A stretch of 64,000 nucleotides of DNA from Amaranthus tricolor (Eukaryota; Streptophyta; Magnoliopsida; Caryophyllales; Amaranthaceae), in NCBI RefSeq assembly GCF_026212465.1, contig NC_080061.1, positions 22,148,787 through 22,212,786 on the forward strand, read 5' to 3'. The notes beneath the pieces are model-generated. The model worked only from the letters and a program-made list of their open reading frames with translations, had not been told where the DNA came from and did no database searches. A program made the translations under genes and the position numbers. Positions 1 to 64,000 of the stretch are shown here, in pieces (within the stretch, counting starts at the first letter, position 1; every line of letters begins with the position of its first letter).

Positions 1-1809
1 TTGAAAGGGTTAGTATCAAAAACAATAGTAATATGCTTGAAATTACGTTCCAAGTTACTTTTTAAAATTTTTTTTTAGCTTTTTTAACACTTTCCCCTAT
101 AACGTGGTTCAAACATGGTATGTTTTTGCAATAAACAAGGCACACAATACTATTTATTTTATATTATTGTCTTGAAATCGTTAGACTCGGAAACGATAGT
201 CACGTACTTGAAATTACGTGCTATGTTTTGTTTTAAATGTTATTTAAATTTTTTTGTCACTTTCTCGCATAAAGTGGTTCAAACTTGGTTTGTTTCGCAC
301 GAAACTTGGCACACAACACTACTTGGTATAAATTATTGTGTTAAAATGTTTCAATTTAAAACTATAGTAATATGCTTTAAATTGCGTGCTTAGTTGCATT
401 TTTAAAGTTTTTTTATGCTTTTTTAGCACTTTCTCGCATAAAGTGGTTCAAACATGGTATGTTTTTTCAACAAACAAGGCACACAATACTATTTAGTTTA
501 TTCTATTGTGTTGAAGTGGTTAGACTCAGAAACACTAGTTATGTACTTGTAATTACGTGTTAAGTAGCGTTTTCAATATTTTTTATAGTTTTTTGGCACT
601 TTCTCGCATAAAGCGGTTGAAACTTGGTTCGCACGAAACTTGACACACAACACTATTTGGTATAAATTATTGTGTTGAAAAGGTTAGAATTGAAAACAGT
701 AGTCATATGCTTGAAATTACGTGCTAAGTTTCTTTTTAAAAGTTTTTTAAGCTTTTTTGGCACTCTCTCGCATAAAGTTGTTCAAACTTGGTTTGTTTTG
801 TACGAAACATGGCACCAAACTCTATTTAATTTATATTATTGTGTTGATATGGTTAGAATCAAAAACCATAGTCATGTGCTTTAAATTATGTGCTAAGTTC
901 TGTTTTTAACATTTTTTAAAATTTTTTAGGCATTTTCTCGCATGAAGCGGTTCAATCTTAGTTTGTTTTGCACGAAACAAGGCACCCAACACTATTTAGT
1001 TCATAATATTGTGTTGAAATGCTTAGACTCGAAAACAATAGTCATGTACTTGTAATTATGTGCTAAGTTGCGTTTTTAATGTTTTTTTATATATTTTTAG
1101 AACTTTCTCGTATAAAGTGGTTGAACTTGGTTTGTTTCGCACGAAACAAGGCATACAATACGATTTGGTATAAATTATTGTGTTGAAAGGGTTAGTATCA
1201 AAAACAATAGTAATATGCTTGAAATTACGTTCTAAGTTGATTTTTTAAAGTTTTTTTTAGCTTTTTTAACACTTTCTCGCATAAAAGTGGTTCAAACATG
1301 GTTTGTTTTTGCAATAAACAAGGCACTCAATACTATTTATTTTATATTATTGTGTTGAAATCATTAGACTCGGAAACAATAGTCATGTACCTGAAATTAC
1401 GTGCTATGTTGCGTTTTTAATGTTATTTATATTTTTTTTGGAACTTTCTCGCATAAACTGTTTCAAACTAGGTTTGTTTCGCACGAAACATGACACAGAA
1501 CACTATTTGGTATAAATTATTGTGTTGAAATGGTTAGAATCGAAAACAATACTCATATGCTTGAAATTACGTGCTCAATTGCTTTTTTAAAGTTTTTTTT
1601 AGCTTTTATAGCATTTTCTCGTATAAAGTTGTTCAAACCTACTGTGTTTTGTAAACATGGCACCCAACACTATTTAGTTTATATTATTGTATTGAAATGC
1701 TTAGACTCGAAAACAATAGTCATGTACTTGTAATTATGTGCTAAGTTGTGTTTTTAACGTTTTTTAAATTTTTTAGGCACTTTCTCGCATGAAGTGGTTC
1801 AAACTTGGT

Positions 1810-3780
1810 TTGTTTTGCACGAAAATGGCAAGTTTATATTATTGTGTTGAAATGCTTAGACTCGAAAACAATAGTAATGTACTTGTAATTACGTGCTAAG
1901 TTGCGTATTTAAATTTTTTTTATTTTTTTTGCAGTTTCTCATATAAACTACTTGAACTTGGTTTGTTTCGCACGAAATATGGGACACGACACTATTTCTT
2001 ATAAATTATTTCTTTGAAAGGGTTAGTATCAAAAACAATAGTAATATGCTTGAAATTACGCGCTAAGTTTCTTTTTTTAAGTTTCTTTTAGCTTTTTTAA
2101 CACTTTCTCGCATAAAGTGATTCAAACAAGGTATGTTTTTGCAACAAACAAGGCACACAATACTATTTATTTTATATTATTGTGTTGAAATCGTTGGACT
2201 GGGAAACAATAGTCAAGTACCTGAAAATACGTGCTATGTTGCGTTTTTAATGTTATTTACATTTTCTTGGCACTTTCTCGCATAAAGTGGTTCAAACTTG
2301 CTATGTTTCGCACGAAACTTGGCACACAACACTATTTTGTATAAATTATTGTGTTAAAATGTTTAAATTTAAAACAATAGTAATATGCTTGAAATTACGT
2401 GCTAAGTTGCGTTTTTAATGTTTTTTTAAGCTTTTTTAGCACTTTCTTGCATAAAGTATTTCAAACATGGTATGTTTTTTCAACAAACAAGGCACACAAT
2501 ACTATTTAGTTTATATTATTGTGTTGAAATGGTTAGACTCGAAAACAATAGTTATGTACTTGCAATTAAGTGTTAAGTTGCGTTTTCAATGTTTTTTTTT
2601 AATTTTTTTGGCACTTTCTCGCCTAAAGTGGTTGAAACTTGCTTTGTTTCGCGCGAAACTTGACACACAACACTATTTGGTATAAATTATTGTGTTGAAA
2701 TAGTTAGACTCGAAAACAATAGTCATATGCTTGAAATTACGTGCAAAGTTGCTTTTTAAAAGTGTTTTTTAGATTTTTTAGCACTTTCTCGCATAAGGTT
2801 GTTCAAACTTGGTTTGTTTTGTATGAAACATGGCACCAAACGCTATTTAATTTATATTTTTGTGTTGATATGGTTAGACTCAAAAACCATAGTCATGTAC
2901 TTCAAATTACGTGCTAAGTTCTGTTTTTAACGTTTTTTAAATTTTTTAGGCATTTTCTCGCATGAAGTGGTTCAATATTAGTTTGTTTTGCGCGAAACAT
3001 GGCACCCAACACTATTTAGTTCATAATATTGTGTTGAAATTCTTAGACTCGAAAACAATAGTCATGTACTTGTAATTATGTGCTAAGTTGCGTTTTTAAT
3101 GTTTTTTTATATTTTTTTAGCATTTTCTCGTATAAAGTACGTCGAACTTGGTTTGTTTCGCAAGAAACATGGCATACAATACTATTTGGTATAAATGATT
3201 GTGTTGAAAGGGTTAGTATCAAAACCAATAGTAATATGCTTGAAATTACGTTCGAAGTTGCTTTTTAAAGTTTTTTTTAGCTTTTTTTACCTTTTTTAAC
3301 ACTTTATCGCATAAAGTGGTACAAACATGGTATGTTTTTGCAATAAACAGGGCACACAATACTATTTATTTGATATTATTGTGTTTAAAACGTTAGACTC
3401 GGAAACAATAGTCATCTACCTGAAATTACGTGCTATGTTGCGTTTTTAATGTTATTTAAATTTTTTTGTCACTTTTTCGCATAAAGTGGTTCAAACATGG
3501 TTTGTTTCGCACGAAACTTGGCAAAGAACAATATTTGGTATAAATTATTGTGTTAAAATGTTTCAATTTAAAACAATAGTAATATGCTTTAAATTGCGTG
3601 CTAAGTTGCGTTTTTAACGTTTTTTTAGCTTTTTTAGCACTTTCTCGCATAAAGTGGTTCAAACATGCTATATTTTTGCAACAAACATGGCACACAATAC
3701 TATTTAGTTTATAATATTGTGTTGAAATGATTAGACTCGGAAACAATAGTCATGTACTTGTAATTACGTGCTAAGTTGTG
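1810..3780. repeat. Long-range satellite duplication, copy 1 (partner ~5510-7480)
   Basis: Rare variants recur in the same order about 3.70 kb downstream: CACTATTTCTTATAAATTA near 1990 and 5689, GCCTAAAGTGGTTGAAACTTG near 2621 and 6319, and the ATTTAAATTTTTTTGTCAC stretch near 3450 and 7145. A block of roughly 11-12 monomers was therefore duplicated as one unit. The edges are approximate because I aligned by eye. Confidence 0.75.
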
Positions 3781-5509
3781 TTTTTAAGGTTTTTTGTATT
3801 GTTTTGGCACTTTCTCGCATAAAGTGGTTGAAACTTGGTTTGTTTCGCACGAAACTTGGCACACAACACTATTTGGTTTAAATTATTGTGTTGAAATGGT
3901 TTGAATCGAAAACAATAGTCATGTGCTTGAAATTATGTGCTAAGTTGTTTTTTTAAGTTCTTTTAGCTGTTTTATCACTTTCTTGCATAAAGTTGTTCAA
4001 ACTTGGTTTGCTTTGTACGAAACATGGCACCAAACATTATTTAGTTTATATTATTGTGTTGAAATACTTAGACTCGAAAACAATAGTCATGTACTTGTAA
4101 TTACATGCTAAGTTGCGTTTTTAATGTTTTTTAAATTTTTTGGCACTTTCTCGCATTAGTGGTTGAAATTCGGTTTGTTTGGCACGAAACTTCCCACACT
4201 ACACTATTCAGTATAAATTATTGTGTTGAAATGTTTAGAATTTAAAAAAATAGTAATATGGTTGAAATTACGTGTTAAGTTGCGTTTTAAGGTTTATTTA
4301 GCTTTTTTATAACTTTCTCGAATAAAGTAGTTCAAACTTGGTTTGTCTTGCACGAAACATGGCACACAACACTATTGAGTTTATACTATTGTGTTGATAT
4401 GGTTAGACTCGAAAACCATTGTCATGTACTTGAAATTACGTGCTAAGTTGTGTTTTTAACGTTTTTTAAATTTTTTAAGTACTTTCTCGCATGAAGTGGT
4501 TCAAACTTGATTTGTTTTGTACGAAACATGGCACCCAACACTATTTAGTTTATATTATTGTGTTGAAATGCTTAGACTTGGAAACAATAGTCATGTAGCT
4601 GAAATTACGTACTATGTTGCGTTTTTAATGTTTTTTATATTTTTTTGGCACTTTCTCGCATAAAGTGGTTCAAACTTGGTTTGTTTCGCACGAAACTTGG
4701 CAGACAACACGATTTGGTATAAATTATTATGTTGAAATATTTAAATTTAACACAATAGTTAAATGCTTCTAATAACGTGCTAAGTTGCGTTTTTAAGGTT
4801 TATATAGCTTTTTTATGCTTTCTCGAATAAAGTAGTTCAAACTTTGTTTGTCTTGCACGTAACATGGCACACAACACTATGTAATTTAATTTATTGTGTT
4901 AAAATGGTTAGACTCGAACACCATAGTCATATACTTGTAATTACGTGCTAAGTTGCGTTTTGAATGTTTTTTACATTTTTTTTGGCACTTTCTCTTACAA
5001 AGTGGTTGAACTTGGTTTGTTTCGCACGAAACGTGGCACACAACACTATTTGGTATAAATTATTTTGTTGAAAGGGTGAGTATCAAAAACAATAGTAATA
5101 TGCTTGAAATTATGTACTAAGTTGCTTTTTTAAAGTTTTTATTAGCTTTTTTAGCACTTTCTCGCATAAAGTGGTTCAAACATGGTAAGTTTTTAATGTT
5201 ATTGTGTTGAAATGGTTAGACTCAGAAACAATAGTCATGTACTTGTAATTTCGTGCTAAGTTACGTTTTTAATGTTTTTTATAGTTTTTTGACACTTCAT
5301 CGTATAAAGTGGTTCAAACTCGGTATGTTTTGCAAGAAACTTGGCACATAATACTATTTGGTATAAATTATTGTGTTGTAATTGTTAGAATCGAAAACAA
5401 TAGTCATATGCTTGAAAATACGTGCCAAGTTGCTTTTTTAATGTTTTTTTAGCTTTTTTAGCACTTTCTCGCATAAAGTTGTTCAAACTTGGTTTGTTTT
5501 GCACGAAAC

Positions 5510-7480
5510 ATGGCACCCAACACAATTTAGTTTATATTATTGTGTTGAAGTGCTTAGACTCGAAAACAATAGTCATGTACTTGTAATTACGTGCTAAGTT
5601 GCGATTTAAAAGATTTTTTTATTTTTTTTGCAGTTTCTCGTATAAAGTACTTGAACTTGGTTTGTTTTGCGCGAAACATGGCACACGACACTATTTCTTA
5701 TAAATTATTGTGTTGAAAGGGTTAGTATCAAAAACAATAGTAATATGCTTGAAATTACACGCTAAGTTTCTTTTTTTAAGTTTCTTTTAGCATTTTTAAC
5801 ACTTTCTCGCATAAAGTGATTCAAACAAGGTATTTTTTTGCAACAAACAAGGCACACAATACTATTTATTTTATATTATTGTGTTGAAATCGTTGGACTG
5901 GGAAACAATAGTCAAGTACCTGAAAATACGTGCTATGTTGCGCTTTTAATGTTATTTACATTTTTTGGGCACTTTCTCGCATAAAGAGGTTCAAACTTGC
6001 TATGTTTCGCACGAAACTTGGCACACAACACTATTTGGTATAAATTATTGTGTTGAAATGTTTAAATTTAAAACAATAGTAATATGCTTGAAATTACGTG
6101 CTAAATTGCGTTTTTAAAGTTTTTTTAAGCTTTTTTAGCACTTTCTTGCATAAAGTGTTTCAAACATGGTATGTTTTTTCAACAAACAAGGCACACAATA
6201 CTATTTAGTTTATATTATTGTGTTGAAATGGTTAGACTCGAAACAATAGTTATGTACTTGCAATTACGTGTTAAGTTGCGTTTTCAATGTTTTTTTTTAA
6301 TTTTTTTGGCACTTTCTCGCCTAAAGTGGTTGAAACTTGCTTTGTTTTGCACGAAACTTGACACAGAACACTATTTGGTATAAATTATTGTGTTGAAATG
6401 GTTAGACTCGAAAACAATAGTCATATGCTTGAAATTACGTGCTAAGTTTCTTTTTAAAAGTGTTTTTTAGCTTTTTTACCACTTTCTCGCATAAGGTTGT
6501 TCAAACTTGGTTTGTTTTGTATGAAACATGGCACCAAACACTATTTAATTTATATTTTTGTGTTGATATGGTTAGACTCAAAAACCATAGTCATGTACTT
6601 CAAATTACGTGCTAAGTTCTGTTTTTAACGTTTTTTAAATTTTTTAGGCATTTTCTCGCATGAAGTGGTTCAATATTAGTTTGTTTTGCGCGAAACATGG
6701 CTCCCAACACTATTTAGTTCATAATATTGTGTTGAAATGCTTAGACTCGAAAACAATAGTCATATACTTGTAATTATGTGCTAAGTTGCGTTTTTAATGT
6801 TTTTTTATATTTTTTTTAGTATTTTCTCGTATAAAGTGGTTGAGCTTGGTTTGTTTCGCACGAAACATGGCATACAATACTATTTGGTATAAATGATTGT
6901 GTTGAAAGGGTTAGTATCAAAACCAATAGTAATATGCTTGAAATTACGTTCGAAGTTGCTTTTTAAAGTTTTTTTAGCTTTTTTTAGCTTTTTTAACACC
7001 TTCTCGCATAAAGTGGTACAAACATGGTATGTTTTTGCAATAAACAGGGCACACAATACTATTTATTTGATATTGTGTTTAAAACGTTAGACTCGGAAAC
7101 AATAGTCATGTACCTGAAATTACGTGCTATGTTGCGTTTTTAATGTTATTTAAATTTTTTTGTCACTTTCTCGCATAAAGTGGTTCAAACATGGTTTGTT
7201 TCGCACGAAACTTGGCAAACAACACTATTTGGTATAAATTATTGTGTTAAAATGTTTCAATTTAAACTATACTAATATGCTTTAAATTGCGTGCTAAGTT
7301 GCGTTTTTAACGTTTTTTTAGCATTTTTAGCACTTTCTCGCATAAAATTGTTCAAACATGCTATATTTTTGCAACAAACATGGCACACAATACTATTTAG
7401 TTTATAATATGGTGTTGAAATGATTAGACTCGGAAACAATAGTCATGTACTTGTAATTACGTGCTAAGTTGCGTTTTTAA
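5510..7480. repeat. Long-range satellite duplication, copy 2 (partner ~1810-3780)
   Basis: This is the partner of the block at 1810-3780, with an offset of 3693-3699 bp. It carries the same diagnostic variants in the same order. After about 7480 the collinearity breaks. The next unit matching 3902 onward (AGTTCTTTTAGCTGTTTTATC) is near 8291, an offset of about 4389 bp, so extra monomers were gained between the two. Confidence 0.7.
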
Positions 7481-10400
7481 TGTTTTTTGTATTGTTTTGG
7501 CACTTTCTCGCATAAAGTGGTTGAAACTTGGTTTGTTTCGCACGAAGCTTGACACACAACATTATTTGGTATAAATTATTGTGTTGAAATGGTTAGAATC
7601 GTAAACAATAGTCATATGCTTGAAATTACGTGCAAAGTTGCTTATTAAAGTTTGTTTTATCTTTCTTAGCACTTTCTCGCATAAAGTTGTTCAAACTTGG
7701 TTTGTTTTGTATGAAATATGGCACCAAACACTATTTAGTTTATATTATTGTGTTGAAATACTTAGACTTGAAAACAATAGTCATGTAGTTGTAATTACGT
7801 GTTTTTTGTATGAAATATTATAGTATGAAATATTATTGGTTTGTTTTTTAAATTTTTTGGCACTTTCTCGCATCAAGTGGTTGAAATTTGTTGTTTCGCA
7901 CGAAAATTCGCACACAACACTATTCGGTATAAATTATTGTGTTGAAATGTTTAGAATTTAAACCAATAGTCATATGCTTGAAATTACGTGCTAAGTTGCA
8001 TTTTTAAGGTAGATTTAGCTTTTTTGTAACTTTCCCGAATAAAGTAGTTCCAACTTGGTTTGTCTTGCACGAAACATGGCACACAACACTATTTAATTTA
8101 TACTATTGTGTTGAAATGGTTAGACTCGAAAACCATAGTCATGTACTTTTAATTACGTGCTAAGTATCGTTTTTCATGTTTTTTATCTTTTTTTTGCACT
8201 TTCTCGCATAAAGTGGTTCAAACTTGGTTTGTTTCGCACGAAACTTGGCAGACAACACTATTTGGTTTAAATTATTGTGTTGAAATGGTTTGAATCGAAA
8301 ACAATAGTCATGTGCTTGAAATTATGTGCTAAGTTGTTTTTTTAAGTTCTTTTAGCTGTTTTATCACTTTCGTGCATAAAGTTGTTCAAATTTGGTTTGC
8401 TTTGTACGAAACATGGCACCCAACACAATTTAGTTTATATTATTGTGTTGAAGTGCTTAGACTCGAAAACAATAGTCATGTACTGGTAATTACGTGCTAA
8501 GTTGCGTTTTAAAATTTTTTTGTATTTTTTGGCACTTTCTCGCATAAAGTGGTTGAAGCTTGGTTTATTTCACATGAAACTTGGCACACAACACTATTCG
8601 GTATAAATTATTGTGTTGAAATGGTTTGAATCGAAAAAAATAGTCATGTGCTTGAAATTACGTGCTAAGTTGTTATTTTAAATTTTTTTTAGCTTTTTTA
8701 GCACTTTCTCGCAAAAAAATGTTCAAACTTGGTTTGTTTTGCACGAAACAAGGCACCCAACACTATTTAGTTTATCTTATTGTGTTGAAATGATTAGAAT
8801 CGAAAACAATAGTCATGTACTTGAAATTACGCGCTAAGTTGCGTTTTCAATGTTTTTTATATTTTTTTGGCACTTCCTCGTACAATATGGTTCAGACTTG
8901 GTTTGTTTTGCACGAAACATCGCACACAATACTATTTGGTATAAAATGTTGTGTTGTAATTGTTAGAATCGAAAACAATAGTCATATGCTTGAAATTACG
9001 TGCTAAGTTGCTTTTTTATTGTTTTCTTTAGCTTTTTTAGCACTTTGTCGCATAAAGTTGTGCAGACTTGGTTTGTTTTGCACGAAACATGGCACCCAAC
9101 ACAATTTAGTTTATATTATTGTGTTGAAATTCTTACACTCGAAAATAATAGTCATGTACTTGTAATTACGTTCGATGTTGCGTTTTTTATTTTGATAATA
9201 TTTTTTGGCACTTTCTCGCATAAAATAATTCAAGCTTGGTTTGTTTCGCACGAAACTTGGAATACACAACACTATTTGGTAAAAATTAATTTGTTTAAAT
9301 GGTTATAATCGAAAACAAAAGTCATATGCTTGAAATTTCGTGGTAAGTAGCGTTTTTAAGGTTTATTTAGCTTTTTTGGAACTTTCTCGAATAAAGTAGT
9401 TCAAACTTGGTTTGTCTTGCACTAAACATGGCACACAACACTATTTAGTTTATATTATTGTGTTAAAATGGTTAGACTCGAAAACCATAGTCATGTACTT
9501 GAAATTACGTGTAAAGTTGTGTTTTTATTGTTTTTTTAATTTTTTAGGCACTTTCTCGCATGAAGTGATTCAAACTTGGTTCGTTTTGCACGAAACATGG
9601 CACCCAACACTATGTAGTATATATTATTGTGTTGAAATGGTTAGACTCGAAAACATTATTTATGTACTTGTAATTACGTGCTTAGTTGCATTTATAATTA
9701 TTTTTATAATTTTTTGGCACTTCTCGCATAAATTAGTTGAAGCTTGGTTTGTTTCGCACGAAACTTGGCGCACAACACTATTTGGTATAAGTTATTGTGT
9801 TGAAATGGTTAGAATCGAAAACAATTGTCAAGTGCTTGAAATTACGTGCTAAGTTGCTATTTTTTATTTTTTATTTTTGGCTTTTTTAGCACTTTCTCGC
9901 AAAAAGTTTTTCATACTTTGTTTGTTTTGCACTTTCTATATTTTTTGGCACTTTCTAAGTTGCGTTTTTAACATTTTTTATATTTTTTTGGCACTTTCTC
10001 GCATAAAGTGGTTCAAACTTGGTATGTTTAGCAGGAAACCTTGCACACAATACTATTTGGTATAATATATTGTGTTGAAATGTTTAGAATTTAAAACAAT
10101 AGTCATATGCTTGAAATTAGGTGCTAAGTTGCGTTTTTAAGGTTTATTTAGCTATTTTGGAACTTTCTCGAATAAATTAGTTAAAACTTAGTTTGTCTTG
10201 CATGAAACATGGCACACAAGACAATTCAGTTTATATTATTGTGTTGAAATATTTAGACTCGAAATAAATAGTCATAAACTTGAAATTACGTGCTAAGTTG
10301 CGTTTTTAATGTTTTTTCATTGTTTTTTGGCACTTCCTTGTCTAAAGTGGTTCAAACTTGGTTTGTTTCGCACGAAACTTAGCACACAACACTATTTGGT

Positions 10401-13309
10401 ATAAATTATTGTGTTGTAATGGTTAGAATCGAAAATCATAGTCATATGCTTGAAATTACTTACTAAGATACTTTTTTAAAGTTTTTTTTTTTAAATCTTT
10501 TTTATTACTTTCTCGCATAGAGTTGTTCAAACTTGGTTTGTTTTACACGAAACATGGCACCCAACACTATTTAGATTATATTAATGTGTTGAAGTGCTTA
10601 GACTCGAAAACAATAGTCATCTACTTGTAATTACGTGCTAAATTGCATTTTTAAAGTTTTTTTTATATTTTTTGGCACTTTCTCGCATAAAGTGGTTGAA
10701 GCTTGGTTTATTTCGCATGAAACTTTGCACACAACACTACTCGGTATAAATTATTGTGTTGAAATGGTTTGAATGGAAAACAATAGTCATGTGCTTGAAA
10801 TTACGTGCTAAGTTGTTATTTTAAATTTTTTTTAGGTTTTTTAGCACTCTCTCGCAAAAAATTGTTCAAACTTTGTTTGTTTTGCACGAAACAAGGCACC
10901 CAACACTATTTAGTTTATATTATTTTGTTGAAATGGTTAGACTCGAAAACAATAGTCATGTACTTGTAATTACGTGCTAAGTTGCGTTTTTAAATTTTTT
11001 GAATATTTTTTGGCACTTTCTCGCAGAAATTTGTTGAAGCTTGGTTTGTTTCGCACGAAACTTGGCGCACAACACTATTTGGTATAAATTATTGTGTTGA
11101 AATGGTTAGAATAAAAAACAATAGTCATGTGCTTGAAATTACGTGCTAAGTTGCTATTTTAAATTTTTTTAAAAATTTTTTAGCACTTTCTCGCAAAAAG
11201 TTGTTCAAACTCGGTTTGTTTTGCACGAAACAAGGCACCAAACAATATTTTGTTTATATTATTGTGTTGAAATGGTTAGACTCGAAAACAATAGTCATGT
11301 ACTTGTAATTACATGCTAAGTTGCGTTATTAATGCTTCTTTTATTTTTTTGGCACTTTCTCGCATAAATTGGTTGAAGCTTGGTTTGTTTCGCACGAAAC
11401 TTGGCACACAACACTAATTGGTATAAATTATTATGTTGTAATGGTTAGAATCGAAAAGAATAGTCAAATGCTTGGTTTGTTTAAAGTTTTTTTAACGTTT
11501 TTTTTAGCTTTTTTAGCACTTTCTCGCATAAAGTTGTTCCAACATGGTTTGTTTTGTACGAAACATGGCACCCAACACTATTTAATTTATATTATTATGT
11601 TGAAGTGGTTAGACTCGGAAATAATAGTCATGTACCTGAAATTACATGCTAAGTTGCGTTTTTAATGTTTTTTATATTTTTTTGGCACTTTCTCGCCTAA
11701 AGTGGTGCAAACCTGGTTTGTTTCGCACGAAACTTGGCACACAACTCTATTTGGTATAATATATTTGTGGTTGAAATGTTTAGAATTTTAAACAATAGTC
11801 ATATGGTAGAAATTACGTGCTAAGTTGCGTTTTTAATGTTTATTTAGGATATTCGTAACTTTCTTGAATAAAGTAGTTCAAACTTGGTTTGTCTTCGATG
11901 AAAAATGGCACACAACACTATTTAGTTTATATTATTGTGTTGAAATGGTTAGACACGAAAACCATAGTCATGAAATTGAAATTGCGTGCTAAGTTATGTT
12001 TTTAAATTTTTTTAAATTTTTTAGGCACTTTCTCGAATGAAGAGTTTTAAACTTTGTTTGTTTTGCATGAAACATGGCACCCAACACTATTTAGTTTATA
12101 TTATTTTGTTGCAATGGTCAGACTTGAAAACAATAGTCAATATACTAGAAATTACGTGCTAAGTTGCGTTTTTAATGTTTTTTATAGTTTTTTGGCACAT
12201 CCTCGTATAAAGTGGTTCAAACTTTGTTTGTTTCGCACGAAACTTGGCACTCAACACTATTTGGTATAAATTGTTGTGTTGTAATGGTTAGAATCGAAAA
12301 CAATAGTCATATGCATGAAATTACGTGCTAAGTTACTTTTTTAAAGTTTTTTTTAGCTTTTTTAGCACTTTCTCGCATAAAGTTGTTCAAACTTGGTTTG
12401 TTTTGCACAAAACAGGGCACCCAACACTATTTAGTTTATACTATTGTGTTGAAATGGTTAGACTCGAAAACAATAGTCATGTACTTGAAATTACGTGCTG
12501 AGTTGCGTTTTTAATGATTTTTATAGTTTTTTTTGGCACTTCCTCGTATAAAGTGATTCAAACATGGTTTGTCTCATACGAAACTTGGCACACAACACTA
12601 TGTGGTATAAATTATTGTGTTGTAATGGTTAGAATCAAAAACAATAGTCATATGCTTGAAATTACGTGCTAAGTTACTTTTTAAATGTTTTTTTTAGCGT
12701 TGTTAGCACTTTGTCGCAGAAAGTTGTTCAAAGTTAGTTTGTTTTGCGCGAAACATGGCACCCAGTACTATTTAGTTTATATTTTTTTGGCACTTTCTCG
12801 CTTAAAGTGGTTAAAGCTTGGTTTGTTTCGCACGAAACTTGGCACACAACACTATTTGGTATAAATTAGAATCGAAAATAATAGTCATTTGCTTAAATTT
12901 ATGTGCTAAGTTGCTATTTAAAATTTTTTTTATCTTTCTTAGCACTTTCCCGCAAAAAGTTGTTAAAACTTGGTTTGTTTTGCACGAAACATGACACCCA
13001 AAACTATTTAGTTTATATTATTGTGTTGTAATGGTTAGACTAGGAAACAATAGTCATGTAACTGAAATTACGTGCTAAGTTTCGTTTTTAATGTTTTTTA
13101 TAGTTTTTTGGCACTTTCTCGCATAAAGTGGTTCAAACATGGTTTGTTTAGCAGGAAACTTGCCACACAACACTATTTGGTATAAATTATTGTGTTGAAA
13201 TGGTTAGAATCGAAAACCACAGTCTTGTGCTTGAAATTACGTGCTAAGTCGCGTTTTTAAGGTTTACTTAGCTTTTTTTGAACATTCTCGAATAAAGTAG
13301 TTCAAACAA

Positions 13310-15210
13310 TAGTCACATGCTTGAGAATACGTGCTAAGTTGCTTTTTTAAAGTTTTTTTTAGCTTTTTTAGCACTTTCTCGCATAATGTTGTTTAAACTT
13401 GGTTTGTTTCGCACGAAACACGGCACCCAACACTATTTAGTTTATATTATTGTATTGAAATGCTTAGACTCGAAAACAATAGTCATGTACTTGTAATTAC
13501 GTGCTAAGTTGCGTTTTTAATGTTTTGTATAGTTTATTGGCACTTTCTCGCATAAAGTGGTTAAAGCTTTGTTTATTTCGCACGAAACTTGGAACACAAC
13601 AGTATTTGTGATAAATTATTGTGTTGAAATGGTTAGAATCGAAAAAAATAGTCATATGGTTGAAATTATGTGCTAAGTTGCTTTTTTAAGGTTTTTATTA
13701 CTTTGTCGCGTAAAGTGGTTAAAACGTGGTTTGATTGCCACGAAACTTGGCACACAACACTATGTTTGTAGACGTTATTGTGCTGAAATGGTTATAATCC
13801 AAAACAATAGTCATATGCTTTAAATTACGTGCTAAGTTGCGTTTTTAAGATTTTTTAAGTGTTTTTGGCACTTGCGCGCATAATGTGGTTCCAACTCGGT
13901 TTGTTTAGCACGAAACTTTGCACACAAAATTATTTGGTATATATTATTGTGTTAAAATGTTTAGCATTTAAAACAATAGTCTTATGCATAAAATTACGTG
14001 CTAAGTTGCGTTTTTTAGCTTTTTAAAACTTTTTTAACACTTTCTCGCATAAAGTAGTTCAAACTTGGTTTGGCTTGCACGAAACATAGCACACAACACT
14101 ATTTAGTTTATATTATTATGTTGAAATGGTTAGACTTGAAAACCATAGTCATGTAATTAAAATTAGGTGTTAAATTGTGTTTTTAACGTTTTTTGAATTT
14201 TTTATGCACTTCTCGCATGAAGTGGTTTAAACTTGGTTTGTTTTGCACGAAACATGGCACCCAACAATGTTTAGTTTATATTATTGTGTTGAAATGGTTA
14301 GACTCAAAAACAATAGTCATGTACTTGAAATTACGTGCTAAGTTGCGTTTTTAGTGATTTTTTTAGTTTTTTTGGCACTTCCTCGTACAAAGTGGTTCAA
14401 ACTTGGTTTGTTTCGCATGAAACATGGCACATAACACTATTTAGTATATATTATTGTGTTCTAATGGTTAGAATCGAAAACAATAGTCACATGCTTGAAA
14501 ATACGTGCTAAGTTGCTTTTTTAAAGTTTTTTTCAGCTTTTTTAGCACTTTCTCGCATAAAGTTGTTGAAACTTGGTTTGTTTCGCACGAAACACGGCAC
14601 CCAACACTATTTAGTTTATATTATTATATTGAAATGCTTAGACTCGAAAACAATAGTCATGTACTTGTAATTACGTGCTAAGTTGCGTTTTTAATGTTTT
14701 GTATAGTTTATTGGCACTTTCTCGCATAAAGTGGTTAAAGCTTTGTTTATTTCGCACGAAACTTGGAACACAACAGTATTTGTGATAAATTATTGTGTTG
14801 AAATGGTTAGAATCGAAAAAAATAGTCATATGGTTGAAATTATGTGCTAAGTTGCTTTTTTAAGGTTTTTTATTACTTCGTCGCGAAAAGTGGTTAAAAT
14901 GTGGTTTGATTGCCACGAAACTTGGCACAAAACACTATGTTTGTAGACGTTATTGTGTTGAAATGGTTATAATCCAAAACAAATGTCATATGCTTTAAAT
15001 TACGTGCTAAGTTGTGTTTTTAAGATTTTTTAAGCGTTTTTGGCACTTGCATGCATATTGTGGTTCCAACTCGGTTTGTTTAGCACGAAACTTTGCACAC
15101 AAAATTATTTGGTGTATATTATTGTGTTAAAATGTTTAGAATTTAAAACAATAGTCTTATGCATAAAATTACGTGCTAAGTTGCGTTTTTTAGCTTTTTA
15201 ATACTTTTTT
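13310..15210. repeat. Local 1.17-kb tandem duplication of about 7 monomers
   Basis: Shared private variants repeat with an offset of 1174 bp: GTATAGTTTATTGGCAC at 13527 and 14701, the AACAGTATTTGTGATAAATT motif, the TTGATTGCCACGAAACTTGG variant, and a GCATAAAATTACGTGC followed by GTTTTTTAGC unit. The first copy spans about 13310-14030 and the second about 14484-15205. Confidence 0.8.
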
Positions 15211-18200
15211 AACACTTTCTCGCATAAAGTTTTTCAAGCTTGGTTTGTTTTGCACGAAACATGGAACCCAAAACTATTTAGTTTATATTATTGCGTTGAA
15301 AAGGTAAGACTTGGAAACAATAGTCATGTACCTGAAATTACGTGCTAGGTGCGTTTTTAATGTTTGTTATATTTTTTTGGCTCTTTCCTGCATAAAGTGG
15401 TTCAAACTTGGTTTGTTTCGCACAAAACTTTGCACACAATACTATTTGGTATAAATTATGGTGTTGAAATGGTTAGAATCGAACAATAGTCATATTCTTG
15501 AAATTACGTGTTAAGTTGTTTTTTAAGGTTTTTTGTTACGTTCTCTTGTAAAAGTGTTAAAACTTGGTTTGATTGCCACGAAACTCGGCACAGAACACTA
15601 TGGCTGTAGATATCATTGTGTTGAAATGGTTATAATCCAAAACGATAGTCATATGTTTGAAATTACGTGTTAAGTTGCGTTTTTAAGGTATTTTAAGATT
15701 TTTTGGACCTTTCTCGCATAAAATGGTTCCACTTCGGTTTGTTTTGCAACAAACAAGGCACACAACACTATTTGGTACATATTATTCTGTTGAAACGGTT
15801 AGAATCGAAAACAATAGTCATATTCTTAAAATTACGTGCTAAGTTGCTTTTTAAAGGTTTTTTGTTAATTTCTCGCGTAAAATGGTTAAAACTTGATTTG
15901 ATTTCCACGAAACTCGGCACATAACACTATGGTTGTAGATATTACTATGTTGAAATGGTTATTCTCCAAAACAATTGTCATATGTTTGAAATTACGTGTT
16001 AAGTTGCATTTTTAAGGTATTTTCAGCTTTTTTGGCCCTTTCTCGTATAAAAAGGTTCCAATTCGATTTGTTTTGCAACAAACAAGGCACACAACACTAT
16101 TTGGTAGATATTATTGTGTTGAAATTGTCAGAAACGAAAACAATTGTCATATGCTTGAAATTACGTGTTAAATTGCGTTTTTAATGTTTTTTATATTTTT
16201 TGGCACTTTCTCGCACAAAGTGGTTCCAACTCGGTTTCTTTGGCACGAAACTTTGCAAACAACACTATTTGGTATATATTATTGTGTTGAAATGTTTAGA
16301 ATTTAAAATAACAGTCATATGCTTGAAATTACGTGCTAAGTTGCATTTTAAAGGTTTTCTAAGCTTTTTTGGCACATTCTCGAAAAAAGTAGTTCAAACT
16401 TGGTTGGTCTTCCACGAAACATGGCACACAACACTATTTAGCTTATATCATTGTGTTGAAATGGATAAACTCGGAAACAAAAGTCATGCACCTTAAATTA
16501 CGTGCTAAGTTGCTTTTTTAACGTCTGTTATATTTTTTTGGCACTTTCTCGAATAAAGTTGTTCAAACTTGGTTTGTTTCGCACGAAATTTGGCACACAA
16601 CACTATTTGGAATAAATTATGGTATTGAAATGCTTAGAATCCAAAACAATAGTCATATGCTTGAAATTACGTGCTAATTTGCTTTTTAAAACTTTTTTTT
16701 AGCTTTTTTAGCACTTTCTCGTATAAAGTGGTTGTAATTTGGTTTGATTGGCAAAAAACAAGGCACACAACACTATCTAGTATATATTATTGTGTTAAAA
16801 TGGTCAGAATAGAAAACAATAGTCATATTCTTGAAATTACGTGCTAAATTTCTTTTTTAAGGTTTTTTGTTACTTTCTTGCGTAAAAGGGTTAAAACTTG
16901 GTTTGATTGCCACGGAACTCGGCACACAACACTATGGTTCTGAATATTATTGTGTTGAAATGGTTATAATCCAAAACAATAGTCATATGCTTGAAATAAC
17001 GTGTTCATTTGCGTTTTTAAGGTATTTTAAGCTTTTTTGGCACTTTCTCGCATAAAATGGTTTCAACTCGGTTTATTTTGCAACAAACAAGGAACACAAC
17101 ACTATTTGGTATATATTATTGTGTTAAAATGGTTAGAATCGAAAATAATTGTCATACGCTTGAAATTACGTGCTAAGTTGCTTTATTGATGTTTTTTTTA
17201 GCTTTTTTCGCAGTTTCTCGCATAATGTTGTTAAAACTTGGTTCGTTTTTGCACGAAACACGGCACCCAACACTATTTAGTTTATATTATTGTGTTGAAA
17301 TGGTTAGACTCGAAAACAATAATCATGTACTTGAAATTACGTGCTAAATTGCGTTTTTAATGTTTTTTAAAGTTTTTTGGCATATTCTCGCATAAAGTGG
17401 TTCAAAATTGGTTTGTTTCGCACGAAACATGGCGCACAACACTATTTGGTATAAATTATTGTGTTGAAATGGTTAGAATCGAAAACAATAGTCATATGCT
17501 TGAAATTACGTGCTATGTTGCGTTTTTAATGTTTTAAATATATTTTTGGCACTTTCTCGCATAAAGTGGTTCCAAGTCGGTTTGTTTGGCATGAAACTTT
17601 GCAAACAACACTATTTGGTATATTTTATTGTGTTGAAATGTTTAGAATTTAAAAGAATAGTCATATGCTTGAAATTACTTGCTAAGTTGCATTTTTAAGG
17701 TTTTCCTTTGCTTTTTGGCAATTTTTCGAATAAAGTAGTTCAAACTTGGTTTGTCTTGCACGAAACATTGCACATAACACTACTTAGTTTATATTATTGT
17801 GTTGAAATGGTTAGACTCAGAAATAAAATTCATGTACCCGAAATTACGTGCTATGTTGAGTTTTTAATGTTTGTTATATTTTTTTGGCACTTTCTCGAAT
17901 AAAATGGTTCAAACTTGGTTTGTTTCGCACGAAACTTGGCACACAACATTATTTTGAATAAATTATGGTGTTGAAACTTTTAGAATCGAAAAAAATAGTC
18001 ATATGATTGAAATTAAATGCTAAGTTGCTTTTTTAAAGTTTTTTTTAGCTATTTTAGCTCTTTAAAGCATAAAGTTGTTCAAACGTGGTTTGTTTTGCAC
18101 GTAACATTGCACCCAACTCTATTTAGTTTATATTATTGTGTTGAAATGGTTAGACTCAGAAACAATAGTCATGTACCTGAAATTACGTGCTAAGTTGTGT

Positions 18201-18469
18201 TTTTAGTGTTTTTTATATTTTTTTGGCACTTTCTCGCATTAAGTTAATCAAACTTGGTTTGTTTCGCACGAAACTTAGCACACAGCACTATTTGGTATGT
18301 ATTGTTGTGTTGAAATGGTTAGAATCGAAAACAATAGTCATATGCTTGAAATTACGTTCTAAGTTGCTTTTTTAAAGTTTTTTTTACTTCTTTTAGCACA
18401 TTCTCGCATAAAGTAGTTCAAACTTGGTTTTTTTGGCAACAAACAAGGCACACAACACTATTTGGTATA

Positions 18470-18482
18470 CACTAGTGGAAAA
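18470..18482 (+). repeat. CACTA left terminal inverted repeat (13 bp)
   Basis: CACTAGTGGAAAA matches the reverse complement of the right end (30299-30311) over 13 bp without mismatch. CACTA superfamily transposases cut at such CACTA/G ends. Confidence 0.95.
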
Positions 18483-18502
18483 TAATGTATTTGCTACTCA
18501 TC

Positions 18503-18818
18503 ATTTGCTACGGTTTTTGTGTATTGGCAGCAAAAAATAGGAAAATGTATCAGAAATAAATATATATATTCTAATTGCTGCAGTTTTCCAATTGACTGCA
18601 GCAAATAACCTTTCACACTGCATTAATTGCTCCAATTTTTCCACAACCGCAGCAAATAACTCTTAAAAATTAGATTAATTGCTCCGGTTTTGATTAAACC
18701 GCAGCAAATATATCTTCATGAAAATGCTAATTGCTCCGGTTTTGCTTGAACCGCAGCAAATTATCCTTCACAAAATTTCTTATTGCTCCGGTTTTGTTTT
18801 GAACCGCAGCAAATGACC
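18503..18818 (+). repeat. 5' subterminal hairpin repeats, five at 52-bp spacing
   Basis: Five units begin ATTGCT at 18574, 18626, 18678, 18730 and 18782, exactly 52 bp apart. In each, TTGCTCCGGTTTTG (or a variant) is followed by an inverted partner such as AACCGCAGCAAAT, so each unit can form a hairpin. A degenerate sixth unit lies near 18503-18537 (TTTGCTACGG to GGCAGCAAA). In En/Spm, short subterminal repeats bind the TNPA-type accessory protein, and these are the likely equivalent. The regular spacing is stricter than in the 3' cluster. Confidence 0.88.
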
Positions 18819-19979
18819 GTTGGACAAAATTTTTGCAAAACCCGCCAGTTTCTTTTTTATTCACATATCCCTTCTCAAATACGTTTATACAGTTTGCTTT
18901 GTTCCTCATTGAAAAAACGCTTCATCTTCATCTTCTTTTGCTTCGTTCCTCTTCTTCATCTTCACAAACGTATAAGATTAAGCATCAAGATTTGTGTTCG
19001 TTTCTTGTGTTCATCTTCATTTTCACAAACGGTCATTTTCTGTTTTTCATCATTCTTGTTGTTGTTCATCTTCACAAACGGTCATTTGCTGTTGTTCATC
19101 ATTCTTAGCTTGTTGCTGTTCATCTTCACAAACGCTTTCTGAAGATAAATCCTTGCTGCTGTTCTTGTTCATCATCAAACTTTGAATTTTCACAAACCCC
19201 TACTATTCTTCTACTATGTTCTTGTTCATCATCATCATCATCATTTTTCAATCATACTTAATGTGAATGGGATGTAGGGGGCATAATGATAATAATAACA
19301 TACATGATGCCTTAAAAATCACTTCCTTGTTCTAGTTTTTTTACCGTCATTAACCCATAAAAATCAATTAATATCACAAAAATAAAAGACAAAAATTCTT
19401 CTTCAAAACTCACGAATTTAGTAATTTAGTTAAAAATGTGGTTTTTTAATTAATTATTTGCATATTTAGTAATTATATGTGAATGTGGTTTGTGTGTGGT
19501 TTGTAAATTAGGTTTAAATTTATCGTACTTTATGAATGTGTATGTTGTTGTTGTTTTTAAGTTTTAAATTTATCATATATATCATATTTTGTTATATTTT
19601 TAAGTAATTTCTTCATTTTATTTATGAATGTGTGTGGTTTTTAAGTTTTAAATTTATTGTAATTTTTTTTCTAGTTTGTAAATTAGGTTTAATTAGGGTT
19701 GTTTATGGTTAAATGAATGAGTTGTTGAGATGAATGTTAATTAGTTGTCCAAGTTTATGAATGTGATTTTATTTTTATAGTTTTTATATGAATATTAATT
19801 ATGGTTACTACAATAACATCATTTGGACAGTTTAAAAAACATTGTGTTATTATTTGGGTTAATTAGTGGTAAATGAATGATTATTACTTAATTTTGTGGT
19901 TAGTTAGAGTTCATTAAGTATATATGTTTAAAAGTTGTGTATTAATTTTGTTTTGAATCAATTAATCACACTAATTAGG
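18819..19979 (+). promoter_or_regulatory. CACTA 5' leader and promoter region
   Basis: This non-coding stretch lies between the subterminal repeats and the transposase. The segment 18900-19200 is pyrimidine-rich, with a degenerate repeated phrase TTCATCTTCACAAACG near 18955, 19010, 19066 and 19118, typical of a plant 5' UTR. A short ATC microsatellite lies near 19229-19243. The rest is AT-rich. Short open frames across the CT-rich part overlap in three frames and resemble nothing, so I do not call a gene. No TATA box or start site can be fixed by eye. Confidence 0.5.
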
Positions 19980-22900
19980 ATGACAAACGATCGTTCTTGG
20001 ATGTATGGAAGCATTGAATCGTCGAAATTTATTGATGGCGTATTAGAATTTTGTAGTATTGCGGTTGAACATCAAGTTAGGACGGGGGGAGTTGGTTTTA
20101 TTGCCCATGTGTCAGTTGTGGCAATGTATCATAGGTAGATAGTGTTGATATACTTAAGGAGCACATACTTCGATGTGGGTTTAGGCCTCAATATCATGTT
20201 TGGGTTTGGCATGGTGAGGAGAGAGTTTACAAAGAGAAAAGTGTTGTTGAGGACGTCAATAATGTGGTCGATGTCAATGAGGATGTAGTAGATCATGTTG
20301 ATAGGTATGAGACAGATGAAGAGAATGTCGATGAGGATGTGGATCGTGTTGATGAGATGATGGACGGAGTCGAGGATGAGTTAGGAAAACGTCCTTGTGT
20401 TTTTGACTTGTTGACAGAGGATTCTCAAAAGCCTTTGTACCCTGGATATACAAAGTTCACCAAACTAACAGCAGTGTTGGAAATTTTCAACATTAAGTCA
20501 AAGTTCAATTGGAGTGACGCTAGTTTCACAATGTTATTAGAAGCGTTAGGTGAGATGCTTCCTGAGGGAAATGAACTTCCAAAGTCGACATATTATGCCA
20601 AGAAGCTCATGTGTCCTTTCGGCTTAGAGTACCAGAAGATTCATGTATGTTCGAATGATTGTGTGTTGTATCGGAATGAAAACGAGAACTTAGAAGAGTG
20701 TCCTAGTTGTGGGTTATCGCGCTACAAGCGTAAAGGGGCTCGGGATGCTAAAGGGCCCCCGGCTAAGGTATTTTGGTATCTTCCAATAATACCTAGATTC
20801 AAGCGCTTGTTTTTTATAAAGAAAGATGCGTTAAATTTGATGTGGCATGCAGATAGGGTAAAGAAAGGTCACTTGCTCACACATCCATTTGATTCTCCGG
20901 AGTGGAAGAGTATTGATAGGTTGCATAAGACCTTTGAGGAATAGGTTCGTAATTTAAGGCTCGGACTGTGTACGGAAGGAATGAACCCATTCGGCAATCT
21001 TAGATGTCAAAATAGTACTTGGTCGGTACTTTTAGTGATCTATAATTTGCCACCTTGGTTGTGTATGAAGCGTAAGTACATAATGCTTTCGCTTTTTATC
21101 TCGGGTCCTAAACAACCTGGCAATGACATAGATGTGTATCTTGCACCTCTCGTTGAGGATTTGAGAAAGATGTGGGATGAAGGCATTTCAGTGTTTGATG
21201 CATATGCTAATGAGGAGTTCACCTTGCGTGCAATGCTTTTATGCACCATTAATGATTTTCCGGCATATGGCAACTTATCGGGGTATAAGAACAAAGGGAA
21301 CAAAGCATGCCTAATATGTATCGATGACATGGAATCCACGTGGATTCCTAAGTGCAAACACGTATTCATGCACCATCGAAAGTTCCTCCCACGAGACCAC
21401 CAATTTCGTAAGAAGAAGAAGTTGTTCCACGGGGAGGTTGAGGACCGTGTAGCTCGTCGACCGTTGACCGGTTATGAGGTTTATGAACAGGTTAAGGGAG
21501 TTGAGACTGTATTTGGTAAAACGGGGCAAGTGCAAGGGGGTGAAGACCGATTATGGAAAAAAGAATCAATCTTTTGGAAGCTTCCATATTGGAGAGATCT
21601 ACAGGTTAGGCATTGTCTTGACATTATGCATATAGAGAAAAATGTATGCGATGCCATACTCAGAACTCTCATGAACATCCCGGGTAAGACAAAGGATGTT
21701 AGGGCCTTGCGAGATTAGTTTGAATGTAAGGGTCTTCGTCCGGAGTTGTGGGCACATGTTAAGGTGAGTAAGAAAAGAAATAGAGCTGACGAAGTTGGTG
21801 GCAGTAAGAAGAAGATGAGTAATGACAAAGTTTATTTGCCTAGCAGAGAAGCGGACATTTTGTGAGTGTTTGTATGGCATTAAGGTTCCGTCTGGGTACT
21901 CATCCAACATGAAGAGATTTGTGAGCCTAAATGGTGAGCTGAAGTTGGGAAGCATGAAATCTCACGATTGCCATGTAATGATGCAAGTGTTCTTACCAAT
22001 TGCAATCCGTGGAATACTGCCAAAACATGTGAGATATGCTATTACCGAGCTATGTTCGTTCTTCAACACAATTTGTAGTAAATTTCTTGATCCCTTTAAA
22101 CTTGATGCACTTCAACTCGACGTGATTGTAACTTTATGCAAGTTTGAGATGTATTTTCCTCCTTCTTTCTTTGACATAATGGTTCATCTTATTGTCCATC
22201 TCGTTCGTGAGATCAAGCTTTTGGGTCCAGTTTTTTTAAGGTGGTGTTATCCTTTTGAAAGACACATGGGTGTTTTACAAAACAAGGTGAGGAATCCAGC
22301 ACAACCTGAGGGTAGTATGATTCAAGGCACTGTAAGCGATGAGAATAGTAACTTTATAGCCGAGTATTTGGCCATGGCAAAGCCTATTAGACTTCCCACC
22401 TCTAGACATGAAAGAAGGTTTGAGGGAAAAGGAACAATTGGCTCCAAATCGGTCACACCACCTCGAGAAAACCTTCTACATGCACACTTGTATGTGTTGC
22501 ATCATATTCCGGAAGTTCATCCTTTTTTGAGTGAGCATTTTGATATATTGGGCGCAAAACATCCTTCTAAAGGGGATAGGGCATTGACGCAGTTGCATAA
22601 CAAGACGTTTATTAATTGGTTTCATAATCGAGTAATATGTGAAGAACTCAATGGTGTATCCGAAATTGTTAAGTGGTTAGCTTTTGGTCCTCGTGATGAT
22701 GTCAACAAATATGAGGGTTACGATGTCAATGGCTTCACATTTTGGACTGAGGGTCAAGACAAGAAGTCATCGTATCTGCAAAATAGTGGAGTTTCTATTT
22801 TGGCGTCATCTACATTTTACGCAAGTGCGAAGGATCAAGCGCCGGTTGATGCTAAATTGGTATACTACGGGCGGGTACATGAAATATGGGAGGTTGACTA

Positions 22901-23276
22901 CTCTACTTTCAATATTGGTCTTTTCAAATGTAAGTGGGTAGATAATAATAGACGATGCATAAAAAATGACGACCCTTGTGGATTCACTCTTGTAGACTTA
23001 GCTCGTTTGCGTGATAGTGAGGAGCCATTCATAATAGCCACATAAGCCAAGCAAGTATTCTACATTGTAGACCCGTCTGATAAAAAATGGTCTATTGTTG
23101 TACCGGGAAAAAGAAGCATCCTTGGTATAGGTGATGTTGAGGATGAGGAATAATATGAAGTTTTTGAAGACTCCCCTCCCTTTATTAATCCAAAATCAGT
23201 GGATCAAGATGATGTAGATGATGTAGATGTTGGTTATATGCGTGTAGATCACACGGAAGGAATACATTTGAATTAA
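19980..23276 (+). pseudogene. TNP2-type CACTA transposase (TNPD-like), disabled
   Basis: This gene would encode the catalytic transposase. The ATG at 19980 opens a transposase-associated domain (DRSWMY; then FYCPCVSCGN; then WVWHGEERVY) with no internal intron apparent. The TNP2/Transposase_21 domain follows: YPGYTKFTKL, CSNDCVLYRNENENLEECP, RLGLCTEGMNPFGNLR, ISGPKQPGNDIDVYLAPL and HCLDIMHIEKNVCDAIL. Then come DUF4218 (YFPPSFFDIMVHLIVHLV, RWCYPFERHMG) and DUF4216 (YYGRVHEIWEVDY, LFKCKWVDNN). Breaks are a frameshift at or after the six-G run 20084-20089, stops at 20132, 20942, 21716, 23043 and 23151, and a frameshift near 21835-21850. Reading resumes in the family frame after each break, so these are lesions, not introns. 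The usual TDG before NPFG reads TEG here. The natural end is probably the TAA at 23274. Confidence 0.92.
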
Positions 23277-23288
23277 GTGATTCACAAG

Positions 23289-23467
23289 GTATGAATTTAA
23301 AGCTTTTTAATGTTTTTTTTGCATTTGGTTTGTTTTGAATGAAACTTTGCACATAACACTATTTGTTATATATTATTGTGTTGAACGTATTAGAATTGTA
23401 AATCATAGTCATATTCTTAATATTACTTACCTTATGTTCTAATATATTTCTATTCATACTCTTTCAG
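23289..23467 (+). repeat. Single satellite monomer inside a putative intron
   Basis: Between the transposase and the second gene lies a putative intron (AAG|GTATGA to CTTTCAG|GTACTG). Its core, 23301-23428, is one diverged monomer of the window's satellite, with landmarks in order: TTTTTAATGTTTTTTTTGC, TTTGGTTTGTTTTG, GAAACTTTGCACATAACAC, TATTTGTTATATATTATTG, TGTTGAAC, TTAGAATTG and CATAGTCATATTCTT. It is a single copy, separate from the array in the later intron, and resembles the beta type. Confidence 0.8.
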
Positions 23468-23480
23468 GTACTGATATACA

Positions 23481-25125
23481 ATGCATCTATTCAGAGACGA
23501 AATTGTCCCCGACATTGAGACCTCGGATAATGAGCATCGTAGTTATGAAAGCGAAGAGGACCAAATTGTGAGATACGAGCGTATGGCTGAAGATGCTCCA
23601 CCGATTGACAATGATTTTGAGATTGAAGACGCCCCACCAATGGATGCTCCCACTACCAGTAAGAAAAGAAAAGGGCGAGGTCCTACGAAAAACCTCAAAG
23701 TCACAGAACCCATGCATTTGGAATACAAAGCATTGGGTCAACCTTGCGGAAAATGGCGTAGGCAATATGGAAAACAAGTGGGTCTATATCCGCAAGCTTT
23801 CCATATTGCACGCATGGAACGAGGTTTCAGAGGGTTTGAAGAACTCTCTATGGAATGATACTGTGGTTAGCAACTTTACTATTTTTACTCATTTAGTTTC
23901 ATTTTAAAATTAATTTGATTGACAGTAATAAATATAAATTTTTTTTGTAGAATCTTTTCCACATCGAGAGCGATGAGGACAAGAAGAATGTGTTTTCTTT
24001 CAGCTGTTGCTGAAAGATTCAGAGATTTCAAATCCAAGCTAGTAACTGACTGGATTACGAAAAGGCGTGCCCGTACGACCAAAAAGGTCAAAACGGGAAA
24101 CGAAGGTGGAGAGCAATCACCTTCGAAGATGCCCTACGAAATATGGGGTCACATATCGAAGAGGGATTGGGAGGCCTTTGTTGCCAAAAGAACAACTTCC
24201 AAAGAAGTTGTAAGTATTTCATATTATATTATAGTTTACCAATTTGAATTTACTTCTTTTGATTCAGTCATTAAACTAATACATGACATTCGACTTCTAT
24301 TGACTAATTAGGAAAAGCGTGGTAAAGCTTCTGATTCTGCAAGCAAAAGCAAGTTTCACCATCGCTTGGGCCAGAAAACGTACGATGAGGTCCGAAAAGA
24401 GTGGGTGGATGCGTGTTTATACCCCCATCAAAGTTTATCCACGCCCTCATCTACGACTACCTCCGCATCCGTGAATACTCCTCCTAGAGATCGGGTGCGT
24501 GATTGGTATTGCGGGCTTCATTTCCGGAACGAAGAAGGTTGCTGATGCTGTGGTGAGTTTTGAAATTATTAAGTATATTCTTCATTTGTTTTGTATTCTT
24601 TGGCTTTGATGTACTTATACTAATTGCTATATATATCACTTTTTATTTGAACAGATGGGCTGAAAGGAAAAAGAAGCTACGGGGGAGTTCACCCCAAGAG
24701 GCAATATTGACGCATTGCATATGGTCTTAGGGAAAGACCACAGTGGGCGGGTAGTCAGAAAAAGAGGCGTCCGCGTGGGGTTACAGAAGGCATTCGGCAA
24801 AGAGTGTGTTGCTACTCAATCACGAACGGCGCTGCGGGATGAAGTAGCAACCCTCCGAGCGGAGATTACGAAGGACGTTCTCGCCGAGCTGGCCGTCGTG
24901 TTGCAGAAGATGGGAGCACACATTGTTGACTTGGCAAACCTGATTGTCGAGGATCAGGAAAGTCAACATGGGGATCCTAACGCTTCGATTGAGCCAGCAC
25001 CCGAGCCCATTACCCCCGTAGCACCCCAGCTCATTACTATTACCCATGAAGGGGAAAACCCCACACCGGAGAATATAAACTCCGTTGCTCAAAATTCGGA
25101 GCCAACTGCAGAGCCAGTGCTACAG
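23481..25125 (+). pseudogene. Ptta/En-Spm (Transposase_24-like) portion
   Basis: The acidic N-terminus (many E and D, residues 5-60) leads to KKRKGRGPTKN and then LGQPCGKWRRQYGKQVG, a typical Transposase_24 start. A frameshift near 23780 moves the match to RKLSILHAWNEV and GLKNSLWNDTV, where exon 1 ends at 23865. Exon 2 (from 23951) reads NLFHIESDEDKKN and SKLVTDWITKRRA, and exon 3 KFHHRLGQKTYDEVRKEWVD and DWYCGLHFRNE. Near 24537 about 10 expected residues are missing and the frame shifts, fusing into KKVADAV. Exon 4 (24655-25125) has a TGA at its third codon, then FTPRGNIDALHMVLGKDHSG and a helical segment rich in E, L and A near 24835-24920, then a proline-rich tail. The family is seen as TNPA-like DNA binding; the activity here is lost. 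Confidence 0.82.
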
Positions 25126-25994
25126 GTACATAGTTTTTAAATATATAATCACTTATTAATTTAAACTGCAACGCGTTTTAATATTTTATTATGATCCGTA
25201 TTATACTAAACGACACAATTTTCAGGAGGCGACTCCTTGTTCTCTTTTGCTGCCTCAGTTAGGTGTTGCTAGTGATGGCGACTTAACTGTGGTTGCATAT
25301 GGTGTATTCAACGCCTGTTACAAGTGGCCACATCAGTGTGGCCCTGGAAACTATTATAAAGGGGTTTGAAGATATCTCACTCTCGGTTCCAATACCAGCA
25401 TGGAGCCTTGAGAAACTCTCACACCCTCTAGGTAGTTTCATCACATGGCCATATGCTTGGGTCCGATTCACTAAAATGGTAAGAATCATTTGTACCTTAT
25501 TGTTTTTACTTTTTTAATTGCATGCTCACACTAATTTATTTGTATAAATTGAAATAGCAAAAGAGTCCAAAGGGATCTTGGAGAGAGGTCGGTTCCTCAG
25601 CAAAGGTGTCGACTGGGTCAAAGTCGATGCCAAGCACTCCAATTTTGACTGATGAGGAGCTAAAAGATCTCTCTCAAGATTGCAAATGGCTGCATTATTG
25701 TGCATCTCGCATAAGTGAGGAGGACTCACTCATTCTGAACCTGTTGAAGGAGCAATACTGCTTTTTAGAGAGCCCGTTTGTAATTATGGGTCCTAGTGAC
25801 ATCGGGCAATTTTTGAGAGGAGAGATGCTGAACGTAGCTCTTTTCCATGTCTACATGAGATGATGTTCATTATCTTACAAGTTAGGCATTGTTGTTTAAT
25901 TGTTTTAATAAAAATTAGATGGTTTTGTCCTGAGTCGATTTCGTGTAGTAAATGTGTAAATGATCCAGATGACGTTCGAGCATACATTCAGATT

Positions 25995-26159
25995 GCTTTG
26001 ACTAATTCCCTTGCATCTAAACACACGTTCATTCTGGCTCCATATGTAGAAGAGTAAGTTTTATTTTTGAAATTGAACTTATCTTTTGATTTTTAAAGTC
26101 ACCTAATCTCTAATTTGTTGAATGCTTTGACTAATTCCCTTGTATCTAAACGCACATTC
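25995..26159 (+). repeat. 37-bp exon segment duplicated 129 bp downstream
   Basis: GCTTTGACTAATTCCCTTG begins at 25995 inside the coding exon and again at 26124 inside what is now intron. The two 37-bp copies differ at 3 positions. The second copy lies where the missing His/Asp part of the protease would be expected, so the loss and the duplication may be one rearrangement. Confidence 0.85.
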
Positions 26160-26900
26160 AGAATGCGTACGTAATATTAATTATTTTACCAAGTTGATTT
26201 AATTAAGTGTTATATAGATATATAAATAGTATTACTTTTCCCATGCGTTTCAGCACAATGAAAAAAGTGCGTGGACAAATGGGATGTACATCCAGAGCTT
26301 CCAAAATGGACAGCAATAAAGGTACACTAATTCGATTTTATGCGTTTTTAACCGTTTTGGCACTTTCGCGCGTAAAGTAGCTCAAACTTGGTTTGTTTTG
26401 CACGAAACATGGCACACAACACTACTTGGTATATATTATTGTTTTGAAGTTGTTAGAATTGAAAATCGTAGTCATATGCTAGAAATTACGTGTTAAGTAG
26501 CGATTTTATACGTTCTTAAGCGTTTTTGTCAATTTCGCGCGTAAAGTAGCTCAAACTTGGTTTGTTATGCACGAAACTTGGCACAGAACACTATTTGGTA
26601 TATATTATTGTATTGAAGTGGTTAGAATTGAAAATCATAGTCATATGCTTGAAATTACGTGTTAAGTTACGATTTTATGCTTTTTAACCGTTTTTGGCAC
26701 TTTCGCGCGTAAAGTAGCTCAAACTTGATTTTTTTTGCACGAAACTTGGCACACAACACTATTTGGTATATATTATTGTGTTGAAGTTGTTAGAATTGAA
26801 AATCGTAGTCATATGCTGGAAATTACGTGTTAAGTTGCGATTTTATGCGTTTTTAACTGTTTTTAACTCTTTTGCGCATAAAGTAGCTCAAACTTGGTTT

Positions 26901-27312
26901 TGATGTGAAACCGGGGCTGATAAAGGCCTTGGTTATGCAAGGAATAATGTTGTGAGGAAAATTTCATTAATGACACAGACAAAAACGACAAATGATCATT
27001 AAAAGAACACGAAACAACCACAAACACTTAGACAATTCTGATCTAGCACACTGTCGAGCAGCCCTCCTTCAGCTCAGCTTCTAGGAGTCCACGGGGATTG
27101 TTAGAATGGTTTAAGGACCTTGATAGCTAGATCCAAGTACCGAGATTCCATTTCCACTTTAGCCTAGGTCCTGAATGCATAGGTTTAGTCTCCACGTGTC
27201 GTGTAAGGTGGTCTGGTCACAAGTTTGCTGCTCTGTCGTGAGGTCTGTATGCAGCCTTGTGTGGGCTCCTTTGGTATCTTCATTTCATACAACCACATTT
27301 GTATCATATTTT
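26901..27312 (+). repeat. 412-bp non-satellite insert in the intronic satellite, copy 1
   Basis: The satellite stops after CTTGGTTT and resumes at CACGAAACTTGGC, exactly around the conserved dyad of the monomer. Between them is a GC-richer, unrelated sequence starting TGATGTGAAACCGGGGCTGA and containing GCTTCTAGGAGTCCACGGGG and AAGTACCGAGATTCCATTTC. I see no open frame, terminal inverted repeat or target duplication. It recurs at 27983-28599, so it is part of a longer repeat unit of about 1.08 kb (4 monomers plus insert). Confidence 0.85.
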
Positions 27313-27982
27313 CACGAAACTTGGCACACAACACTCTTGGGTATATATTATTGTGTTGAAGTGGATAGAATTGAAAATCATAGTCATATGCTAGAAATTA
27401 CGTGTTAAGTTGCGATTTTATGTGTTTTTAAGCGTTTTAGTCAATTTCGCGCGTAAAGTAGCTCAAACTTGGTTTGTTATGCACGAAACTTAGCACACAA
27501 CACTATTTGGTATATATTATTTTTTTGAAGTGGTTAGAAATGAAAATCATAGTCATATGCTAGAAATTACGTGTTAAGTTGCGATTTTATGCGTTTTTAA
27601 GCGTTTTTGTCACTTTCGCGCGTAAAGTAGCTCAAACTTGGTTTGTTATGCACGAAACTTGGCACAGATCACTAATTCGTATATATTATTGTGTTGAAGT
27701 TGTTAGAATTGAAAATCATAGTCATATGCTAGAAATTACGTGTTAAGTTGAGATTTTATGCGTTTTTAACCGTTTTTTGCACTTTCGCGCGTAAAGTAGC
27801 TCAAACTTGGTTTGTGTTGCACGAAACTTGGCACACAACACTATTTGGTATATATTATTGTGTTGAAGTTGTTAGAATTTAAAATCGTAGTCATATGCTA
27901 GAAATTACGTGTTAAGTTGCTATTTTATGCGTTTTTAACTGTTTTCAACACTTTTGCGCATAAACTAGCTCAAACTTGGTTT

Positions 27983-28599
27983 TGATGCGAAACCGGGGCT
28001 GATTAAGGCCTTGGTTATGCAAGGATTAATGTTGTGCAGAAGCTTTGATTAATGACACAGACAAAAAGTACAAATGATCATGAAAAGAACACGAAACAAC
28101 CACAAACACTTAGACAATTCTGATCTAGCAAATTGTCGAGCAGCCCTCCTTCAGCTCAGCTTCTAGGAGTCCACGGGGATTGTTAGAATAGTTTAAGGAC
28201 CTTGATAGCTAGATCCAAGTACCGAGATTCCATTTCCACTTTAGCCTAGGTCCTGGATGCATAGTTTTAGTCTCCACGTATCGTGCACAGTGGTCTGGTC
28301 ACTAGTTTGCTGCTGTGTCGTGAGGTCTGTATGCAGCCTTATGTGCAGCCCTCCTTCAGCTCAGCTTCTAGGAGTCCACGGAGATTGTTAGAATGGTTTA
28401 AGGACCTTGATAGCTAGATCCAAGTACCGAGATTCCATTTCCACTTTAGCCTAGGTCCTGGATACATAGGTTTAGTGTCCACGTGTCGTGCAAGGTGGTC
28501 TGGTCACTAGTTTGTTGCTGTGTCGTGAGGTCTGTATGTAGCCTTGTGTGGGCTCCTTTGGTATCTTCATTTCATACAACCACATTTGTATAAGATTTT
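27983..28599 (+). repeat. Non-satellite insert, copy 2, with an internal 205-bp tandem duplication
   Basis: This is the same insert as at 26901-27312, at the same position in its monomer, but 205 bp longer. The part starting CAGCCCTCCTTCAGCTCAGC at 28141 repeats from 28346. The junction lies at GCAGCCTTATGTG|CAGCCC, so GCAGCC microhomology may have mediated the duplication. Apart from this the two copies are close, which indicates a recent duplication of the 1.08-kb unit. Confidence 0.88.
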
Positions 28600-29763
28600 C
28601 ACGAAACTTGGCACACAACACTCTTTGGTTTATATTAATGTGTTGAAGTGGATAGAATTGAAAATCATAGTCATATGCTAGAAATTGCGTGTTAAGTTGC
28701 GATTTTATGCGTTTTTAACCGTTTTTGTCAATTTCGCGCGTAAAGTAGCTCAAACTTGGTTTGTTACGTACGAAACTTGGCACACAACACTATTTGGTAT
28801 TTATTATTGTGTTGAAGTGGTTAGAATTGAAAATCATAGTCATATGCTAGAAATTACGTGTTAAGTTGCGATTTTATGCGTTTTTAAGCGTTTTTGTCAA
28901 TTTCGCGCGTAATGTAGCTCAAACTTGGTTTTGTTATGCACGAAACTTGGCACACAACACTATTTGGTATATATCATTGTGTTGAAGTGGTTAGAATTGA
29001 AAATCATAGTCATACGCTAGAAATTACGTGTTAAGTTGCGATTTTATGCGTTTTGAAGCGTTTTTGTCACTTTCACGCGGAAAGTAGCTCAAACTTGGTT
29101 TATTATGCACGGAATTGGCACAAAACACTATTTGGTATATATTATTGTGTTGAAGTGGTTAGAATTAAAAATCATAGTCATATGCTTGAAATTACGTGTT
29201 AAGTTGCGATTTTAGCGTTTTTAACCGTTTTTGGCGCTTTCGCGCGTAAAGTAGCTCAAACTTGGTTTGTTTTGCACGAAACTTGGCACACAACACAATT
29301 TGGTATATATTAATTTGTTGAAGTGGTTAGAATTGAAAATCGTAGTCATATGCTAGAAATTACGTGTTAAGTTGCCATTTTATGCGTTTTTAACCGTTTT
29401 TGACACTAACATCTATTTCTCTTAGTGCTTTCAACAACCTTCTTCTTCCGTTGAATGCGGCTACTACGCGCTGAAGTATATGGACGATATTATAAAATTC
29501 GTGAAGGAGTTTGGAGTCGTAAATATAGATGTCGTAAGTATTTGTTATGTTCTTTATTAAACAATTATTGGTAAAATCTAATGTTTATATATTCATCTTT
29601 TATTTTTATTTTATATTATAGGTTTTAAACGACATTCCGAGGGAAACACGCCCTTTGAGAAGTGGAGAGATGCGTGAATTAAAAGACAAGATTGCCACGT
29701 ATCTTGCTAGTATTTGTCCTTGATAAATTGTAATTAGTATTGATTATTTTTTATACTTTAATG

Positions 29764-30052
<289 letters not shown>

Positions 30053-30298
30053 TATTTGCTGCGGTCAGGGGCAAAACCGCACCAAATAATGCCCCACTTA
30101 TTTGCTGCGGTTTTGCCTCTGACCGCAGCAAATACCCCTCCTTATTTACTGCGGTTTTGTTTTGACCGCAGCAAAAAAAGCCCTTATTTTCTGCGGTTTT
30201 TAACCGCAACATTTAAAGTAGGACATTTGCTGCTATCACTATTGCTGGGGGCCAAAACCGCAGCAAAAAATGGCAAAAAAACCGCAGCAAACGAGGTT
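30053..30298 (+). repeat. 3' subterminal hairpin repeats of the CACTA element
   Basis: Units with TTTGCTGCGGTTTTG and inverted partners GACCGCAGCAAAT lie near 30054, 30100 and 30144, with degenerate ones near 30187, 30228 and 30255-30290 (AAAACCGCAGCAAA twice). They share the TTGCTGCGGTTT core with the 5' cluster but have 41-46 bp spacing. They are the likely binding sites for the accessory transposase at this end. Confidence 0.88.
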
Positions 30299-30311
30299 TT
30301 TTCCACTAGTG
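30299..30311 (-). repeat. CACTA right terminal inverted repeat (13 bp)
   Basis: TTTTCCACTAGTG is the exact reverse complement of the left end at 18470-18482. Satellite resumes directly after it with TATATATTG, in register with the sequence left of the element. Confidence 0.95.
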
Positions 30312-33300
30312 TATATATTGCTGTGTTCAAATGGTTAGAATCGAAAAAAATAGTAATATTCTTGGAATTACGTGCTAAGTTGTTTTTTCAAGGATTTTTG
30401 TTACTTTCTTGCATAAATCGGTTAAAACTTGTTTCGCTTTCCACGAAACATGGCACACAACACTATATTTGAAGATGTTATTTCGCTGAAATAGTTATAA
30501 TCGAAAAAAATAGTTATGTACGTGAAATTACGTGGTAAGTTGCGTTTTTATTGTGTTTTATATTTTTTTGGTACTTTGTCGCATAGTTGTTGAAACTTGG
30601 TTTGTTTCGCATGAAACTTGGCGCACAACACTATTTGGTATATGTTATTATGTTGAAATGGTTTGAATCGAAAACAACAGTAATATGATAACAATAACGT
30701 GCTAAGTTGCTTTTTTATGTTGTTTTTTAGCTTTTTTAGCACTTTTTCGCATAAAGTTGTTGAAACTTGGTTTGTTTTGCACGAAACATGGCACCCAATA
30801 CTATTTAGTTTATGTTATTGTGTTGAAATGGTTAGATTCGGAAACAATCGTCATGTACCTAAAATTACGTGCTAAGTTACGTTTTTAATGTTTTTTATAT
30901 TTTTTGCCACTTTCTCGCATAAGGTTGTTCAAACTTGGTTTGTTTCGCATGAAACTTGGCACACAACACTATTTTGTATAATTTATTGAGTTGAAATGGT
31001 TCAAATCGAAAACAATAGTCATGTGCTTGAAATTACGTGCTAAGATGCTTTTTTTAATGATTTTTTTGCTTTTTTAGCACTTTCTCGCATAGAGTGGTTC
31101 ACACATGGTTTGTTTGGTAACAAATGAGGCACACAACATTTTTGGTATATATTATTGTGTTGAAATGGTTAGAATCGAAAACAATAGTGATATTCTTGAA
31201 ATTACTTGCTAAGTTGCGTTTTTAAGGTTTTTTAAGCGTTTTTGGCAGTTTCTCGCATAAAATGGTTCCAACTCGGTTTGTTTAGCACGAAACATTGCAC
31301 ACAACACTATTTGGTATATATGCTTGAAATTACGTGCTAAGTTGCTTTTATAAAGTTTTCTTTAGCTTTTTTAGCACTTTCTCGCATAAAGTAGTTCAAA
31401 CTTTGTTTGTTTGGCACGAAACTTTGCACACAACACTATTTGGTAGATATTATTGTGTTGAAATGGTTAGACTCGAAAAAATAGTCATGTACTTGAAATT
31501 ACGTGCTAAGTTGCGTTTTTAATGTTTTTTATATTATTTTTTTGCACTTTCTCGCATAAGATTATTCAAACTTGGTTTGTTTCGCACGAAACCTAGCACA
31601 CAAGACTATTTTGTATAAATTATTGTGTTGTAATGGTTACAATCGAAAACAATAGTCATATGCTTGAAATTACGTGCTAAGATTCTTTTTTTAAGTGATT
31701 TTTAGCTTTTTTAGTTCTTTCTCGCATAAAGTTTTTCAAACTTGGTTTGTTTTCCACGAAACATGGCACCAACCACTATTTAGTGTATATTATCGTGTTG
31801 AAATGATTAGACTCGAAAACAATACTCAAGTACATCAAATTACGTGCTAAGTTGCGTTTTTAATGTTCTTTATATTTTTTTGGCACTTTCTCGCATAAAG
31901 TGGTTCAAACTTGGTTTGTTTCGCACGAAACCTAGCACACAACATTATTTGGTTTAAATTGTTGTGTTGAAAATGGTTAGAATCGAAAACAAAGTCATAT
32001 GATTGAAATTACATGCTAAGTGGCTTTTTTAAAGTTTTTTTTAGCTTTTTTAGCTCTTTCTTGCATAAAGTTGTTCAAACTTATTTTGTTTTGCACGAAA
32101 CATGGCACCCAACTCTATTTAGTTTATATTATTGTGTTGAAATTGTTAGACTAAGAAACAATAGACATGTACTTGAAATTACGTGCTAAGATGCCTTTTT
32201 AATCTTTTGTATATTTTTTTGGCGATTTCTCGCTTAAAGTTATTCAAACTTGGTTTGTTTCGCACGAAACTTGGCACACAACACTATTTGGTATAAATTG
32301 TTGTGTTGAAATGGTTAGAATCGAAAACAATAGTCATATGCTTGAAATTACGTTCTACGTTGCTTTTTTAAAGGTTTTTTAACTTCTTTTAGCACATTCT
32401 CGCATAAATTGTTCAAAGTTAGTTTGTTTTGCACGAAAATTGTCACCCAACACTATTTAGTTTCTATTATTTTGTTGAAATGGTTAGACTCGAAAACAAT
32501 AGTCATACACTATCAATTACGTGCCAAGTTGCGTTTTTAAATTTTAATTTTTTTGAAACGTTTTTAGCACTCTCTCGCAAAAATTAGTTCAAACTTGGTT
32601 GTTTGGCAACAAACAAGGCACACAACACTTTTTTTGTAGATGTTATTATGTTGAAATGGTTATAATCGAAAACAATAGCCATATGCTTGAAATTACGTGG
32701 TAAGTTGCGTCTTTAAGGTTTTTAAAGCTTTTTTGGCACTTTCTCGAATAAAGTTGTTCAAACTAGGTTTATTTTGCACGGAAAATGGCACCCAACACTA
32801 TTTAGTTTATAATATTGTGTTTAACTGCTTAGACTTGAAAACAATGGTCATGTACTTTAAATTACGTGCTAAGTCGCATTTTTGATGTTTTTTATATTTT
32901 TTGTACTTTCTCGCATAAAGTGGTTCAAACTTGGTTTCTTTCGCACGAAATGTAGCACACAACATTATTTGGTATAAATTGTTGTGTTGAAATGGATATA
33001 ATCGAAAACAAAAGTCATATGATTGAAATTACATGCTAAGTTGCTTTTTTACAGTTTTTTTTAGCTTTTTTAGCTCATTCTCACATAAAGTTTTTCAAAC
33101 TTGGTTTGTTTTGCACGAAACAAGGCACCCAACTCTTTTTAGTTTATATTATTGTGTTGAAAATGTTAGACTCAGAAACAATAGTCATGTACCTGAAATT
33201 ACGTGCTAAGTTGCGTTTTTATTGTTTTTTATATTTTTTTGGCACTTTCTAACATAAAATGATTCAAACATGGTTTTAATTCGCACGAAACCTAGCACAC

Positions 33301-36159
33301 AACACTATTTGGTATAAATTATTGTGTTGAAATGGTTAGAATCGAAAACAATAGTCAAATGCTTGAAATTACGTGCTAAGTTGCTATTTAAAAGTTTTTT
33401 TTAGCTTTTTTAGCTCTTTCTCGCATAAAGTTTTTCAAACTTGGTTTGTTTTGCACGAAACATGGCACCCAAAATTATTTAGTTTATATTAATGTGTTGA
33501 AATGGTTAGACTCGAAAAAAATAGTCACGTAGTTGAAATTACGTGTTAAGTTGCGTTTTTAATGTTTTTTATATTTCTTTTGCACTTTTTCGCATAAAGT
33601 GGTTCAAACTGGGTTTGTTTCGCACGAAACATGGCACACAACACTATTTGGTATAAATTATTGTGTTGAAAATGGTTAGAATCCAAAACAATAGTCATAT
33701 GCTTGAAATTACGTGCTAAGTTGCTGTTTAAAGTTTTTTTTAGCTTTTGTAGCACTTTCTCACATAAAGTGGTTCAAACTGGGTTAGTTTCGCACGAAAC
33801 CTAGCACAAAACATTATTTGTTATAAATTGTTGTGTTGAAATGGTTAGAATCGAAAACAAAAGTCATATGATTAAAATTACATGCTAAGTTGCTTTTTTA
33901 AACATTTTTTTAGCTTTTTTAGCTCTTTCTCGTATAATGTTGTTCAAAGTTGGTTTGTTTTGCGCAAAACATGGCACACAACTCTATTTAGTTTGTATTA
34001 TTGTGTTGAAATTGTTAGACCCAGAAATAATAGTCATGTACCTGAAATTACGTGCCAAGTTGCGTTTTTAATGTTTTTTATATTTTTTTGGTACTTTCTC
34101 GTATAAAGTTATTCAAACTTGGATTGTTTCGCACGAAACTTGGCACACAACACTATTTAATTGGGATAAATTATTGTGTTGAAAATGGTTAGGATCGAAA
34201 ACAATAGTCATATGCTTGAAATTACATGCTAAGTAGCTTTTTAAAGTTTATTTTTAGCTTTTTTTGCAATTTCTCGCATGAAGTGGTTCAAACTTGGTTT
34301 GTTTGGCAACAAACAAGGCACAGAACAATATTTGGTATATATTCTTGTGTTGAAATGGTTAGAATCAAAAACAATAGCAATATTCTTGGAATTACATGCT
34401 AAGTTGATTTTTTTAAGGTTTTTTGTTTCTTTTTGTTGCATAACTGGTTAAAACCTTGTTTGATTGCCACGAAACATAGAACACAACACTTTATTTGTAG
34501 ATGTTATTGTGTTGAAATGGTTATAATCGAAACAATGGTCATATGCTTGAACTTATGAGCAAAGTTGCGTTGTTATGGTTTTTTAAGCTTTTTTGGCACT
34601 TTCTGGAATATAGTTGTTCAAACATGGTTTGTTTTGCACGAAAAATTGCACAAAACACTATTTAGTTTATATTATTTTGTTTCAAACATTAGACTCGAAA
34701 ACAATAGTCATGTACTTTAAATTACGTGCTAAGTTGTGTTTTTAATGTTTTTTGTATTTTTTTGGCACTTTCTCACATAAAGTTGTTCAAACTTGGTTTG
34801 TTTCGCGAGAAACTTGGCGCAAAACACTATTTGGTATAAATTATCGTGTTGAAATGGTTGGAATCGAAAATAATAGTCATATGCTTTAAATTACGTGCTA
34901 AGTTGTTTTCTTAACGTTTTTTTTAGCATTTTTAACACTTTCTGGTATAAACTTCGAACTTGCTTTATTTTGCACGCAACATGGCACCCAACACTATTTA
35001 GATTATATTATTGTGTTGAAATGGTTAGACTCGAAAATAGTAGTCATGTACTTGAAATTACGTGCTAAGTTGCGTTTTTTACATTTTTAATGTTTTTATT
35101 TTTTTTGTCACTTTCTCGCATAAATTGGTTCAAATTTGGTTTGTTTTGCACGAAACCTAGCACACATCACTATTTGGTATAAATTATTGTGTTGAAATGG
35201 TAAGAATTGATAACAATAGTCATATGCTTGAAATTACATGTTAAGTTGCTTTTTTTAAGTATTTTTTAGCTTTTTTGACACTTTCTCGCATAAAGTTGTT
35301 CGAACTTGGTTTATTTTGCACGGGACATGGCACCCAACACTATTTAGTTTATATTATTTGTTTTGAAATTCCTAGACTCGAAATCAACTGTCATGTACTT
35401 TAAATTACGTGTTAAGTTGCGTTTTTAATGTTTTTTATATTTTTGTGGCACTTTACCGCATAAAGTCGTTCAAACTTGGTTTGTTTCGCTCGAAACTTGA
35501 CACACAACACTATTTGGTATAAATTATTGTATTGAAATGGTTAGAATCGAAAACAATAGTCATATGCTTGAAATTACGTGCTAAGTTTATTTTCTTAAGT
35601 TTTTATTAGCTTTTTTAGCAATTTCTCGCATAAAGTGGTTCAAACTTGGTTTGTTTGGCACGAAACTTTGCACACAACACTATTTGGTATATATTACTGT
35701 GTTGAAATGGCTAGACTTGAAAAAATAGTCATGTATTTGAAATTACGTTCTAAGTTCCGTTTTTAATGTTTTTATTTATTTTTTTCGCACTTTCTCGCAT
35801 AAAATGATTCAAACTTGGTCTCTTTCGCAAGAAACCTAGCACACAACACTATTTGGTGTAAATTATTGTGTTGAAATGGTTGGACTCGAAGCCAATAGTT
35901 ATACGCTTGATATTACGTGCTAAGTTATTTTTAAAAAGTTTTGGTTTTTTAGCACTTTCTCGCATAAGGTAGTTCAAACGTTGTTTTTTAGCAGCAAACA
36001 AGGCACACAACACTATTTGGTATATATTATTGTGTTGAAATGGTTAGAATCGAAAACAATAGTTATGTACTTGAAATTACGTGCTAAGTTGCATTTTTAA
36101 TGTTTTTTTTTATATTTTTTTGGCAATTTCTCACGTAAAATGATTCAAACTTGGTTTGT
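30312..36159. repeat. Satellite array, middle block (old type)
   Basis: This continues the left block in the same orientation and register after the CACTA insertion. It shows mixed alpha and beta monomers and a third variant in which the dyad reads TTTGGCAACAAACAAGG (for example near 34303-34320 and 35985-36003). Homogeneity is low, as in 1-18469. A local repeat of the CACGAAACCTAGCACAC variant is frequent at 31580-33800. No gene is present. Confidence 0.93.
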
Positions 36160-38535
<2,376 letters not shown>

Positions 38536-38574
38536 CTCTTCCCCCCTAACATAGTTTCGTTCCGAAACTTGAAC

Positions 38575-39496
38575 CTAAATGAACAACTGAGGATAGCGTT
38601 CTCTCATATCAGTTTCGCTTTCCCAAGTTGCTTCTTCGACATGATGGTTCGACCATAACACTTTAACTTGAGGTATTCTTTTATTCGTTAATTCTTTCAC
38701 TTGACGATCCAAAATTCTAATTGGTCTTTCTTCATAAGTTAGGTTTTCATCAATTTGGAGGGGTTCATGAACTAACACATGTGATGGGTCGTGGATATAC
38801 TTTCTCAACTGAGAAACATGGAATACATTATGAACTCTAGCTAAACCCGGGGGTAAAGCTAGTTCATACGCCACTTCCCCTACTCTTTTTAAAATTTCAA
38901 AAGGTCTGATAAATTTAGGGCTTAATTTCCCTTTTATCCCAAAGCGTTGGACTCCTTTCGTTCGTGAAATCTTTAGAAATAATTTATCACCTTCATCAAA
39001 TTGCAAAGATCTGCGACGATTGTCTGCAAAACTCTTCTGTCTACTCTGTGCTGCCTTCATGTTCTCTTGCACCACGCTCAAGCTATCAATAGAGTCTTGG
39101 ATAAGATCTGGTCCTTCATGCATATTTCGGTCCATCTAATCCCAACACAACGGCACTCGACATTTTCTCCCGTATAAGGCTTCGTTTGGTGCCATCTTGA
39201 GGCTAGTTTGATAGTTGCTGTTGTATGAAAGCTCTATCAAAGGCAATTTCTACTCCCATGAACCACCAAATTCAAGAATACAACATCTTAAAAGATCCTC
39301 TAATGTCTGGATGGTTCTTTCAAGTTTGGCCATCAGTAGCCGGATGAAATGCGGTACATAAACGTAGTTTAGATCCGAATGCTTCTTGCAACTTTTCCCA
39401 AAATCGGGACAAAAATTTTGGGTCTCTGTCAGACACAATTGTTCTTGGTACTCCCTATGGTAAAAAACTAGGTCGAATGAAACCTTTTCGCAGCAA
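38575..39496 (-). pseudogene. Ty3/gypsy integrase C-terminal half with chromodomain-like end
   Basis: The integrase would insert the element cDNA. Reading the minus strand: [17 protein letters not shown] (core domain with its conserved Asp), FHPATDGQT then [45 protein letters not shown], then an open 186-codon stretch (38575-39135) with FADNRRRSLQFDEGDKLFL, GKLSPKFIRPFEILKRVGEV, HNVFHVSQLRKY and the chromodomain-like VKVLWSNHHVEEATWE ending near YPQLF. The end resembles the chromodomain of Tekay/Del chromoviruses, which may guide insertion to marked chromatin. Lesions are a 1-bp frameshift near 39332 and stops before MDRN (39136) and after GGSWE (39250). The zinc-binding N-terminus and the first part of the core are missing. 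Confidence 0.88.
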
Positions 39497-42400
39497 TTCA
39501 TCTAGCTGCTTCTTCTGCTCAGCCAATTCAGCTGGAGCAAAACAGTAAGGAGTTTTAGAAATAGGGGTGATATCAGAAATTAGGTCAATATGGAAGTCTA
39601 CTTCTCTTTTTGGAGGTATACCGGGTAATTCTTCAGGAAACACATCAAAATATTCTTGAACGATCGGGGTTTCTTGCAAAATAGGTTTAGGTATCTCTTC
39701 TTCAGTAGTAAAAAAACACATCAAAGTTTTTTTTAGCTTTGTTAGCACTTTCTCGCATAAAGTTGTTCAAACTTTGTTTGTTTTGCACGAAAAATGTCAC
39801 CCAACACTATTTAGTTTCTATTATGATGTTGAAATGGTTAGACTCGAAAATAGTAGTCATGTACTCGAAAATACGTGCTAAGCTACGTTTTTAATGTTTT
39901 TTATATTTTTTTGCCACTTTCTCGCATAAAGTGGTTCAAACTTGGTTTGTTTCGCACGAAACCAAGCACACAACACTATTTGGTATAAATTATTGTGTTG
40001 AAATAGTAAAAATCGATAACAACAGTCATATGCTTGAAATTACGTGCTAAGTTGCTTTTTTAAAGTTTTTTTAGCTTTCTTAGCACTTTCTCGCATAAAG
40101 TAGTTCAAACTTGGTTTGTTTGGAAACAAACAAGGCACATAACACTATTTTGTATATATTATTGTGTTAAAATGGTTGGAATCGAAAACAATAGTCATAT
40201 GCTTGAAATTACATGCTAGGATGCTTTTTTAAAGTTTTTTTATAGTTTTTTTAGCACTTTCTGGCATAAAGTTGTTCGAACTTGGTTTGTTTAGCACGAA
40301 ACATGGCACCCAACACTATTTAGTCTATATTATTGTGTTGAAATGCTTAGACTCGAAAACAATAGTCATGTACTTTAAATAACGTGCTAAGTTGCGTTCT
40401 TAATGTTTTTTATATTTTTTTGACAATTTATCGCATAAAGAGGTTCAAACTTGGTTTGTTTCGCTCGAAACATGACACACAACACTATTTGGTATAATTT
40501 ATTGTGTTGAAATGGTTGGAATCGAAAACAGTAGTGATATACTTGAAATTACGTGCTAAGGTTTTTTTTTTAGTTCTTTTTATCTTTTTTAGCACTTTCT
40601 CGCATAAAGTGGTTCAAACTTGGTTTGTTTGGGACAGAAACTTTGCACACAACACTATTTGGTTTATATTATTGTGTTAAAATGTTTTGAATTTAAAACC
40701 ATAGTCATATGCTTGAAGTTACGTGCTAAGTTGCGTTTTAAATGTTTTTTTTTATTTATTTGCACTTTTTAACATAAAGTGGTTCTAACATGGTTTGTTT
40801 GGCAAAAAGCAAGGCACACAACACTATTTAGTAAAAATTATTGTGTTGAAATGGCTTGAATCCAAAACAATTGTCATATGCTTGAAATTACGTGCTAAGT
40901 TTCTTTATTAAGGTTGTTTTTTAGCTTTTTTAGGACTTTCTCGCATAAAGTTTTTCAAACTTGTTTTGTTTTACACGAAACATGGCACCAAACACTATTT
41001 AGTTTATATTATTGTGTTGAAATTGTTAGACTTGAAAAAATAGTGATGTACTTGAAATTACGTGCTAAGTTGCGTTTTTAATGTTTTTTATACTTTTTTG
41101 TCACTTTCTCGCATAAAAAGATTCAAACTTGGTTTGTTTCGCACAAAATCTAGCACACGACACTCTTTGATATAAATTATTGTGTTGAAATGGAAAGAAT
41201 CGAAAAAAATTGTCACATGCTTGAAATTACGTCCTATATTGCTTTTGAAAATTTTTTTTAGCTTTTTTAGCACTTTCTCGCATAAAGTGGTTCAACCTTG
41301 GTTTGCTTGGCAACAAACAAGGCACACAACACTATTTGGTACATATTATTGTGTTAAAATGCTTCGAATTGAAAACAATAGTCTTATGCTTGAAATTACG
41401 TGCTATGTTGCATTTTTTATGTTTTCAATATTTTTTTGGCACTTTCACGCATAATAAGATTCAAACATGGTTTGTTCCGCACGAAACCTAGCACACAACA
41501 CTATTTGGTATAAATTATGGTGTTGAAATGGTAATAATCGAAAGCAATAGTCATATGCTGGAAATTACGTGCTAAGTTGCTTTTTAAAAATTTTTTTGGC
41601 TTTTTTAGCACTTTCTTGCATAAAGTGGTTCAAATTGGTTTGTTTGGCAACACTATTTGGTACATATTATTGTGTTAAAATGGTTAGAATTGAAAACATT
41701 AGTCATATGTTTGAATTTACGTGCGAAGTTGCTTTTTTTTCAAGTTTTTGTTAGATTTTTAAGCACTTTCTCGTATAAACTTGTTCAAACTTGGTTTATT
41801 TTGCACGAAACATGGCACCAAATACTATTTAGTATATATTATTGTCTTGAAATGATTTAACTCGAAAACAATAGTTATGTACTTGAAATTACGTGTTAAG
41901 TTGCGTTTTTAATGTTTTTTTATAGTTTTTGGCACTTTCCCGCAGAAAGTGGCTTAAACTTGGTTTGTCTAGCACGAAACTCGACGCACAACACTATTTG
42001 GTATAAATTATTGTGTTGAAATGGTTGGAATCGAAAACAATAGTCATATGCTTTAAATTACGTGTTAAGGTTCTTTTTAAATATTTTTTTGGCAACAAAC
42101 AAGGCACACAAAACTATTTGGTATATATTGTTGTGTTGAAATGGTTAGAATCGCAAACAATAGTCATGTACTTGAAATTACGTGTTAAGATGCGTTTTTA
42201 ATGTTTTAAATATTATTTTGGCAATATCTCGCATAAACTTATTCAAACTTGGTTTGTTTCGCACGAAACCAAGTACACAACACTATTTGCTATAAATTAT
42301 TGTGTAGAAATGGTTAGAATCAAAAACAATAGTCATATGCTTGAAATTACGTTCTAAGTTGCTTTTTTAAAAAATTTTTTAGCTTTTTTTATCACTCTCT

Positions 42401-43390
42401 CGAATAAAATGGTTCAAACTTGATTTGTTTGGCAACAAACAAGGTGCACAACACTATTTCGTATATATTATTGTGCTGATAATGGTTAGAATAAAAAACA
42501 ACAGTCATATGCCTTAAATTACGTGCTAAGTTGCTTTTTTCAAGTTTTATTTAAGATTTTTTAGCACTTTCTCGCATAAAGACGTTCAAACTTGGTTTGT
42601 TTTGCATGAAAAATGGCACCCAACACTATTTAGTTTATATTATTATGTTGAAATGGTTAGACTCGAAAATAATAGTCATGTACTTGAAATTACGTGCTAA
42701 GTTGCATTTTTAATGTTTTTAATTCTTTTTTTTGGCACTTTCCCGCAGAAAGTGGCTCAAACTTGGTTTGTTTTGCACGAAACTCGGCACACGATACTAT
42801 TTGGTACAAATTATTGTGTTGAAATTGTTGAAATCGAAAAAAGTAGTCATATGTTTGATATTACGTGCTATGTTACTTTTTAAATATTTTTTACTTTTTT
42901 TAGAACTTTCTCGCATAAAGTAGTTTAAACTTTGTTTTTTGACAACAAACAAGGCTAAGAACAATATTTGGTATATATTATTGTGTTGAAATAGTTGGAA
43001 TCGAAAACAATAGTCATATGCTTGAAATTACGTGTTAAGGTTCTTTTTACATATTTTTTTTGCAACAAACAAGGCACACAACACTATTTGGTATATATTA
43101 TTGTATTGAAATGGTTAGAATCGCAAACAATAGTCATGTACTTGAAATTACGTGTTAAGTTGCGTTTTTAATGTTTTAAATATTATTTTGGCAATATCAC
43201 GCATAAAATTATTCATATTTGGTTTGTTTCGCACGAAACCAAGCACACAACACTATTTGCTATAAATTATTGTGTAGAAATGGTTAGAATCAAAAACAAT
43301 AGTCATATGCTTGAAATTACGTTCTAAGTTGCTTTTTTAAAAATTTTTTTAGCTTTTTTATCACTTTCTCGAATAAAATGGTTCAAACTT
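39353..43390. repeat. Segmental duplication copy 1 (partner 48360 to ~52360)
   Basis: This holds part of the gypsy fragment plus about 3.6 kb of satellite. The offset to copy 2 is 9006-9008 bp at several points (39721/48727, 41151/50159, 42013/51021). It falls to about 8968 after a roughly 40-bp deletion in copy 2 near 51718. The left edge is sharp: copy 2 starts at GGTACATAAAC, which exists in the gypsy sequence at 39353. Confidence 0.87.
39497..39727 (-). pseudogene. Ty3/gypsy reverse-transcriptase N-terminal fragment
   Basis: The minus strand reads EYFDVFPEELPGIPPKREVD, then ISDITPISKTPYCFAPAEL and QLDELLRKGFIRPS, the classic start of gypsy reverse transcriptase. The fragment then breaks off at LP-stop-G and runs straight into integrase [13 protein letters not shown], so most of RT, RNase H and the first half of integrase are deleted. 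TGG in the second copy (48470s) is TAG here, so this copy gained a stop after the deletion. Confidence 0.88.
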
Positions 43391-44094
43391 GATTTGCTTC
43401 GCACGAAATCTAGCACACGACACTCTTTGATATAAATTATTGTGTTGAAATGGAAAGAATCGAAAAAAATTGTCATATGCTTGAAATTACGTCCAATATT
43501 GCTTTTGAAAATTTTTTTTAGCTTTTTTAGCACTTTCTCGCATAAAGTGGTTAAACCTTGGTTTGTTTGGCAACAAACAAGGCACACAACACTATTTGGT
43601 ACATATTATTGTGTTAAAATGCTTCGAATTGAAAACAATAGTCTTATGCTTGAAATTACGTGCTATGTTGCATTTTTAATGTTTTCAATATTTTTTTGGC
43701 ACTTTCACGCATAAAAAGATTCAAACATGGTTTGTTCCGCACGAAACCTAGCACATAACACGATTTGGTATAAATTATGGTGTTGAAATGGTAATAATCG
43801 AAAACAATAGTCATATGCTGGAAATTACGTGCTAAGTTGCTTTTTAAAAATTTGTTTAGCTTTTTTAGCACTTTCTTGCATAAAGTGGTTCAAACTTGGT
43901 TTGTTTGGCAACACTATTTGGTACATATTATTGTGTTAAAATGGTTAGAATTGAAAACATTAGTCATATGTTTGAATTTACGTGCTAAGTTGCTTTTTTC
44001 AAGTTTTTGTTAGATTTTTAAGCACTTTCTCGTATAAACTTGTTCAAACGTGGTTTATTTTGCACGAAACATGGCACCAAACATAAAGTTTTTT
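39728..44094. repeat. Satellite array between gypsy copy 1 and the 10-mer HOR block
   Basis: Monomers include distinctive variants such as CTAGCACACGACACTCTTTG near 41151 and 43411 (offset 2260), marking a local duplication of about 0.7 kb (41135-41850 and 43395-44090). The segment 39353 to about 43390 is collinear with 48360 to about 52360. Near 42730-43390 it contains the hybrid m2/m6 monomer (AAATAGTTGGAATCG then GTTAAGGTTC) that defines the 6-mer HOR further right. Confidence 0.88.
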
Positions 44095-47000
44095 TTTGGC
44101 ACTTTCCCGCAGAAAGTGGCTCAAACTTGGTTTGTTTCGCACAAAACTCGGCACACGATACTATTTGGTATAAATTATTGTGTTGAAATTGTTGGAATCA
44201 AAAAAAGTAGTCATATGTTTGAAATTACGTGCTAAGTTACTTTTTAAATTTTTTTTTATTTTTTTTAGACCTTTCTCGCATAAAGTAATTCAAACTTTGT
44301 TTTTTCCCAACAAACAAGGCACAGAACAATATTTGGTATATATTATTGTGTTGAAATGGTTAAAATCGAACACAATAGTCATGTACTTGAAATTACATGC
44401 TAAGTTGCGTTTTTAATGTATTTTATATTTTTTTGGCAATTTCACGCATAAAATGATTCAAACATGATTTGTTTCGCACGAAACCTAGCACACAACATTA
44501 TTTGGTATAAATTATTGTGTTGAAATGGTTAGAATCAAAAACAATAGTCACATGCTTGAAATTACGTGCTAAGTTGATTTTTAAAATTTTTTTTGGTTTT
44601 TTAGCAATTTCTTGCATAAAGTGGTTTAAATTTCGTTTGTTTGGCAACACTATTTGGTACATATTATTGTGTTAAAATGGTTAGAATGGAAAACATTATT
44701 CATATGTTTGAATTTACGTCCTAAGTTGCTTTTTTCAAGTTTTTGTTAGATTTTTTAGCACTTTCTCGTATAAAGTTGTTCAAACTTGATTTTTTTGCAC
44801 GAAACATGGCACCAAATGCTATTTAGTTTATATTATTGTGTTGAAATGGTTTGACCCGAAAAAAATAGTCATGTACTTAAAATTACGTTCTAAGTTGCGT
44901 TTTTAATGTTTTTTTATAGTTTTTGGCACTTTCCCGCAGAAAGTGGCTCAAACATGGTTCGTTTTGCAAGAAACTCGACGCACAACACTATTTGGTATAA
45001 ATTGTTGTGTTGAAATGGTTGGAATCGAAAACAATAGTCATATGCTTGAAATTACGTGTTAAGGTTGTTTTTACATATTTTTTTGGCAACAAACAAGGCA
45101 CACAACACTATTTGGTATATATTATTGTGTTGAAATGGTTAGAATCGCAAACAATAGTCATGTACTTGAAATTACGTGTTAAGTTGCGTTTTTAATGTTT
45201 TAAATATTATTTTGGCAATATCTCGCATAAAATTATTCAAACTTGATTTGTTTCGCACGAAACCAAGCACACAACACTATTTGCTATCAATTATTGTGTA
45301 GAAATGGTTAGAATCAAAAACAATAATCATATGCTTGAAATTACGCTCTAAGGTTCTATTTTAAAAACTTTTTTAGCTTTTTTATCACTTTCTCGAATCA
45401 AGTGGTTCTAACTTGATTTTTTTGGCAACAAACAAGGCGCACAACACTATTTAGTATATATTATTGTGTAGAAAAGGTTAGAATCGAAAACCACAGTCAT
45501 ATGCTTGAAATTACGTGCTAATTTGCTTTTTCAAGTTTTTAAAAGATTTTCGAGCAGTTTCTCGCATAAAGACGTTCAAACTTTGTTTGTTTTGCACGAA
45601 AAATGGCACCCAACACTATTTAGTTTATATTATTATGTTGAAATGGTTAGACTCGAAAATAATAGTCATGTACTTGAAATTACGAGCTAAGTTTCCGTTT
45701 TAATGTTTTTAATTTTTTTTTGGCACTTTCCCGCAGAAAGTGGCTCAAACTTCGTTTGTTTTGCATGATGCACGGCACACGATACTATTTGGTATAAATT
45801 ATTGTGTTGAAATTGTTGGAATCGAAAAAAGTAGTCATAGGTTTGAAATTACGTGCTAAGTTACTTTTTAAAATTTTTTTTTTTAGAACTTTCCCGCATA
45901 AAGTAATTCAAACTTTGTTTTTTCCCAACAAACAAGGCACAGAACAATATTTGGTATATATTATTGTGTTGAAATGGTTAGAATCAAACACAATAGTCAT
46001 GTACTTGAAATTACATGCTAAGTTGCGTTTTTAATGTATTTTATATTTTTTTGGCAATTTCACGCATAAAGTGATTCAAACATGATTTGTTTCGCACGAA
46101 ACCTAGCACACAACATTATTTGGTATAAATTATTGTGTTGAAATGGTTAGAATCAAAAACAATAGTCACATGCTTGAAATTACGTGCTAAGTTGCTTTTT
46201 AAAAATTTTTTTGGTTTTTTAGCAATTTCTTGCATAAAGTGGTTTAAATTTGGTTTGTTTGGCAACACTATTTGGTACATATTATTGTGTTAAAATGGTT
46301 AGAATGGAAAACATTATTCATATGTTTGAATTTACGTGCTAAGTTGCTTTTTTCAAGTTATTGTTAGATTTTTTAGCACTTTCTCGTATAAAGTTGTTCA
46401 AACTTGATTTTTTTGCACGAAACATGGCACCAAATGCTATTTAGTTTATATTATTGTGTTGAAATGGTTTGACCCGAAAAAAATAGTCATGTACTTGAAA
46501 TTACGGGCTAACTTGCGTTTTTAATGTTTTTTTATTGTTTTTGGCACTTTCCCGCAGAAAGTGGCTCAAACATGGTTCGTTTTGCTAGAAACTCGACGCA
46601 CAACACTATTTGGTATAAATTCTTGTGTTGAAATGGTTGAAATCGAAAACAATAGTCATATGCTTGAAATTACGTGTTATAGTTCTTTTTAAATATATTT
46701 TTGGCAAGAAACAAGGCACACAACACTATTTGGTATATATTATTGTGTTGAAATGGTTAGAATCGCAAACAATAGTCATGTACTTAAAATTACGTGCTAA
46801 GTTGCGTTTTTAATGTTTTAAATATTATTTTTGCAATATCTCGCGTAAAATTATTCAAACTTGGATTGTTTCGCACGAAGCCAAGCACACAACACTATTT
46901 GCTATAAATTATTGTGTAGAAATGATTAGAATCAAAAACAATAGTCATATGCTTGAAATTACGTTCTAAGTTGCTTTTTTAAAAATTTTTTTAGCTTTTT

Positions 47001-48359
47001 TATCACTTTCTCGAATAAAGTGGTTCAAACTTGATTTGTTTGGCAACAAACAAGGCGCACAACACTATTCGGTATATATTATTGTGCTGATAATGGTTAG
47101 AATCGAAAACAACAGTCATATGCTTGAAATTACGAGCTAAGTTGCTTTTTTCAAGTTTTTTAAAGATTTTTTAGCACTTTCTCGCATAAAGTCGTTCAAA
47201 CTTGCTTTGTTTTGCACGAAAAATGGTACCCAACACTATTTAGTTTATATTATTATGTTGAAACGGTTAGACTCGAAGATAATAGTCATGTACTTTAAAT
47301 TACGTGCTAAGTTGCATTTTTAATGTTTTTATATTTTTTTTGGCACTTTCCCGTAGAAAGTGGCTCAAACTTGGTTTGTTTCGCACGAAACTCGGCACAC
47401 GATACTATTTGGTATAAATTATTGTGTTGAAATTGTTGGAATCAAAAAAAGTAGTCATATGTTTGAAATTACGTGCTAAGTTACTTTTTAAAATTTTTTT
47501 TATTTTTTTTAGAACTTTCTCGCATAAAGTAATTCAAACTTTGTTTTTTCCTAACAAACAAGGCACAGAACAATATTTGGTATATATTATTGTGTTGAAA
47601 TGGTTAAAATCGAACACAATAGTCATGTACTTGAAATTACATGCTAAGTTGCGTATTTAATGTTTTTTATATTTTTTTGGCAATTTCACGCATAAAATGA
47701 TTCAAACATGATTTGTTTCGCATGAAACCTAGCACACAACATTATTTGTTATAAATTATTGTGTTGAAATGGATAGAATCAAAAACAATAGTCACATTCA
47801 AGAAATTACGTGCTAAGTTGCTTTTTAAAAATTTTTTTGGTTTTTTAGTACTTTCTTGCATAAAGTGGTTTAAATTTGGTTTGTTTGGCAACACTATTTG
47901 GTACATATTATTGTGTTAAAATGGTTAGAATGGAAAACATTACTCATATGTTTGAATTTACGTGCTAAGTTGCTTTTTTCAAGTTTTTGTTAGATTTTTT
48001 AGCACTTTCTCGTATAAAGTTGTTCAAACTTGATTTTTTTGCACGAAACATGGCACCAAATGCTATTTAGTTTATATTATTGTGTTGAAATGGTTTGACC
48101 CGAAAAAAATAGTCATGTACTTGAAATTACGTGCTAAGTTGCGTTTTTAATGTTTTTTTTTATAGTTTTTGGCACTTTCCCGCAGAAAGTGGCTCAAACA
48201 TGGTTCGTTTCGCACGAAACTCGACGCACAACACTATTTGGTATAAATTATTGTGTTGAAATGGTTGGAATCGAAAACAATAGTCATGTGCTTGAAATTA
48301 CGTGTTAAGGTTATTTTTAAATATTTTTTTGGCAACAAACAAGGCACACAACACTATTT
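44095..48359. repeat. 10-monomer higher-order repeat, 1.62-kb period, about 2.6 copies
   Basis: The marker GGCACTTTCCCG(C/T)AGAAAGTGGCTC of monomer m1 occurs at 44098, 45722 and 47342 (1624 and 1620 bp). In order the ten monomers are: m1; m2 (TTTTTTCCCAACAAACAAGG); m3 (GGCAATTTCACGCATAAAAT); m4, short (GTTTGGCAACACTATTTGG); m5 (GGCACCAAATGC); m6 (ACTCGACGCACAACAC, then GTTGGAATCG and GTTAAGGTT); m7, short, lacking the CACTTTCTCG block; m8 (GGCAATATCTCGCATAAAAT); m9 (TATCACTTTCTCGAATAAAA); m10 (GCACGAAAAATGGCACCC). The third copy is cut by gypsy copy 2. Confidence 0.88.
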
Positions 48360-48727
48360 GGTACATAAACATAGTTAGATCCGAATGCTTCTTGCAACTT
48401 TTCCCAAAATCGTGACAAAAATTTTGGGTCTCTTTCAGATACAATTGTTCTTGGTACTCCCCATGGTAAAAAACTAGGTCGAATGAAACCTTTTCGCAGC
48501 AATTCATCTAGCTGCTTCTTCCGCTCAGCCAATTCAGCTGGAGTAAAACAGTAAGAAGTTTTAGAAATAGGGGTGATATCAGAAATTAGGTCAATATGGA
48601 AGTCTACTTCTCTTTTTGGAGGTATACCGGGTAATTCTTCAGGAAACACATCAAAATATTCTTGAACGATCGGGGTTTCTTGCAAACTAGGTTTAGGTAT
48701 CTCTTCTTCAGTAGTAAAAAAACACAT
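48360..48727 (-). pseudogene. Second copy of the gypsy RT/integrase fusion fragment
   Basis: This is a copy of 39353-39721 within the segmental duplication. The minus strand reads the RT start (DVFPEELPGIPPKREVD, LLRKGFIRPS) and continues without a stop through [17 protein letters not shown] into integrase, which shows the RT-integrase deletion junction in its unmutated form. A 1-bp deletion near 48375 then shifts the frame, and the fragment stops at the satellite junction GGTACATA. It lacks the integrase C-terminus and LTR. Confidence 0.88.
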
Positions 48728-51700
48728 CAAAGTTTTTTTTAGCTTTGTTAGCACTTTCTCGCATAAAGTTGTTCAAACTTTGTTTGTTTTGCACGAAAAA
48801 TGTCACCCAAAACTATTTAGTTTCTATTATGATGTTGAAATGGTTAGACTCGAAAATAGTAGTCATGTACTCGAAATTACGTGCTAAGTTACGTTTTTAA
48901 TGTTTTTTATATTTTTTTGCCACTTTCTCGCATAAAGTGCTGCAAACTTGGTTTGTTTCGCACGAAACCAAGCACACAACACTATTTGGTATAAATTATT
49001 GTGTTGAAATAGTAAAAATCGATAACAATAGTCATATTCTTGAAATTACGTGCTAAGTTGCTTTTTTAATGTTTTTTTAGCTTTCTTAGCACTTTCTCGC
49101 ATAAAGTAGTTCAAACTTGGTTTGTTTGGAAACAAACAAGGCACATAACACTATTTTGTATATATTATTGTGTTAAAATGGTTGGAATCGAAAACAATAG
49201 TCATATGCTTGAAATTACGTGCTAGGATGCTTTTTTAAAGTTTATTTTTAGTTTTTTTAGCACTTTCTAGCATAAAGTTGTTCGAACTTGGTTTGTTTAG
49301 CACGAAACATGGCACCCAACACTATTTAGTCTATATTATTGTGTTGAAATGGTTAGACTTGAAAACAATAGTCATGTACTTTAAATAACGTGCTAAGTTG
49401 CGTTCTTAATGTTTTTTATATTTTTTTGACACTTTATCGCATAAAGAGGTTCAAACTTGGTTTGTTTCGCTCGAAACATGACACACAACACTATTTGGTA
49501 TAATTTATTGTGTTGAAATGGTTGGAATCGAAAACAATAGTGATATACTTGAAATTACGTGCTAAGGTTATTTTTTTTAGTTCTTTTTAGCTTTTTTAGC
49601 ACTTTCTCGCATAAAGTGGTTCAAACTTGGTTTGTTTGGCACAGAAACTTTGCACACAACACTATTTGGTTTATATTATTGTGTTAAAATGTTTTGAATT
49701 TAAAACCATAGTCATATGCTTGAAGTTAAGTGCTAAGTTGCAATTTTAATGTTTTTTTTTATTTTTTTTGCACTTTTTAACATAAAGTGGTTCAAACATG
49801 GTTTGTTTGGCAAAAAGCAAGGCACACAACACTATTTGGTAAAAATTATTGTGTTGAAATGGCTTGAATCCAAAACAATTGTTATATTCTTGAAATTACG
49901 TGCTAAGTTTCTTTATTAAGGTTGTTTTTTAGCTTTTTTAGCACTTTCTCGCATAAAGTTTTTCAAACTTGTTTTGTTTTACACGAAACAAGGCACCAAA
50001 CACTATTTAGTTTATATTATTGTGTTGAAATTGTTAGACTTGAAAAAATGGTGATGTACTTGAAATTACGTGCTAAGTTGCATTTTTAATGTTTTTTATA
50101 CTTTTTTGTCACTTTCTCGCATAAAAATATTCAAACTTGGTTTGTTTCGCACGAAATCTAGCACACGACACTCTTTGATATAAATTATTGTGTTGAAATG
50201 GAAAGAATCGAAAAAAATTGTCATATGCTTGAAATTACGTCCTATTTGCTTTTGAAAATTTTTTTTAGCTTTTTTAGCACTTTCTCGCATAAAGTGGTTC
50301 AACCTTGGTTTGTTTGGCAACAAACAAGGCACACAACACTATTTGGTACATATTATTGTGTTAAAATGCTTCGAATTGAAAACAATAGTCTTATGCTTAA
50401 AAATTACGTGCTATGTTGCATTTTTAATGTTTTTAATATTTTTTTGGCACTTTCACGCATAAAAAGATTCAAACATGGTTTGTTCCGCACGAAACCTAGC
50501 ACACAACACTATTTGGTATAAATTATGGTGTTGAAATGGTAATAATCGAAAACAATAGTCAGATGCTGGAAATTACGTGCTAAGTTGCTTTTTAAAATTT
50601 TTTTTGACTTTTTTAGCACTTTGTTGCATAAAGTGGTTCAAACTTGGTTTGTTTGGCAACACTATTTGGTACATATTATTGTGTTAAAATGGTTAGAATT
50701 GAAAACATTAGTCATATGTTTGAATTTACGTGCTAAGTTGCTTTTTTCAAGTTTTTGTTAGATTTTTAACCACTTTCTCGTATAAACTTGTTCAAATTTG
50801 GTTTATTTTCCACGAAACATGGCACCAAATACTATTTAGTATATATTATTGTCTTGAAATGATTTAACTCGAAAACAATAGTTATGTACTTGAAATTACG
50901 TGTTAAGTTGCGTTTTTAATGTTTTTTTTATAGTTTTTGGCACTTTCCCGCAGAAAGTGGCTTCAACTTGGTTTATCTCGCACGAAACTCGACGCACAAC
51001 ACTATTTGGTATAAATTATTGTGTTGAAATGGTTGGAATCGAAAACAATAGTCATATGCTTGAAATTACGTGTTAAAATTCTTTTTAAATATTTTTTTGG
51101 CAACAACCAATGCACACAACACTATTTGGTATATATTATTGTGTTGAAATGGTTAGAATCGCAAACAATAGTCATGTACTTGAAATTACGTGTTAAGTTG
51201 CGTTTTTAATGTTTTAAATATTATTTTGGCAATATCTCGCATAAAATTATTCAAACTTGGTTTGTTTCGCACGAAACCAAGCACACAACACTATTTGCTA
51301 TAAATTATTGTGTAGAAATGGTTAGAATCAAAAACAATAGTCATATGCTTGAAATTACGTTCTAAGTTGCTTTTTAAAAATTTTTTTTAGCTTTTTTATC
51401 ACTTTCTCGAATAAAATGGTTCAAAGTTGATTTGTTTGGCAACAAACAAGCTGCACAACACTATTTCGTATATATTATTGTGCTGATAATGGTTAGAATC
51501 AAAAACAACAGTCATATGCCTTAAATTACGTGCTAAGTTGCTTTTTTCAAGTTTTTTTAAGATTTTTTAGCACTTTCTCGCATAAAGACGTTCAAATGTG
51601 GTTTGTTTTGCACGAAAAATGGCACCCAACACTATTTAGTTTATATTATTATGTTGAAATGGTTAGACTCGAAAATAATAGTCATGTACTTGAAATTACG

Positions 51701-52360
51701 TGCAAAGTAGCCTTTTAATATTGTTTCGCACGAAACTCGGCACACGATACTATTTGGTACAAATTATTGTGTTGAAATTGATGGAATCGAAAAAAGTAGT
51801 CATATGTTTGAAATTACGTGCTAAGTTACTTTTTAAAATATTTTTTAATTTTTTTAGAACTTTCTCGCATAAAGTAGTTCAAACTTTGTTTTTTGACAAC
51901 AAACAAGGCACAGAACAATATTTGGTATATATTATTGTGTTGAAATACTTGGAATCGAAAACAATAGTCATATGCTTGAAATTACGTGTTAAGGTTCTTT
52001 TTCAATATTTTTTTTGCAACAAACAAGGCACACAACACTATTTGGTATATATTATTGTGTTGAAATGGTTAGAATCGCAAACAATAGTCATGTACTTGAA
52101 ATTACGTGTTAAGTTGCGTTTTTAATGTTTTAAATATTATTTTGGCAATATCTCGCATAAAATTATTCAAACTTGGTTTATTTCGCACGAAACCAAGCAC
52201 ACAATACTATTTGCTATAAATTATTGTGTAGAAATGGTTAGAATCAAAAACAATAGTCATATGCTTGAAATTACGTTATAAGTTGCTTTTTTAAAAATTT
52301 TTTTAGCTTTTTTATCACTTTCTCGAATAAAATGGTTCGAAGTTGATTTGTTTAGCAACA
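48360..52360. repeat. Segmental duplication copy 2 (partner 39353 to ~43390)
   Basis: This is collinear with copy 1 over about 4 kb. On its left the satellite monomer is interrupted at TTTGGTACATA, where GGTACATA is shared with the gypsy sequence, a microhomology joint. On its right it passes without a visible break into the 6-mer HOR array. Confidence 0.85.
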
Positions 52361-55300
52361 AACAAGGTGCACAACACTATTTCGTATATATTATTGTGCT
52401 GATAATGGTTAGAATCAAAAACAACAGTCATATGCCTTAAATTACGTGCTAAGTTGCTTTTTTCAAGTATTTTAAAGATTTTTTAGCACTTTCACACATA
52501 AAGACGTTCAAACTTGGTTTGTTTTGCATGAAAAATGGCACCCAACACTAATTAGTTTATATTATTATGTTGAAATGGTTAGACTCGAAAATAACAGTCA
52601 TGTACTTGAAATTACGTCCTAAGTTGCATTTTTAATGTTTTTAATTTTTTTTTTGGCACTTTCCCGCAGAAAATGGCTCAAACTTGTTTTGTTTCGCACG
52701 AAACTCGGCACACGATACTATTTGGTACAAATTATTGTGTTGAAATTGTTGGAATCGAAAAAAGTAGTCATATGTTTGAAATTACGTGCTAAGTTACTTT
52801 TTAAAATATTTTTTAATTTTTTTAGAACTTTCTCGCATAAAGTAGTTCAAACTTTGTTTTTTGACAAGAAACAAGGCACAGAACAATATTTGGTATATAT
52901 TATTGTGTTGAAATAGTTGGAATCGAAAACAATAGTCATATGCTTGAAATTACGTGTTAAGGTTCTTTTTAAATATTTTTTTTGCAACAAACAAGGCACA
53001 CAACACTATTTGGTATATATTATTGTGTTGAAATGGTTAGAATCGCAAACAATAGTCATGTACATGAAATTACGTGTTAAGTTGCGTTTTTAATATTTTA
53101 AATATTATTTTGGCAATATCTCGCATAAAATTATTCATACTTGGTTTGTTTCGCACGAAACCAAGCACACAACACTATTTGCTATAAATTATTGTGTAGA
53201 AATGGTTAGAATCAAAAACAATAGTCATATGCTTGAAATTACGTTCTAAGTTGCTTTTTTAAAATTTTTTTTAGCTTTTTTATCACTTTCTCGAATAAAA
53301 TGGTTCAAACTTGATTTGTTTGGCAACAAACAAGGCGCACAACACTATTTGGTATATATTGTGCTGATAATGGTTAGAATCAAAAACAACAGTCATATGC
53401 TTGAAATTACGTGCTAAGTTGCTTTTTTCAAGTTTTTTAAAGATTTTTTAGCACTTTCTCGCATAAAGACGTTCAAACTTGGTTTGTTTTGCACGAAAAA
53501 TGGCACCCAACACTATTTAGTTTATATTATTTTGAAATGGTTAGACTCGAAAATAATAATCATGTACTTGAAATTACGTGCTAAGTTACCTTTTTAATGT
53601 TTTTAATTTTTTTTTGGCACTTTCCCGCATAAAGTGGCTCAAACTTGGTTTGTTTCGCACGAAACTCGGCACACGATACTATTTGGTACAAATTATTGTG
53701 TTGAAATTGTTGGAATCGAAAAAAGTAGTCATCTGTTTGAAATTACGTGCTAAGTTACTTTTTAAAATATTTTTTATTTTTTTTAGAACTTTCTCGCATA
53801 AAGTAGTTCAAACTTTGTTTTTTGATAACAAACAAGGCACAGAACAATATTTGGTATATATTATTGTGTTGAAATAGTTGGAATCGAAAACAATAGTCAT
53901 ATGCTTGAAATTACGTGTTAAGGTTCTTTTTAAATATTTTTTTTGCAACAAAAAAGGCACACAACACTATTTGGTATATATTATTGTGTTGAAATGGTTA
54001 GAATCGCAAACAATAGTCATGTACTTGAAATTACGTGTTAAGTTGCGTTTTTAATGTGTTAAATATTATTTTGGCAATATGTCGCATAAAATTATTCATA
54101 CTTGGTTTGTTTCGCACGAAACCAAGCACACAACACTATTTGCTATAAATTATTGTGTAGAAATGGTTAGAATCAAAAACAATAGTCATATGCTTGAAAT
54201 TACGTTCTAAGTTGCTTTTTTTAAATTTTTTTTAGCTTTTTTATCACTTTCTCGAATAAAATGGTTCAAACTTGATTTGTTTGGCAACAAACAAGGCGCA
54301 CAACACTATTTGGTATATATTATTGTGCTGATAATGGTTAGAATCAAAAACAACAGTCATATGCTTGAAATTACGTGCTAAGTTGCTTTTTTCAAGTTTT
54401 TTAAAGATTTTTTAGCACTTTCTCGCATAAAGACGTTCAAACTTGGTTTGTTTTGCACGAAAAATGGCACCCAACACTATTTAGTTTAGATTATTTTGAA
54501 ATGGTTAGACTCGAAAATAATAATCATGTACTTGAAATTACGTGCTAAGTTACCTTTTTAATGTTTTTAATTTTTTTTTGGCACTTTCCCGCAGAAAGTG
54601 GCTCAAACTTGGTTTGTTTCGCACGAAACTCGGCACACGATACTATTTGGTACAAATTATTGTGTTGAAATTGTTGGAATCGAAAAAAGTAGTCATCTGT
54701 TTGAAATTACGTGCTAAGTTACTTTTTAAAATATTTTTTATTTTTTTTAGAACTTTCTCGCATAAAGTAGTTCAAACTTTGTTTTTTGATAACAAACAAG
54801 GCACAGAACAATATTTGGTATATATTATTGTGTTGAAATAGTTGGAATCGAAAACAATAGTCATATGCTTGAAATTACGTGTTAAGGTTCTTTTTAAATA
54901 TTTTTTTTGCAACAAAAAAGGCACACAACACTATTTGGTATATATTATTGTGTTGAAATGGTTAGAATCGCAAACAATAGTCATGTACTTGAAATTACGT
55001 GTTAAGTTGCGTTTTTATTGTGTTAAATATTATTTTGGCAATATGTCGCATAAAATTATTCATACTTGGTTTGTTTCGCACGAAACCAAGCACACAACAC
55101 TATTTGCTATAAATTATTGTGTAGAAATGGTTAGAATCAAAAACAATAGTCATATGCTTGAAATTACGTTCTAAGTTGCTTTTTTTAAATTTTTTTTAGC
55201 TTTTTTATCACTTTCTCGAATAAAATGGTTCAAACTTGATTTGTTTGGCAACAAACCAGGCGCACAACACTATTTGGTATATATTATTGTGCTGATAATG

Positions 55301-58300
55301 GTTAGAATAAAAAACAACAGTCATATGCTTGAAATTACGTGCTAAGTTGCTTTTTTCAAGTTTTTTAAAGATTTTTTAGCACTTTCTCGCATAAAGACGT
55401 TCAAACTTGGTTTGTTTTGCACGAAAAATGGCACCCAACACTATTTAGTTTATATTATTTTGAAATGGTTAGACTCGAAAATAATAATCATGTACTTGAA
55501 ATTACGTGCTAAGTTACCTTTTTAATGTTTTTAATTTTTTTTTGGCACTTTCCCGCAGAAAGTGGCTCAAACTTGGTTTGTTTCGCACGAAACTCGGCAC
55601 ACGATACTATTTGGTACAAATTATTGTGTTGAAATTGTTGGAATCGAAAAAAGTAGTCATCTGTTTGAAATTACGTGCTAAGTTACTTTTTAAAATATTT
55701 TTTATTTTTTTTAGAACTTTCTCGCATAAAGTAGTTCAAACTTTGTTTTTTGATAACAAACAAGGCACAGAACAATATTTGGTATATATTATTGTGTTGA
55801 AATAGTTGGAATCGAAAACAATAGTCATATGCTTGAAATTACGTGTTAAGGTTCTTTTTAAATATTTTTTTTGCAACAAACAAGGCACACAACACTATTT
55901 GGTATATATTATTGTGTTGAAATGGTTAGAATCGCAAACAATAGTCATGTACTTGAAATTACGTGTTAAGTTGCGTTTTTAATGTGTTAAATATTATTTT
56001 GGCAATATGTCGCATAAAATTATTCATACTTGGTTTGTTTCGCACGAAACCAAGCACACAACACTATTTGCTATAAATTATTGTGTAGAAATGGTTAGAA
56101 TCAAAAACAATAGTCATATGCTTGAAATTACGTTATAAGTTGCTTTTTTAAAAATTTTTTTAGCTTTTTTATCACTTTCTCGAATAAAATGGTTCGAAGT
56201 TGATTTGTTTAGCAACAAACAAGGTGCACAACACTATTTCGTATATATTATTGTGCTGATAATGGTTAGAATCAAAAACAACAGTCATATGCCTTAAATT
56301 ACGTGCTAAGTTGCTTTTTTCAAGTATTTTAAAGATTTTTTAGCACTTTCACACATAAAGACGTTCAAACTTGGTTTGTTTTGCATGAAAAATGGCACCC
56401 AACACTAATTAGTTTATATTATTATGTTGAAATGGTTAGACTCGAAAATAACAGTCATGTACTTGAAATTACGTCCTAAGTTGCATTTTTAATGTTTTTA
56501 ATTTTTTTTTTGGCACTTTCCCGCAGAAAATGGCTCAAACTTGTTTTGTTTCGCACGAAACTCGGCACACGATACTATTTGGTACAAATTATTGTGTTGA
56601 AATTGTTGGAATCGAAAAAAGTAGTCATATGTTTGAAATTACGTGCTAAGTTACTTTTTAAAATATTTTTTAATTTTTTTAGAACTTTCTCGCATAAAGT
56701 AGTTCAAACTTTGTTTTTTGACAAGAAACAAGGCACAGAACAATATTTGGTATATATTATTGTGTTGAAATAGTTGGAATCGAAAACAATAGTCATATGC
56801 TTGAAATTACGTGTTAAGGTTCTTTTTAAATATTTTTTTTGCAACAAACAAGGCACACAACACTATTTGGTATATATTATTGTGTTGAAATGGTTAGAAT
56901 CGCAAACAATAGTCATGTACTTGAAATTACGTGTTAAGTTGCGTTTTTAATATTTTAAATATTATTTTGGCAATATCTCGCATAAAATTATTCATACTTG
57001 GTTTGTTTCGCACGAAACCAAGCACACAACACTATTTGCTATAAATTATTGTGTAGAAATGGTTAGAATCAAAAACAATAGTCATATGCTTGAAATTACG
57101 TTCTAAGTTGCTTTTTTAAAATTTTTTTTAGCTTTTTTATCACTTTCTCGAATAAAATGGTTCAAACTTGATTTGTTTGGCAACAAACAAGGCGCACAAC
57201 ACTATTTGGTATATATTGTGCTGATAATGGTTAGAATCAAAAACAACAGTCATATGCTTGAAATTACGTGCTAAGTTGCTTTTTTCAAGTTTTTTAAAGA
57301 TTTTTTAGCACTTTCTCGCATAAAGACGTTCAAACTTGGTTTGTTTTGCACGAAAAATGGCACCCAACACTATTTAGTTTATATTATTTTGAAATGGTTA
57401 GACTCGAAAATAATAATCATGTACTTGAAATTACGTGCTAAGTTACCTTTTTAATGTTTTTAATTTTTTTTTGGCACTTTCCCGCAGAAAGTGGCTCAAA
57501 CTTGTTTTGTTTCGCACGAAACTCGGCACACGATACTATTTGGTACAAATTATTGTGTTGAAATTGTTGGAATCGAAAAAAGTAGTCATCTGTTTGAAAT
57601 TACGTGCTAAGTTACTTTTTAAAATATTTTTTATTTTTTTTAGAACTTTCTCGCATAAAGTAGTTCAAACTTTGTTTTTTGATAACAAACAAGGCACAGA
57701 ACAATATTTGGTATATATTATTGTGTTGAAATAGTTGGAATCGAAAACAATAGTCATATGCTTGAAATTACGTGTTAAGGTTCTTTTTAAATATTTTTTT
57801 TGCAACAAACAAGGCACACAACACTATTTGGTATATATTATTGTGTTCAAATGGTTAGAAGCGCAAACAATAGTCATGTACTTGAAATTACGTGTTAAGT
57901 TGCGTTTTTAATGTGTTAAATATTATTTTGGCAATATGTCGCATAAAATTATTCATACTTGGTTTGTTTCGCACGAAACCAAGCACACAACACTATTTGC
58001 TATAAATTATTGTGTAGAAATGGTTAGAATCAAAAACAATAGTCATATGCTTGAAATTACGTTCTAAGTTGCTTTTTTTAAATTTTTTTTAGCTTTTTTA
58101 TCACTTTCTCGAATAAAATGGTTCAAACTTGATTTGTTTGGCAACAAACAAGGCGCACAACACTATTTGGTATATATTATTGTGCTGATAATGGTTAGAA
58201 TAAAAAACAACAATCATATGCTTGAAATTACGTGCTAAGTTGCTTTTTTCAAGTTTTTTATAGATTTTTTAGCACTTTCTCGCATAAAAACGTTCAAACT

Positions 58301-61300
58301 TGGTTTGTTTTGCACGAAAAATGGCACCCAACACTATTTAGTTTAAATTATTTTAAAATGGTTAGACTCGAAAATAATAATCATGTACTTGAAATTACGT
58401 GCTAAGTTACCTTTTTAATGTTTATAATTTTTTTTTGGCACTTTCCCGCATCAAGTAGCTCAAACTTGTTTTGTTTCGCACGAAACTCGGCACACGATAC
58501 TATTTGGTACAAATTATTGTGTTGAAATTGTTGGAATCGAAAAAAGTAGTCATCTGTTTGAAATTACGTGCTAAGTTACTTTTTAAAATATTTTTTTATT
58601 TTTTTAGAACTTTCTCGCATAAAGTAGTTCAAACTTTGTTTTTTGATAACAAACAAGGCACAGAACAATATTTGGTATATATTATTGTGTTGAAATAGTT
58701 GGAATCGAAAACAATAGTCATATGCTTGAAATTACGTGTTAAGGTTCTTTTTAAATATTTTTTTTGCAACAAACAAGGCACACAACACTATTTGGTATAT
58801 ATTATTGTGTTGAAATGGTTAGAAGCGCAAACAATAGTCATGTACTTGAAATTACGTGTTAAGTTGCGTTTTTAATGTGTTAAATATTATTTTGGCAATA
58901 TGTCGCATAAAATTATTCATACTTGGTTTGTTTCGCACGAAACCAAGCACACAACACTATTTGCTATAAATTATTGTGTAGAAATGGTTAGAATCAAAAA
59001 CAATAGTCATATGCTTGAAATTACGTTCTAAGTTGCTTTTTTTAAATTTTTTTTAGCTTTTTTATCACTTTCTCGAATAAAATGGTTCAAACTTGATTTG
59101 TTTGGCAACAAACAAGGCGCACAACACTATTTGGTATATATTATTGTGCTGATAATGGTTAGAATAAAAAACAACAGTCATATGCTTGAAATTACGTGCT
59201 AAGTTGCTTTTTTCAAGTTTTTTATAGATTTTTTAGCACTTTCTCGCATAAAGACGTTCAAACTTGGTTTGTTTTGCACGAAAAATGGCACCCAACACTA
59301 TTTAGTTTAAATTATTTTAAAATGGTTAGACTCGAAAAGAATAATCATGTACTTGAAATTACGTGCTAAGTTACCTTTTTAATGTTTTTAATTTTTTTTT
59401 GGCACTTTCCCGCATCAAGTAGCTCAAACTTGGTTTGTTTCGCACGAAACTCGGCACACGATACTATTTGGTACAAATTATTGTGTTGAAATTGTTGGAA
59501 TCGAAAAAAGTAGTCATCTGTTTGAAATTACGTGCTAAGTTACTTTTTAAAATATTTTTTTATTTTTTTAGAACTTTCTCGCATAAAGTAGTTCAAACTT
59601 TGTTTTTTGACAACAAACAAGGCACAGAACAATATTTGGTATATATTATTGTGTTGAAATAGTTGGAATCGAAAACAATAGTCATATGCTTGAAATTACG
59701 TGTTAAGGTTCTTTTTAAATATTTTTTTTGCAACAAACAAGGCACACAACACTATTTGGTATATATTATTGTGTTGAAATGGTTAGAATCGCAAACAATA
59801 GTCATGTACTTGAAATTACGTGTTAAGTTGCGTTTTTAATGTGTTAAATATTATTTTGGCAATATGTCGCATAAAATTATTCATACTTGGTTTGTTTCGC
59901 ACGAAACCAAGCACACAACACTATTTGCTATAAATTATTGTGTAGAAATGGTTAGAATCAAAAACAATAGTCATATGCTTGAAATTACGTTCTAAGTTGC
60001 TTTTTTTAAATTTTTTTTAGCTTTTTTATCACTTTCTCGAATAAAATGGTTCAAACTTGATTTGTTTGGCAACAAACAAGGCGCACAACACTATTTGGTA
60101 TATATTATTGTGCTGATAATGGTTAGAATAAAAAACAACAGTCATATGCTTGAAATTACGTGCTAAGTTGCTTTTTTCAAGTTTTTTATAGATTTTTTAG
60201 CACTTTCTCGCATAAAGACGTTCAAACTTGGTTTGTTTTGCACGAAAAATGGCACCCAACACTATTTAGTTTAAATTATTTTAAAATGGTTAGACTCGAA
60301 AAGAATAATCATGTACTTGAAATTACGTGCTAAGTTACCTTTTTAATGTATTTAATTTTTTTTTGGCACTTTCCCGCATCAAGTAGCTCAAACTTGGTTT
60401 GTTTCGCACGAAACTTGGCACACGATACTATTTGGTACAAATTATTGTGTTGAAATTGTTGGAATCGAAAAAAGTAGTCATATGTTTGAAATTACGTGCT
60501 AAGTTACTTTTTAAAATATTTTTTAATTTTTTTAGAACTTTCTCGCATAAAGTAGTTCAAACTTTGTTTTTTGACAACAAACAAGGCACAGAACAATATT
60601 TGGTATATATTATTGTGTTGAAATAGTTGGAATCGAAAACAATAGTCATATGCTTGAAATTACGTGTTAAGGTTCTTTTTAAATATTTTTTTTGCAACAA
60701 ACAAGGCACACAACACTATTTGGTATATATTATTGTGTTGAAATGGTTAGAATCGCAAACAATAGTCATGTACTTGAAATTACGTGTTAAGTTGCGTTTT
60801 TAATGTGTTAAATATTATTTTGGCAATATGTCGCATAAAATTATTCATACTTGGTTTGTTTCGCACGAAACCAAGCACACAACACTATTTGCTATAAATT
60901 ATTGTGTAGAAATGGTTAGAATCAAAAACAATAGTCATATGCTTGAAATTACGTTCTAAGTTGCTTTTTTTAAATTTTTTTTAGCTTTTTTATCACTTTC
61001 TCGAATAAAATGGTTCAAACTTGATTTGTTTGGCAACAAACAAGGCGCACAACACTATTTGGTATATATTATTGTGCTGATAATGGTTAGAATAAAAAAC
61101 AACAGTCATATGCTTGAAATTACGTGCTAAGTTGCTTTTTTCAAGTTTTTTATAGATTTTTTAGCACTTTCTCGCATAAAGACGTTCAAACTTGGTTTGT
61201 TTTGCACGAAAAATGGCACCCAACACTATTTAGTTTAAAGTATTTTGAAATGGTTAGACTCGAAAAGAATAATCATGTACTTAAAATTACGTGCTAAGTT

Positions 61301-61328
61301 ACCTTTTTAATGTTTTTAATTTTTTTTT
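51715..61328. repeat. 6-monomer higher-order repeat, 964-bp period, about 10 tandem copies
   Basis: The m1 marker GGCACTTTCCCGCA lies near 52655, 53616, 54580, 55544, 56511, 57473, 58437, 59401 and 60364, with a first unit at about 51718 that lacks the start of m1. Each unit is m1, a hybrid of m2 and m6, m7 (short), m8, m9 and m10, compared with the 10-mer HOR. Copies are nearly identical, so this is the youngest part of the window. The copies at 52.1-53.5 kb and 55.9-57.4 kb share private variants at an offset of 3857 bp (four units). Confidence 0.92.
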
Positions 61329-64000
61329 GGCACTTTCCCGCATAAAGTAGCTCAAACTTGGTTTGTTTCGCACGAAACTCGGCACACGATGTTATTTGGT
61401 ATAAATTATTGTGTTTAAATTGTTGGAATCGAAAAAAGTAGTCATATATTTGAAATTACGTGCTAAGTTACTTTTTAAAATTTTTTTTTTTTAGAACTTT
61501 GTCACATAAAGTAGTTAAAACTTTGTTATTTTGCCAATAAACATGGCACAGAACAATATTTGGTATATATTATTGTGTTGAAATGGTTAGAATCAAACAC
61601 AATAGTCATGTACATGAAATTACATGCTAAGTTGCGTTTTCAATGTTTTTTAAATTTTTTTAGGCAATTTCACGCATAAAATGATTTAAACATGATTTGT
61701 TTCGCACAAAACCAAGCACACAACACTATTTGGTATAAATTATTGTGTTGAAATGGTTAGAATCAAAAACAATAGTCATATGCTTCAAATTACGTGCTAA
61801 GTTGCTTTTTAAAATTTTTTTTTGTTTTTTAGCACTTTCTTGCATAAAGTGGTTTAAATTTGGTTTCTCTGGCAACACTATTTGGTACATATTATTAAGT
61901 TAAAATGGTTAGAATGGAAAACATTACTCATATGTTTGAATTTACGTGCTAAGTTGCTTTTTTCAAGTTTTTGTTAGATTTTTTAGCACTTTCTCGTATA
62001 AAGTTGTTCACAATTGGTTTCTTTTGCACGAAACATGGCACCAAATACTATTTAGTTTATATTATTGTGTTGAAATGGTTTGACACAAAAACAATAGTCA
62101 TGTACTTGAAATTACGTGCTAAGTTGCGTTTTTAATGTTTTTTTTAATAGTTTTTGGCACTTTCCCGCAGAAAGTGGCTGAAACTTGGTTCGTTTCGCAC
62201 GAAACTCGACGCACAACACTATTTGGTATAAATTATTGTGTTGAAATCGTTGGGATCGAAAACAATAGTCATATGCTTGAAATTACGTGTTAAGGTTCTT
62301 TTTAAATATTGTTTTGGCATCAAACAAGGCACACAACACTATTTGGTATATATTATTGTGTTGAAATGGTTAGAATCCCAAATAATAGTCATGTACTTGA
62401 AATTACGTGTTAAGTTGCGTTTTTAATGTTTTAAATATTATTTTGGCAATATCTCGCATAAAATTATTCAAACTTGGTGTGTTTCGCACGAAGCCAAGCA
62501 CACATCACTATTTACTAAAAATTATTGTGTAGAAATGGTTAGAATCAAAAACAATAGTCATAAGCTTGAATTTACGTTCTAAGTTGCTTTTTTAAAAAAT
62601 TTTTTAGCTTTTTTTATCACCTTCTCGAATAAAGTGGTTCAAACTTGATTTGTTTCGCAACAAACAAGGCGCACAACACTATTTGGTATATATTATTGTG
62701 CTGATAATTTTTAGAATCGAAAACAACAGTCATATGCTTGAAATTACGTGCTAAGTTGCTTTTTTCAAGTTTTTATCAGATTTTTTAGCACTTTCTGGCA
62801 TAAAGACGTTCAAACTTGGTTTGTTTTGCACGAAAAATGGCACCCAACACTATTTAGTGTATATTTTTATGTTGAAATGGTTAGACTCGAAAATAATAAT
62901 CATGTACTTGAAATTACGTGCTAAGTTACCTTTTTAATGTTTTTATTTTTTTTTCGCACTTTCCAGCAGAAAGTGGCTCAAACTTGGTTTGTTTCGCACG
63001 AAACTCGGCACACGATACTATTTGGTATAAATTATTGTGTTTAAATTGCTGGAATCGAAAAAAGTAGTCATATGTTTGAAATTACGTGCTAAGTTACTTT
63101 TTAAAATTTTTTTTTTTTAGAACTTTCTCACATAAAGTAGTTAAAACTTTGTTTTTTTGCCAATAAACAAGGCACAGAACAATATTTGGTATATATTATT
63201 GTGTTAAAATGGTTAGAATCGAACACAATAGTCATGTACATGAAATTACATGCTAAGTTGCGTTTTTGATGTTTTTTATATTTTTTTGGCAATTTCACGC
63301 ATAAAATGATTCAAACATGATTTTTTTCGCACGAAACCAAGCACGCAACACTATTTGGTATAAATTATAGTGTTGAAATGGTTAGAATCAAAAACAATAG
63401 TCATATGCTTGAAATTACGTGCTAAGTTGCTTTTTAAAAATTTTTTTGGTTTTTTGCACTTTCTTGCATAAAGTGGTTTAAATTTGGTTTGTTTGGCAAC
63501 ACTATTTGGTACATATTATTGTGTTAAAATGGTTAGAATAGATAATATTACTCATATGTTTGAATTTAAATACTAAGTTGCTTTTTTCAAGTTTTTGTTA
63601 GATTTTTTAGCACTTTCTCGTATAAAGTTGTTCAAACTTGATTTGTTTTACACGAAACATGGCACGAAATACTATTTAGTTTATATTATTGTGTTCAAAT
63701 GATTTGACCCGAAAACAATAGTCATTTACTTGAAATTACGTGCTAAGTTGCGTTTTTAATTTTTTTTATAGTTTTTGGCACTTTCCCGCAGAAAGTGGCT
63801 CAAACTTGGTTCATTTCGCACGAAATTTAACGCACAACACTATTTGGTATAAATTATTGTGTTGAAATGGTTGGAATCGAAAAAAATAGTCATATGCTTG
63901 AAATTACGTGTTAAGGTTCTTTTTAAATATTTTTTTGGCAACAAACAAGGCACACAACACTATTTGGTATTTATTATTGTGTTGAAATGGTTAGAATCGC
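61329..64000. repeat. 10-monomer HOR resumes (1.63-kb period), runs off the window
   Basis: From m1 at 61329 the order returns to m1, full m2 (GAATCAAACACAATAGTCATG, without the m6 fusion), m3, m4, m5, m6, m7, m8, m9 and m10, with the next m1 at about 62955. The 6-mer array is thus bordered on this side by its apparent parent. The array continues past position 64000. Confidence 0.88.

Follow-up and report, generated by a model that had tools for sequence, protein, structure and literature searches.

Does a transposon that lies in a satellite array carry the satellite as cargo of its own, or has it taken up monomers from such an array? This question is raised by a CACTA element of Amaranthus tricolor that is inserted in a 169-bp satellite and that holds monomers of the same family in an intron of its Ulp1-like gene. 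It bears on two open questions, namely how one satellite spreads to many chromosomes and what the source of centromeric repeats is. The element lies in the window, by which is meant the whole stretch of DNA that was analysed (64,000 nucleotides, located on contig C15 at 22.149-22.213 Mb of an assembly of 519.85 Mb in 45 contigs). The results presented below indicate that the CACTA transposon probably spreads and seeds the 169-bp satellite.

The element of the window and its introns

The features of the window are collected in Table 1. The terminal inverted repeats (TIR) of the element begin with CACTA; a 3-bp target site duplication was looked at, and TATA flanks both ends in an AT-rich site. 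In a protein search, the best match of the transposase piece was at 97%, and its closest named relatives were from Beta, Spinacia and Chenopodium (73% at most). Rfam gave 0 matches on the element. A spliced Ulp1 reading was composed of exons that come mostly from another copy (L002) and of the last exon of the window copy; over the junction of intron U, it matches PF02902 (Peptidase_C48) with 38.9 bits for a cut-off of 20.7. As judged from its sequence, the window copy is defective: the stretch bearing the His/Asp-like motif of L002 is missing and exon A is 5 bp short.

Table 1. Coordinates of the element, its introns and the surrounding satellite, counted from the first nucleotide of the window
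Feature	Coordinates	Strand	Description
Flanking 169-bp satellite, left	1..18469	+	from sequence
CACTA element	18470..30311	+	11,842 bp; ends CACTAGTGG...CCACTAGTG; inserted in one 169-bp satellite monomer; flanks are satellite in phase
tnp2 transposase ORF piece	20945..21718	+	PF02992, 251.6 bits
Transposase continuation, DUF4218 and DUF4216	21819..23045	+	PF13960, 116.8 bits; PF13952, 39.7 bits
Spacer/intron T	23289..23467	+	GT...AG; between transposase stop and next ORF
Single degenerate satellite monomer in T	23340..23428	+	nhmmer E 9.2e-16
Ulp1-like exon A	26254..26321	+	end ...WTAIK; in L002 and L014 longer by 5 bp
Intron U with satellite	26322..29425	+	3104 bp; GT...AG; phase 0; reads WTAIK, then CFQQPSSSVECGYY
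Satellite block 1 in U	26336..26900	+	1 partial and 3 monomers
Non-satellite insert in U	26901..27312	+	seen in 20/30 close copies read
Satellite block 2 in U	27313..27982	+	4 monomers
Second insert copy, with internal tandem duplication	27983..28599	+	TRF period 205 at 28140-28550
Satellite block 3 in U	28600..29407	+	4 monomers and 1 partial
Ulp1-like exon B	29426..29533	+	CFQQPSSSVECGYYALKYM; PF02902 match spans exon A/B junction
Flanking satellite, right	30312..36160	+	from sequence
Flanking satellite, continuing with interruptions	39722..64000	+	from sequence

An earlier reading of this DNA, made from the sequence only, had placed about 13 monomers of a distinct subfamily in one GT-AG intron of the Ulp1-like gene, with the exons joining in frame. 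The intron was recovered at exactly the same coordinates, and a profile built from the window satellite detected 13 monomer stretches in it (11 near-complete, and 2 partial ones at the ends); the phase of the intron and the domain match across its junction agree with the in-frame join. The satellite of intron U is discontinuous: the gaps between its three blocks (412 and 617 bp) contain no satellite. Neither these gaps nor the monomer in T figured in the sequence-only reading. The insert of about 411 bp is always found, in intron arrays, between monomer position ~164 and the start of the next monomer, and none was found in the 6 kb read of the array at C15:21.85 Mb. With one mismatch allowed, intron U of the window has 11 matches each to the motifs CGCGTAAAGTAGCTC and GCGATTTTATGCG, vs 1 and 0 in its flanks; the flank motif CGCATAAAGTGGTTC has 0 matches in this intron. 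The subfamily distinction is thereby borne out, and the intron array was rejected as a local copy of the flanking array since the motifs differ between the two.

The coding exons of the element show no satellite homology, which is confined to T and U. A T spacer with one degenerate monomer was present in 20/20 close copies read (one of them being the window copy); in five further copies, T bore one monomer in four cases and a remnant in one (L126). The T spacer of L126 begins with monomer sequence in a phase other than that of U (GTATGAAACTTTGCACACAACAC vs monomer GCATGAAACTTGGCACACAACAC).

Other observations concern the array around the element. Between positions 51000 and 61000 of the window, the satellite is organised in a recurring higher-order unit of ~964 bp that includes shortened monomers of 120 bp, and a similar spacing of matches was seen at C10:23.73-23.75 Mb. 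Two minus-strand ORFs that break up the satellite (window positions 38575-39135 and 48317-48772) resemble, by eye, pieces of Ty3/gypsy-type polyproteins.

Monomers in close, older and distant copies

Close copies were sought using exon A and the start of the intron as a query, which gave 812 first-pass candidates, of which 40 were scored and 30 loci read (one of them being the window). Monomers directly follow exon A in the same register in all 30 (L026 has a partial monomer only). The intron thus always carries the repeat among the close copies read, as the sequence-only reading had asked, and an accident of the window copy was rejected as an explanation; the view of that reading that the intron monomers are not flanking satellite copied in is confirmed, and these monomers belong to the inherited make-up of a high-copy CACTA family. 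Complete U introns range from 232 to 3104 bp (12 readings with both ends, L040 and L063 being one locus; many U introns are cut in the 3.1-kb loci as extracted). A search for monomer-free U introns of ~52-112 bp between the exact exon ends of the CACTA family gave 0 matches for these ends and lengths. In many of the copies listed, the transposase frame is open over 1123 codons, so that the family looks recently active. The monomer type of U tracks exon identity (25 loci, Spearman 0.65), a correlation that is partly selected because the three old loci among them came from a flank-type word. A short copy was also seen at C5:16.52 Mb (L042), with CACTA ends ~2.7 kb apart and ~1.7 monomers, and is possibly a small, non-autonomous satellite carrier.

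Older copies were reached through an exact flank-type 38-mer that has 287 occurrences in the assembly, and around which 30 loci (L031-L060) were taken as the first in contig order, not as a random sample. Element DNA (~71-94% to the window element) adjoins the monomers in 17/30 of these loci, and monomers lie between exons A and B in L031, L032 and L040/L063. The last of these, an older diverged element at C4:14.10 Mb, has 5 monomer matches in T and 4 in U. Monomer homology of U begins at the splice donor in L031, L032 and L063; in L063, U starts with AAAG and then GTACACAACACTATTTGG, vs monomer GGCACACAACACTATTTGG. In L036, L043, L051 and L052, monomers link the T side directly to the U side, which is the outcome expected if the arrays of the two introns recombine.

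A distant CACTA family was found with a Spinacia protein query at C5:13.226 Mb and C11:13.384 Mb. Both copies have a spacer where T would lie, with a length of 120 bp at C5. The C5 copy was also read at the U position and has a phase-0 intron of 115 bp there, placed at the corresponding codon (WNKLK, then CPRQPQDAKYCGYY). No monomer was detected in T and U of this family, the best matches having E values of 0.79 or worse. The introns therefore predate the repeat, which was gained in the array-bearing lineage, and the possibility that the satellite created the introns was rejected. This gain took place within the lineage of the CACTA family to which the window element belongs, by birth or by one old capture. 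A DUF4216 search and a search with protein P0005 (63 scored, 65-67% identity throughout) found no clearly different CACTA family.

Long arrays and the direction of flow

A satellite 35-mer allowed up to 3 mismatches has 134,091 matches in the assembly (0 for the reversed control), which corresponds to at least ~22.7 Mb of satellite (4.4% of the assembly) at one monomer per match. In the window, the 35-mer matches 147 places vs 302 monomer stretches over 100 bp; scaling by this ratio gives a total of ~46 Mb as a rough extrapolation. The satellite forms long head-to-tail arrays of a single monomer. Among 40 probes of C15 at 21.5-23.3 Mb, satellite was found in 26, spanning 21.70-23.10 Mb, and the element in 3. 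The region is bordered by another tandem repeat, in which GTTCATTGATCATTGATCC is frequent (L104, L105 and L123, at C15:21.5, 21.6 and 23.3 Mb). By eye this repeat resembles the 42-bp AmC9, and 3 x 42 = 126 bp is the length of the unit named as centromeric for A. tricolor (see below). Near the window, array subfamilies were also observed at C15:21.846-21.852 Mb (L124, of young intronic type) and at C15:21.700 Mb (L125, on the minus strand and closest to the old T type).

We consider it fairly probable that the CACTA family has long carried the satellite by inheritance and that it exports seeds to long arrays. The 169-bp satellite would be old inherited cargo of this high-copy family, kept in T and U (two introns, or spacers resembling introns), where a run of monomers can lengthen and shorten since introns tolerate length change. 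Each transposition would set a ready short tandem array at a new site, and some of the transposed arrays would have expanded into long satellite blocks, presumably by unequal exchange or circle-based amplification; the element also inserts into satellite blocks, as in the window. The net flow would thus run from intron to array. Both the short arrays inside the close copies (30/30) and the long arrays outside are observed. Against this reading counts the fact that two introns bear the repeat, which calls for a second event.

The main alternative is an ancient capture without export, in which monomers entered the introns of an ancestral element, by recombination or repair, while it lay in an array that was already there; they would have been carried by the element ever since, and the long arrays would have evolved independently. 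A quinoa CACTA element has been proposed to have captured a 171-bp satellite array (PMC8978399), the present element does occur in arrays (the three C15 probes), T and U are empty in the distant family, and the satellite is present in several Amaranthus species (see below). Capture is nevertheless judged unlikely in view of the following comparisons of intron and array monomers.

Consensus sequences were compared by substitutions over up to 167 columns. The old U consensus has 0 differences from the C7 array and 1 each from the C3 and C6 arrays, and the young U consensus has 4 and 7 differences from two sets of C15:21.80-22.0 Mb and 15 or more from the other array sets; the nearest intron type of the C15:21.70 Mb array is old T (10 differences). 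Different intron lineages are matched by different long arrays, which argues against capture. The arrays of the window have 5-10 consensus differences from old U or the deletion derivatives and 1-7 among themselves, with no exact intron match among the consensuses compared. Capture without export is also at odds with an array attached to element exons at C7:31.749-31.754 Mb, where ~26 monomers adjoin exon B, exon C and the 3' TIR of a copy whose 5' side is broken, the far side of the array being host sequence that resembles the host sequence past the TIR. No element was found at the inspected edges of the C3, C6 and C15 arrays, which, like the missing exact intron match of the window arrays, counts against export. 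Seen by eye over a wider interval (L061 and L062, C7:31.744-31.760 Mb), the TIR-side host sequence recurs beyond the ~26-monomer array, apparently insertion-free, pointing to a local duplication in which one site is empty.

A maximum likelihood tree was built for 128 monomers (48 intron or element, 70 array, and 10 C7 rows that were uncounted). It requires 12 changes for intron-to-array only vs 19 for array-to-intron only, the former being lower in 200/200 bootstrap trees. Shuffled labels lean the opposite way (0/300 as extreme as observed), and balanced subsamples on the same tree favoured intron-to-array in 200/200 cases. The lean was weaker on resampling with FastTree and 30 new samples (22/30, and 21/30 with 4 ties in a stricter set), and AU tests rejected neither a young-intron clade (p 0.47 and 0.50) nor a C15-array clade (p 0.55). 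Terminal branches are shorter for intron than for array monomers, and this could draw intron monomers to the tree backbone. The tree results favour repeated export without proving it, and the first origin is unsettled by them. The sequence-only reading had expected that capture would be revealed by related elements with an empty orthologous intron and by intronic copies nested inside the array clade. Empty orthologous introns do exist, in the distant family; nesting of the intron monomers inside arrays was not found, and the tree leans opposite to capture without excluding either direction.

Continual two-way exchange, with elements and arrays recombining and converting each other and neither being the source, would fit the intermixing of old-U with C3, C6 and C7 monomers on the tree and the T-U joins described above, which point to recombination between such arrays at least within elements, but it is distinctly improbable given that 40/40 sampled young-intron monomers have other young introns as nearest neighbours (in the set without the C15:21.85 Mb array) and that the window intron has not been converted to the type of the surrounding array.

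Sister species and known systems

AmC4 is a 169-bp satellite, among the most abundant in A. cruentus (1.0%), which forms pericentromeric clusters on many chromosome pairs in FISH (PMC11678860), and the major centromeric monomer of A. hypochondriacus is a 169-bp repeat (PMC5577786). These two differ at 2/169 positions and belong to the same family as the young intron monomers, so that the satellite is present in at least 3 Amaranthus species. Among the consensuses, AmC4 has its highest identity with the C15:21.80-22.0 Mb arrays (91.5-91.9%), ahead of young U (90.3%), old T (89.6%), old U (88.5%) and the window arrays (87-88%). For the A. hypochondriacus repeat, the identity is 90.9% with young U, 90.3% with the C15 array and 86-88% with the consensuses of the window arrays. 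The margins between consensuses are small. The A. hypochondriacus repeat has a mean identity of 88% to the 11 full-length intron monomers of the window and of 81% to its 265 array monomers. AmC4 falls within the young-intron clade with a support of 99/95 (92/82 for the clade in another sample). Satellite DNA is reported at 5.70% in A. tricolor vs 0.27% and 0.16% in two grain species, with AmT1 at 91% to AmC4 (PMC12651990). The centromeric unit named for A. tricolor is 126 bp (PMC9847342), and no centromere role is therefore claimed here for the 169-bp satellite in this species. AmC4 matches part of exon 3 of an annotated A. tricolor ncRNA, LOC130799021 (PMC11678860, Table 2), so that some monomers may be part of transcripts, which could stem from such elements.

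The sequence-only reading had gone further and proposed the intron as birthplace of the satellite, with capture by the element as the main alternative. It is supported in part: the intron monomers are no copy of the flanks, and they group both with long arrays at other places of the genome and with the satellite of A. cruentus and A. hypochondriacus; a first birth in the intron is plausible and unproven, as the second intron also bears the repeat and the introns of the distant family are empty. The broadest reading, in which a centromeric satellite of the whole genus arose in the CACTA introns, has been preserved in them, is spread by transposition and repeatedly seeds megabase arrays in amaranths, including the centromeric repeat of A. 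hypochondriacus, is put forward tentatively and seems to us somewhat doubtful.

The seeding of long arrays by the CACTA family remains the preferred reading. It would mean that a mobile element holds a ready array of the genus's major satellite in its introns, where cut-and-paste travel leaves the coding sequence untouched. An apparent series of stages is found in one genome: empty introns in the distant family, short intronic runs, an expanded attached run and megabase-scale blocks. The direction of flow is directly testable with published Amaranthus genomes.

In the open-access literature, considered by titles and abstract openings and mostly without subscription journals, no report was found of a satellite array in CACTA introns, and the amaranth 169-bp repeat was nowhere tied to a CACTA element. 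AmC4 and the A. hypochondriacus repeat are described as satellite only, without a CACTA link in the available parts of the two papers (PMC11678860 and PMC5577786). It is already known that transposon-internal repeats can turn into satellites (PMC12628747, PMC7004042), and CACTA elements have been proposed both as a source of satellites (PMC7320549) and as captors (PMC8978399). A close case is the CACTA element Jozin with the satellite CficCl-61-40 of Chenopodium, in the same plant family, where a CACTA element is likewise the proposed source of the genus's major satellite (PMC7320549). The Jozin array starts from a ~40-bp piece of transposase coding sequence, whereas in amaranth 169-bp monomers stand as arrays in introns of every close copy read; an origin of the monomer from transposase coding sequence does not apply to the amaranth element. 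The array of the quinoa CACTA element is also a satellite inside a CACTA, of similar monomer length and near the 3' end (PMC8978399), but in the accessible text it is reported as a capture, without intron placement, whereas the amaranth array occupies two introns and belongs to a pericentromeric/centromeric satellite family. Internal tandem repeats of a mobile element also seed long arrays in Lathyrus, where satellites derive from 3'UTR repeats of Ogre (PMC7004042); these lie in the UTR of an LTR retrotransposon, and those of amaranth in introns of a DNA transposon. An intronic origin is shared by a monkey satellite derived from a eutherian intronic sequence (Valeri 2018, as cited in PMC7004042), the intron being that of a host gene in the monkey case and that of a transposon in amaranth.
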